Shown piece after piece: positions 1 through 42,334 of a DNA stretch of 42,334 nucleotides. The stretch lies in IMG/VR virus record IMGVR_UViG_3300045950_000008, positions 1 to 42,334 of that record, one strand, 5' to 3'. A program made the translations under genes and the position numbers. Position 1 is the stretch's first letter; each line of letters opens with the position of its first letter. The notes beneath the pieces were generated by a model. That model searched no databases. It was not told the origin of the DNA and was given only the letters and a program-made list of their open reading frames with translations. Source of the stretch: a virus.

Positions 1-139
1 CTATCCCTTCCGGCCGGAGTGGCTTACTCCTAACTTGAATACGGTAGCTTCCCTCTTCTCCACACAACAGGGGGATATCGCAAGGATCAATGACATTACC
101 GGACAGGTGGATGTACTGAGAGGTGCCCTCCCTCCCGGT
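1..139. repeat. Direct terminal repeat, left copy (contig circularisation)
   Basis: This segment is repeated at 42196-42334 in the same orientation with a single difference (C126 here, T at 42321). Both copies lie inside the portal gene and keep its reading frame, so joining the ends rebuilds one uninterrupted gene. This is what an assembler leaves when it walks round a circular or circularly permuted molecule. It is too short and badly placed (mid-gene) to be convincing as a physical terminal repeat of the virion DNA. Confidence 0.9.
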
Positions 140-622
140 GTGGAGAGCGGAGTAGCCATCAGTAGGTTGTCCTCTCTAGCCTCTTCCCGTATTCAACTGG
201 AAGCTAGTTGGATGGGAGATTCCCTCCGAAGAATGGGTAAACTTCTGCTGGCTAGAATGTCCAAGTTCATGGGAGAGAGGGACTATATCCGGATCATGGG
301 GGAGGGGGAAGGACAGGAGTTCACGGCTCTCAATACAGCAGGGTTCAATAGTCTAAAAGATCCGGCAGAGTTTGATGTATCAGTGGAGTTCTCCTCCACG
401 AAGGAGGAGGACCGGGAGAGAATGTTCCAGAGAGCATTCCTCCTGTTCCAAGCGAATGCTCTGGACATTGAGACCCTTCTCAAGTTCTCTGGATTCCCGG
501 AGTGGAAGAGGTTGGCTCGAATGAGACAACAGGCTATGCAGGAAGCAAGTATGCTTCAGCAAGCTCAAATGCAGCAGCAGATGATGGCTGCCCAGCAGGG
601 CCAGCCGCCAATTCAGGAGTAG
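2..622 (+). CDS. Portal protein, C-terminal part (continues from 41144-42334)
   Basis: This is the C-terminal part of the portal, the dodecameric ring at the capsid vertex through which DNA enters and leaves. It is open from base 2 in the frame that continues codon 397 of the 41144-42334 segment. Joined through the repeat, the protein is 557 aa. The visible part has a helical stretch and ends in a Gln/Met-rich tail (about residues 525-557, QQAQMQQQMMAAQQGQ), typical of the low-complexity C-termini of portal proteins. The stop is TAG at 620-622. The assignment rests on the position right after TerL and on the N-terminal half; no catalytic motif is expected. Truncation at base 1 is an artefact of the contig cut. 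Confidence 0.85.
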   Translation, partial: YPFRPEWLTPNLNTVASLFSTQQGDIARINDITGQVDVLRGALPPGVESGVAISRLSSLASSRIQLEASWMGDSLRRMGKLLLARMSKFMGERDYIRIMGEGEGQEFTALNTAGFNSLKDPAEFDVSVEFSSTKEEDRERMFQRAFLLFQANALDIETLLKFSGFPEWKRLARMRQQAMQEASMLQQAQMQQQMMAAQQGQPPIQE

Positions 623-624
623 TT

Positions 625-798
625 ATGGCAGGTTCGATGGAACTAGGTGGTGGTGGCCGCTTTGCCAAGCTTGCGGCCAAGCTCAAGAGGAAAGGGGCTA
701 GAGATCCTAAAGCCCTAGCTGCCGCCATCGGCAGGAAGAAGTACGGTAAAGAGAGATACCAGAAGCTCGCGGCCAAAGGTCGCCGCGAGGCCTACTAA
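625..798 (+). CDS. Small basic phage protein, 57 aa
   Basis: The ATG at 625 comes two bases after the portal stop; an alternative ATG is at 637. The 57-aa product is strongly basic, rich in Lys/Arg/Ala, with a poly-Gly stretch near residue 8 and the run ALAAAIGRKKYGKERYQKLA near the C-terminus. Short basic proteins of this type occur next to portal/scaffold genes in other phages, but I know of no assigned function. Binding to DNA or to the acidic scaffold is only a guess. Translational coupling to the portal is likely because of the tight spacing. Confidence 0.7.
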   Translation: MAGSMELGGGGRFAKLAAKLKRKGARDPKALAAAIGRKKYGKERYQKLAAKGRREAY

Positions 799-843
799 CC
801 CGTTCACTACCCTTCGGTCGTTCACGTCTAGATACCCATACCC

Positions 844-879
844 GTTAGGGTCTTTCATCTTTCGATGAAATCCCCTAAC
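844..879. other. Long hairpin downstream of the small basic gene
   Basis: GTTAGGG (844-850) pairs with CCCTAAC (873-879), and TTTCAT (853-858) with ATGAAA (865-870). The two stems are separated by a symmetric TC/TC internal loop and capped by a six-base loop. There is no T-tract on either side, so this is not a classical intrinsic terminator. It could be an RNA processing or stability element at the 3' end of the portal transcript. Confidence 0.6.
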
Positions 880-936
880 TCGAAGAAAGAACAATAAAAG
901 AAAGAAAACTCATCTCTCAATGTGTTTTCTCTTGTT

Positions 937-1003
937 ATAAACCCCGAATGATTAGTGAGGGGTTTATCCAGCGAAGGTGTGCTTCTATCATCCGCACACC
1001 TTC
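937..1003 (-). ncRNA. Candidate small RNA: two-hairpin unit, copy A
   Basis: Read leftward from the promoter at 1009-1037, the transcript would begin at about 1002-1003 with hairpin 1 (GAAGGTGTGC/GCACACCTTC, 10 perfect pairs, 11-nt loop, 973-1003). A 5-nt linker follows, then hairpin 2 (9 pairs, 937-945 with 959-967, 13-nt loop). The same order of promoter core, +1 hairpin, GC(A/T)G linker and second hairpin is found at 29155-29255, with different but still fully paired stems. No ORF of useful length lies inside. This copy lacks a U-tract after hairpin 2, so its 3' end is uncertain. It is antisense to the late arm. Confidence 0.5.
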
Positions 1004-1008
1004 ATAAA

Positions 1009-1037
1009 TATATACGTCAAAACTGCAAACTGTTCAG
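1009..1037 (-). promoter_or_regulatory. Leftward sigma70-type promoter with conserved spacer
   Basis: On the minus strand the -35 is CTGAAC (1032-1037), followed by a 17-bp spacer and the -10 TATATA (1009-1014). The whole 33-nt core, spacer included, matches the rightward promoter at 29155-29189 at 30 of 33 positions. Such conservation exceeds that expected of independent sigma70 promoters. Confidence 0.6.
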
Positions 1038-1075
1038 TACTTTCTTTCCATTTTCGATAAAAATAATTATAGGGG

Positions 1076-1099
1076 TAGACCCTCTCCCAAGGGGGTCTA
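1076..1099. other. Short hairpin
   Basis: TAGACCC (1076-1082) pairs with GGGTCTA (1093-1099) around a 10-nt loop. It lies between the leftward promoter and the rightward promoter of the scaffold/capsid genes. No T-tract follows. Confidence 0.45.
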
Positions 1100-1130
1100 G
1101 CTTCCTGTATAACCCAACTTTTCTATAACT

Positions 1131-1148
1131 ACCCATAATTTATGTGGT
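1131..1148. promoter_or_regulatory. Operator-like inverted repeat, degenerate copy
   Basis: ACCCAT at 1131-1136 is followed after AATTT by ATGTGGT, an imperfect match to ATGGGT. It is the fourth member of the ACCCAT-N(3-5)-ATGGGT family (perfect copies at 29111, 36963 and 37248). It overlaps the extended -10 at 1145-1153, so a bound protein could block or modulate the capsid promoter. Confidence 0.4.
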
Positions 1149-1153
1149 ATAAT
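1145..1153 (+). promoter_or_regulatory. Extended -10 promoter upstream of the scaffold gene
   Basis: TGGTATAAT is a perfect -10 with the TGn extension, 56 bp upstream of the ATG at 1209. There is no good -35 at 17 bp, as expected for an extended -10 promoter. The same ten bases (GTGGTATAAT) recur at 15945-15954 upstream of another late gene. Confidence 0.6.
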
Positions 1154-1208
1154 GCTCTCACAAGGGTAATCCGATCAATACGACCGGAACCCCTATTTTG
1201 AGGTTTCC

Positions 1209-1874
1209 ATGCCTGATGTAGTGGAATCCACTCCCGAGGTGGAAGGTTCGACCGAGGGGGCTGTGGAAGGGACGAGTCAATCGACCCCCGCACCGCAGTC
1301 TACGGAACCTACAATTACCCTGTCGGATGGCCGTGTGGTCAAGCTGTCTGAAGTTCCCAATCTCCTTGCTGCACAGGAAGCAAAGATGAAGGAGATGGAC
1401 TTGAACTGGAAGCGAGCCTACACGAAAAAGTCTATGGAGCGGGCCAATCCACGCCCTTCCCCTGAGCCTAAGCAGGTAGCTCCTGCTCCGGCAAAGGAAG
1501 AGGATACTGGTCCTGTCGTCTCCGTATCCGAAGCGATTATGCTGAAAACAGCAATTGACTATCGGTTGGAGAAGCTGGAACAGAAGTACGGAGAACTTAC
1601 TCCTGAACAGAAGGTGAAGTTCTACGACAAGTTGGATCAATGGGTGGACCAGACGGGTGACCTCCCCGAGTTCGAGGATGTCTTCCGTATTGTATCCTAT
1701 CAACCCAAGACTGCCCCTGCTCCTGCAGCTGCGGAACCTAAAGCTACTGTCCCGGTTGCTTCCGGGGCACCTTCGGTTCCTCCTCCTGCCAAGCCGGTGG
1801 GGAAGATGGAGGATAGTGAATTCCTTGGTCATGTATTGAGGAAGTTCCCTTCCTTCAAATCTCTTGGTGAATAA
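1209..1874 (+). CDS. Putative capsid scaffolding protein, 221 aa
   Basis: A scaffold guides procapsid assembly and is removed before or during packaging. The protein has an acidic, low-complexity N-terminus (Glu/Thr/Ser/Pro), a helical middle (about residues 110-150, charged, coiled-coil-like), Ala/Pro-rich linkers and a short basic C-terminal helix (LRKFPSFK). These are the usual features of a scaffold whose C-terminus docks on the capsid protein. It lies directly upstream of the major capsid gene, two bases between stop and ATG. GAGG precedes the ATG by six bases. The call rests on composition and gene order, not on a motif. No protease domain is seen. Confidence 0.7.
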   Translation: MPDVVESTPEVEGSTEGAVEGTSQSTPAPQSTEPTITLSDGRVVKLSEVPNLLAAQEAKMKEMDLNWKRAYTKKSMERANPRPSPEPKQVAPAPAKEEDTGPVVSVSEAIMLKTAIDYRLEKLEQKYGELTPEQKVKFYDKLDQWVDQTGDLPEFEDVFRIVSYQPKTAPAPAAAEPKATVPVASGAPSVPPPAKPVGKMEDSEFLGHVLRKFPSFKSLGE

Positions 1875-1876
1875 CC

Positions 1877-2827
1877 ATGCCTAACTATGCGTCCGAACTG
1901 GCGATGGCGATGATTCAGGATTTCATCCCTCGTGCAGAGGACAACTTCTATAAGGAGACTCCGGGGCTGAACATGGTCATGGGTATGCGTCAGCCGGTTC
2001 GGAGCAACTCCTTCCGGGTTCCCATCGCCTACCAAGGTCTCTCCAACTTTACCGCCTATCGCGGGGAACAAACGATTCCTACCACGATTCGTCGGCAGTT
2101 GGACGCGGTAGACTACACTTTGGCACAGTTTGTCAATACGTCTTATCTCCCTGAAGACGAGGCGGACTACAGCCGTGCCAGTGGTGAACATGCCGTGGTT
2201 GACCTGCTCCGAACCAAGTCGGAACTGTTGGTCAAAGATCTGGCTCTCAACCTCTCCTCGGAATTCTATGGTACGGCGGATGCAGCCATTGATAAGTGGC
2301 TGGGCCTCCGTCGTGTCATCAGCACCACAGCCTCGGATACCGTTGGTGGAGTGTCTACGACCACCCTTTCTGCGTGGGCTCCCACCTCGGTTGACACTTC
2401 TACGGCCCTTGCCAGCTTGACGCTGGAAACGGTCGAGAAGAAGATCGGGGCTCTGTGGGATGTGGGGTACCGTCCTGATACGGGACTCACTACGCAGACG
2501 ATCTACGATAAGCTCTGCACTCTGGCGGAGAGCGGCACCTCTGGTCTGATCTATCGGATTCAGACTCAGAATGCTGCGAATATCGGAGTTGAGTCTCTGC
2601 GTATTCGAGGGGTCACGTTCATGCCCGACCCTTATGCTCCGGCCAGTCATCTGTTCATCTTCCCCAAAGACCAGTTGAAGATGAAGTACTTCCCGCTCCA
2701 CAACTGGCGTAAACAGTCGTGGCCTGTCGAGAAGGATCAATGGGTTGTCGGTGTCTCCATTGACGTGTGGGCGCAGACTTGTGTTGCCGCCCGCCGTGCG
2801 TTCACTGGCTTCACGGCTTTGTCGTAA
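1877..2827 (+). CDS. Major capsid protein, 316 aa
   Basis: The main shell protein, probably of the HK97 fold. At 316 aa it has the usual size, lies immediately after the scaffold and is free of Cys-rich or catalytic motifs. It starts with an amphipathic N-terminal stretch, has an extended Thr/Ser-rich loop region in the middle (about 150-175) and ends in a beta-rich segment (QWVVGVSIDVWAQ) typical of capsid C-terminal domains. It uses well-chosen codons with less AT at third positions than its neighbours, as often seen in highly expressed capsid genes. Assignment is from order, size and overall pattern. Confidence 0.85.
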   Translation: MPNYASELAMAMIQDFIPRAEDNFYKETPGLNMVMGMRQPVRSNSFRVPIAYQGLSNFTAYRGEQTIPTTIRRQLDAVDYTLAQFVNTSYLPEDEADYSRASGEHAVVDLLRTKSELLVKDLALNLSSEFYGTADAAIDKWLGLRRVISTTASDTVGGVSTTTLSAWAPTSVDTSTALASLTLETVEKKIGALWDVGYRPDTGLTTQTIYDKLCTLAESGTSGLIYRIQTQNAANIGVESLRIRGVTFMPDPYAPASHLFIFPKDQLKMKYFPLHNWRKQSWPVEKDQWVVGVSIDVWAQTCVAARRAFTGFTALS

Positions 2828-2838
2828 GAGGTGATGAT

Positions 2839-3312
2839 ATGGCTGATTTCGGTTATGGACGATCTGCCCGCGCACCCGCCGATGTAGACGATACGGCTGC
2901 ACAAATGCGGCCCGGATCGGCTGTCATTTGGGAAGTGGGTGGTCTTTTCAACGTCTTCTATTACATGCTCAATAACGAAGGGTCGGCGGCTACGACTGCC
3001 AACCTTGCGGTTGTGCATACGGGAGTGACGGGGACTAAGATCCTCAAGGCAGCTGTGGGAGACGCAGGTAAAGCTCTCTTCGCTGGAGTGGCTCAGGCGG
3101 CAGTTACGGCTGCTCGTTATGGGCTCTTCCTCCGTAGGGGGGTTGGTTCATATGTTGCCGACGCAACGGTTGCTGTCGGGGATCAACTCATTCTTGGTAG
3201 CACTACAGCTGGACGGCTCAAGGTCAAGTCGGCTGCAACGGAGTACGTTGTGGCTCAAGCTCTTGAGACCGCTTCGGCGGGTAATACCAAGATCTGCGAA
3301 TTCGTTGGATAG
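2839..3312 (+). CDS. Putative capsid decoration / minor head protein, 157 aa
   Basis: I chose the ATG at 2839, 11 bp after the capsid stop, with GAGGTGATG ahead of it; the frame is open further upstream but would overlap the capsid gene. The product is Ala/Gly/Val-rich and mostly beta. Repeating short strands of the form VGxxG and AVGDAGKAL suggest a small beta-sandwich or barrel, reminiscent of DUF2190-like decoration proteins that follow capsid genes. A cementing role is inferred from position. The gene ends before a strong terminator, so the scaffold-capsid-decoration group is probably one transcription unit. Confidence 0.6.
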   Translation: MADFGYGRSARAPADVDDTAAQMRPGSAVIWEVGGLFNVFYYMLNNEGSAATTANLAVVHTGVTGTKILKAAVGDAGKALFAGVAQAAVTAARYGLFLRRGVGSYVADATVAVGDQLILGSTTAGRLKVKSAATEYVVAQALETASAGNTKICEFVG

Positions 3313-3325
3313 GACTCTCTGGTAT

Positions 3326-3364
3326 TAGGGCCGGTTCAATCCCGGCCCTAGTACCCCTCTTTTG
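3326..3364 (+). terminator. Rho-independent terminator after the capsid group
   Basis: TAGGGCCGG (3326-3334) and CCGGCCCTA (3342-3350) form nine perfect pairs around a 7-nt loop, followed by CCCCTCTTTT. It would stop or weaken transcription between the decoration gene and the adaptor, giving high capsid and lower tail expression. Confidence 0.75.
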
Positions 3365-3371
3365 GTGAACT

Positions 3372-4283
3372 ATGCCCGGATTCCTCCGCACAGATGTACG
3401 AACCAAAGTAAGCAACCGGGTACTGGACTCTTCCAATATGTCCTTTACGGTTGCTACATTGGATGATTTCGTCAAGAATGGTATTCGTGACATCTCCATG
3501 AAGATCCCCATTCATGAGGATCGTTGTGGGGTAATCCACACGGCTTACAAGGAAGATGTAGATGTCCGTGCTTCCGTGGACCCGGTTCAGAACGTTGAGA
3601 TCATCACAATTCACGATGTTCAGTGGAAGGACCGGGGGAGATTGCAGGTGCTTCCTGCTTCTCTTCTCCCTGTTTATGCCCCAGCTACACAACTTACTGC
3701 CGGTCCTGACCCCGCATGGACCCGTCGGAGGGGTCTTCTCCTTCACTTGGAACCTCCTGTTTCAGCTGCTCCTACAAGCACCACACTCAGCGGTTCTGCT
3801 ACTTCCACTGCTACTACCATCTCTCTCACCTCTGTCTCCGGCTTTCGTACTCGTGGATTTGCCAAGATCGAGAGTGAATGGATTTACTGGGGAACGATTA
3901 CGGGCAGCACTCTAACCAATGTAGTTAGGGGAGTTGGTCCTACGACTGCTGCTGCTCACAGCAGCGGAGTGACCATTACACAAGCGGACTTGATTGTAGA
4001 CTATGCTCGGACTGCTAAGAACCCGGCGAGCGACACAGAGACGATTGATCTCCCTGATATATGCTTTGAGGCTCTGGTCCTCTGGGTTTGCTATGAGTGC
4101 TGGTTGATGCTTCAGAATGATGCCAAGGCAGCCCAATATCTGGCTCTCTACCGGGATGAGATGGGTAGGCTCCGCTCCGAGTTGGGAGACTATCTCTCTA
4201 GGGCTGATGAACATATCCTCCCCTACAACATGCAGACATTCATCGGTAGACCTCTCGGTGCTGGTGAGGGAATGGAAGGTTAG
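3372..4283 (+). CDS. Head-tail adaptor (connector) protein with inserted beta domain, 303 aa
   Basis: It probably forms the ring below the portal. The N-terminal part (about 1-115) and C-terminal helical part (about 210-303, containing DICFEALVLWVCYECWLM and a charged amphipathic helix) resemble gp6-like adaptors. Between them sits a Ser/Thr/Gly-rich beta module (about 130-205). Its motif GFAKIESEWIYWGTITG followed by VVRGVGPTTAAAHSSG has the form of a small domain that recurs in phage tail and fibre proteins. The insertion makes the protein longer than a minimal adaptor. Position after the capsid group supports the call; no enzyme motif is seen. Confidence 0.6.
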   Translation: MPGFLRTDVRTKVSNRVLDSSNMSFTVATLDDFVKNGIRDISMKIPIHEDRCGVIHTAYKEDVDVRASVDPVQNVEIITIHDVQWKDRGRLQVLPASLLPVYAPATQLTAGPDPAWTRRRGLLLHLEPPVSAAPTSTTLSGSATSTATTISLTSVSGFRTRGFAKIESEWIYWGTITGSTLTNVVRGVGPTTAAAHSSGVTITQADLIVDYARTAKNPASDTETIDLPDICFEALVLWVCYECWLMLQNDAKAAQYLALYRDEMGRLRSELGDYLSRADEHILPYNMQTFIGRPLGAGEGMEG

Positions 4284-4286
4284 TGT

Positions 4287-5735
4287 GTGGCTATTACCCG
4301 CGGCTTCTCAATGGGTGGTTCTACGCTTACATCTATCCCTGCCTCTTCTCTTGCACCTGACCAGACTCCTACGGGTACTAACGTAGATCCTGCTCGATTC
4401 GCTGTAGCTGCCAAGCGTACCGGTTATTCTCGATTTGATGGAACCACAGGCATCCCCGTTGCCGGTACAATCCGTGGTCTCCATGTATGGGAGAGGACTA
4501 CTTCTGCTACTCACGTTCTAGCCACCATCGGGGGTAAGATCTATGAAGTGAGTGGTACTTCATGGACAGATCGTACACAAGCGGCAGTTACCTATGCAGA
4601 CACCCATACTCGGTTTGCTGCTCTCAACGGGTTTATCATTACTGCTAATTCCGGGGTAGCTAACCTCCAGAGGTGGAATGGTACGGATGCTGCCTTTGTC
4701 AACACAACTGCTAATCCAGCCAGCAATCTTACCCTGCTGGCTGTTCACAATCAACGCCTCTTTGCTGCCGGGGCGGACGATATGACGGTCTATTTCTCCG
4801 CCCTGAATGATCCCAACGTATGGGCTACTCCTGATGGTGGATCATTTGTAGTTGGTGGAAGAGATGGGGACCGTATCATAGCCATGATTGCGGCCTATGG
4901 TTACATCTACGTCTTCAAAAGATGGCATGTTTACCAGATTGACTTCCGTGGATCACGAGACTTTGATGTAATCGACCTCGGAGTAGGTTTTGGTGCCCTC
5001 AACTCTTATGCTGTATGGCCTTACAAGGGTGGAGTGGTATTCGCCTCTGAGCGAGGCTTACATTACCTCAACCCCTCCACCCTTGAAGATCTTCACCCTT
5101 ATGTATTCTGGGACTGGCAGGATGTGGTAGGTAAGTCTACTACAGTGGTAGCGGTAGACCGGGAGGGTCGTATACACTTTTGTTATGACTCAAACAATGA
5201 TGGTACCAATGATCGTAGCTTTGTGTACTATGAACCTGCGGGGAGAGTACACCCTTGGACTAACCAGAACAATCAAGTCTTTGCCACTCGAAACAATGGT
5301 CAACTCTTGAGCGGACAGTCTACTGCCATCCGTATCAATCAATATGATGGTACTCAGAGTGATGACGGTACCGCCATTACTATGTCTTGGGATACTCCTG
5401 ATCTCTCTTTCCCTTCCCCCGACTCGGGTAATCCGGGGATCACAGCAAAGGCCCATGTGACCCGGTGTTGGCTTAGGGCGAGGGCAACTACAGGTGGATC
5501 TCCTGTGGATGTTACCGTCAATCAGATTGTAGAAGGTAAAGATGAGGGGCAGGTAGGTACAATGAGTCTGGTAGCTTCGGATGCTTCCCATGAAACAGTT
5601 ACCAAGATGTTGGCTTTGAAACTTACCCCACGAGGACGGTATATCCGTCTCCGGTTTGCCCACGTAAACACCAACCAACGGTGTGAGTTGTACGAATATG
5701 CCATCGAGGGTATGGAACGACAGGAGCGTGAGTAA
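4287..5735 (+). CDS. Tail hub / stabilisation protein, beta-propeller-like, 482 aa
   Basis: The start is GTG at 4287, three bases after the adaptor stop. The protein is almost all beta, with repeated units of the type IGGKIYEVSGTSW, NGFIITANSGVANLQRWNG and YGYIYVFKRWHVYQID that read like propeller blades. A C-terminal jelly-roll-like part follows (about 370-475). P22 gp10-like and other podovirus tail stabilisation proteins share this place and architecture, acting as the plug or nozzle under the adaptor. I infer the same role here. It overlaps the next gene by the TAATG junction at 5733-5737. Confidence 0.6.
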   Translation: MAITRGFSMGGSTLTSIPASSLAPDQTPTGTNVDPARFAVAAKRTGYSRFDGTTGIPVAGTIRGLHVWERTTSATHVLATIGGKIYEVSGTSWTDRTQAAVTYADTHTRFAALNGFIITANSGVANLQRWNGTDAAFVNTTANPASNLTLLAVHNQRLFAAGADDMTVYFSALNDPNVWATPDGGSFVVGGRDGDRIIAMIAAYGYIYVFKRWHVYQIDFRGSRDFDVIDLGVGFGALNSYAVWPYKGGVVFASERGLHYLNPSTLEDLHPYVFWDWQDVVGKSTTVVAVDREGRIHFCYDSNNDGTNDRSFVYYEPAGRVHPWTNQNNQVFATRNNGQLLSGQSTAIRINQYDGTQSDDGTAITMSWDTPDLSFPSPDSGNPGITAKAHVTRCWLRARATTGGSPVDVTVNQIVEGKDEGQVGTMSLVASDASHETVTKMLALKLTPRGRYIRLRFAHVNTNQRCELYEYAIEGMERQERE

Positions 5736-6097
5736 TGGCTAAACGAACCAAGGAAGAGCTACAGGCAGAGTTTGACCGCTTGAGTAACCTTCTGGAAACC
5801 AAGAAGCGTAAGGTTGGTTGGCAGAGGTACCAGAAGTGGGTGAGCATGTGGAAGAAGACCAAGAAAGCTCTCAACAAGGTGCTTGCTGAGGAAAGACAAG
5901 CTGCTGGGGAAGCTAAAATCTCTGGTCTTACCGTGGAGGAGGGGGATGTCATGGGTCCAATCTCCGGGTTTACCGGTAGACCCGTCTCCCAACAGTCAGG
6001 AATCACTGATCTCCTCCGGTCGGGTGGTCCTCTTGGAGCTTTCCCATCCCCTGATGCTGGAGATACTCCCATTCTCCGTGTTCTTCGAGGTCGATAA
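5735..6097 (+). CDS. Virion-associated small helical protein, 120 aa
   Basis: It starts at the TAATG overlap with the tail gene. Residues 1-60 are a highly charged helix rich in Lys/Glu (coiled-coil-like), and the C-terminal half is Gly/Pro-rich and disordered. There is no recognised domain. It lies between the tail hub and the internal virion protein genes and is probably a minor virion component or an assembly factor. It overlaps the following ATG by one base (TAATG). Confidence 0.55.
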   Translation: MAKRTKEELQAEFDRLSNLLETKKRKVGWQRYQKWVSMWKKTKKALNKVLAEERQAAGEAKISGLTVEEGDVMGPISGFTGRPVSQQSGITDLLRSGGPLGAFPSPDAGDTPILRVLRGR

Positions 6098-6906
6098 TGG
6101 CGTCGTTTGGTGATGTTGCAAAAGGCTTCCTTGGGGTAGAAACCAGCGGTGCAGCTAAACAACGTAGGGCTACCCGTGCTTACCAAAAGACACAGGCCAA
6201 GGAAGCTCTTCGTCTAGCAAGAGAACAACTCCGTACCTTCCGAACGGAAGAGAAACCCCTAGCAGAGATTGAGCTTGGAGAGAGGTTGGCTGCTACCGGG
6301 CAGATGGGCAGCACTGCCGAGAAGCTCCAACGAGAACTCTTTCGGGCGGGGGCGGCTAGAACTGAGTATGGGTTGGAACGGGGAGAGAAGGTTGCTCAGT
6401 TGGGTTTGAGAGCAGTTGCGGCCGCTGCTAAAGCTCAGAGCGAACAAGTCAAGTTGGGTAATATCCTTGGTCCTGTCAACCGTGGAATTCAGGTGGCTGC
6501 GGCCATAGGTAGTATGGGTGCCGGAGCGGGGGAGGGAGCTATTACCGGGTTGGGTAGAATTCTTGGGTTGGTTACAGATCCGGCAGATACTTATACTCTC
6601 CAGACTGGCCCCTATACTATGGAGGGTCTTTCCTACGAGGAATACCGCCAACAGCGGGATGCTTTTTACCGTTCTGGTTTACCTGAACCATTGAATGTAT
6701 ACCAGACTAGAACTAAGATGGGTCAAACGATGGTTAGACCGGTAGAGACTCTTTACTCCTATTCTAGACCTACAGAGATGGGAGTACCCACGGTTCCGCA
6801 GAATATTTTCACTTCTCCTTCCTCCAAGACTCCCATTATCCAAGCTTTGGGTCAGAGTGGTCCCAGAGGTTTATTTGCCGCCGGACCTTCTCCCATTCCG
6901 TTCTAG
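6097..6906 (+). CDS. Putative internal virion (ejection) protein, 269 aa
   Basis: The N-terminal half (about 20-130) is a long Ala/Arg/Glu-rich helix. It is followed by a glycine-rich hydrophobic segment (AAAIGSMGAGAGEGAITGLG, about 135-155) that could insert into a membrane, and a Pro/Ser/Tyr-rich extended tail. This plan (helix, glycine zipper, flexible tail) is that of podovirus proteins stored in the capsid and ejected ahead of the DNA. Gene order (three such genes between tail hub and fibre) supports this. No sequence-level family match is claimed. Confidence 0.5.
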   Translation: MASFGDVAKGFLGVETSGAAKQRRATRAYQKTQAKEALRLAREQLRTFRTEEKPLAEIELGERLAATGQMGSTAEKLQRELFRAGAARTEYGLERGEKVAQLGLRAVAAAAKAQSEQVKLGNILGPVNRGIQVAAAIGSMGAGAGEGAITGLGRILGLVTDPADTYTLQTGPYTMEGLSYEEYRQQRDAFYRSGLPEPLNVYQTRTKMGQTMVRPVETLYSYSRPTEMGVPTVPQNIFTSPSSKTPIIQALGQSGPRGLFAAGPSPIPF

Positions 6907-6913
6907 GTGAAAG

Positions 6914-8491
6914 ATGCCGCAAGAGAAAGAAAAGACTCAAACTCCAGTTTGGTATGATGTTACCCCTTCCCCCAAGACGGATTACCAAAAGATGTTGGAA
7001 GAGGGTAGAATCAACCCTCTTGTAGAGCGACAGGAAGAGCTTGTTCCTGAACCTACTCCTTCACTCGTCAAACCCCCACCGGTAGAACCTCCTCCTCTTG
7101 ATTGGGTAAGGAATAATCCTCTTTGGGGGCAAATCTATCAACATAAAGCTCAAGCTGCTCTAACGGCAATCCAGAGAGAATATGATCTAAAGGTCAGACA
7201 ACCCTTGGCCGAATCACAACAGCTTTTAGCCAAGGCACAGGAAGAGTATACAACCAAGAAGGCAGCAATGGAGGGGAGTCTTCGGTATTGGCCGGAGATA
7301 TCCACTTGGCCATTGTCTGAACCTCCTCTATTGTCTTCCCGACCACGGTTGGCAAGGGAGTTTACGGAAGCAAATGAAGCTCTCAATGCAGCGACTCAAG
7401 CACACGTCGCTCTAACCGGCTCTCTCAAGCCAATGATCCAACGGTATGAGGCGAATGTTCCCTTGTTGGAACAAGAGCTTCTCAAACCTCCCTCAGAGTG
7501 GTCTCCACAAGCTTTTGACTTTCTATCTAAAGCTGATCCTACGATCAAGAACCTACAAAGACGAGCCGAGATGTATGAGGGTGAAGTCTTCTCTCAATAC
7601 TTTGGACAATCCCCTGTACAGGAGCAGATGAGAGAGATTGGGGGGGAGAGTTATGCTACAGATGCTGTTGTTTCTGCTTTGGGGAGTATTGGAGTCTTTG
7701 GAGCAGGGGAAGAAGAACTACGACAACAGTTTATCTCGCAGGATGTAACACGGTTGATGAACCAAGCAAAGACTAATAAGCGTCCTGTTGTAGACCAACA
7801 GGATGTTCATGCGCTTGTCCGTGAGTATGCTGCTCAATTCGGCTTTACTCCCGAGGAAGCTGATAATCCTTTGAGTTTACCTGACCCGTTCCGGTCTGCT
7901 ATAACTACCACGGAAGCAGAGATGGTCCGGTTACTGGAAAGTGAAGCGGGAGAATCAGCAGTTACCCCATTGAATGTTCTTCTCGTTCTCTTGGGTGGCT
8001 TGGTTGGTCAAGCCCAACAGGTAGCCGATGTTATCATGGCCCCTATTGAGAGTCAACGACAACGATTTGCCCAGATGCGGCAGGAGTTGGCCGAGCTACG
8101 GGCAAACCAAGCTAGAGCAGCTACTCAAATGGCAGCTACCAAGGAAGAGCGACGAGAACAAAGGAAGCAGATGTTCCTCCGTATGGCTCTGGATATGAGG
8201 GAGACCAATGCACGGTTGGAGGAAGCTAGGGCAGCTAGGACTCAAGAAGCTGCTATCGCGGGGTTGAGGCTTGCTGCTGAGAAAGCAGCTGAACATAATC
8301 GTCTAGCTTCTGCTGCTGCCAGACAAGGGTACATGACCGCAAAGGAAGCAGCGAATATGGCTAGAGATACCAACCGTTTGATCCAGAAGACACTTGTAGA
8401 CATCGCACAGATTGGCTCCGAAGCCGATAAGAAAGCTCTAAAAGATTTCCTAGAAGGACTCAAGAGACAGGTTCCCGGTGGGGGTGAGTAA
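6914..8491 (+). CDS. Putative internal virion protein with coiled coils, 525 aa
   Basis: The N-terminus is Pro-rich (about 10-65). Long Ala/Glu/Gln helices dominate about 75-165 and 370-520, the latter with heptad-like spacing and many Arg/Glu pairs. A hydrophobic stretch near 350-370 (VTPLNVLLVLLGGLVGQAQQ) could be a single membrane segment. It overlaps the next gene by one base (TAATG). The protein is probably the middle-sized ejection protein of the particle; an enzyme function is not visible. Confidence 0.5.
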   Translation: MPQEKEKTQTPVWYDVTPSPKTDYQKMLEEGRINPLVERQEELVPEPTPSLVKPPPVEPPPLDWVRNNPLWGQIYQHKAQAALTAIQREYDLKVRQPLAESQQLLAKAQEEYTTKKAAMEGSLRYWPEISTWPLSEPPLLSSRPRLAREFTEANEALNAATQAHVALTGSLKPMIQRYEANVPLLEQELLKPPSEWSPQAFDFLSKADPTIKNLQRRAEMYEGEVFSQYFGQSPVQEQMREIGGESYATDAVVSALGSIGVFGAGEEELRQQFISQDVTRLMNQAKTNKRPVVDQQDVHALVREYAAQFGFTPEEADNPLSLPDPFRSAITTTEAEMVRLLESEAGESAVTPLNVLLVLLGGLVGQAQQVADVIMAPIESQRQRFAQMRQELAELRANQARAATQMAATKEERREQRKQMFLRMALDMRETNARLEEARAARTQEAAIAGLRLAAEKAAEHNRLASAAARQGYMTAKEAANMARDTNRLIQKTLVDIAQIGSEADKKALKDFLEGLKRQVPGGGE

Positions 8492-11400
8492 TGCCTAACC
8501 CCCCTATCTACACCGATCCGGTTTCCGGTGCTGACGATAACCGGAGAGCCGAAGGTTTCTTCCGGGCTGCCGTCAATAAAGCTAAAGCACCTAAGCAACA
8601 GAGCCCTTACCGTCCTGTTTTCCCCAAAGTAGAGACACCACCTCCCCAACAGGGGGAACCTGAACGGGGGTTTGTTGGAGATCTCATACATGATTTTTGG
8701 GAGAACTTGGTGATGGGTATGACCCGTACAGTGGTGGGTACTGCTGTATGGGGTGGGAGGATGATTATTAGTCCCCTTACTGATGATAATGCAGTAGACC
8801 TTCTCTCTAGTGCACAAGACACCCTATCACAGATCCCGGGTGCTTTTGCTGAACACTATACAAAGGTCTTTGAAGATCCCCTTGAATATGCCCGGCGTAA
8901 CCCCATCTCCTTTGCTCTTGATGTCAGCATTGTCAATGGGTTTGTAGCCAAAGGGTTGAGTAGTGCTTCTCGTGCAGCAGCACTAGCTGGCAATGCGGGG
9001 AAGGCGGCTAGACTGGCACAGTCGGCTAAGATTCTAGAGGGACTACCTTTCAACCTAATTACTAAACCTGCCAAGTACGGGGGCAGGATAGCTATGGATG
9101 CTCTCTGGTCCAAGGTTGAGAAATCCCCACCACTTAGATGGTTGGGTAAGGACATCCAGATTACAGACCCCATTACAGGGGCTGTAGTGGATGAGAAGTG
9201 GGTACCCTTTACAACCCACTTGAAAGAGAAGCTCAAAGTAGGTATGGGTCTAGCCCTCCGTGACCCAGCCACTAAGAACATGATCCGGTATATAGCCCAC
9301 GTAGGACATGAGTCCAAAGATCTGAAAGAGTTTCTAACTGATTTTACCGGGGGTAAGTTTACTCCTGTATGGGAGGGGTATGGAGGGGGACAGGTTAGAC
9401 GAAAGATGTTTGGACTCCGAGCACCTAAAGACCTTACCGAGTATATGCTGACCTTCTCCAAGGCAGAGGCAAAGGAAATGGCTGAAGTCTTGATTATGCA
9501 GACCAAGAAAGTGCAGGACATCAAGAGCCCCTATGTAAGGTCTCAACTTCCTGTTCTCCAACGTATTGCGGAGAAGAGGGAAGTACAAGGTCTCAAGAGT
9601 GGGTTCCTCAATCAAGTGAGTGTGGGTAGGGGAAAGACCATTACCGGATTACAGTACAACAAGACGATTCAGGATTGGTTCAAGACCAAGTATGGGTTGA
9701 ATGATGACCAACTCATAGACTTCCTTAGGCATTCTGATGACCTAGGGGAGTTCCGTTGGCAAACTCCACCTACTGTCCCCGGTGCTAAACCAACCCGTAA
9801 CTCCCTTCCCATCCAAAACATGATGAGTGAATTGGACCGGTATATGGCAGCCGAGGGGTATGCTCGTACTTACATGCCCGTCCGGTATATGCCACAAAGT
9901 AAACTGTGGAGATTCATTGACTCGATAGACGAGAACAAACAAGCTCTATTTGGTAGACCCGCCCCGGGATTTCGTAAGCGTAAGGGGGGAGGGATTGAAC
10001 CGGAAGATGTAAACTGGGATCTCCGCTCTCTTCTCCCCCAAGCATTGATTGACTTCAAACAGGAACAGATTCTTTCCCGAACCTTTACTGATTTTGCCCT
10101 TACTCCGGTGGCGGAGGGGGGGTTGGGCGGACAATTGTTCAAAGAAGGCTCGAAGATAAACAATCTCACGGATGTCATCTTCCCTGCCGGACCTATAGGA
10201 CTTCTCCAAGATGCACAATTCCAAACAGTTCAACTGATGCGAGCAGCTATGGAGGAGGCAATCCGAGCGGGTAATCGGTCCCTTACATCTACTCTGTCGC
10301 AGGGAATTCAAACTGCTTCCTATCAAGCTCTCTCTCATCCCCAGATCTCCCAGCTGTATTGGCAGTTCCGTCAGGGAGCGGGAGGACTGCTCCGACAGGA
10401 TGAACTATTGGTCTTACCCAAGGCCGCTACCTACGAGTTTATGCGTACTCTTATCCCTGACTGGGGGCCTATCTGGAGGGGGTTCAACTCAATCAACGCA
10501 ATCATGAAGCCTTTGTGGTTAGGTCTTAGTCCTATGTACGCAGCCTCCAACTACATCGGTGGGGCGGCTATGTACTTCTTGGGAGGTGGTAAACCACAAG
10601 ATATCTTTATTGGGAGACAATTACTAACCAAGGGAGCCTTACCGGGACATATCAATGGAATGTATGCTTCCCACCTTGGTTTACTTGGTTATTCAAACTG
10701 GGTGGAGAAATGGCTTCCCCCAGTAGCTAAGTACCTCAAACTCTCCAACGTAGCTGATGTTCTATACCGAAATGGATTAGGGTCCACCTATGGTCGGTCT
10801 CTAGTGAAACGAATCAATACGATGGGTCTCAACTTTAGCCAGACTCTCAAAGACTTGTTCTCTAAAGACAAGTATGTAGATGCCAATGAGTACATGCGGT
10901 TCTTGGATGAACGGTGGGCTGCTGGCCGTAAGGCTGAAGTACAAGCCAGCCATCTAAAACAAGAAAGAGAATTGTGGCAAGACTCTTTGGACCGGGCATT
11001 GGGGAGACAGGGCTCGCTGGTCATGCGGAAACTCAATGTTGAGTCCAAACTCAATAGCCAAGTCAATTCCCTTCTCTCTACGAATATTTCCCTTACTCAT
11101 GCCCGGGATGCTGTCAAAGTATCAGATAAGGTATGGCGTCAAGTACAGATGTCTCCATTCCTCAATAAGAATGGGTGGGTTCTAAGACCGGGAGAGGCTA
11201 AGAGGTTGGAAGAGATCAGGGCGGATAAGTGGGTTGTTGAGAAGGGTAGGAGGGCTTCCAAACGTATGGAAGCTCTTAGTAAGGATATCGAGTCGGCTAA
11301 GGCTGCTGGTCCTAATGAGTATGTCCGTGATCCCATCATTGCCGAGTCCGCCGGTAAACTGGAAGATTGGCGACTGGGGGAGATTGAAACTAGGAAAGAC

Positions 11401-12969
11401 CTACTCCGTGAGTATGAAGCAGCGTTAGAACAACCTGATATTCCCGCTAATATACGTAAAGCTGTCAGAGCTAGGATTAGTAGGTTAGAACAACGGATTC
11501 ACAACGCTGAGGTCACTTACAATAAACTGATCCGGCAACACAATAAACTGGTTGAGACTTCCCCTAAAATTCTAGCCAAAGACTTTCTGAACTCTCCTGT
11601 AGTACAGAGACAGATCAATGTACTTGATTCCATCATTCAAACTGGGGATGCTGCTAAGGCCGCTTTGAAACAGAATCAGAGTCTGGATATGCACATGATG
11701 AAGCGGATCAAAAAGGGGAACGCTACTCCCACTGCCAAGATGGCAGTTATCGACGAGTTCCGGGGGGAGTGGGAAATTAGGACTAAACAACTCCAAGCTA
11801 CTAAAGACCAGTTAGATGGTCTCAAGAAGGATTATGAGAAGACGCTCAAATACTACAACTTCCTACAAGCGGGGGGAAAGAAGATTACCATCAAGGATGC
11901 TGTGGGTCGGGAGATTGAGGCTACTCCCCCCGATGTAGTCAAGCTTGCTACACAAGCAATACAGAAGTATGACCAAGAGATCTTGGCTGCTGAACAAGCA
12001 TCCACCACTGCCAAGTCCATCCCCGGTCCTGACTATCCCAAGATATCCAAGATGTTCAAAGAAGAGTATGAGAGGGCTGCTGAGTTCATCTTTGATTACA
12101 GTCAACACAGTCACTTTGAACGTAAATATGCCCAGATGATCTTCCCCTTTTGGGCATTCACCAGCCGGATGACTAAGTTTATGTTCCGTCTGGCTTTCTC
12201 CCCGGAGATGCCGGTTGGAGTTAGGGCTAGGGCCAAGATGTTGGCGGGTATGTCCACTTGGGCTATGGATGCCAAAGAGAACATGGAAGACCTCCCGTAC
12301 GATATGAGGGATTACTTCCCTATCGGTGTTGGAAACGGGTCTTTCATCTTTATGTCCGTCAAGGGGCTATCCCCCTTTGCTTCTAATTACATAGGGAAGC
12401 CGGGTAGCTGGGAGCAAGCTGTAGCTTCCCGCTTCCACCCGCTTATTGAACTTACTCTAGAGGCTACCAGTGGTCGATCTGTCTACCGGGGGAAGCTGAT
12501 TGACAGCCCATATACCTTCCCCGGGTTCAATGGGCGGGTTTATGAGTACGATAACATCAGCGGGAAGATCCGTGAGCAGCCCCTCCTCTCTATAAATAAC
12601 CTGCCTACAGCCGTGGAAGGTTTCCTCCGTAATCTTGCTCCTATTGATGTCAGTTTGAGTGCCCTTGAGGGGTCCATGAGTTGGGTGAATGGACAACCCC
12701 CACGCGGCCTGCCGGTAGACCCAGATGGGAAACCCGTCATGCCTACCTATATGTGGGGTCTATTCAAAGCCATGGGTGTACACACTTACGGTCAGGGACA
12801 ACTTGACCGGATCAAGTGGGCAAAGCAACAACAGCTCAAAGCCTATGAGAGGGCTATCCAACGTAAGATTGCTGTTCTCCGTAAGGTGGAACCGTGGAAT
12901 ACAGATGAGATCGATTTCTGGTCTAACGCTCTAACGGACTTTATGAGCGGGGAGATCGAGGGAGACTAA
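8491..12969 (+). CDS. Large internal virion protein, 1492 aa
   Basis: The largest gene of the genome. An N-terminal hydrophobic region (about 70-95, LVMGMTRTVVGTAVWGG) is followed by a globular part. A second hydrophobic region is near 675-710 (WLGLSPMYAASNYIGGAAMY). A long charged helical section (about 780-1190) has many coiled-coil-like runs, and a conserved-looking C-terminal region (about 1210-1400) carries aromatic motifs such as FPFWAFTSRMTKFMF. Size, helix content and position match the giant ejection proteins of podoviruses that help build a channel through the envelope. I see no transglycosylase or peptidase catalytic motif, so a role in wall penetration is inference only. The ORF is intact over 4.5 kb. 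Confidence 0.6.
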   Translation: MPNPPIYTDPVSGADDNRRAEGFFRAAVNKAKAPKQQSPYRPVFPKVETPPPQQGEPERGFVGDLIHDFWENLVMGMTRTVVGTAVWGGRMIISPLTDDNAVDLLSSAQDTLSQIPGAFAEHYTKVFEDPLEYARRNPISFALDVSIVNGFVAKGLSSASRAAALAGNAGKAARLAQSAKILEGLPFNLITKPAKYGGRIAMDALWSKVEKSPPLRWLGKDIQITDPITGAVVDEKWVPFTTHLKEKLKVGMGLALRDPATKNMIRYIAHVGHESKDLKEFLTDFTGGKFTPVWEGYGGGQVRRKMFGLRAPKDLTEYMLTFSKAEAKEMAEVLIMQTKKVQDIKSPYVRSQLPVLQRIAEKREVQGLKSGFLNQVSVGRGKTITGLQYNKTIQDWFKTKYGLNDDQLIDFLRHSDDLGEFRWQTPPTVPGAKPTRNSLPIQNMMSELDRYMAAEGYARTYMPVRYMPQSKLWRFIDSIDENKQALFGRPAPGFRKRKGGGIEPEDVNWDLRSLLPQALIDFKQEQILSRTFTDFALTPVAEGGLGGQLFKEGSKINNLTDVIFPAGPIGLLQDAQFQTVQLMRAAMEEAIRAGNRSLTSTLSQGIQTASYQALSHPQISQLYWQFRQGAGGLLRQDELLVLPKAATYEFMRTLIPDWGPIWRGFNSINAIMKPLWLGLSPMYAASNYIGGAAMYFLGGGKPQDIFIGRQLLTKGALPGHINGMYASHLGLLGYSNWVEKWLPPVAKYLKLSNVADVLYRNGLGSTYGRSLVKRINTMGLNFSQTLKDLFSKDKYVDANEYMRFLDERWAAGRKAEVQASHLKQERELWQDSLDRALGRQGSLVMRKLNVESKLNSQVNSLLSTNISLTHARDAVKVSDKVWRQVQMSPFLNKNGWVLRPGEAKRLEEIRADKWVVEKGRRASKRMEALSKDIESAKAAGPNEYVRDPIIAESAGKLEDWRLGEIETRKDLLREYEAALEQPDIPANIRKAVRARISRLEQRIHNAEVTYNKLIRQHNKLVETSPKILAKDFLNSPVVQRQINVLDSIIQTGDAAKAALKQNQSLDMHMMKRIKKGNATPTAKMAVIDEFRGEWEIRTKQLQATKDQLDGLKKDYEKTLKYYNFLQAGGKKITIKDAVGREIEATPPDVVKLATQAIQKYDQEILAAEQASTTAKSIPGPDYPKISKMFKEEYERAAEFIFDYSQHSHFERKYAQMIFPFWAFTSRMTKFMFRLAFSPEMPVGVRARAKMLAGMSTWAMDAKENMEDLPYDMRDYFPIGVGNGSFIFMSVKGLSPFASNYIGKPGSWEQAVASRFHPLIELTLEATSGRSVYRGKLIDSPYTFPGFNGRVYEYDNISGKIREQPLLSINNLPTAVEGFLRNLAPIDVSLSALEGSMSWVNGQPPRGLPVDPDGKPVMPTYMWGLFKAMGVHTYGQGQLDRIKWAKQQQLKAYERAIQRKIAVLRKVEPWNTDEIDFWSNALTDFMSGEIEGD

Positions 12970-15659
12970 TGGTAGTCATTCCCTTCAAGTTCTCCGGGGG
13001 TATCGGTGGGATTGCCTTACCCTTCCCCTCCAAGATGCCGGGGAGCAATGTACCTCCTTCCAATCCACCTCCCGGTCAGGGACCACAACCACCACCTCTT
13101 CCCCCTCCCGGAGGGAAACGAGGACCATGTTGCGAGTGTTGTGATAAGAGACAGCCTTTTGGGGCTCATCCTTGGCCTATTCGATGGCCGGGCCATCCGT
13201 GGAGATACGGGAAGGAGTATCTCTCGGTCAATCAATTCCACCATGCCAAGTGGGAGTTGGAGTTCATCGGTTCTACTGAGTATGTAGTCTTTGGTTCTAT
13301 TGGTCCCTATCCTATGCTCTTCACTACCGATGGTAGTGGGAGGATGGAGATTGATGCTTCAGGAAGAGTAGCCGTCAATCAGGCGGTTGATGCTTCTGCC
13401 ATCTTTGCTGTCCAATCAACCACAGGAGGATTCCAACTACCCCGATTGACGACAGCCCAAAGGGATGCTATTGCTTCCCCCTCAGCTTATCTGTTGCTTT
13501 GGAATGTGAGCTTGGGGGTATTACAGTATTGGTCTGGATCGGCATGGGTAAATCTCAGTGCTGCTTTTGGATACTCTACCGTAGGTACTCTTGGAGGAAC
13601 TACCAACTATATCCCCAAGTGGACAAGCTCCACTACTCTGGGTGATTCTGTAGTCCGGGATGATGGGGGCTTTATTGGGATCAATGTTGGAGCAGCAGCT
13701 TCCGCCCGGTTGGATATTCTTGACAATGGGGGGTTTGTTCAACTCAGAATTCGTAGGACATCTGCCACCGCCGGTAGCTTTGCTCTATTCACACCTGATG
13801 GGAACTTGTACCTCTATGATGATCTGGCAGCCGCCTACCGTCTAATCCTCGACCCAACAGGACACTTTTATCCCGGGGCTGATAATGGGCAGGATTGGGG
13901 AGTTTCCTCCTTCCGTTGGAGAGATGGTTGGTTCGCTGGCTTCTTCATGCTCAATACCACTTCTACGACCCATAGGTTCAATGTTTCCGCCACTCTCGCT
14001 AACTTGAATGCTGTTCAGATCATGGGCAACGTCCTAATGAAGGAAGTTGCCTCTCAAACCGGTGGGGTCAACTTCAGCATGTTCCGATCAGCTAGTGCTA
14101 CTTCACCTAACGTATTCTGTGAATCTATCTGGAGCGCAAAGAGCAAAGCAGATGTTGATCTGGGAAACACACAACAATTCCATATCCGAGTGGATGATGA
14201 TGCAGATGAGGTAGCTTTCCGTCAATCTACCGCAGGAACAGGGGCGGCCATGTCCATGCGGTTTTCTATCTTAGGGACCAACCTTTACCAACTGTTCCTA
14301 TCAGCAGACGGGAATGGGATTGGAATGCAGACCAATACCCCTAATGTTAGTTCTCTCTTGGATATGGTCAGTACCACCCGGGGACTGCTCATCCCCCGGA
14401 TGACTACTACCCAAAGGGATGCAATTAGTAGTCCTGCTACCGGACTGTTGATCTTCAACACTACAACGGGAGCTTTCAACTATTACACAGGAGCAGCTTG
14501 GGTTGCTATCGGAACGGGTGGTGGTGCTGTTGGTGGGTCTGGTACTACCAACCGGGTAGCCAAGTGGACGGCAGCTACTACATTGGGGGATGCTCTTCTC
14601 TCGGATGATGGAACCAACGTTACTCTTGTCTCCGGTCAACTGCTCCTCCCTCTTGGGTCTGCTTCTGCTCCAAGCTACTCTCTTACAGGCGATCTCAATA
14701 CAGGGATGTGGTCCCCCGCTGCCGATACTCTGGCCTTCTCGACTGCTGGAACGGAGAGGATTAGGGTTACCTCGGCCGGAGATGTTGGTATTCGCCGGAC
14801 TCCTACCGCCGGTGTTCAGCTTCATGTCGGCGGCACTACTCCGGTTACGATCCGTGCGGAGATCGACGGCGGCGGCGTCGCAACGGAAATGTATTCCGAA
14901 ACTGCCACGGGAGGGCACATCGGAACCCGCACGAGCCATACGCTTTTCATCCGCACGGGCAACATCGAAGCTGGCCGGATTGACACGTCGCAGCGGTGGG
15001 GGTTGGGAACGACGAGCCCGAGCGGGAAATTGCACGTTGTCGGTGCTTCTGCTCCGACCGTCATTCTTGGTCCGTTCGGAGCATCAGCAGGGAATACAGG
15101 GGAGCTTCAATTTCTTGAGTTAGCTGCCAACGGGACTAACTATGTAGGGTTCAAGGCCCCCGATTCGATTGCGTCCAATCGAATCTGGACCCTCCCCTCG
15201 GCTGACGGTACCAGTGGACAGGTGCTCCAGACGAATGGATCAGGGGTTCTCTCCTTTGCTACCGTCTCAGGAGGAACCGAATCCTTTGTTTTTGCATGGG
15301 CAGGACAGATTTTCGGGCAGGACGTGGGGACTGTTACCCGGTACTACTCAAACGCTTATTCGGAGCAGGGGCACACTGCTCAACTTCGGTATGAAATCGC
15401 CCGAGTGGCCCGTACCGTAAGACAGCTTCGGGTTCGTGTAATCACGAATACCATGGGAAGCTCCACCACAGCAACTGTGATGGAGAACACGACCGCTACC
15501 GCAATCTCCGTGTCGATTGGCGCGGCCACGACGGGCCTGTTTACAGACTCGGATTCCGAGCCGTATGCGGCCGGGAATACAATTGATCTTCGGTTACAAA
15601 ATACCTCTGGTGGGCTGGGTGAATTCCTCACGATGTCTGCTACTGTGGAGGTGGTCTAA
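12969..15659 (+). CDS. Modular tail fibre protein, 896 aa
   Basis: A receptor-binding fibre candidate. The first 55 residues are Pro/Gly-rich with a CCECCDK cysteine cluster near 50-55. Two copies of a two-part module follow. Part one has the form LPRLTTAQRDAI...YWSGSAWV (about 155-190) and IPRMTTTQRDAI...YYTGAAWV (about 470-510). Part two has the form TNYIPKWTSSTTLGDS (about 210-225) and TNRVAKWTAATTLGDA (about 525-540). These repeats are common in fibres of several phages. The segment 14765-15065 has visibly higher GC and different codon choice than its flanks, pointing to a swapped domain. The C-terminus is a beta-rich tip; no endosialidase-type chaperone is seen. Confidence 0.75.
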   Translation: MVVIPFKFSGGIGGIALPFPSKMPGSNVPPSNPPPGQGPQPPPLPPPGGKRGPCCECCDKRQPFGAHPWPIRWPGHPWRYGKEYLSVNQFHHAKWELEFIGSTEYVVFGSIGPYPMLFTTDGSGRMEIDASGRVAVNQAVDASAIFAVQSTTGGFQLPRLTTAQRDAIASPSAYLLLWNVSLGVLQYWSGSAWVNLSAAFGYSTVGTLGGTTNYIPKWTSSTTLGDSVVRDDGGFIGINVGAAASARLDILDNGGFVQLRIRRTSATAGSFALFTPDGNLYLYDDLAAAYRLILDPTGHFYPGADNGQDWGVSSFRWRDGWFAGFFMLNTTSTTHRFNVSATLANLNAVQIMGNVLMKEVASQTGGVNFSMFRSASATSPNVFCESIWSAKSKADVDLGNTQQFHIRVDDDADEVAFRQSTAGTGAAMSMRFSILGTNLYQLFLSADGNGIGMQTNTPNVSSLLDMVSTTRGLLIPRMTTTQRDAISSPATGLLIFNTTTGAFNYYTGAAWVAIGTGGGAVGGSGTTNRVAKWTAATTLGDALLSDDGTNVTLVSGQLLLPLGSASAPSYSLTGDLNTGMWSPAADTLAFSTAGTERIRVTSAGDVGIRRTPTAGVQLHVGGTTPVTIRAEIDGGGVATEMYSETATGGHIGTRTSHTLFIRTGNIEAGRIDTSQRWGLGTTSPSGKLHVVGASAPTVILGPFGASAGNTGELQFLELAANGTNYVGFKAPDSIASNRIWTLPSADGTSGQVLQTNGSGVLSFATVSGGTESFVFAWAGQIFGQDVGTVTRYYSNAYSEQGHTAQLRYEIARVARTVRQLRVRVITNTMGSSTTATVMENTTATAISVSIGAATTGLFTDSDSEPYAAGNTIDLRLQNTSGGLGEFLTMSATVEVV

Positions 15660-15943
15660 TGCCATTATCCGTTGTTTACTGTGGTGTCGAAGGGTGCGGG
15701 CATGTGGCAGCAGTCAGTAACTCCTTGACTTTTGGGGCTCCTCTCGTTGAACATTTGGTGGGAGGTGTACGGGTTGGGGTATTGGGTGACCCTGATAATC
15801 CACGGAGAATTGAAGGCGGAACGTTGCATAGCGGGGTTGGGAAGGTATTACGGTTACCGGACATTGATACCCCTCACAGTGAAGTAAATACCGCAGATTA
15901 CCCCAAGGAGAACTATTTGGGTGACCTAGTAGATGCAATTTAG
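15659..15943 (+). CDS. Hypothetical late protein, 94 aa
   Basis: It starts at a TAATG overlap with the fibre stop. The small, mostly beta protein has a Cys pair (residues 8 and 13) and Gly/Val-rich strands. I do not recognise it. Coupling to the fibre gene suggests a fibre-associated or fibre-assembly role, but nothing in the sequence proves it. Confidence 0.55.
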   Translation: MPLSVVYCGVEGCGHVAAVSNSLTFGAPLVEHLVGGVRVGVLGDPDNPRRIEGGTLHSGVGKVLRLPDIDTPHSEVNTADYPKENYLGDLVDAI

Positions 15944-15945
15944 GG

Positions 15946-15954
15946 TGGTATAAT
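15946..15954 (+). promoter_or_regulatory. Extended -10 promoter (second GTGGTATAAT)
   Basis: TGGTATAAT lies just after the stop at 15941-15943 and 23 bp before the ATG at 15977. The ten-base string GTGGTATAAT is identical to that ahead of the scaffold gene (1144-1153). It would serve the accessory tail and lysis-region genes that follow. Confidence 0.55.
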
Positions 15955-15976
15955 AGCCTTGGATTTCGGAGAAATC

Positions 15977-16159
15977 ATGAATTTTACCGAAGCGGAGTTG
16001 AAGTTCCTCCTCAATGCGTTGAATGCGGATGAGGTACTTATGGATGGGGTAGTGAATAAACTGGGGATTCCAGTTCACCCAGCCCATAAAGCTCAAAGAT
16101 ATTCCCTCATGTCCCGGTTGGATGAGGAACTAGCTAAATTGGGAAAGAAGGAGTCATAA
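15977..16159 (+). CDS. Small helical protein, 60 aa
   Basis: I chose ATG 15977, preceded by GGAG at a good distance, over the TTG at 15959, which would begin almost at the promoter. The product is a charged helix with a HPAHKAQRYSLM segment. Function unknown. Confidence 0.6.
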   Translation: MNFTEAELKFLLNALNADEVLMDGVVNKLGIPVHPAHKAQRYSLMSRLDEELAKLGKKES

Positions 16160-16160
16160 C

Positions 16161-16751
16161 ATGGGATATGGAGCGCATCTAGCCCCCGTCGGTGGTAAAG
16201 GGGCTGTTCACACAGAAGCTAAGGGACGATACATTGTCTCCCGGTTGGGGAGTATGTACATCGCTACAGAGCAAACTCCCACAGATACGATTACGGGGGG
16301 GACCAGTTTCGTAGCTACGGCTCCCATGCTCTTCCTCCGCAATCCCTCCAGTTCAGCGAAGAGGCTGGTCCTCTCCCGTCTTACCTTGGTTCAGACCGGG
16401 ACGGTGGCTGGTGGGGCGGTTCATGTTGCCCTCGTTCTAGATACGACCGATAGGTTCGCCAGCGGTGGTACTGCTGTTACACCTGTGAACCCAAATGGTC
16501 ATTCTTCCATTGCTTCGGCAGCTACCATGTATGACAATGGTTCTGCAATTACTGTTTCAGCGGCAGGGGCTGGTACCCGGTTGGTCCTCAATGATGTAGT
16601 TGATGCTGATCTCAATACGGTTAGCTCTTATGATCTGGAGGATGCTATTATCACTCCCGTCCCCGGTAGTTTCCTTGTCTATGCTTGGGCGGCTACCACT
16701 GGTCCCACCTTCAAGTGGGCTCTGGAATGGTATGAGGAATCTGTCTCGTAG
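16161..16751 (+). CDS. Putative accessory virion protein, 196 aa
   Basis: It starts one base after the previous stop region, with AAGGAG upstream. The protein is beta-rich, Ala/Thr/Val/Gly-heavy, with strand patterns such as KRLVLSRLTLVQTGTV and GSFLVYAWAATTGPTFKWAL. This composition is usual for phage structural beta-sandwich proteins, possibly a head fibre or fibre-tip accessory. No family is recognised. Confidence 0.55.
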   Translation: MGYGAHLAPVGGKGAVHTEAKGRYIVSRLGSMYIATEQTPTDTITGGTSFVATAPMLFLRNPSSSAKRLVLSRLTLVQTGTVAGGAVHVALVLDTTDRFASGGTAVTPVNPNGHSSIASAATMYDNGSAITVSAAGAGTRLVLNDVVDADLNTVSSYDLEDAIITPVPGSFLVYAWAATTGPTFKWALEWYEESVS

Positions 16752-16758
16752 GTGAATT

Positions 16759-17706
16759 ATGCCGTCTGTATCTCATCTTGGTGGGTCTTCTGTTCAGCCC
16801 GAGTCAATCCCTCTTGTTGACCTCTCGGATGTAGGGTCCAAGACAGGGGGAGGTTCTACGGTTGTTATGCAAGGGTCGGAGGCTTCCCCTCCTACTATTA
16901 TCCTCCCGGTTATCAACAAAGACTCTGGTACTCTCTTCAAGGTAGCAGGGACTGCCCACGCTACTAACTTTGCCACTCTGTCGTTCGCCTCGATGGCAGC
17001 AGCTAGGACGATTACGGTCCCTGATCCCGGAGCAGATGATACGATCGCTGCTTTGGCTGCTACACAAACTCTTAGTAATAAAACTATTAGTCTTGCCAGT
17101 GGGACAGCTTCTGCTGTTGCTCTTAGTTTCGTCTCTGGTGGAGGTAATAATGGGTTCTACATAGACGGTAGTGGTCGGTGGGTCTTTGCTATGGGTAATT
17201 CCCCCCGGTATCTCATGGGGGTGAACAACAACACTACTCGCTTTGACTCTGCTTGGCAGGTGGGATGGGCTTCGGGAGATCCGACGGCTACAGCTGAGGA
17301 TCTAGTACTCCTCCGTGATGCAGCTTACTGGTTGGGACTTCGGAACGGCACCAATGCTCACAACCTCTCGGTCTATAACACCTTCACTTCCAGCACGAAC
17401 TACGAGAGGTTGGATCTGGTCTGGTCTTCCAACATAGCTACTATCGGAACGGATAAAGGCTCAGGCGGTGGGTCCGCCCGAGTCCTCCAGTTCAAGACCG
17501 GGGGAACTGTGTCCATTGCTATCGGAACAGATCAGAAGGTAACGATCACCCCAGCTGCTTCCACCGCTCCACTGAATCTTCCTGTTCTGTCCGCCAACCC
17601 ATCCTCCCCGGTGAATGGAGATACATGGATCTTTGATGACGGGGTGGCTGTTCGAGCCATCCGGTTCCGTGCGGGAGGAGTAACTTATTCTGCGTCAGCA
17701 GTGTAA
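16759..17706 (+). CDS. Second fibre-like structural protein, 315 aa
   Basis: GGTGAATT precedes the ATG. The sequence has motifs common in phage fibre shafts: ARTITVPDPGADDTIAAL and ATQTLSNKTISL (about 95-125), followed by beta-rich repeats and a C-terminal PSSPVNGDTWIFDDGVAVRAI domain (about 280-305). Such TLSNKTI-type modules occur in appendage proteins of many phages and their prophages. I infer a second, shorter fibre or a fibre tip. Confidence 0.6.
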   Translation: MPSVSHLGGSSVQPESIPLVDLSDVGSKTGGGSTVVMQGSEASPPTIILPVINKDSGTLFKVAGTAHATNFATLSFASMAAARTITVPDPGADDTIAALAATQTLSNKTISLASGTASAVALSFVSGGGNNGFYIDGSGRWVFAMGNSPRYLMGVNNNTTRFDSAWQVGWASGDPTATAEDLVLLRDAAYWLGLRNGTNAHNLSVYNTFTSSTNYERLDLVWSSNIATIGTDKGSGGGSARVLQFKTGGTVSIAIGTDQKVTITPAASTAPLNLPVLSANPSSPVNGDTWIFDDGVAVRAIRFRAGGVTYSASAV

Positions 17707-17720
17707 CCCAAGAGGGTGGT

Positions 17721-17873
17721 ATGGATGGGTGGAATATCCTACAACTACTGATCGGAGCAGGTATCTCTTGGGTTATCAAGGATATGCGGTCACTCCAGAA
17801 TGAAGTTCGACAGATGAGAGAACTCATGATTGAAAAGGGGTGGATCACCCCTAAAAGAAACGGAGGACACTAA
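17721..17873 (+). CDS. Small membrane protein with coiled-coil tail, 50 aa
   Basis: Starts ATG 17721 after GAGGGTGGT and ends TAA 17871-17873, overlapping the next ATG (TAATG). An N-terminal hydrophobic stretch (WNILQLLIGAGISWVI, residues 4-19) is followed by a charged heptad-like helix (about 22-42). One TM plus a short coiled coil is the plan of XhlA-like and other small lysis or holin-associated proteins. It sits beside a lipoprotein gene, which fits a lysis cluster, but this is inference. Confidence 0.6.
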   Translation: MDGWNILQLLIGAGISWVIKDMRSLQNEVRQMRELMIEKGWITPKRNGGH

Positions 17874-18202
17874 TGAAGTACCCGATGGTTATCATGGCCT
17901 TGGGAATTATCATGACCTTGGTGGGTTGTGGAATCATGTCGGACATTGGAAATAGTCTCCCTCCCGGAGACTATAAAGTTGCGGATGGTCAAATCTACAA
18001 GGTAAACCCGGATGGTTCTATGGTCCCTATGCCGTTGGACTCGCCGGGAACATGGGGTACTGTGCTTGTGTCTGTTCTTACTTTCCTTGGTCTACGGGGA
18101 GTTGGTTGGGCCTCTACGGTTATTCCTTGGATTCACCGGGTTGCCCCTTTTCTGACCAGTCTGTTCGGCCCGTCTGCCAAGGCGAACCCTCCCAAAGTAT
18201 AG
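17873..18202 (+). CDS. Putative phage lipoprotein with C-terminal membrane region, 109 aa
   Basis: The N-terminus MKYPMVIMALGIIMTLVGC is a lipoprotein signal with lipobox LVGC (Cys19). A short extracytoplasmic part follows, then a hydrophobic region (about 62-95, TVLVSVLTFLGLRGVGW and neighbours) and a Lys/Pro tail. A lipid-anchored protein with a second hydrophobic segment could be a spanin-like or holin-associated protein, or an exclusion protein. Translational coupling to the 50-aa gene (TAATG) argues for a shared role. Confidence 0.6.
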   Translation: MKYPMVIMALGIIMTLVGCGIMSDIGNSLPPGDYKVADGQIYKVNPDGSMVPMPLDSPGTWGTVLVSVLTFLGLRGVGWASTVIPWIHRVAPFLTSLFGPSAKANPPKV

Positions 18203-18211
18203 GAGGTGGTT

Positions 18212-18502
18212 ATGTCTTCGTACAAGTGTGATTGCTGCAAAGAACAGGCTCACTATCACCTTCGGGAACTGACTGAGTACAAAGACAGCTTTGTGTGCAA
18301 GGGGTGTTTGGTCCTATGGATCTTCAAGTTCATTGACTTCCTTGCGGAGGATCAACCCAAGGTGGTCAAAGAGATGCAGGAAGTCTTTGACAGGCTTGAT
18401 GCTTCCAATATCCCCAAGGCTTTATTGGGTGGGCTCTTTCGAGCGGTAACCGAGAAGGTTACTCACGAAGGAGATAACCCTCCCCATGAACCTTCAGAAT
18501 AA
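18212..18502 (+). CDS. Zinc-finger-like small protein, 96 aa
   Basis: AGGAGGT stands at a proper distance from ATG 18212, so the GTG at 18206, which lies inside the ribosome binding site, is rejected. CDCC near residue 6 and CKGC near residue 29 form two CxxC pairs likely to bind one zinc. The remainder is helical. It is the last gene of the late arm and overlaps the oppositely oriented RNA ligase gene by 44 bp, tail to tail. Confidence 0.65.
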   Translation: MSSYKCDCCKEQAHYHLRELTEYKDSFVCKGCLVLWIFKFIDFLAEDQPKVVKEMQEVFDRLDASNIPKALLGGLFRAVTEKVTHEGDNPPHEPSE

Positions 18503-19442
18503 CTCTACCGATTTCATCGTCCCATCTCTCCTGTAAGGGACGAATGACACACCCTTCACGGACGTGATTAGCTCCATTGATGGTTGACTTACCCTCGGCA
18601 AGAGGATATATCTGTTCCGGTCCAAGGTAAGTACCAAGGAACAGGGTGGGAACTACAGGAAGACCCACGATAGGGAGGAAGGCCCTAAGGTCTTCCTCAT
18701 TGAGGTACTTACCAGTTGTCTTATTGAAGACATCAAAGAAAGCTGCTGTGATACCATTGACCCCGTACCTTAGATCTTGTACCTTACCATAGGCTTCTCC
18801 ATAGAGAACGTACTCCGGATACCTTTCAAGGATAGGAGACAGACCCATCTTATTAGCTACCACTTCCCACAAGCTGTTAGACCCGATCTTTTTCCACATC
18901 CGGTGAGAACCAACATGTAGCCTACCCTCGTGCCATGTAAACCGAGCGTTCGCTCCGTGTAGTTTTTCGGTGACCCATATCTGCTCTCCGGGGGTAAGTT
19001 TATTGGAGTACTTACGGAAAGGAGGGATATCTGTGTAGATAGGTGCATTGGGTGGACTGAGGAAGGGAGACTCGGCCTCCCCGTGTTCAACCTTTACCTC
19101 TGGTTCATACTTGGTAAGTCCTAGGTGTTCAGTCAGAGCTTCATGGGTGGGTTCACAATCTTGAGTAAAGTAAGGGGGCTTGGTAGGAATAAGCAAACCC
19201 ATACTGAATACACCCCTGAGTCTCCTAGCTTTGACGGTAGAGGAAGGCATCCATGACCACCTAGGATCAGTTCGGTTCACCTTTGTGTCTACAGGAATGT
19301 AGACAGCAAGATCACCGGGGGAGAATTCACCCAGCTTGACAATGACAGGGTAATCGTCTACCCTTGTAACTCCCAAGGTATCAGCATTGGGGTGCTTCTC
19401 AATAGGACCAACCGTAACTGTGCGGACAACCCATTCACTCAT
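18459..19442 (-). CDS. RNA ligase, Rnl5 (DraRnl)-like, 327 aa
   Basis: An ATP-dependent ligase of the covalent nucleotidyltransferase superfamily that would join 3'-OH and 5'-phosphate RNA ends. The N-terminal region (about 1-110; EKHPNADTLGVTRVDDYPVI, GDLAVYIPVD) resembles the OB-like domain of the Deinococcus Rnl5 group. The nucleotidyl motif I is EKLHGAN at about 157-163 with the nucleophile Lys. VLYGEAYG (about 210) is motif III-like, EGCVIRP (about 300) motif IV and ILKVHG (about 317) motif V. It is the last gene of the early arm; its ATG overlaps the previous stop (TAATG). Two phage tRNAs are encoded, so repair of cleaved tRNA is plausible. No polynucleotide kinase partner is seen. Confidence 0.85.
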   Translation of the reverse strand: MSEWVVRTVTVGPIEKHPNADTLGVTRVDDYPVIVKLGEFSPGDLAVYIPVDTKVNRTDPRWSWMPSSTVKARRLRGVFSMGLLIPTKPPYFTQDCEPTHEALTEHLGLTKYEPEVKVEHGEAESPFLSPPNAPIYTDIPPFRKYSNKLTPGEQIWVTEKLHGANARFTWHEGRLHVGSHRMWKKIGSNSLWEVVANKMGLSPILERYPEYVLYGEAYGKVQDLRYGVNGITAAFFDVFNKTTGKYLNEEDLRAFLPIVGLPVVPTLFLGTYLGPEQIYPLAEGKSTINGANHVREGCVIRPLQERWDDEIGRVILKVHGEGYLLRE

Positions 19443-19699
19443 TATTCACCTCCACAAACACAACCACCCTCAATGAGTTGCTTGCTCGTGCAATCACACT
19501 CCTTCGGGATTAGTTCAATTTCATAGGGATAGGTAAAGGTAAGCCTGCCATTATCCAAGTCCATAGAGTACAACCCCTCATTGAAGTTTTCAGGCTCTGT
19601 TATGCTGGGGTCATACCCACGAATGGTACCCACCATATCTTTATTTCCTCGGAACCTTACCCTAGTACCTTTGGTAAACGGGGTTGGATAGTCTGTCAT
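19442..19699 (-). CDS. Hypothetical protein with C-terminal cysteines, 85 aa
   Basis: ATGA overlap with the upstream gene, TAATG with the ligase downstream. The body (GTRVRFRGNKDMVGTIRGYD...YEIELIP) reads like a small SH3/KOW-type beta-barrel. The C-terminus has CDC and CVC pairs (about 70-82). I do not recognise the family. Confidence 0.6.
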   Translation of the reverse strand: MTDYPTPFTKGTRVRFRGNKDMVGTIRGYDPSITEPENFNEGLYSMDLDNGRLTFTYPYEIELIPKECDCTSKQLIEGGCVCGGE

Positions 19700-19953
19700 G
19701 AGTGACTCCCAATGATGACTACCTCATTCTCACCATAGGGTACTTTCCCAAAGTGAATATGAGGGTCTCCTCTCGTATCCATGTTGGTAATCCAACTAGG
19801 TATAACACCTTGCCAACTATCCCATTTTGTCTTGTGGATAACCACCACCCAATCCTCATCTCCTCCATTCTTGGAGAGGAGTTGATACTCCTCGGGAGCT
19901 TCATGAAACTCCCATACAAGGATCATGCTCTCAAGGTCACACACATCATTCAT
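19696..19953 (-). CDS. Hypothetical protein, 85 aa
   Basis: ATG 19953 (GGAGAGAAGT ahead) gives an 8-bp overlap with the preceding gene; the frame continues upstream but would run over most of that gene, so the longer form is unlikely. The product has a mixed alpha/beta pattern with aromatic residues (ILVWEFHEAP, WVVVIHKTKWDSW). Function unknown. Confidence 0.55.
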   Translation of the reverse strand: MNDVCDLESMILVWEFHEAPEEYQLLSKNGGDEDWVVVIHKTKWDSWQGVIPSWITNMDTRGDPHIHFGKVPYGENEVVIIGSHS

Positions 19954-20278
19954 ACTTCTCTCCGTCAACTTGATGGGGGACTTGCCCACCCAACTCCTCA
20001 TGGAGCATGGAGATGGCTCTATTGTGACCTTCCCTTGTATTCTCCTCAAGGGAAGAGAGAATAACCTTCAATCTCCCCCGGAGGGTATAGTAGTAGGCAA
20101 TCAGGTCAATAATCTCTGCGTGAAGGTTGGGGAGATTGGGTTTCTCCCACAAGAACCCACCATGTTCTTTAGCTCCTAGGGAGTATTTACGCCTTACGTC
20201 GCTTGCTACCGCCTCGGAGATTGCCTTTCCGTGTAGGTCTGGGTTTCCTTTGTAGGGAAACTCGTCGCTCAACCTCAT
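19946..20278 (-). CDS. MazG-like or nucleotide-pyrophosphohydrolase-like protein, 110 aa
   Basis: An all-helical small protein with the core RRKYSLGAKEHGGFLW and LHAEIIDLIAYYYTLR (about 30-66). The E-x-x-D arrangement in the second helix and the preceding HGG turn resemble phage MazG-like proteins, which hydrolyse NTPs or alarmones. The full EExxE metal-binding set is not clear, so activity is uncertain. The ATG at 20278 has GGAG eight bases upstream. This forces a 92-bp overlap with the 3' end of the previous gene in a different frame. Confidence 0.45.
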   Translation of the reverse strand: MRLSDEFPYKGNPDLHGKAISEAVASDVRRKYSLGAKEHGGFLWEKPNLPNLHAEIIDLIAYYYTLRGRLKVILSSLEENTREGHNRAISMLHEELGGQVPHQVDGEKYE

Positions 20279-20615
20279 GGTTCTTTCTCCAATCTAGAAA
20301 CTGTTTATACTCAACCCGCCTTGCACAACGACGGTTGCACAAGGCACCCAGATCAACATCGGTCCAAGCCGAGGGACTACCACAAACAATACAGGGCTGG
20401 GGGAAAGAGAGCTTACGGGTAACATTGGACTCTTCCCACACTAAGTTTGGAGTAGAGGGCCAATGCCACCGACAGTCGGCATTGATAAGGAAGATACCTT
20501 CCCTACCCCTGTAGCCGATCCCACACGAATTATCTATTGTGGGACACTTACACTCCAACTCTACCGCATCTTCTGACCCGGGACGGGGAATCGGGGGGAA
20601 CTCTTCCTTCTTCAT
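20187..20615 (-). CDS. Cys-rich zinc-binding phage protein, 142 aa
   Basis: The N-terminal part has C-x-CPTIDNSCGIGYRG...FLINADCRWH (about 22-52), a pattern seen in small phage proteins that probably bind zinc. A second cluster CIVCG...CNRRC (about 75-97) follows. The C-terminal 45 residues are very basic (KPRPTRKGNLRGGSKRRK), suggesting nucleic acid binding. Its ATG overlaps the stop of the phosphoesterase gene (ATGA). Its last 92 bases also encode the N-terminus of the next gene. Confidence 0.6.
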   Translation of the reverse strand: MKKEEFPPIPRPGSEDAVELECKCPTIDNSCGIGYRGREGIFLINADCRWHWPSTPNLVWEESNVTRKLSFPQPCIVCGSPSAWTDVDLGALCNRRCARRVEYKQFLDWRKNHEVERRVSLQRKPRPTRKGNLRGGSKRRKA

Positions 20616-21463
20616 ATTAGGTACTCCACTCCCTTCACTTGACCTCCTGAAATACTAACGAGAACTGACCCTGTAACTCGGGGAGGGTACATGGCGATTT
20701 CCGCGTAACTCTCGTACCCTTGGTAGGTTCCGGCAGAGACGAACCATGCAAGGTTACTCTTACCTTGTATGTCTTCCCGCCCAACTTCACTTGAAAGGAT
20801 ATGGTTATGGGCGGTAAGGTAGAGTTGGTATCCCCGTGCGGCTCGTTCAAGCCTGTTCCAGTTTTCCCGAGAGCGGGTGTGGTTCCCGTGATGGGAAACG
20901 GCACCCACTCCCCCCACTTGGAATGTCCCGATCCCCGGCCAGAACTTGACCTTTTGGTTGATTGCTTCACCACCTTGTATCTCCTCGAAACGTTCCTTGA
21001 GTGTATCTTCCAACTCAGCCTGTTGGCTGGGTTTGTCCCACCTACCTGTCTCGACCAACCGGCGGTAGGTAATGACCAGTTGGGTTAGCCCGTGACCCTT
21101 AGCCCCATAGGGGGCCTTGGACAAGAGCATAGCTAGGATCTTCTCCGGGTGGTTCCCCACCGCTTTCATCGTTCTCTCCGAGTGGTTCCCACCTACAATC
21201 CCAATGAGTTGATCCCGCCGGGTCAGGGGCTCGAAGAGGGAGTAAGCCAGTTCAATCTGTTCCATCGGAGTGAGGGGGTTCTGGAACTCCAACCCCAAAT
21301 GCTTGGACCCGGCGGATACCCCATTGTCAATAACATCCCCTACAAGGATGGCTTTCCACCCCTCCTTCAAAGCACGTTTGATATGTCCCTCCAGCTTGGG
21401 TAGGTCACAAGACCTAGCCCCTATATGGTGACAAGCAGAGACCCAAAGGTATGTTTCTCTCAT
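20612..21463 (-). CDS. Calcineurin-like metallophosphoesterase, 283 aa
   Basis: Two-metal phosphoesterase fold with GDVIDNG (about 42-48), GGNHSER (about 91-97), a HHGNH motif (about 190-194) and TAHNH (about 217-221). These match the GDxxD, GNHE, H and GHxH blocks of the superfamily. The usual first block DxH is replaced by ACHHIG (about 10-15), lacking the first metal-binding Asp. Phage members act on DNA ends, cyclic nucleotides or RNA 2',3'-cyclic ends; substrate cannot be read here. It sits between primase and RNA ligase, consistent with nucleic acid repair. Confidence 0.8.
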   Translation of the reverse strand: MRETYLWVSACHHIGARSCDLPKLEGHIKRALKEGWKAILVGDVIDNGVSAGSKHLGLEFQNPLTPMEQIELAYSLFEPLTRRDQLIGIVGGNHSERTMKAVGNHPEKILAMLLSKAPYGAKGHGLTQLVITYRRLVETGRWDKPSQQAELEDTLKERFEEIQGGEAINQKVKFWPGIGTFQVGGVGAVSHHGNHTRSRENWNRLERAARGYQLYLTAHNHILSSEVGREDIQGKSNLAWFVSAGTYQGYESYAEIAMYPPRVTGSVLVSISGGQVKGVEYLI

Positions 21464-21657
21464 TTACGCTTACCACTCAGGAACAACCCGAAGATGCTGA
21501 TTCCAATCAACTCGTTCCACATCCCACTGAACAGGAAGTAGAACCCTACTCCCACAAAGATGAGGGGGAGAATGGCAAGAGTAACCGAGAGGATAATCAA
21601 GGCATAATCTGTAATCTGGAGAACCCATTCTCCAAGACCAAGCAAGAGAGATTTCAT
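21460..21657 (-). CDS. Small membrane protein with two TM segments, 65 aa
   Basis: ATGA overlaps on both sides. Residues about 10-45 form a nearly continuous hydrophobic region (TDYALIILSVTLAILPLIFV and FYFLFSG), followed by another short hydrophobic stretch and a KRK C-terminus. The product is probably an inner-membrane protein. Membrane proteins inside a replication operon may anchor the replisome or act in superinfection exclusion; neither is shown. Confidence 0.6.
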   Translation of the reverse strand: MKSLLLGLGEWVLQITDYALIILSVTLAILPLIFVGVGFYFLFSGMWNELIGISIFGLFLSGKRK

Positions 21658-22685
21658 ACACCACTCCTGTAAATATACCCCCTTTTCTTCTCTTTGAAGA
21701 GGGTACGTTTCACCCAGTTCTGGTTATCTGTCCGTACCCACCCACGTTGGGTGGCACGAACCATCCATTGGGAGGGGAAGAGAGCTTTACCAATCAGGTC
21801 AAGTAACACCTCCTTTGACAACTCATCCGGGTCTTTCCCTTCGGGAATATCTGCTACTTTGATGGGAACAGGAGTCCTATAGTACAACTGCTTGAGAGCT
21901 TTTTGTACAAACCCCACAGATGCCGAGTCACCATCTGCAGCAATGATAATGGCAGAGGGGTTCTTCTGGAGAATCAGACCAGCCTGTGATTCTGTCAACA
22001 CAGACCCGAGTAGGGCTATGCTGGGTACTCCTGATTTGAGGACAGCCTCGCAATCGAAGAACCCCTCTGTCAATACCAGTATACCCCCCGGAGTAATGGA
22101 ATCGTAGTTGTAGAGGACAAACCTACGCGGCCACCATTGGCGGGTGGGCCAGTACTCTTGACTCTTATGATCGGTAATCCGGGGGGATAGCTCCTTGGGT
22201 TGGACGCTATCATCGTAAGCTCTGGCTAAGTAATGAACAATCCGGTTCTGGTACGTGATGGGAAGGATAAAGCGAAGGGGATAGGTGGGGGAATACCCTA
22301 TCCCCACCTGTTCGGCTCGTTCGGGCGAGATACCACGGGAGGACAGATAAGCGGTGATCCTCTCGTATATCTTGGAACCCCTCGACCGGGAGAGAGAAAC
22401 ATACCCCGGTGGCTCAGAGGGGGGAGTAATCCCCAAGGGGGGCCACTTGATGGGTACGATCGTACCCAAATCAGGAGGGATTGAGTTGACATGGAGCAGC
22501 GTTGTGAGGTGTTCTAACCTCCCCCCAGATCCACAGCGGAAACAGTGCCATACCTGACGGGAGGGGTTTACCCCCAACTTCCTCTTATAGGACCGGCAGA
22601 AGGGGCAACGGAAGTTGGCCTCTTCCCCATCCTTGGAGAAGGTGGGCTCTCCCAGTAACCGTTGAAGGGGGATTAGGGGATTCAC
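21654..22685 (-). CDS. DNA primase (zinc finger plus Toprim), 343 aa
   Basis: It synthesises RNA primers for lagging-strand replication. An N-terminal zinc finger CPFC...CFRCG (about 27-52) is followed by a linker, the RNA polymerase-like fold and a Toprim core with LTEGFFDCEA (about 203-212) and AADGDSA (about 247-253). The start is GTG at 22685 overlapping the helicase stop (GTGA). The C-terminal 60 residues after the Toprim are basic and may contact the helicase. Size is compact compared with bacterial DnaG, as usual for phage. Confidence 0.88.
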   Translation of the reverse strand: MNPLIPLQRLLGEPTFSKDGEEANFRCPFCRSYKRKLGVNPSRQVWHCFRCGSGGRLEHLTTLLHVNSIPPDLGTIVPIKWPPLGITPPSEPPGYVSLSRSRGSKIYERITAYLSSRGISPERAEQVGIGYSPTYPLRFILPITYQNRIVHYLARAYDDSVQPKELSPRITDHKSQEYWPTRQWWPRRFVLYNYDSITPGGILVLTEGFFDCEAVLKSGVPSIALLGSVLTESQAGLILQKNPSAIIIAADGDSASVGFVQKALKQLYYRTPVPIKVADIPEGKDPDELSKEVLLDLIGKALFPSQWMVRATQRGWVRTDNQNWVKRTLFKEKKRGYIYRSGV

Positions 22686-24037
22686 AGCAACCCCTTCAAA
22701 TCATAAGGATCTAGTTCACCCGGATCAGAAACAATCTGATCCGGTTTGCTTTCTTGAGAAGGTGGGGAGGAGGTGGCCCCACCTTCCCGTTTCAACCCAC
22801 CCTGCGCGGGGGGTGGGGTTATCATGGGGAGAGAATTAGGTTCATGGGCTCTGCATATCCCACGTTGAAGTTGTATCTGGATAGTTGATCCACCCTCCCC
22901 AATCCGGTTAGCCATAACGAAGATCCTACCCATATCCTCTATCTCTTCTTGGTCGGATTGATTGACGGAGATAGCAAGGTCTACGACCCCAGCTACCTCA
23001 AAGCATTCAGAGATCCTTTCCATCCCAATTTGGTCCGAGGGGAATTCAGGGTTGGGGCGGTTGGCTTGGTGAGCCGTCCATACAGGGATACCACAGACCC
23101 CCGCTATCTTCCTCAACCCCTCGAAGATCTCCGCCAATTCAAACCTTAGTTCTGTCCGATGGGAAGCAGCCCTCATGCGGGCTGCATAGTCTACCAACAG
23201 GATATCAGGTTTGTAGAGTTGGGTAAGACCAAGCAGACCACTACAATCCAAGGTCTTCATGGGACGGTAAAGGACTCGTAATGGACCCAAATGGCTTACG
23301 AGAGACTCCAAGGAACCGGGGTCATTGAGGATTTCAGCGGGTGTTAGGCCCGTAAACCTACTGTCGTACTTCTCCTCGGTAAGATCTTTTGAGTTCTCCA
23401 AGGAAACGTGGAGAACAGACTTACCATGAATCATGGCGGCCGCACCAATGTTGACCAAGAGAGTAGACTTGCCACCCTTGGCAAGTCCTACGATAACACC
23501 TAGTTCTCCTGTCCCCAACCCCCCACGAGTGACCTTGTCTAGAGTGGGGAACCCAGTGGGGATACGAGAGATACCATCCCCCCTCCGATACCTGTCCAAT
23601 CTCCTTTCCAAGCCGTCCCCATACCCGCGGTCAGAGGAAGTACCATGTTCCCGCAGGGCTTCCAGCAAGCATGATCTAGCAAGGGGAATGTCCCCCCCAG
23701 TGAGACCAATCTGTGCCGCTTGAATGGCGCGATTGAGGCGTGTTACCTCCCGGTATTCCTTGGCTTTATCCAAGTAGTAGTCGGTATTGGAGATGTTCTT
23801 ATCTAAGGAGGTTACTGCTTCTTCTAGTTCCTCCGGTTCTCTACCGGAAGGAAGAGAACCCATAGATTCCAGCTTGACAGCTGTACTATCCGGGATCACA
23901 GAGTTCTTTGTGAAGAGTCTCTGAATGGTAAAAGAGATCGACCGGACAATCTCATCCTGAAACATCTCCGGGTCAAGGAGATCCATACGGTTCCGTTGGA
24001 GAATGGAACCCAGTAGGTTTAGTTCAAACTGGTTCAT
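22682..24037 (-). CDS. DnaB-like replicative helicase, 451 aa
   Basis: RecA-fold hexameric helicase. The N-terminal DnaB-like helical domain spans about 1-100, the linker about 100-150. Walker A is GLAKGGKST (about 177-185), Walker B ILLVDY (about 277-282), followed by an H4-like TAHQANR (about 320). The C-terminal 60 residues are Pro/Ser/Gly-rich and disordered. ATG 24037 overlaps the upstream stop (ATGA) and has AGGAG six bases before it, so I prefer it to the ATG six codons upstream. It pairs with the primase immediately downstream. Confidence 0.88.
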   Translation of the reverse strand: MNQFELNLLGSILQRNRMDLLDPEMFQDEIVRSISFTIQRLFTKNSVIPDSTAVKLESMGSLPSGREPEELEEAVTSLDKNISNTDYYLDKAKEYREVTRLNRAIQAAQIGLTGGDIPLARSCLLEALREHGTSSDRGYGDGLERRLDRYRRGDGISRIPTGFPTLDKVTRGGLGTGELGVIVGLAKGGKSTLLVNIGAAAMIHGKSVLHVSLENSKDLTEEKYDSRFTGLTPAEILNDPGSLESLVSHLGPLRVLYRPMKTLDCSGLLGLTQLYKPDILLVDYAARMRAASHRTELRFELAEIFEGLRKIAGVCGIPVWTAHQANRPNPEFPSDQIGMERISECFEVAGVVDLAISVNQSDQEEIEDMGRIFVMANRIGEGGSTIQIQLQRGICRAHEPNSLPMITPPPAQGGLKREGGATSSPPSQESKPDQIVSDPGELDPYDLKGLL

Positions 24038-24258
24038 CCGTTTCTCCTTGGACAAGCTTCATAGTGTTCAATCGCTTGACCGACCTTAGTAAGGTGAGCC
24101 CCACAGTTCCAACAAAGCATTTTGGTGTCATCGTCCCTTGATCCAGAGGAGTAGAGCATGGACTCTAGGGCAGCGATACGGTTACGGAGTAAATGAATTT
24201 CTCTTTGTAGTTTTCTTTCCAGAGAACCTAAGTTACCGCCGTAGTAGTTGGGCTCCAT
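24034..24258 (-). CDS. Small coiled-coil plus zinc-knuckle protein, 74 aa
   Basis: Begins one base after the polymerase stop. Residues about 10-35 form a charged heptad helix (LERKLQREIHLLRNRIAALE). The C-terminal part has CWNCGAHL...HYEACP, a C2HC zinc-binding arrangement. Located between polymerase and helicase genes, it may be a replisome adaptor. Unrecognised family. Confidence 0.6.
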   Translation of the reverse strand: MEPNYYGGNLGSLERKLQREIHLLRNRIAALESMLYSSGSRDDDTKMLCWNCGAHLTKVGQAIEHYEACPRRNG

Positions 24259-24259
24259 A

Positions 24260-26590
24260 TTACCATCCCTCCGGTTTCTCGATCTCTGTAGCTCCCCCCC
24301 ATCGATCCGCGACCGTCACGGATACAGCCAAAGGAACCTTCAATGGTTTCTCCAATACCTCCTCCGTCATAATCTTATTGACCAGACTTACGGTTTGTTC
24401 AAGTATTTCGGGGGAGCAATCGATGAGGATGGCATCGTGGATATGATGGATAATGATTGCATCCTTACCTTCCAGCTGCTTATCTAAGAGCAAAGCAGCT
24501 TTGGTGGTAAGGTCCGCCCCCATACTTTGAACAAGGAAATTGACCGCCTGACGGAGAGCATGGAAATCCTCCCCGGTAAGCCTATCGTTAGGGTCAGCAA
24601 GGTTGGGGAAGTGGCGGACTCGACCCCAGTAGGAGGTTACTCTCTTGTATTTGAGAACCTCTTGTTCCACACTTTTCTTCCACCTAACGAAAGTAGGGTA
24701 AGCTTGTCTTACCTGTTCCAGTAGGGCCTTGGCCTGATCTAGGGTTAGCCCAAAGGAGTGAACCAGCTTATCGGGACCAGCCCCATAAGCCATCCCAAAG
24801 TTCACGTTCTTAGCAATCCCTCTTTGTTCCTTGGTAAAGTCAGGCCCGTACAGCTTAGCTGCTAAGGCAGAATGGGGATCACCGTCTGGTTTCAGGAACT
24901 GTTCAATAAGTACGGGTTCATTGGACAGATGGGCAATGAGCCTCAGTTCCAGTTGACTGTAATCGGCAGAGATAATCTTCCCTCCGGGGAAACGGGAGTT
25001 GATGATCCCCCGGATATTGGGGTCATCGGGAATCCCGTGCATTGGGGGATCAGAGACAATCCACCTGCCGGTTTCTGCCAGACCGGGAGAAAAGTCTGCT
25101 CGGATTACCCCACTGTTGGCAACGGAATTAGCAGCTAAGCTGCCAATGAAATCCTTGGTTATCTTTTGTAGGTGCCGGTAGTCAATATAGGTCTGAAGGA
25201 GGGGAGGCTTGGGGTTGATGGCTTCCAAGATGGGAAGCTCTACACTCCGGTTCCCTCCTTTGGTTTTCTTGGTGGGTGATAACCCCAACCCATCATAGAG
25301 AACCTTCTGTGTCTGCTTGGAAGAGTTGACATTCCAACGTCCTTTACTCCACCCACCTTCCTCAGCTAACTTGGTAGCTACTTCATTAGAGAAGAGCTTG
25401 AACTCAAGATCTATCAGCCGCTGTTGGTAAAGGTATCTAACCTTACCTATCCACTCCCTATCAACACTCATCCCGTATCGTTCCATCTTTGCCCCCAGTT
25501 GTACTGAAGGAGCGGCGATGTTCTGGTAGAGCTTACCAAGTGGGGAAGACTTGGATAGTTTGAGTGCATACAACCGGGAGAGAACTAGGGTGTAGTGGGC
25601 ATCAAGAGCATTGTAGGTGCCCAGTACATCAATAGGTGCTTCTACACTCCACTTGTCCCCATAGGCCATCTTGAAGTCATCCCAACGTTGAACGTTCAAC
25701 TCGTAAACAGCACGTTCTTTTAGACTCCGTGGGGCATTTTCATCAAGGACATGACCCATCACCATAGTGTCGTGAATAGGACAGGGTGGTATCATCCCTG
25801 TCCGGCTATGTATCCACCGCAATTCAAAGGATGCACCGTGGAAGATGGTTGGACCCGTGCGCTCCGCGAGGGTGGCTATCAGAGCTTCCGCATGGGGTTC
25901 GGGAAGATAAACCGCTTCCGTTGGATTCGCCAACCCAATGGACCGTATCTTCCCTCCTTGGTAAGGACGTACTGTTGTAGTCTCAAAGTCTACCGCCAGT
26001 ACAAGAGGGTTCTTCACTATCTCCTTAGCCTCCTCTAGGGTAACTGCCCTTGTCTTGGGGTGGTTCAGAGGTGGTTCCCAGTACATCTTCAGAGATTTCC
26101 AATGGGCTGTCCATGAAGCCATCTTCCTTGGAGAGCGTAGGATGTTAGCTGGGTGGAGAAGAGCATAGACAGAGTATGGAACTTCACTTTGTACTGGACT
26201 CTTCAGTTGTCTACCGGACAGGGTGCTGATCTTTCTTTGTCCCTTACCCAGTACAGCAGTAAGAGCTACTGCACCAAGGCAGATAACATGGTCTGGTTTC
26301 AGCCGGTGGATCTGTTCCAAGAGGGGTCTACGCAGCTTCTCGATCTCCTTTGCCTTAGGTGCCCGGAACTCAGGTAAGGCACATGGACATACATTTAGGA
26401 CGTGACAGGGGGTAGCCCCTATCTCCTTGACCATTTTAGATAAGAGCTTACCGCTTGGACCTACGAATACCTGACCCTGTTCTACCTCCTCCTTACCCGG
26501 GGCCTCCCCCACGAATAGGAATCGGGGGGTTGGACTCCCCCTCCCCGGTATCGGCTTGCACTCCCCCGGTTGGTGTAGAGGGCAGATCAT
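24260..26590 (-). CDS. Family A DNA polymerase with N-terminal uracil-DNA glycosylase domain, 776 aa
   Basis: Replicative polymerase. The UDG-like domain (about 1-165) has RFLFVGEAPGKEE (about 23-35), NVCPCALPEFRAP and LLHPANILRSP (about 145), as in family 4/5 enzymes. The 3'-5' exonuclease (about 190-350) has DFETT (Exo I, about 198) and YNALD (Exo III). Exo II reads HGASFELRW with Glu where Asp is usual. The polymerase part has motif A DYSQLELR (about 542), motif B KNVNFGMAYG (about 590) and motif C HIHDAILID (about 717), where the usual HDE is HDA. AAGGAGG precedes ATG 26590. Phage SPO1 polymerase is a known example of a UDG-polymerase fusion. The first 98 bp overlap the upstream gene. Confidence 0.92.
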   Translation of the reverse strand: MICPLHQPGECKPIPGRGSPTPRFLFVGEAPGKEEVEQGQVFVGPSGKLLSKMVKEIGATPCHVLNVCPCALPEFRAPKAKEIEKLRRPLLEQIHRLKPDHVICLGAVALTAVLGKGQRKISTLSGRQLKSPVQSEVPYSVYALLHPANILRSPRKMASWTAHWKSLKMYWEPPLNHPKTRAVTLEEAKEIVKNPLVLAVDFETTTVRPYQGGKIRSIGLANPTEAVYLPEPHAEALIATLAERTGPTIFHGASFELRWIHSRTGMIPPCPIHDTMVMGHVLDENAPRSLKERAVYELNVQRWDDFKMAYGDKWSVEAPIDVLGTYNALDAHYTLVLSRLYALKLSKSSPLGKLYQNIAAPSVQLGAKMERYGMSVDREWIGKVRYLYQQRLIDLEFKLFSNEVATKLAEEGGWSKGRWNVNSSKQTQKVLYDGLGLSPTKKTKGGNRSVELPILEAINPKPPLLQTYIDYRHLQKITKDFIGSLAANSVANSGVIRADFSPGLAETGRWIVSDPPMHGIPDDPNIRGIINSRFPGGKIISADYSQLELRLIAHLSNEPVLIEQFLKPDGDPHSALAAKLYGPDFTKEQRGIAKNVNFGMAYGAGPDKLVHSFGLTLDQAKALLEQVRQAYPTFVRWKKSVEQEVLKYKRVTSYWGRVRHFPNLADPNDRLTGEDFHALRQAVNFLVQSMGADLTTKAALLLDKQLEGKDAIIIHHIHDAILIDCSPEILEQTVSLVNKIMTEEVLEKPLKVPLAVSVTVADRWGGATEIEKPEGW

Positions 26591-27110
26591 ACAACTTCCT
26601 CCTTTTCGTATAATTCTCTCCCACTAACTCATCCATTCCACTGGCTCCATGAGGGCAGACCCTAGCCAAGTAAACTAGAATCTTCCGGCAGGTAAAGCAT
26701 CGATCATAACGATCAACGCATTGGGGACAGTTGTTATACATGTCAAGAAGCATGTCATGTCCCTCCCCCAATATGCAGTCTTTCTCGAACCAGTTACGGA
26801 GGAGTGCAATTACTCCCCCGAAAACCTCGGGGGGAACGACCACAGCAAACAGTTTCCGATCCCCTCCAATGGTCTCGATATGTACCCACTTGTCCTCACC
26901 TGCTTGTTCTTGCGTCTGTTTGGCCCGTTCTAAGACGGCGTTTCTCTTACGGAGTTTGATCTCCACCAAGGCATAGGGGTAGATAACATCCCCTTTACGG
27001 GGCTTGAGATCATCCCCCCTGTTGTTCTGTCCACTCAAAGGGTTCCTCTTACTGTTGAAATATTTCTCAGCAATAAGTCTCTCCCTCTGTTTCCACACCT
27101 TATCACTCAC
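26493..27110 (-). CDS. PD-(D/E)xK nuclease, Holliday-junction-resolvase-like, 205 aa
   Basis: The start is GTG 27110 with GGAGG six bases upstream; the ATG at 27173 lies inside the tRNA gene and is rejected. The N-terminal half has WKQRERLIAEKYF, a G-rich basic turn, then GDVIYPYALVEIKLRK (about 40-56), fitting the D-x(n)-ExK core of resolvase-like PD-(D/E)xK enzymes, and a following helix with AKQTQEQA. The C-terminal part has CPQC...CFTC, a possible zinc ribbon. It would process recombination or replication intermediates before packaging. The last 98 bp overlap the polymerase start. Confidence 0.65.
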   Translation of the reverse strand: MSDKVWKQRERLIAEKYFNSKRNPLSGQNNRGDDLKPRKGDVIYPYALVEIKLRKRNAVLERAKQTQEQAGEDKWVHIETIGGDRKLFAVVVPPEVFGGVIALLRNWFEKDCILGEGHDMLLDMYNNCPQCVDRYDRCFTCRKILVYLARVCPHGASGMDELVGENYTKRRKLYDLPSTPTGGVQADTGEGESNPPIPIRGGGPG

Positions 27111-27129
27111 CTTGTTCCTCCAATAAAGT

Positions 27130-27206
27130 TGGTTAGGGTGGTGGGATTCGAACCCACAACCTCCACGTTCCAAGCGTGGCGCGCTTCCTAATTGCGCTAC
27201 ACCCTA
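27130..27206 (-). tRNA. tRNA-Pro(UGG)
   Basis: A cloverleaf is clear on the minus strand: acceptor TAGGGTG/CACCCTA, D arm GCGC/GCGC, anticodon arm CCACG-CTTGGAA-CGTGG with anticodon TGG, 5-nt variable loop, and T arm GTGGG-TTCGAAT-CCCAC. The discriminator is A and the CCA end is encoded (27130-27132). It lies between the SSB and nuclease genes, so it would be cut out of the early transcript. Confidence 0.93.
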
Positions 27207-27216
27207 ATGTAAGAAA

Positions 27217-27295
27217 GCAGGAGCCGTGCAATTTAGATGAGCCTTTTGACCCAGCATTGGTTTGTATGCTCACCATGTCTGGACACGGCTCCTGC
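27217..27295 (-). ncRNA. Structured RNA element closed by a 12-bp stem
   Basis: GCAGGAGCCGTG (27284-27295 on the minus strand) pairs perfectly with CACGGCTCCTGC (27217-27228), enclosing 55 nt. Inside, AGCAT/ATGCT can form a 5-bp hairpin. A TTTCTTA run follows the 3' side in the transcript. The element begins about 10 nt after the SSB stop and ends about 10 nt before the tRNA. It is not a tRNA (no T-loop) and the loop is far too long for a normal terminator. It may be a stability or processing element or a small RNA. Confidence 0.5.
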
Positions 27296-27305
27296 ACCTG
27301 TTTCA

Positions 27306-27749
27306 TTAGAAGGGCACCTCTTCGTCCTTCTTGGTCTCATCCGGGTAGATGGCAGCCGAGAGGGCTGCCTTGACCTCAGCTACCGCAGCAGCCAACTGCT
27401 GGGGAGTACGCTCAGCCCAGTTCTCCGGCTTGAGTGCAAAGAGGGAAGTAACAATGGTAACTGCATTGGTCAAGAGATTCCCCTCCCTTGCCCCCTTCTG
27501 GTCATACCCCCGGTACCCTCCAGAGCCAGCCGATTGAGACTCTTCGGTAGTCGCCTCGATGGACGTGATGTTGGGGAACCTACCAGATCGATTCACCTCG
27601 ATCTTATAGTTCCTTCCCTCTTGGACAGCTAGGTCGGCGGGAGTAAACCCATTGATCTTCCCACTTCCCGACCAAGTGACGGTAACATAGGAGTTACCCT
27701 TGCTGCTGGTCTTGCGCTCCACCTTGAGGGCTTTCTCTACAGTGGCCAT
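27306..27749 (-). CDS. Single-stranded DNA-binding protein, 147 aa
   Basis: ATG 27749 with AGGGAGATAGG upstream; the longer frame would overlap the previous gene. The N-terminal 65 residues look like an OB-fold (VEKALKVERKTSSKGNSYVT, IEVNRSGRFPNITSIEA). A Gly-rich linker and a helical region follow, and the protein ends in DEEVPF, an acidic tip close to the DDDIPF tail by which bacterial SSB recruits partners. It sits among replication genes and would coat ssDNA and contact polymerase or primase. Confidence 0.7.
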   Translation of the reverse strand: MATVEKALKVERKTSSKGNSYVTVTWSGSGKINGFTPADLAVQEGRNYKIEVNRSGRFPNITSIEATTEESQSAGSGGYRGYDQKGAREGNLLTNAVTIVTSLFALKPENWAERTPQQLAAAVAEVKAALSAAIYPDETKKDEEVPF

Positions 27750-27753
27750 AGAC

Positions 27754-28080
27754 CTATCTCCCTGAAAGAATTGCCGCTTCCAGAGCTTCCTCAACCTCTA
27801 CTCGGCTGAGTTCTGGAAGGGTACGTTTATAATCAACGACTGCATCTTGGGGGTCATTTACATAGGCCCCCGCACGAAGAGCAGCCGTGGCAATGAACGA
27901 GTCACTGTACTCCTTGAATGTTCTACTCTCCCGGTCAATAGAGAAGGAAACGTACAGATCTATGGGATCTAGCTCCTTCTCATTATACCGATAGAGAGAC
28001 AGGGCTCCCCGAGCTATCGTCTCGGGGAGGTGAGAGAGGATGGCATAAGCAAAGTTCCTACCCTTCTCTTCGTAGGTCAC
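27754..28080 (-). CDS. Hypothetical protein, 108 aa
   Basis: The start is GTG 28080, overlapping the DUF932 stop (GTGA). The product is acidic and mixed alpha/beta, with no Cys. It has a pattern of two amphipathic helices (ALSLYRYNEKELD, VEVEEALEAAILSG). Function unknown; the tight coupling with DUF932 and SSB genes suggests a role in replication or recombination. Confidence 0.6.
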   Translation of the reverse strand: MTYEEKGRNFAYAILSHLPETIARGALSLYRYNEKELDPIDLYVSFSIDRESRTFKEYSDSFIATAALRAGAYVNDPQDAVVDYKRTLPELSRVEVEEALEAAILSGR

Positions 28081-29030
28081 GCCTTTACTCCTGCAAATTC
28101 AAGAGCCGTATTCCAAGCTGCCCTTTTCGTCATGGCAGCCTGACCCACTGTGGTGGACACAAACCGGGAGGAGAGCTTACGGTAGTTACGGGCATGATCT
28201 TCAAACTCAGCCACCGCATTGTAAGCCCCCCAAAGGGTACCCCTTGCAGAGACCAGATTAGTCCCTCGACCCACCTCAAAGAGGTAGGCCACCTGCTTTC
28301 TTGTGGCCTCACGGACTAGGTCATTGTCCTTCCTGTCAGGGTAGACATACTCAAGGTACTCACCCAACCTTGATCCAACCCGTGTACAGGCAAGGGTATT
28401 CGCAATGGTACTGAACTTCCCGTAGAACTCATCCGCCAGACCAAGCACTCGCTTGGCCTCATCCACTCGGGCTTGAAGAGCCCCACGGTGACGGATGGCA
28501 ATCCCCATACTGCCTGCCCCTTCAATGGCAGCAGTCAAGGTGTTCTGGCAGACCACCCTCACCGGAGTATAGAACATACGGAGGGCTAGTGTACCATCGT
28601 AACTGTTGACGAGCAAGAGGAACTTCTCAACTGTATCCTCTCCGGGGAGAATAACCGGATCTTTGAGCTTAGCAGTGAGCCAGATCCTTTCCCCCTTACA
28701 GAGTGTTCCCCCAGTATGGTAGATGGCCCGGCCCGAGCCGATCACATCATCCATGAACTCGAAGGTCTCCCTCGGTTGGAAGACCTGATAGGTGGACCGG
28801 ACAGCAGCAAGGAAGGCTCTTGTGTCACTACGGGTAAGCCCCTTCCACCCCTCGATATCCTTACCCTCCTGCTGGATTGGGCGGGATTCGACTGTGAATG
28901 GAGCAGCCAAAGCTAGGGCCTGCTCCACAGTAATGGCTCCCTCAATGGACGTACCTAGTCCATGCCAAGGAGCCTCCCCCCGGTAGAACATCTCCGTTCT
29001 ACCACCTACCTCGGACAGGTTGTGCGCCAT
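28077..29030 (-). CDS. DUF932 / TIGR03299 phage-plasmid protein, 317 aa
   Basis: Recognised by the N-terminal pattern WHGLGTSIEGAITVEQALALA (in two parts) and the central VNSYDGTLALRMFYTPVRVVCQNTLTA (in two parts, about 145-170), with a helical C-terminal half. The family is widespread in phages and plasmids, usually near SSB or recombination genes; its biochemical function is not established. AGGAGG precedes the ATG. A dedicated leftward promoter (29072-29100) with a hairpin at its predicted +1 lies upstream. Confidence 0.85.
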   Translation of the reverse strand: MAHNLSEVGGRTEMFYRGEAPWHGLGTSIEGAITVEQALALAAPFTVESRPIQQEGKDIEGWKGLTRSDTRAFLAAVRSTYQVFQPRETFEFMDDVIGSGRAIYHTGGTLCKGERIWLTAKLKDPVILPGEDTVEKFLLLVNSYDGTLALRMFYTPVRVVCQNTLTAAIEGAGSMGIAIRHRGALQARVDEAKRVLGLADEFYGKFSTIANTLACTRVGSRLGEYLEYVYPDRKDNDLVREATRKQVAYLFEVGRGTNLVSARGTLWGAYNAVAEFEDHARNYRKLSSRFVSTTVGQAAMTKRAAWNTALEFAGVKA

Positions 29031-29047
29031 AGAACCTCCTAAAATTT

Positions 29048-29065
29048 TCGGGCATTCCCGCCCGA
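29048..29065 (-). other. Hairpin at the predicted 5' end of the DUF932 transcript
   Basis: TCGGGC (29048-29053) and GCCCGA (29060-29065) pair around a six-base loop. It starts six bases after the -10 box, so the mRNA would begin with this hairpin and continue into the AGGAGG site. This copies the +1 hairpin placement of the two small-RNA units and could protect the 5' end. Confidence 0.5.
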
Positions 29066-29071
29066 TAAAAT

Positions 29072-29100
29072 CTTATGACCGAAAATTGAACTTTGTTCAA
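29072..29100 (-). promoter_or_regulatory. Leftward promoter for the DUF932-SSB-polymerase operon
   Basis: On the minus strand the -35 is TTGAAC (29095-29100), followed by a 17-bp spacer and the -10 CATAAG (29072-29077). The -35 is part of the palindrome TTGAACTTTGTTCAA (29086-29100), which may be an operator. Confidence 0.5.
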
Positions 29101-29110
29101 AGTTATTTCA

Positions 29111-29127
29111 ACCCATGAATTATGGGT
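29111..29127. promoter_or_regulatory. Operator-like inverted repeat ACCCAT-N5-ATGGGT
   Basis: Perfect 6-bp half sites with a 5-bp centre (GAATT), midway between the divergent promoters at 29072-29100 and 29155-29183. Same motif at 36963-36977 and 37248-37264, degenerate at 1131. A dimeric regulator bound here could control both promoters. Confidence 0.5.
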
Positions 29128-29128
29128 A

Positions 29129-29150
29129 AAATTTCAAATTTTTGAAATTT
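29129..29150. repeat. 22-bp AT-rich inverted repeat
   Basis: AAATTTCAAA (29129-29138) and TTTGAAATTT (29141-29150) are perfect complements around TT, ending five bases before the rightward -35. The half site TTTGAAA recurs at 36915-36934. It may be an UP-like element or a second operator type. Confidence 0.5.
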
Positions 29151-29154
29151 CACC

Positions 29155-29183
29155 TTGAACAGTTTGCGATTTTGACGTATAAA
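29155..29183 (+). promoter_or_regulatory. Rightward sigma70-type promoter with conserved spacer
   Basis: -35 TTGAAC (29155-29160), 17-bp spacer, -10 TATAAA (29178-29183). The core matches the leftward promoter at 1009-1037 at 30 of 33 positions, including most of the spacer. It points against the early arm and no gene follows, only the two hairpins. Confidence 0.65.
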
Positions 29184-29189
29184 TTTATA

Positions 29190-29255
29190 GATGTGCGCGG
29201 TTGGTGTGCGCGCACATCGCAGCAAGAAACTCCCTTCAGGAGTTTCTTCTTTTCT
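29190..29255 (+). ncRNA. Candidate small RNA: two-hairpin unit, copy B
   Basis: The predicted +1 falls at about 29190. Hairpin 1 is GATGTGCGCG/CGCGCACATC (29190-29199 with 29209-29218, 10 pairs, 9-nt loop). After a short linker, hairpin 2 (29224-29233 with 29239-29248, 10 pairs, 5-nt loop) is followed by a T-rich run (29247-29255) and is a strong intrinsic terminator. The product would be an RNA of about 65 nt with no ORF. Compared with copy A, stem 1 differs at several pairs yet stays fully paired, which is covariation. Confidence 0.6.
29224..29255 (+). terminator. Intrinsic terminator of unit B
   Basis: AAGAAACTCC and GGAGTTTCTT pair around CTTCA, followed by TTCTTTTCT. It ends the short rightward transcript before it can run into the early genes. 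Confidence 0.75.
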
Positions 29256-29397
29256 GGTTTCTTCTTTTGAGTATAGAAATAGAAAGGTAACCGGGGGGAG
29301 TAGGGGGGTGGAACCCCCCACCTTATGAAGGGTAAGGATTCCCAAAGGGAATAGGTGGTAAACCTGCCAAGATGGCGGGTTCTTGGCGGGTTGAAAG

Positions 29398-29544
29398 TTA
29401 CTTACTGTTATTAGACTTACCCAAAGCATCTACTTGGGCGTAGAAAGCCCGTACCCATTGGGGGAGCTTCTTACTCTCTGCAGCTGACCTGATTACATCT
29501 TCGTGGATACTTTCCTTCTTAGTCTTACTTCGTTTCTTCTTCAT
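29398..29544 (-). CDS. Small basic protein, 48 aa
   Basis: ATG 29544 overlaps the stop of the previous gene (ATGA) and the frame ends TAA at 29398-29400. The N-terminus is very basic (MKKKRSKTKK), followed by a short amphipathic helix with an aromatic patch (QWVRAFYAQVDAL). The coupling and clean composition make it a likely gene despite its size. It is the last gene before the 29031-29397 control region. Function unknown. Confidence 0.6.
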   Translation of the reverse strand: MKKKRSKTKKESIHEDVIRSAAESKKLPQWVRAFYAQVDALGKSNNSK

Positions 29545-29840
29545 TCAATCCTCTTCCAACGCTCTCGGATCTCACTCATAATCTCTCCCCGGCAGTCACA
29601 CTTTGCACCACAGATGTGGTGGTATACAAGGCTCTCTGCTTCTTTTAGTGCTTCTACCCGAATAGCTTGTACCATCGGGCCAATCAAATTATAGAGTCGA
29701 ACAGGACATACAATAGAATGGTAGGAGATAGCTGGGACATACTTAGGGCTAGCCTGTACTTCCTGTCCACAGAATTTACACTCCCAGCGAGTTTCATACC
29801 AGTACCATGTTGAGGTGTTTAGTTTATCAACCTTATTCAT
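29541..29840 (-). CDS. Zinc-binding small protein, 99 aa
   Basis: CKFC near residue 21 and CGAKCDC near residue 77 supply Cys pairs for a zinc site; a helix lies between. GAGGAG precedes ATG 29840, which overlaps the upstream stop (ATGA). Unrecognised; one of a series of Cys-rich early proteins. Confidence 0.6.
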   Translation of the reverse strand: MNKVDKLNTSTWYWYETRWECKFCGQEVQASPKYVPAISYHSIVCPVRLYNLIGPMVQAIRVEALKEAESLVYHHICGAKCDCRGEIMSEIRERWKRIE

Positions 29841-30142
29841 ATTCTATACTCCTCTCTTGCTATTTGTAACGTAGCCTGCTTCTCCTCCTCGAGCATAGGC
29901 TTGCCGTCGATGATATCGAGCAGGGACTGGATGATCTCTCGATGCTGTCTCCGATCTTCGCACCATATACAGAAACGATGCCGATGGGAACCACACTGGT
30001 CATCTCCATAACACTCCGGAGGATGGGTGCAAAGTTCCTGCCCGGAGAACTCCGCATTCTGGTAGCACAGGTAGCACCGGACCCGTACTATCCGGAGCCC
30101 CTCCTGCTCGACGCAACGCCAGATGTGGTAGCAGTCGGTCAT
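29837..30142 (-). CDS. Cys/His-rich protein, 101 aa
   Basis: I chose ATG 30142, just after the previous stop; longer versions overlap that gene fully. The protein has CYLCYQ, THPPECYGDDQC and HRHRFCIWC, probably two zinc sites, and a helical C-terminus. Higher GC and CG-rich codons mark this gene and its upstream neighbours as compositionally distinct. Function unknown. Confidence 0.6.
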   Translation of the reverse strand: MTDCYHIWRCVEQEGLRIVRVRCYLCYQNAEFSGQELCTHPPECYGDDQCGSHRHRFCIWCEDRRQHREIIQSLLDIIDGKPMLEEEKQATLQIAREEYRI

Positions 30143-30146
30143 GCCT

Positions 30147-30338
30147 TTACCCCTTCTTCGAAAACTTCCGAAACCGCCCATTCTTTGTGAATGGGTTACA
30201 GTGCTCAACTGTATGAGGACCGCACGATGCCATCCGGTTCCAGAATTCAGCCGCACGGCCAGCATCCTCGGGCTCGGAGTATCCTCCATGCTTGTACCGG
30301 CCATTCCGGCAGACGATGACATATAGCTTGTAGGTCAC
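30147..30338 (-). CDS. Hypothetical protein, 63 aa
   Basis: GTG 30338 overlaps the previous stop (GTGA). The sequence starts with a strand (YKLYVIVCRNGRYKHGGYSE), then a helix (DAGRAAEFWNRM) and a basic tail. This resembles small phage proteins of unknown role. Overlapping frames in this interval are rejected in its favour. Confidence 0.6.
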   Translation of the reverse strand: MTYKLYVIVCRNGRYKHGGYSEPEDAGRAAEFWNRMASCGPHTVEHCNPFTKNGRFRKFSKKG

Positions 30339-30601
30339 AACTTTACCTCCCCGATCTTCTTCTGGATACTTATCGCGGCATCCGTAAGTGCCGCCTCATA
30401 GGCATCCCGCTTGTCGTCCGGCAGGATCTCGTCCGCTCGATCCGTTGCAGCTATGATCGTAACCGCCTCTTTCAGTCCTTCTATTCGACCCCATTCGCGG
30501 GCACCGGACAGCATATCCTCCAGCGCAAACCGCATCTCCCTGCGCAATTCGAGGAGATCGTGGGTTGGACCGAACTCGTCCAAAAAGTCCGTCACCGTCA
30601 C
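30335..30601 (-). CDS. Helical protein with REWGRIEGLKEA repeat motif, 88 aa
   Basis: The start is GTG 30601 with AAGGAGGTGA just upstream and a GTGA overlap. All-helical. The segment GAREWGRIEGLKEAVTIIA is of the same type as AREEGRRVGLEEAAAIARD in the gene at 30825, so the two are probably related by duplication. Unknown function. Confidence 0.6.
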   Translation of the reverse strand: MTVTDFLDEFGPTHDLLELRREMRFALEDMLSGAREWGRIEGLKEAVTIIAATDRADEILPDDKRDAYEAALTDAAISIQKKIGEVKL

Positions 30602-30828
30602 CGCTTCACCTCCTTCGTACCGGCAATCCTCACTGCATTTGTTATTTTCTTCATCAACCGAAGCCTTGCTTTGTGCCCTTCGCTATCGGTCAAGAGACCA
30701 CGGCACAGCAGCCTCGTGATTGAGTAGGAATCACGGTCAAACATATCGGCTATTTCGATTGGAAGCTTTGGTAGCTGGTTGCGGATCGACGGAGCCAATG
30801 CTCCGAAGGATACTGAGTAGTTCTTCAT
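30598..30828 (-). CDS. Hypothetical protein, 76 aa
   Basis: ATG 30828 overlaps the previous stop (ATGA), and GGTGAAG precedes it; a GTG-type start four codons earlier is possible. The product is helical and basic at the C-terminus (GHKARLRLMKKITNAVRIAG). Unknown function. Confidence 0.55.
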   Translation of the reverse strand: MKNYSVSFGALAPSIRNQLPKLPIEIADMFDRDSYSITRLLCRGLLTDSEGHKARLRLMKKITNAVRIAGTKEVKR

Positions 30829-31190
30829 GGCTTCACCCATTGTGGTCTATCGGATTCTAGGAGAATACGCTCCATGATTCTCTCTGCGCGGCATGCCGGA
30901 CAGAACAAGCAGTAGTTTGTGCCCTTTTTCACCCGATGGACTCCGATACTGTCCCTCGCAATCGCCGCTGCCTCTTCCAGTCCCACCCGCCTCCCCTCTT
31001 CGCGGGCCTCAGCGATCAGCCGTTCCAGATCCTTGTCTCCCCACGGATCAAGAGCGCATCCACCAGACGGCTCCCAACAGGTTCTGTTGCAGGAGTGATT
31101 CGGCGCGGTCGGACTCGAACCGACAGCCGGGCGCTTATAAAGCGCCTGCTCTGCCCGTTGAGCTACGCGCCGTCGTTGTTTCTTTTTCAT
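30825..31190 (-). CDS. Zinc-binding helical protein; reading frame runs through a tRNA gene
   Basis: The C-terminal 60 residues are well behaved: AREEGRRVGLEEAAAIARD followed by CLFCPACRAE (CxxCxxC zinc site) and a conserved-looking KP end. The only ATG, at 31190, overlaps the upstream stop (ATGA) but would make residues 7-30 the translation of tRNA-Ile. No ATG or GTG lies between the tRNA and the helix; GTG at about codon 70 or a CTG start are alternatives. I give the full open frame and regard the real start as unresolved. Confidence 0.45.
   Translation of the reverse strand: MKKKQRRRVAQRAEQALYKRPAVGSSPTAPNHSCNRTCWEPSGGCALDPWGDKDLERLIAEAREEGRRVGLEEAAAIARDSIGVHRVKKGTNYCLFCPACRAERIMERILLESDRPQWVKP
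31100..31172 (-). tRNA. tRNA-Ile(UAU)
   Basis: Minus-strand cloverleaf: acceptor CGGCGCG/CGCGCCG, D arm GCTC/GAGC, anticodon arm GGCGC-TTTATAA-GCGCC with anticodon TAT, 5-nt variable loop, T arm GTCGG-TTCGAGT-CCGAC, discriminator A. CCA is not encoded, unlike the tRNA-Pro. UAU reads AUA, a codon most bacteria decode with a lysidine-modified CAU tRNA. Confidence 0.92.
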
Positions 31191-31528
31191 GGCTTCGACA
31201 GCTCGCTCTCCACCGCCTGCCGCCATAGGCATTCAGGCGTATGTTCTACTCCTCCCGGTATAGCTCCCCAAATCCCTTCAGTAGAGCGTACTGTGTCGAA
31301 TGGAATTGACTTACCATCACAAACCCGACACTTCACTAATAAAGTCTCAAGGGTTGACCCTGTTGATTCAAGGGGATCGCATTTGGCGAGGGCGTCCTGT
31401 AGACTTCTAGTAATCCGGCATAACCATAGGATGTCCTCTTGTCGAATCCAGTCCTCTAGGTTCGAGTGCTTCGCCCATTCCTCCATGCATGTCAGTTTTG
31501 TACCAACGCTGAGTTTCCAATCACCCAT
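31187..31528 (-). CDS. Hypothetical protein with Cys/His motifs, 113 aa
   Basis: ATG 31528 gives an 8-bp overlap with the previous gene; the longer frame lies inside it. The protein has CRVCDG and HTPEC, probably one zinc site, in the C-terminal half, and helices before. Unknown. It ends SKP with ATGA, a junction form repeated at 30825 and 31931. Confidence 0.55.
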   Translation of the reverse strand: MGDWKLSVGTKLTCMEEWAKHSNLEDWIRQEDILWLCRITRSLQDALAKCDPLESTGSTLETLLVKCRVCDGKSIPFDTVRSTEGIWGAIPGGVEHTPECLWRQAVESELSKP

Positions 31529-31934
31529 GTTTGATCTCCTCCCGCGCCTTGCAGGGTCCGCATTGGCGACAGTCTTGGTACTCAACCTGCTTGTCCGGTC
31601 CCTCGAAACCTGCTCGATTGGGACAAGGAGTCTTGCATAAAACCTTCCTAAGCCGGTCGATTTCAGTTGATCCCTGTATAATCTGTTTCTGCAGTCTCTT
31701 TACTTCTCCTAACAATATGGGAACAGCTTCCCGAGCTACACTTATGAAATTCTTATCTGATGCATTGCAACAGATACGGTCTTCGTCGAGCCAAATTACA
31801 GCCTTTCCGTGTAAAGTGGGCTCGGGCCAAGCGACTAAACTCATAGATGTTGTCCAATGCCACGGACCGGGGGTTGCCATCTCACACACATGATTCCACA
31901 CAGCAAGATCACCATCATCTGGTACATCTGTCAT
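31521..31934 (-). CDS. Ea22-like early protein with TPGPW motif, 137 aa
   Basis: The N-terminus has DLAVWNHVCEMATPGPWHW, the middle NFISVAREAVPILLGEVKRL and the C-terminus a Cys-rich part (CPNRAGFEG...CRQCGPC). TPGPW followed by a helix AR-x-A-x-P-x-LL-x-EV-x-RL is typical of short phage early proteins grouped as Ea22-like, with no proven function. GGAGGTGAAGCC precedes ATG 31934. It is related to the 5' part of the gene at 33266-33745. Confidence 0.65.
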   Translation of the reverse strand: MTDVPDDGDLAVWNHVCEMATPGPWHWTTSMSLVAWPEPTLHGKAVIWLDEDRICCNASDKNFISVAREAVPILLGEVKRLQKQIIQGSTEIDRLRKVLCKTPCPNRAGFEGPDKQVEYQDCRQCGPCKAREEIKHG

Positions 31935-32773
31935 GGCTTCACCTCCTCCACTTCAGGACTTATCTTACTCCGCAAGCAAGCATTATACACCGGGCAATAC
32001 GCCTTGCTGCATAGCGGATTGCTCGGGGTTGTGTAAGGGAAGATACCCTTACGGATAGCTGATACTGCCTCCCCGAATACAGTGAGAGCCCAATCCCAAT
32101 CTTGTTGGGTTCGCTTGGCTCTCTCCAGCTTCACTGATCCTCTCTTACTCTTGACGAAAGTAAGGAAGGCTACATCCTCCTTTTCAAATGCCCATGAATA
32201 GAGAGATAACTGAAGGGAAGTAACTGTATCTCTTCCCGTCTTAGCCCTCTTCCCTGTCTTGTAGTCAAGGACTTCCCACGGAGTAACTAAATCCACCCTT
32301 CCCACAAGGGTATAAGGTTCTCCGTTCGAGTCCTTTGCTTCTCTCTTGAAAGACTCTTCCACCTTTACCGGGGGGAACATCTTGGCATAGTCCTTCAAGT
32401 AAATGGAGTACCATCGTTCTGCTCGTTCTGTCATGAAATCGAGGGAGTCTTCCCACACCAGTCCTGACCCTCTCAATTCCTGAGCCTGTCGTTCGGCCCG
32501 TTCGGATCGTTCTGTTAGGCTCGTTCTGAAGATGGCGGCCATGTCGGTAGCCGAGAGGAGGGTACCTTCCAGTACCCTCCTGTTGTACGCTTCGAGTCCG
32601 TCGTGACAGGCGGACCCTTCCAGTAGGGAAGGGGATACTACTCTAGGGATTTTATCCCTGTAAAGTAGTTGGAACCGCTTCCCACACTCTAGCCATTGAT
32701 CTAGGCTAGAGAAGTCGAAGGTAGATAGGTCTACCTCAAATGGCATTTGATCTACTTGTGGCATTGTGGACAC
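31931..32773 (-). CDS. Cas4/RecB-like PD-(D/E)xK exonuclease, 280 aa
   Basis: The nuclease core shows GRVDLVTPWEVLDYKTGK (about 160-178; the GxxD and D-Y-K elements) and LQLSLYSWAF (about 188-197; the Q-x3-Y motif IV). A Cys near the N-terminus (QWLECGKRF, about 30) and C-terminal LCSKAYCPVYNAC (about 255-268) match the four Fe-S ligands of Cas4/AddB-type nucleases. Such enzymes resect DNA ends in recombination. The start is GTG 32773, with ATG 32764 possible; it overlaps the previous gene by 22 bp. No CRISPR array is present. Confidence 0.8.
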   Translation of the reverse strand: MSTMPQVDQMPFEVDLSTFDFSSLDQWLECGKRFQLLYRDKIPRVVSPSLLEGSACHDGLEAYNRRVLEGTLLSATDMAAIFRTSLTERSERAERQAQELRGSGLVWEDSLDFMTERAERWYSIYLKDYAKMFPPVKVEESFKREAKDSNGEPYTLVGRVDLVTPWEVLDYKTGKRAKTGRDTVTSLQLSLYSWAFEKEDVAFLTFVKSKRGSVKLERAKRTQQDWDWALTVFGEAVSAIRKGIFPYTTPSNPLCSKAYCPVYNACLRSKISPEVEEVKP

Positions 32774-32997
32774 ACCTTTCCTTCATTCTTTCGGAAGTCA
32801 AGGATAACTTCCGAAGCTGTCTTCCCCATCCCCGAGACATTGCGCTTGTGGCAGTATACCTGAATATACTGATACTTGTTGGCTTCCTGTAGGTACAGCT
32901 TGAAACTGTAATCACCTACCCCCAGTTCTCTAGGAGTTCTCTCGATCAAAGAGACAAACTCATCGTAAAGGAAACCCACCCTGTGAAGCAATCTCAC
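32752..32997 (-). CDS. Hypothetical protein with CPQC end, 81 aa
   Basis: GTG 32997 overlaps the upstream stop (GTGA). Mixed alpha/beta with many aromatic residues (YSFKLYLQEANKYQYIQVYC) and the C-terminal sequence VCPQCHK, a single CxxC pair. Unknown; position suggests coupling with the nuclease. Confidence 0.55.
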   Translation of the reverse strand: MRLLHRVGFLYDEFVSLIERTPRELGVGDYSFKLYLQEANKYQYIQVYCHKRNVSGMGKTASEVILDFRKNEGKVCPQCHK

Positions 32998-33278
32998 TTT
33001 ACCCCCTGTAAATCTATTGTTTCAAACCCTTGATCGTTCAAGAGTTTGCGGAAATACCGATGGTCCACAATTTCCCGTTCCCCTACTAACCATGTACGGG
33101 ATGGGTAGTGGATTCTCCCTATGACCCCGTTCTTATAGGTCATAGAAACATCCCCCTTCTCTCTCGCCATAGATGCTAGGTATTGGGCCACATAGATGGC
33201 TTCGTTGATATCCTCGTACTCAAGGATATCAACGTGAACCCCTCCCTTGAGGACTAGTCTACATGTTACTTTGTACAT
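32994..33278 (-). CDS. Hypothetical protein, 94 aa
   Basis: ATG 33278 lies 12 bp inside the end of the previous gene. Begins with a strand (YKVTCRLVLKGGVHVDILEY), then a helix (INEAIYVAQYLASMA) and strands, an alpha/beta sandwich. No motif is recognised. Confidence 0.55.
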   Translation of the reverse strand: MYKVTCRLVLKGGVHVDILEYEDINEAIYVAQYLASMAREKGDVSMTYKNGVIGRIHYPSRTWLVGEREIVDHRYFRKLLNDQGFETIDLQGVK

Positions 33279-33745
33279 GTTACCTCCGTAATGGTCTTTC
33301 CTTGCATATCTGTCACCAAGACAGATTCTTGCTTGAATTCCCTGCGGATATCCTCCGCAAGGCCAGTGATTAGTTCCAACGGTTCCCCTAGGATTGTGAG
33401 CTCATAGGAGGGCTCCCATTCCCCTCCCCAATAGCCAATAAGGTTTGCCATAGAAGCCCCATTGATACCGTATCTCACGAAGATACGGTGTAACCGAGAG
33501 TGTACATTTCTCTCGGTTACTTCCCCATGCTTGGTAGAGAAGTAAATCTTCATACTTCCTCCCTCGAAACCTGCTCGATGGGAGCAGGGAATACGGCGTA
33601 GGGCCTCCCTCAGTCTCTCCACCTCCTCCAGAAGCATGGGGAGGGCGCGACGAGCTTCAGAAATACACGCCATATCCTCTCTCGTCACACTTTTGCAGAG
33701 ATTCCGCCAGAGTTCAAGGTCCGAAGGGGTTGGACGATTAGTCAT
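33266..33745 (-). CDS. Possible fusion of an Ea22-like N-terminus and a second early protein, 159 aa
   Basis: Residues 1-64 (DLELWRNLCKSV, ARRALPMLLEEVERL, RRIPCSHRAGFEG) are a shortened version of the 137-aa protein at 31521. At residue 65 a new Met begins MKIYFSTKHGEVTERN, preceded by GAGGGAGGAAGT, an excellent ribosome binding site, so 33266-33553 may also be made as a separate 95-aa protein. The two parts are in frame without a stop. A 20-bp identical stretch (33560-33579 and 31599-31618) lies exactly at the junction. Function unknown. Confidence 0.6.
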   Translation of the reverse strand: MTNRPTPSDLELWRNLCKSVTREDMACISEARRALPMLLEEVERLREALRRIPCSHRAGFEGGSMKIYFSTKHGEVTERNVHSRLHRIFVRYGINGASMANLIGYWGGEWEPSYELTILGEPLELITGLAEDIRREFKQESVLVTDMQGKTITEVTCTK

Positions 33746-33981
33746 ACTTCTTCCTCCCCCCTCGCCAAACAGTACTCACACTTCCCATCCTCTTTGATCT
33801 TATGGAGGATGTTTACGTCCTCAAATACTGTCCCACACACATCACAAGCGGGAGCATAGCAATCCCACTCCCCTTCTACCGGGTGTAAGTCTATCTGTGA
33901 CATTCCCTTGGGGACACACCCCCTACAATAATATCCCCCTTCCTTGACATTGACCAGACCCCACGAAATATGTACATTCAC
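33742..33981 (-). CDS. Zinc-ribbon-like protein, 79 aa
   Basis: Three Cys pairs are visible: CRGC (about 19-22), CDVCG (about 46-50) and CEYC (about 68-71), enough for one or two zinc sites in a rubredoxin-like small protein. ATGA overlaps at both ends. Unknown function. Confidence 0.6.
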   Translation of the reverse strand: MNVHISWGLVNVKEGGYYCRGCVPKGMSQIDLHPVEGEWDCYAPACDVCGTVFEDVNILHKIKEDGKCEYCLARGEEEV

Positions 33982-34268
33982 TCTTCACCCCTTCTGAAAC
34001 GTGAGACAGTCTCTTTCACGAGACTATCCCATAGATACTTGACGCTACTGGGAGACCCTACCTCACGGTAGGAACTACCCACCAGTAGCTCTTCCGCTTC
34101 TTTCATTACTCCCCTCTCTTCTGCTACCTTCCGTAGCAGAGTGATTGCCCGGTTCCCATCGAACCGGGCTTCATTGTCCACTACGGTAGGGAGCTTAGCT
34201 AACCCCCTACTGGCAGCCCATAGGAGTTTCTCTCTATCGAGCCACTGCCGGATCTGTTGGCGGTTCAT
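33978..34268 (-). CDS. Helical protein, 96 aa
   Basis: All helical; N-terminal NRQQIRQWLDREKLLWAASR followed by GNRAITLLRKVAEERGVMKEAEELL. A helix-turn-helix is conceivable in the first 60 residues but I cannot show it. Coupled by ATGA to the 55-aa gene upstream. Confidence 0.55.
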   Translation of the reverse strand: MNRQQIRQWLDREKLLWAASRGLAKLPTVVDNEARFDGNRAITLLRKVAEERGVMKEAEELLVGSSYREVGSPSSVKYLWDSLVKETVSRFRRGEE

Positions 34269-34432
34269 GCTTCCCCCACTATATCGAAGTACGTGTAGGG
34301 GATATTAGTGTTCATCCCCCGCAGGATATCTACCAATTCCCCCCATCGTGGACAGTTCTCAGGGGTGAGTCGTATAGACTCTTCCCCCTGAGAGAACACT
34401 ATTTCATCGTTATCGAAATAGATATGAATCAT
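34265..34432 (-). CDS. Small acidic protein, 55 aa
   Basis: ATG 34432 has GGGAGGGT just upstream and overlaps the end of the amidotransferase gene by 23 bp; TGA at 34265-34267 overlaps the next ATG. The protein begins MIHIYFDNDEIVFSQGEES and ends in a hydrophobic helix and strand. The acidic, short product next to the amidotransferase could be a partner or substrate; this is speculative. Confidence 0.6.
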   Translation of the reverse strand: MIHIYFDNDEIVFSQGEESIRLTPENCPRWGELVDILRGMNTNIPYTYFDIVGEA

Positions 34433-35069
34433 ACCCTCCCCATGAAATAGGTCTGGGTAGAATAGGTTCTACCCATCTCGTATTCTCCCTTGATAGGACC
34501 GTCCCATCAAGGTCTAGACCAAGTATTCCAGTAAACTTGGACCATCCCCTCTCTGCCCGAGGAGACTCGCTAGCTGCTGCTAGTAATCTCCCCCCATTCT
34601 CTAGTATCTCAATCTGTTTGCCCGCCAGAATGTATATAGTCTTCCCGTAACCATATACGAAGGAATTACCCAAGAGTAACTTTCGTACCTCTTGGATAGC
34701 TTCCTGTACCCCTAGACCACGGATACTGTCCCAGAGTACGGCAGTATCCGAGCGTGGGTCCCCCAACTCCCTCCCTACTGATACACACCCATTATGTATC
34801 AGCAAGGATCGCCCATTGTGGAATGGATGGCAATTGGACAGAGATGTACTCCCCGAGGTTCCCCATCGAGTATGGAACATACGTGGGAAGGGTACATGGG
34901 ATAGTACCCTCTCGAAGTATCGAGCATTGTGCTCGATACTCCTAAGTACCTCCCACTTCCCCCTATAACGCCATGCAATCCCGTTCCCATCTCCCCCCTG
35001 TTGCCTTTCTAGTACCTTCAACCACCCCTTCGGGTGAGTGTGTCCGAATGAGAGATACCACCTACACAC
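34410..35069 (-). CDS. Class II glutamine amidotransferase (Ntn hydrolase), 219 aa
   Basis: With GTG 35069 the product starts Met-Cys, giving the N-terminal nucleophile Cys required after Met removal; GGGAGG lies eight bases upstream. Further motifs of the fold are GDGNGIAW (about 32-39), FHTRWGTSG (about 65-73), NCHPF (about 78-82), LIHNG (about 88-92) and SDT (about 106-108). The enzyme would release ammonia from glutamine. It overlaps the amidoligase stop by one base (TAGTG), so the two are surely co-translated. A longer frame from a TTG would bury the Cys and is rejected. Confidence 0.82.
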   Translation of the reverse strand: MCRWYLSFGHTHPKGWLKVLERQQGGDGNGIAWRYRGKWEVLRSIEHNARYFERVLSHVPFPRMFHTRWGTSGSTSLSNCHPFHNGRSLLIHNGCVSVGRELGDPRSDTAVLWDSIRGLGVQEAIQEVRKLLLGNSFVYGYGKTIYILAGKQIEILENGGRLLAAASESPRAERGWSKFTGILGLDLDGTVLSRENTRWVEPILPRPISWGGYDSYLFR

Positions 35070-36385
35070 TAGACAACCCTCCCACAAAAATAACAGGTTC
35101 CCCCTGCAGTTCTCACGTGGAAGAACCTACGTGGGGAACATTCCCCCTCTGTGCATATGACCACATCATGCCGAGTGGTCCTCCTAGGGACCACATTGCA
35201 CATGGGCCTTCTCCTCCCGCTGTCCTCGTGTCTATATTCACGGGGTGTGTATCCCCCTACCCCGCAGCAGGTATCCTCTACTACCCGACTGATACCCGCA
35301 TCGTGATTGAACACCGTGAACTCCCCCGCGTGGTAGCAGTGACCACCCTCTACTATCCCCTCGAGAGGGTCACGGGGTTCTACTTTCTCACTGGGAGGCT
35401 CGGGGTTACCCGCCCCTATGGGAGGATATTCGGGAGCATCCACCCCCAAAGCCTCTGCTAGTAAGGGGGTAATCTTTGCCACAGTCCTATCTCCCCGTGA
35501 TAGGAAGAGTACCTCCGCCCCCTCGAACCAAGGGGTGTGGTACTTTTGGTGGGCATCGATGGGTTTTCCCCATCGAGTCTCCCCCTCGGAGGACAGTACC
35601 AGTATCCTCCGAGTATTCTCCACCACCTGGCGGAGAAAGACCCTCCCTAACCACTCCCAGTCAAGGGTGTTGATAGGTAAGTGGGGGGAGACACTGATCC
35701 ACCCCCACTGCTCCCTCATATCCCTCTTCCACACTTCGGGGGACAGCTTCATCCCCCATGTAGAGAGGGGGGATGAATAATCATCCTCCAACTTATTGGA
35801 GGACAATATGTCCTCCAAGAACTTGAAGGAATTGTAGGCCAGACGGGGGGACTGCAACCACGACGGCATCCCCCGTATCTCGATGCCATGATGGTTGGGT
35901 GCGGGGCTCCATTCAACATCCCGCACATCAAGGGGGTCACCGTACCTCGAATGGGTACGGCGTAGGGCTACTTGGCTTGCAGGCCAAGAGCCCCCGATGA
36001 ACTGGGGAAGAGCTGCTGCTAGAATCGTCTTGATCCTAGCAACAGGGTCGGAGCGGAATGCCACAGGCCATCCCTGTGGCACTCTGCCACGTGCATCATA
36101 TTCAATGTGCACGTGACCTCCCGCACTCCCCCTCTGGCTACCCAGAATAAAAGGGGAGGCATTGAGCCTAAAGTTAGGCTCAAGACCTAATAGACCGATA
36201 ACCCCTGCGAGGCGCACTAACGCCTCTTCAGGGGTCTTGCCGGGCGGGGGACGTAGCTCCCCCGTGCTTCCGTTTCCATCCACCCCTATGTAAGGGGAGA
36301 TGGATGAATAGAAATCTACCACGCTTCCACTCTCAAGGTGGATCGCGTGGAACTCGGGGTCACTTCCCCAAGACGTGAGTCTCAT
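35069..36385 (-). CDS. phiEco32-like amidoligase (GS-like COOH-NH2 ligase), 438 aa
   Basis: N-terminal GSDPEF (7-12), IGVDGNGSTGELRPPPG (about 33-49) and GGHVHIEYD (about 89-97) are hallmark segments of the phage amidoligase type 2 group in the glutamine synthetase superfamily, which join carboxyl and amino groups with ATP. The region to about 330 completes the ligase. The C-terminal 100 residues are separate, with CCGVG, CTEGEC and CYFCG cysteines that may bind zinc. ATGA joins it to the first early gene and TAGTG to the amidotransferase. Similar pairs are proposed to make peptide-like modifications of wall or protein; the substrate here is unknown. Confidence 0.78.
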   Translation of the reverse strand: MRLTSWGSDPEFHAIHLESGSVVDFYSSISPYIGVDGNGSTGELRPPPGKTPEEALVRLAGVIGLLGLEPNFRLNASPFILGSQRGSAGGHVHIEYDARGRVPQGWPVAFRSDPVARIKTILAAALPQFIGGSWPASQVALRRTHSRYGDPLDVRDVEWSPAPNHHGIEIRGMPSWLQSPRLAYNSFKFLEDILSSNKLEDDYSSPLSTWGMKLSPEVWKRDMREQWGWISVSPHLPINTLDWEWLGRVFLRQVVENTRRILVLSSEGETRWGKPIDAHQKYHTPWFEGAEVLFLSRGDRTVAKITPLLAEALGVDAPEYPPIGAGNPEPPSEKVEPRDPLEGIVEGGHCYHAGEFTVFNHDAGISRVVEDTCCGVGGYTPREYRHEDSGRRRPMCNVVPRRTTRHDVVICTEGECSPRRFFHVRTAGGTCYFCGRVV

Positions 36386-36615
36386 ACCCTGTCCCCCCTC
36401 TCTTCCTCCAGAGGAGCGATATCCTCCGGCTCCCCCTCAAACCAAATCTCACCGCCCGAGGCGGTGACCCTACCCACCCACTGGAGGAGGGCGGGGATAT
36501 CCCCCGCCACCCACCCCTCGAGTATGTACTCTTGGGTTGGGTCGTAGACTATGACCTCCAGCTTTCCCTCCCCCAACTCCGGGCGGGGAGGGGCGGAGAA
36601 AATTTCGAAGTTCAT
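36382..36615 (-). CDS. First gene of the early arm, acidic protein, 77 aa
   Basis: Preceded by AGGAGG at a good distance from ATG 36615. The protein is acidic, with a beta-strand pattern (KLEVIVYDPTQEYILEGWVA, GGEIWFEGEPEDI). Unknown. As the first gene it follows the leader with two terminator-like hairpins and is coupled to the amidoligase by ATGA, so it is likely part of that system or an early takeover protein. Confidence 0.6.
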   Translation of the reverse strand: MNFEIFSAPPRPELGEGKLEVIVYDPTQEYILEGWVAGDIPALLQWVGRVTASGGEIWFEGEPEDIAPLEEERGDRV

Positions 36616-36641
36616 GTTACCTCCTAAAGTATGTAGCTAAT

Positions 36642-36676
36642 AAAAAACCCCATGTACTCACAAGAATACATGGGGT
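36642..36676 (-). terminator. Terminator-like hairpin in the early leader, proximal
   Basis: On the minus strand ACCCCATGTA and TACATGGGGT (36647-36656 with 36667-36676) form ten perfect pairs, followed by T6. It lies only about 27 bp before the first early ATG, so it would block the arm unless bypassed. A second hairpin (36678-36685 with 36693-36700) stands directly ahead of it. Confidence 0.75.
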
Positions 36677-36677
36677 C

Positions 36678-36700
36678 TCCCGTACTGCTACCGTACGGGA
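36678..36700 (-). other. Hairpin ahead of the proximal terminator
   Basis: TCCCGTAC and GTACGGGA give eight pairs around a 7-nt loop, two bases from the terminator. It could be the control element of an attenuator. Confidence 0.5.
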
Positions 36701-36703
36701 ATG

Positions 36704-36734
36704 AAAAAAAACAGCGCGAACGCGCGCGCTGTTT
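36704..36734 (-). terminator. Terminator-like hairpin in the early leader, distal
   Basis: AAACAGCGCG/CGCGCTGTTT (36725-36734 with 36709-36718) pairs fully around six bases and, on the minus strand, is followed by a run of T (36704-36711). It lies about 25-50 bp downstream of the leftward promoter. Confidence 0.7.
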
Positions 36735-36757
36735 TCAATCCAATTTCGCATGCGCGA

Positions 36758-36786
36758 AGTTTAGCGCGTTCGATCCGCGTTGTCAA
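36758..36786 (-). promoter_or_regulatory. Early leftward promoter
   Basis: Minus strand: perfect -35 TTGACA (36781-36786), 17-bp spacer, -10 TAAACT (36758-36763). It directs transcription into the early arm, through the two terminator-like hairpins. Confidence 0.65.
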
Positions 36787-36914
36787 GCTCATTCCGTTCG
36801 TTTCGATAAAATTCACACAATGCGTTTGCGCGCGGAATTCGCGCGAATTTGGGCAACATTGAATTTTACTGAACAAGTTTATTGAAAAACAAATATTCAA
36901 ACGCGCATTTGAAA

Positions 36915-36944
36915 TTTGAAACACTTGTTTCAAACACTTGTTTG
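36915..36944. repeat. Inverted and tandem repeats with ACACTTGTTT
   Basis: TTTGAAACA-CT-TGTTTCAAA (36915-36934) is a perfect inverted repeat. It overlaps two tandem copies of AAACACTTGTTT (14-bp period, to 36944). The repeats abut the -35 of the rightward promoter. They may bind an origin or regulatory protein. Confidence 0.5.
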
Positions 36945-36971
36945 ACTTTTTTATCTCTATTTACCCATAAT
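36942..36971 (+). promoter_or_regulatory. Rightward promoter overlapping an operator
   Basis: -35 TTGACT (36942-36947), 18-bp spacer, -10 CATAAT (36966-36971). The -10 lies inside the ACCCAT...ATGGGT inverted repeat, so binding there would repress it. The leader to the first late gene would be about 470 nt. Confidence 0.45.
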
Positions 36972-36977
36972 ATGGGT
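36963..36977. promoter_or_regulatory. Operator-like inverted repeat ACCCAT-N3-ATGGGT
   Basis: Perfect half sites with a 3-bp centre, overlapping a -10 box. Third-largest intergenic region with the same motif (see 29111 and 37248). Confidence 0.5.
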
Positions 36978-37025
36978 AGAAAAAAAAACATCAGCATTTC
37001 AAGAAAAAACATCAAGGTGTTCAAG
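36978..37025. repeat. Two tandem repeats AAAAAACATCA-N5-TTCAAG
   Basis: The unit AAAAAACATCA followed by TTCAAG occurs twice, about 22-23 bp apart, at about 36983-37004 and 37005-37026. The spacing is two helical turns, as in protein-binding iterons. Confidence 0.45.
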
Positions 37026-37055
37026 GGGAGTGGTTCCCCCTCTTGAGCCCATCCC

Positions 37056-37122
37056 GTCCCCCCCACACCCCCGTCAGTCCCCTCCAATTTTTGATCTGGT
37101 CCCCAACACTACTTCTGTCCCC
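37056..37122. repeat. Four spaced GTCCCC repeats
   Basis: GTCCCC begins at 37056, 37077, 37099 and 37117, spaced 21, 22 and 18 bp, in the same orientation. Spacing close to two helical turns suggests protein binding on one face, but the C-rich context makes chance possible. Confidence 0.35.
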
Positions 37123-37247
37123 AATCTAGGGGGAGGGGGGTACCTAGGGGGGTGGTCAGGGGTTTTACCTATTAGGCTCGTAATGCCTAGGGGAGGTACG
37201 GAAATTCTGGCCTTTTAGGGCCATCATTTCCATCCCCAATCTTAGGT

Positions 37248-37264
37248 ACCCATCTATTATGGGT
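37248..37264. promoter_or_regulatory. Operator-like inverted repeat ACCCAT-N5-ATGGGT, late side
   Basis: Perfect half sites with a 5-bp centre (CTATT), about 180 bp ahead of the first late gene. No clear promoter boxes are seen around it. Confidence 0.45.
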
Positions 37265-37446
37265 AACGGTAGGGAAGGGACTCCATACCTGTTCCTTCCC
37301 AACTCTCTCAAAGTGGTTCCACCGAGATACCATCTCCCAAAAGGGATGGGGGAAGGAACGGGCCTTTGGGCTATCTTTAGACTCTCCCATAACTCTCTCC
37401 GAACACCCCACTATAGTACAATGGAAATAAGCTTTAGGAGAAGAAC

Positions 37447-38127
37447 ATGAGAGCTTGGCTGCTTGGACTATTACTTCTGGCTGGGTGTTCCCTGTCGGGG
37501 GAATCTTACCACCCTTATGGGTCAGCCGACCAACATGATCCCGGGGGGAGTTTTATTGGACGGACACGGTCGGCTCTCTTGAGAGCCTATGGGGATGGAT
37601 TCAGTTGGGCGGGTACTGCCTTCCCTATCCGACAGGATATCGAGGGTACTCTCTATGCCACAGCTAAGCATTGTGTAGAAGACTCTTTGAATCGACCCTT
37701 CCAATTGATCCTAACCCAACATACGGGAGAAGGGTATCAATCTTTCCCAGCTACTGTTTACAAGAAACATACCACCAGAGATATAGCCATTCTGTTCGCC
37801 CCGGTACACACAGGGGATATTCTTTCAGTAGCCGGGTCTCCTCCTGAGTTCCCCCGGAGAGTAAAGTACGCAGGGTTTGTAATCAACCGAACGGAGATAC
37901 GGGTCTGTGAGGGAGAAGCTAAAGGGTTGGAGACTTATGACAATAAATTTGTCAAAGGACGAATTAGGGTTGTTGGATTCGTAGAACGAGGACTCTCCGG
38001 GTCTGCCGTCTGTGATGAGGGAACGGGACTCGTCCTTGGAATTCTTGTACGAGCCTATCTTGAGGGAAAGACGGGTTATACCTTTTGGGCAGAACCAGCT
38101 TGGGAATTGGTGGAGATGCTCCGATGA
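37447..38127 (+). CDS. Exported trypsin-like serine protease lipoprotein, 226 aa
   Basis: Signal peptide MRAWLLGLLLLAGCS with lipobox LAGC (Cys14) predicts export and lipid anchoring. The mature part has the chymotrypsin/HtrA-fold triad: His75 in TAKHC, Asp112 in TTRDIAIL, Ser184 in RGLSGSAV. Spacing (37 and 72 residues) is normal for the fold; the usual GxSGGP is GLSGSA. No PDZ domain follows. It is the first gene of the late arm with a possible TACAAT -10 at 37417-37422, and overlaps the next gene by ATGA. Being extracytoplasmic, it is not a capsid protease; a role in lysis, exclusion or cleavage of a host envelope protein is inferred. Confidence 0.8.
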   Translation: MRAWLLGLLLLAGCSLSGESYHPYGSADQHDPGGSFIGRTRSALLRAYGDGFSWAGTAFPIRQDIEGTLYATAKHCVEDSLNRPFQLILTQHTGEGYQSFPATVYKKHTTRDIAILFAPVHTGDILSVAGSPPEFPRRVKYAGFVINRTEIRVCEGEAKGLETYDNKFVKGRIRVVGFVERGLSGSAVCDEGTGLVLGILVRAYLEGKTGYTFWAEPAWELVEMLR

Positions 38128-38279
38128 GAAACTGGGTCCACCGGGTATTGGAGTATACCATCGTTTGGTTGGCCCTCTTCGTCTGTGCAGGAATCTCCCT
38201 AACTTTCTTCCTAGGAATAGCGTATTGGATATCCCAACTCTACGCTGCTTCCAAGACTTGGGGGGGTATTCACCCATGA
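38124..38279 (+). CDS. Small membrane protein, 51 aa
   Basis: ATGA overlap with the protease and with the next gene. One hydrophobic region (about 12-38, IVWLALFVCAGISLTFFLGI) and a short polar C-terminus. Single-TM or hairpin membrane protein; holin-like by size, but not shown. Confidence 0.6.
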   Translation: MRNWVHRVLEYTIVWLALFVCAGISLTFFLGIAYWISQLYAASKTWGGIHP

Positions 38280-38605
38280 CCTGTGTTAGTTGCATCAAAC
38301 CAGCCAAGCTGATCTGTGGCCACTGTAACCGCCCTATGGATGAAAACTGTGCAGATTTTCATTGCCTGCAACGGGGAACTTGGGTCAAGGGACAGACTTG
38401 CTTCTTTTGTAATAGGAAAGTGGTTATTGGGTTCTGGCCTCTAGAGGGGATTGAAAAGACCTATACTATGACCCCATTGTGTTCCTTTTGTGCCCCACCT
38501 GATCCTCGGTTGGATTCAGGGGAGTATGCAAAAGTAGTCTCCGACTATAATGAGAAGGATTGCAATTCAGTCGCCAACCCTTTTATTTACCGGGGGAAAG
38601 AGTAA
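38276..38605 (+). CDS. Cys-rich zinc-finger protein, 109 aa
   Basis: CVSCIKPAKLICGHCNRPMD followed by CADFHC, CFFCN and CSFC gives at least ten cysteines, consistent with two zinc sites of treble-clef or AN1/B-box-like appearance. I chose ATG 38276, coupled by ATGA to the membrane gene; the frame is open upstream over the protease gene but that is a shadow. Unknown function. Confidence 0.6.
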   Translation: MTCVSCIKPAKLICGHCNRPMDENCADFHCLQRGTWVKGQTCFFCNRKVVIGFWPLEGIEKTYTMTPLCSFCAPPDPRLDSGEYAKVVSDYNEKDCNSVANPFIYRGKE

Positions 38606-38826
38606 TGGAGTGGATGTTGGGCATGCTCTTGGGGTTTGTCTTGGCTACCATAGGAGCCATCCTTGGAGTGTGGGTCTACCGTAAGGGAGAGACTAGTTCC
38701 CCCCTATCCATCCAAGCCTTCAAGGGAGCAGGGGTTTATGTTCCTCCTGATGCAAGACCAAGCCAACCTGAAACTCTCCCCGGTGTTGGTTACCTAGAAG
38801 AAAGAGTCCATGATAACCAATCCTGA
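38605..38826 (+). CDS. Single-TM membrane protein, 73 aa
   Basis: ATG 38605 overlaps the previous stop (TAATG). Residues about 3-27 (WMLGMLLGFVLATIGAILGV) form one TM, followed by a basic stretch (YRKGE) and a Pro-rich cytoplasmic or periplasmic tail. It overlaps the TerS gene by 17 bp. A lysis or anchoring role is possible. Confidence 0.6.
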   Translation: MEWMLGMLLGFVLATIGAILGVWVYRKGETSSPLSIQAFKGAGVYVPPDARPSQPETLPGVGYLEERVHDNQS

Positions 38827-39358
38827 ATCCCCCGGTTATAAGAAAGCAGTTCAAAGGAAAGTACGAGAGGCGGTAAAACAATCCCATGAGGAACAAGAGA
38901 AAGAGCAAGCCAAGGAAGATGCTGTCCTGTCCTTCCTGCGGGAAGAAGTGTCCCTTACTCAACGATACCCTGAAGACAGTGAACAGGCCCAAGCCCTCAA
39001 ACAAATCGTGGAAGGAAAACCAATCAGGGGGTTTGAGAAAGCATTCACCCCGGAGTTCTACCTTAGGCAGTTCCTCTTCATGGGACTCTCCGCCCAGAAT
39101 GAAGGAGTTAGACTCAACGCTTTGGAAGCGGCTGCCAAACTCCAAGGATACATGGGTACGGGTGTTGTCCGGCCTACGCAAGTCAGAGCTAACTTCATCA
39201 ACATCGAGATGGATAAAGCGGATTATCGGGTGAAGAGTGAACATAAAGAAGAATCAGATCCTTCAACCGGGGATAGATCCGTTGGTCCAGACTATGGACG
39301 TGATGTATCGTCCAACCCCGAAGCAACTCCTGTTCCACCAGCAGGCGAGCAAACATAG
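38810..39358 (+). CDS. Terminase small subunit-like protein, 182 aa
   Basis: Helical, charged protein (about 1-60 coiled-coil-like) with the segment FYLRQFLFMGLSAQNEGVRL and NALEAAAKLQGYMG (about 83-115), resembling the part of small terminases that oligomerise. The C-terminal 45 residues are acidic and disordered. It lies directly upstream of TerL and overlaps it. It should recognise viral DNA and regulate TerL; no clear HTH is visible. Confidence 0.65.
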   Translation: MITNPESPGYKKAVQRKVREAVKQSHEEQEKEQAKEDAVLSFLREEVSLTQRYPEDSEQAQALKQIVEGKPIRGFEKAFTPEFYLRQFLFMGLSAQNEGVRLNALEAAAKLQGYMGTGVVRPTQVRANFINIEMDKADYRVKSEHKEESDPSTGDRSVGPDYGRDVSSNPEATPVPPAGEQT

Positions 39359-40586
39359 GTTCACTCTCATCTCCGCGGGTCGCCGTTTCGGAAAATCTTT
39401 CGCGGGAGCGTATCAAGCTCTTCAGTTCATCTATCAAGAGAAGCTGCTTCCTCCCAAAGGTTGGGTAGTTGTTCCTGTCTATAAGGAAGGGGGAGCTTGG
39501 GATTGGTTCCGTATGGCCGCTTCCCCCTTTATTCGGAATGAAATCCGAGCAGAGAAAGCTCTCTTGCTTGCTCCCCCTGAGGGGATGCCTGTACCCTACT
39601 ATCGAGTAGAACTACGCTCAGCAGATGATCCTAACCACATGCGGGGGACGAATGTGGGTTGGGTTTGGATTGATGAGTCCAGAGATATCTCCAAAGATGC
39701 TTACACCATTCTTATGGGTAACTTGATTGATACTCGTGGGAAAATGATTATGACTACCACTCCGATGGGAAAGAAACACTGGTTGTTCTCTGAGTTCATG
39801 TCCAAGGTGGGGGTTGACCCCCAGTATGCGGCTCTTACAGGGGTGACTACTTATGACAACAATAACCTTTCCCCGGAAGAGGTAAAAGCATTTGAAGAGT
39901 CTGTTGGACCCGAATTGGCTAGGCAGGAAGTCTATGGGGAATTCATTGATCTGGGGGATCTGGTCCTCCCTATGTTTGATCGAGGGATGCACACCGTCAA
40001 ATGGGATGGTTCCCTCGCCGGGGGAAAGTTGTTCTGTGGGATTGACTTTGGATATTCCCATGACTTTGTGTGTGTCTGGATCTTGGAGAAGGAAGACTAC
40101 TACCATGTGATTGCAGAGTATGTAGCTAAGTACAAGACAGCAGACATTCACGCAATGAGGTTGAAATCCCACCCTCTCTCCCCATACGTTACTGCGTACT
40201 ATTGTGACCCGAACATGCTACAACCCCGGATGGAACTACAACGAGAGGGAGTTCCCCTAGTCCCTGCTCCTATGAGTTACTCCAACAAAGGAGAAGAACT
40301 GATGAGCGGAGTAAGACTCATCTCCCGGCTCTTGTCGGAGACGGGCAGGGATGGAAGATTCAAACTACGGATAGACCCATGCTGTGAGGTCTTGATCCGG
40401 TCGATGGGAGGGTGGAGAAACAAGACCAGTAAGGATGAACCCTCGGATAAGGGGAGAGACGCTTGTGATGCTCTACGATATGCCCTACGGGCCAATAGCC
40501 CCGAACGGTTGATGACCGGAGTTACAGGGGTGGATAACAGGTATAATGTTAGTGAGTCTCCCGAGTGGGAGCAATTTTGGGTGTAG
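39237..40586 (+). CDS. terL: Terminase large subunit, 449 aa
   Basis: Packaging motor ATPase and nuclease. Walker A SAGRRFGKSFAG (46-57), Walker B VGWVWIDES (about 138-146), coupling motif TTTPMG (about 176-181). The RNase H-like nuclease starts at CGIDFGYSHDF (about 267-277) and continues with a further acidic motif near 415-425 (DACDALRYAL). GTG 39237 is the longest start; ATG 39294 or 39303 is possible and would shorten the overlap with TerS from 122 to about 60 bp. None has a strong ribosome binding site. Confidence 0.93.
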   Translation: MNIKKNQILQPGIDPLVQTMDVMYRPTPKQLLFHQQASKHRFTLISAGRRFGKSFAGAYQALQFIYQEKLLPPKGWVVVPVYKEGGAWDWFRMAASPFIRNEIRAEKALLLAPPEGMPVPYYRVELRSADDPNHMRGTNVGWVWIDESRDISKDAYTILMGNLIDTRGKMIMTTTPMGKKHWLFSEFMSKVGVDPQYAALTGVTTYDNNNLSPEEVKAFEESVGPELARQEVYGEFIDLGDLVLPMFDRGMHTVKWDGSLAGGKLFCGIDFGYSHDFVCVWILEKEDYYHVIAEYVAKYKTADIHAMRLKSHPLSPYVTAYYCDPNMLQPRMELQREGVPLVPAPMSYSNKGEELMSGVRLISRLLSETGRDGRFKLRIDPCCEVLIRSMGGWRNKTSKDEPSDKGRDACDALRYALRANSPERLMTGVTGVDNRYNVSESPEWEQFWV

Positions 40587-40587
40587 A

Positions 40588-40914
40588 ATGCTGTACGACA
40601 AGGTGTGTTATTCCTGCCAGAAGACGGTCAACCGGGCTATGTTCCTTGCAGAGAATAAGGAAGTCTGCCCGGATTGTTACCAGAAATACTGTAACACCTC
40701 TCAAATTGCCATCCGGGTTATCGAACTAGAACAGGCCGTTGAAAGGTTGGAAACTAGGGTACGGGAACTGGAGAATCCCCGAGAGGCGGTCTTTACCCTT
40801 ACTCCGTCTGACCCAAGTCTTTATACTTCCTCCAACACTCCTACCTTTACTCCGAGGGATCTATGCCAATCTACCCCTATCGATGCTCCGTGTGCGGAAG
40901 ACGAGAATCTCTGA
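40588..40914 (+). CDS. Zinc-finger plus coiled-coil protein, 108 aa
   Basis: Starts two bases after TerL. CYSC (about 7-10) and CPDC (about 27-30) form a zinc site, followed by a leucine-zipper-like helix (VIELEQAVERLETRVRELE, about 45-63) and a Ser/Thr/Pro-rich tail. A dimeric adaptor between terminase and portal is conceivable. The 3' end overlaps the next gene by 52 bp in another frame. Confidence 0.65.
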   Translation: MLYDKVCYSCQKTVNRAMFLAENKEVCPDCYQKYCNTSQIAIRVIELEQAVERLETRVRELENPREAVFTLTPSDPSLYTSSNTPTFTPRDLCQSTPIDAPCAEDENL

Positions 40915-41153
40915 TCTCAGCGGGAGTGGTGGATAAGCCGGAGGGACTAGCTCCAGCCTGTCATGACTCCCCAATGGGGTTTGACTATGGCAGTCTCTGG
41001 TCCGGTATCAAAGGACCAACCTCACCCTCCTTGAGTGAGAAAGAACGGAAAGAGTGGGAGTTTACCCTCGGGAAAGAGGTCCACACTACAGCAGATGTTC
41101 GCAAGGTCATGAAGCAGGATAACCTAGTTGATAAAGGGAACGGATGGAGTTAG
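40863..41153 (+). CDS. Zinc-ribbon protein, 96 aa
   Basis: MPIYPYRCSVCGRRES is the opening of a FmdB-like zinc ribbon; a second pair is incomplete (single Cys in LAPACHDS). The C-terminal half is a charged helix. It ends 10 bp inside the portal gene. Unknown role. Confidence 0.6.
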   Translation: MPIYPYRCSVCGRRESLISAGVVDKPEGLAPACHDSPMGFDYGSLWSGIKGPTSPSLSEKERKEWEFTLGKEVHTTADVRKVMKQDNLVDKGNGWS

Positions 41154-42334
41154 ATGTTCGAGAGATCCTTACCCAGATTGATGATGGTATCCGATACCGG
41201 GCCAAGTACCGGGAGAATGCGGGGGTCTATTGGAAGCTTTACTACTCCAAGCATTGGCCTTTGGACACTCCAAAGGAAGCATCCAAGCCTGTATTGAATT
41301 ACTGTAAAGCAGCAGCAGAAACACGGCTTGCTCATCTAACTGCTTCTCGCCCACGTCTGGTTTGTCTCCCCCGGACTCCTGATGATGCAGATTTGGCTAG
41401 GGTACGGACTGCAGTATTTGATTACTGGAATGAGACCATCCCCCTCTCTTCCCGATGGTCTCAAGCACAGAAGGAAGCGATTGTAACCGGGACAGGAATT
41501 CTCTTCATAGGAGGGGTCTATGACCGACTCCCTGAGATCAAGGTTATTGAACCACACCGGTTTGTGGTTCAACCGGGAGCATCCAACTTGGAGGATGCGG
41601 ATTGGGTGGCCCAAATTGATGTCATGACCCGTAATGCAGCCAAAAGATATTTCGCCAAAGTCAAGGATACGCAGGCGCAGGAAGCTATCGATCAAGCCCC
41701 CACCCTTCCGGCGCAAGATGCCTACACCTTCGCGGATGCGTTCATTACCTCGAATCCCACCATCACCAGCTTCATGATTACCAAAGCGGATCTGTCGGGT
41801 TCGTTCCTTCATGAGCCGGTGGGAAGTATTGGTCAGACTCACACACAGGAGGAGATTCTTGTAGTTCATTACTGGCATCGGGACGGGGAAGATCTATGGC
41901 TTCACAGGATTGTGGGAGAAAAGGTAGTTTCCTCCGAGAAGAACCCCTTTGGGGCTACTCTCTCTGCCAAGGAACTACCCTATGTTCTCTTTCACCTTTA
42001 CCCGGATACCAAGACGGTATGGCCTAATGGCCTGTTGGCAGATATCTCCTCCATGCAGAGTTACATCAACCTTAGGGAACAAGCACTCTTGGATATCCTT
42101 AGACTTACCGGGAATCCTATCTTCTTGATTCCTACAGATTCCGGGATCAAGGAGAGGAATGTTACGGCCAGACCGGGTATGTGTTTGAGGTATATCTATC
42201 CCTTCCGGCCGGAGTGGCTTACTCCTAACTTGAATACGGTAGCTTCCCTCTTCTCCACACAACAGGGGGATATCGCAAGGATCAATGACATTACCGGACA
42301 GGTGGATGTACTGAGAGGTGTCCTCCCTCCCGGT
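41144..42334 (+). CDS. Portal protein, N-terminal part (continues at base 2)
   Basis: ATG 41144 lies inside the previous gene's end. These 397 codons start with the helical MELDVREILTQIDDGIRYR, a KLYYSKHW-type segment, then PVLNYCKAAAETRLAHLTASRP (in two parts), close to the N-terminal pattern of the podovirus-type portals, and a long wing region. The reading frame reaches the last base and continues in frame at position 140. Complete length 557 aa. Position after TerL and before scaffold supports the call. Confidence 0.85.
   Translation, partial: MELDVREILTQIDDGIRYRAKYRENAGVYWKLYYSKHWPLDTPKEASKPVLNYCKAAAETRLAHLTASRPRLVCLPRTPDDADLARVRTAVFDYWNETIPLSSRWSQAQKEAIVTGTGILFIGGVYDRLPEIKVIEPHRFVVQPGASNLEDADWVAQIDVMTRNAAKRYFAKVKDTQAQEAIDQAPTLPAQDAYTFADAFITSNPTITSFMITKADLSGSFLHEPVGSIGQTHTQEEILVVHYWHRDGEDLWLHRIVGEKVVSSEKNPFGATLSAKELPYVLFHLYPDTKTVWPNGLLADISSMQSYINLREQALLDILRLTGNPIFLIPTDSGIKERNVTARPGMCLRYIYPFRPEWLTPNLNTVASLFSTQQGDIARINDITGQVDVLRGVLPPG
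42196..42334. repeat. Direct terminal repeat, right copy
   Basis: Repeats bases 1-139 except for T at 42321 against C at 126. The change is Ala to Val in the portal (GALPPG against GVLPPG), so it is either a real variant in the population or a sequencing error. Confidence 0.9.

Follow-up and report, generated by a model that had tools for sequence, protein, structure and literature searches.

The window analysed here, i.e. the whole phage record of 42,334 bp, is that of a tailed phage; it carries 139-nt direct repeats at its ends, so the genome is probably complete. The capsid and tail genes (TerL at 39237, portal, capsid protein at 1877, tail) are read rightward from approximately 37.4 kb, past the ends of the record, as far as 18.5 kb, the replication genes (DUF932-like protein, DNA polymerase, DnaB, primase, exonuclease and RNA ligase) leftward from 29.0 to 18.5 kb, and the small early genes leftward from 36.6 to 29.5 kb. 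The rightward late block is headed by a trypsin-like peptidase with a lipoprotein-signal-like start (37447-38127, plus strand); the product of 33266-33745 (minus strand) has a weak similarity, below the curated cut-off (E=0.0027), to S-adenosylmethionine lyase, a protein type known to serve phages in counter-defence. Across IMG/VR, the named phages and the GTDB genomes no close relative was found: searches with the single DNA polymerase, capsid protein and TerL sequences returned 0 relatives, a polymerase profile search yielded 80 loci of 23-30% identity of which none showed genome-wide relatedness, and a TerL profile search yielded four loci with TerL as the sole common gene.

Two intergenic regions at the heads of opposed operons contain the elements under study, hereafter modules A and B (ends approximate in both). 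Module A (849-1211) lies in the gap between an ORF end at 798 and an ORF start at 1209 and fronts the rightward capsid operon; module B (29028-29292) is its inverted copy and fronts the leftward replication operon. The second, outward-facing arm of each module ends within the intergenic gap. A near-perfect 16-bp hairpin with a 4-nt loop is present at 844-879, shortly past the end of the portal-region ORF at 798.

Each module is centred on a promoter-like core of 33 bp (copy A: 1004-1036, minus strand; copy B: 29156-29188, plus strand) that spans from a -35-like hexamer at one end to the predicted transcription start at the other. The original prediction of two opposed cores with 30 identical nucleotides was borne out: 30/33 positions agree, with 0 such pairs expected by chance, and the A-versus-B differences occur in the hexamers at about the same rate as in the spacer, which contains the elements GTTTGC and TTTTGA 8 bp apart. 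The stretch GAACAGTTTGCNNTTTTGACGTATA, located at 1011-1035 (minus) and 29157-29181 (plus), recurs nowhere else in the whole genome with three or fewer mismatches (chance expectation 0.00, 100 shuffles); the next-best site matched 20/30 fixed positions of the core, in line with the shuffle range of 18-20. As a DNA pattern, the core gave 0 matches in IMG/VR, no convincing match in the named phages, and three unrelated single matches in the GTDB genomes, not above the chance number. A covariance model built from A and B, whose structure comprised hairpin 1 only and whose automatic alignment left the second hairpins out of register, detected no significant third copy in the genome; a possible degenerate promoter-plus-hairpin on the gene-facing side of B (29031-29100, minus strand; TTGAAC-17-CATAAG, hairpin CGGGCGGGAATGCCCG) reached E=3.7, which is not significant. 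Inspection by eye for a Xer/dif-like or loxP-like recombination site revealed no convincing arm symmetry.

Outward of the core, a perfect 10-bp hairpin is positioned at the predicted +1 of both copies (A: 973-1003, minus strand, loop of 11; B: 29190-29218, plus strand, loop of 9), and a second hairpin follows in each, separated by the GC(A/T)G linker, all as anticipated. In B, hairpin 2 (29224-29248, perfect 10 bp, loop of 5) resembles an intrinsic terminator and is succeeded by the U-rich tail CTTTTCTGGTTTCTTCTTTTGAG at 29249-29271. In A, the absence of a U-tract after hairpin 2 (937-967, perfect 9 bp, loop of 13) had been correctly noted; a third hairpin with a U-rich tail (880-931, minus strand; arms 903-913/920-930) does follow, however, and is homologous to the B terminator (score 40, shuffle mean 23, attained in 5/2000 shuffles), albeit with a weak stem. 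The true counterpart of B hairpin 2 may be A hairpin 3 rather than A hairpin 2, the latter being possibly extra with respect to B. Both U-rich tails lie on the outward side, and the folding z-scores are low (-4.8 for A, -5.6 for B).

The sequences outside the core had been described as different with the stems still paired. Paired changes do occur, but the similarity extends through the stems, the terminator and the U-rich tail, and also to the gene-facing side. An alignment of the stems by the letters they have in common yields 7 comparable pairs for hairpin 1, of which 6 are identical and 1 is altered in both partners, and 9 for hairpin 2, of which 7 are identical and 2 are altered in both partners. 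In total, 3/16 pairs changed in both partners and 0 are one-sided or broken, a small sample from two sequences; aligned by position instead, 7/10 pairs of hairpin 1 differ on both sides. The hairpin loops of A and B are unrelated. These stems have to be viewed against a genome exceptionally rich in perfect inverted repeats: it contains 35 perfect stems of at least 9 bp versus 0.67 expected from dinucleotide shuffles, and their density of 0.83 per kb is the top value of 76 phage sequences (median of the 75 others, 0.14). Most of the perfect stems are inside genes, most densely at 32500-36740, with perfect hairpins per kb about 5x as frequent in intergenic gaps as in the coding part by our own count. 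Hairpins alone are consequently weak evidence here, and a process that creates perfect inverted repeats could mimic paired stem changes.

The palindrome TACCCATAATTNATG is common to both gaps and lies on that side of the core which faces the genes. In module A it appears as the operator-like palindrome TACCCATAATTTATGTGGT (1130-1148, plus strand), with an extended -10 TGGTATAAT at 1145-1153 that belongs to the capsid operon promoter; in module B, the corresponding TACCCATAATTCATGGGTT (29110-29128, minus strand) is found on the replication operon side, with CATAAT as a possible -10. A weaker gene-facing resemblance extends as far as the two start codons (1209 and 29030); its score of 41 has a shuffle p of approximately 0.001 and is equalled in about 0.1-0.4% of real windows. 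Statistically, the resemblance of the outer module parts is modest, and it is the core and the palindrome that anchor the comparison firmly. According to the simplest account, an entire bidirectional operon-head region was duplicated in inverted orientation long ago, and modules A and B would be its copies, since diverged down to their functional parts; the unit is then better described as the outward half of such a duplicated region than as a stand-alone small-RNA gene. Of the candidate small-RNA family originally proposed, the two homologous promoter-plus-hairpin units hold, and the "family" amounts to two copies in one genome.

The operator-like palindrome TACCCATAATNNATGGGTA was observed in four intergenic regions heading operons (1130-1148, 29110-29128, 36962-36978 and 37247-37265), a distribution that suggests a phage regulator; at 36962 it takes a 17-bp form that overlaps the early rightward promoter at its -10. 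Tandem AAACACTTGTTT repeats at 36920-36950 adjoin the same early promoter and are possible regulator sites.

Promoter strength was estimated with a simple E. coli-type sigma-70 matrix, which serves as a guide only. In B the outward strand scored 9.3 (TTGAAC-17-TATAAA) versus 4.4 for the reverse strand; in A the values were 8.4 and 4.7, the former in the register TGAACA-18-TATATT, whereas the A core scores 4.1 in the register of B. Because each copy scores higher on the outward strand than on the reverse, an outward direction is plausible. Counting the two strands, 28 positions of the genome attain a score of 9.3; the strongest operon-heading promoters (early leftward, 36763, minus strand; early rightward, 36966, plus strand) lie far above the cores, and the outward arm rates as a moderate sigma-70 promoter. 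The hexamers do not account for the conservation of the spacer, from which we infer a factor, of phage or host, that reads the whole core.

In the interval 36786-36615 (minus strand), the genome's strongest promoter is succeeded by two intrinsic terminators with U8 and U6 tails that precede the first early gene, and no space is left for another promoter before it; this implies either regulated read-through or another terminated short RNA.

No gene follows either predicted start in the outward direction, the downstream genes being on the other strand. The absence of a coding sequence was confirmed: a coding reading of the outward strand was rejected, as A offers an 18-codon frame, B an unrelated leaderless frame, and neither anything else. 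Both units are opposite in direction to the arm in which they lie, as had been stated, but an antisense relation to a recognised gene would arise with read-through only: predicted RNAs that end at the U-rich tails stay intergenic, that of A stopping short of the ORF that ends at 798 and that of B short of the ORF that ends at 29541, and might overlap the 3' end of the portal mRNA or an early-gene read-through mRNA. The loops showed no significant pairing to the phage translation starts; one low full-length pairing score, of A with the start of ORF 4287, needs both stems to be opened, and no target among the phage start sites was convincing once structure was counted. In Rfam at gathering score only two tRNAs were recovered from the genome, tRNA-Pro(TGG) at 27130-27206 and tRNA-Ile(TAT) at 31100-31172 (both minus strand), and relaxed scans of both module loci gave sub-threshold matches only.

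Taken together, the sequence features are best accommodated by a duplicated divergent promoter that makes short terminated RNAs and is built like that of lambda OOP, a reading to which we assign about an even chance. Host RNA polymerase would start outward at approximately 1003 (A) and 29190 (B), probably assisted by a phage factor that recognises all 33 bp of the core; a hairpin would form immediately at the 5' end of the nascent RNA, and elongation would stop at the terminator hairpin and its U-rich tail. The presumed product, which is not translated, would measure roughly 60-80 nt in B and 75-120 nt in A. Outward firing, or the stable RNA left over, would most likely tune the adjoining operon promoter, as with lambda pO/OOP, either in cis by competition or supercoiling or in trans by base-pairing. 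The outward-RNA reading is favoured by the two inverted copies where 0 are expected, the start-site hairpins, the exclusively paired stem changes, the low folding energies, the better promoter on the outward strand, the terminator-like hairpin of B with its match in A hairpin 3, and the gene-facing homology; it is weakened by the presence of two copies only, the moderate promoter match, the hairpin-rich genome, the lack of a convincing target and the weak terminator stem of A. Distinctly improbable is the bolder proposition of a phage RNA element of a new class, in which a duplicated double-hairpin RNA, folded from the start site on, would be made outward from two opposed operon heads by means of a factor reading the whole core and would act on RNA polymerase or on both operons, so that capsid and replication expression are coupled.

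The foremost alternative, which we consider possible although on the unlikely side, is that of a DNA-level element: the core would be a regulator site for the operon it fronts, the hairpins would be (bidirectional) terminators or mRNA-end structures insulating neighbouring operons, and no functional small RNA would exist. The conservation of all 33 bp beyond the hexamers, the location of both cores ahead of an operon start, alongside the TACCCATAAT palindrome, and the U-rich sequence that flanks the GC core of B hairpin 2 on both sides would suit this explanation. Yet the core-to-palindrome distance is 27 bp in B and 93 bp in A, module A being about 65 bp longer there, which is awkward for an activator site; furthermore, hairpin 1 lacks a U-tract in the gene direction, and the better promoter is on the outward strand in both copies.

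Quite unlikely appears the explanation that symmetric A+T-rich promoters merely fire backwards, the outward RNA being early-terminated noise and the hairpins part of the genome-wide inverted-repeat excess. Bacterial bidirectional promoters are indeed common (PMC12825309, PMC10268837), the -10 region of B is the palindrome TATAAATTTATA, and the excess of perfect stems, mostly within genes, points in the same direction; such a by-product would however be at odds with the poor reverse-strand promoter scores in the core and with the joint retention of core, hairpin position and terminator in two copies that have otherwise diverged.

Very improbable is a polymerase-modifying element, either HK022 put-like or a Q-type promoter with a binding site in the spacer, which would let the polymerase pass terminators and transcribe a long way outward over the arm. 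HK022 does possess two similar two-hairpin RNAs, leftward and rightward (PMC9378689), Q sites are direct repeats between -35 and -10 (PMC6606751), the core spacer contains GTTTGC/TTTTGA, and in the early leader (36760-36615) two terminators precede the first gene, which demands a degree of read-through. In opposition to this, the outward path is antisense DNA with no operon and begins with a terminator, sequence similarity to the HK022 put pair is absent, no Q-like protein was recognised among the ORFs scanned, and the core is missing from the early leader. The promoter of a single-subunit phage RNA polymerase was not supported, as there are two copies only, both outward, where several sense-oriented copies would be expected; no match to this polymerase family occurred among the large ORFs, of which 6914-8491 and 8491-12969 are without assignment. 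Hardly probable at all is a replication origin or primer transcript that would prime or activate DNA synthesis beside the operon heads. Module B does front the replication operon; for lambda OOP a role as primer was put forward at one time, and replication is affected by transcription from pO (PMC12197685). The GC-skew, however, turns near 18.5 and 37 kb, at the gene-direction switches and not at A or B, iterons are absent, and the two copies are 28 kb apart.

If the outward RNAs of the divergent-promoter reading are real, one bidirectional control region, copied in inverted orientation, would govern two opposed operons, and paired stem changes would have preserved a structured RNA at its outer side. 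The modules would then offer a small, concrete test case, in a phage lineage without a characterised relative, for whether divergent phage promoters yield functional RNAs or noise.

In comparison with known systems, bacterial pseudo-symmetric bidirectional promoters have divergent starts in one A+T-rich region (PMC12825309, PMC10268837). Unlike these, the modules have an outward arm equipped with a conserved 33-bp core, a hairpin at the start site and a terminator of its own, and promoter scores on the reverse core strand are poor. Lambda pR' produces a short leader RNA with a terminator downstream. In the Q-dependent late promoter of phage 21, a conserved element is situated between -35 and -10 (PMC6606751). 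The modules are similar in their conserved spacer element, predicted short leader RNA and downstream terminator, but differ in lacking a clear -10-like pause site and an outward late operon; among the ORFs scanned no Q-like family match was obtained, many proteins being without any match. In HK022, the put RNAs act in cis as antiterminators through the zinc-binding domain of beta'. The phage's putL and putR are similar two-hairpin RNAs of approximately 70 nt that run in opposite directions, and putL comes immediately behind its promoter (PMC9378689). Two stem-loops, approximately 70 nt, placement right after the promoter and the opposed pair are shared; put, in contrast, resides inside early operons and suppresses termination, whereas here no operon lies outward and a terminator directly follows. 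Membership in the put family was not supported, since alignments to the inverted HK022 pair, taken as putL and putR by position and mutual similarity, were not above shuffles after four comparisons (best, A versus putL, p 0.05). Lambda OOP lies near the replication genes, opposite to its operon, and is antisense to cII. It is a short, terminated, untranslated RNA (PMC12197685). The modules resemble pO/OOP in a predicted short terminated RNA that would oppose an operon near replication genes, and a putative promoter, hairpins and a putative terminator were found for it. They differ from the single-copy OOP in their two inverted copies and in RNAs that would end in the gaps, overlapping intergenic sequence only and no recognised gene, and no sequence link to OOP is shown; the predicted anatomy is nevertheless closest to that of the lambda OOP-type RNAs.
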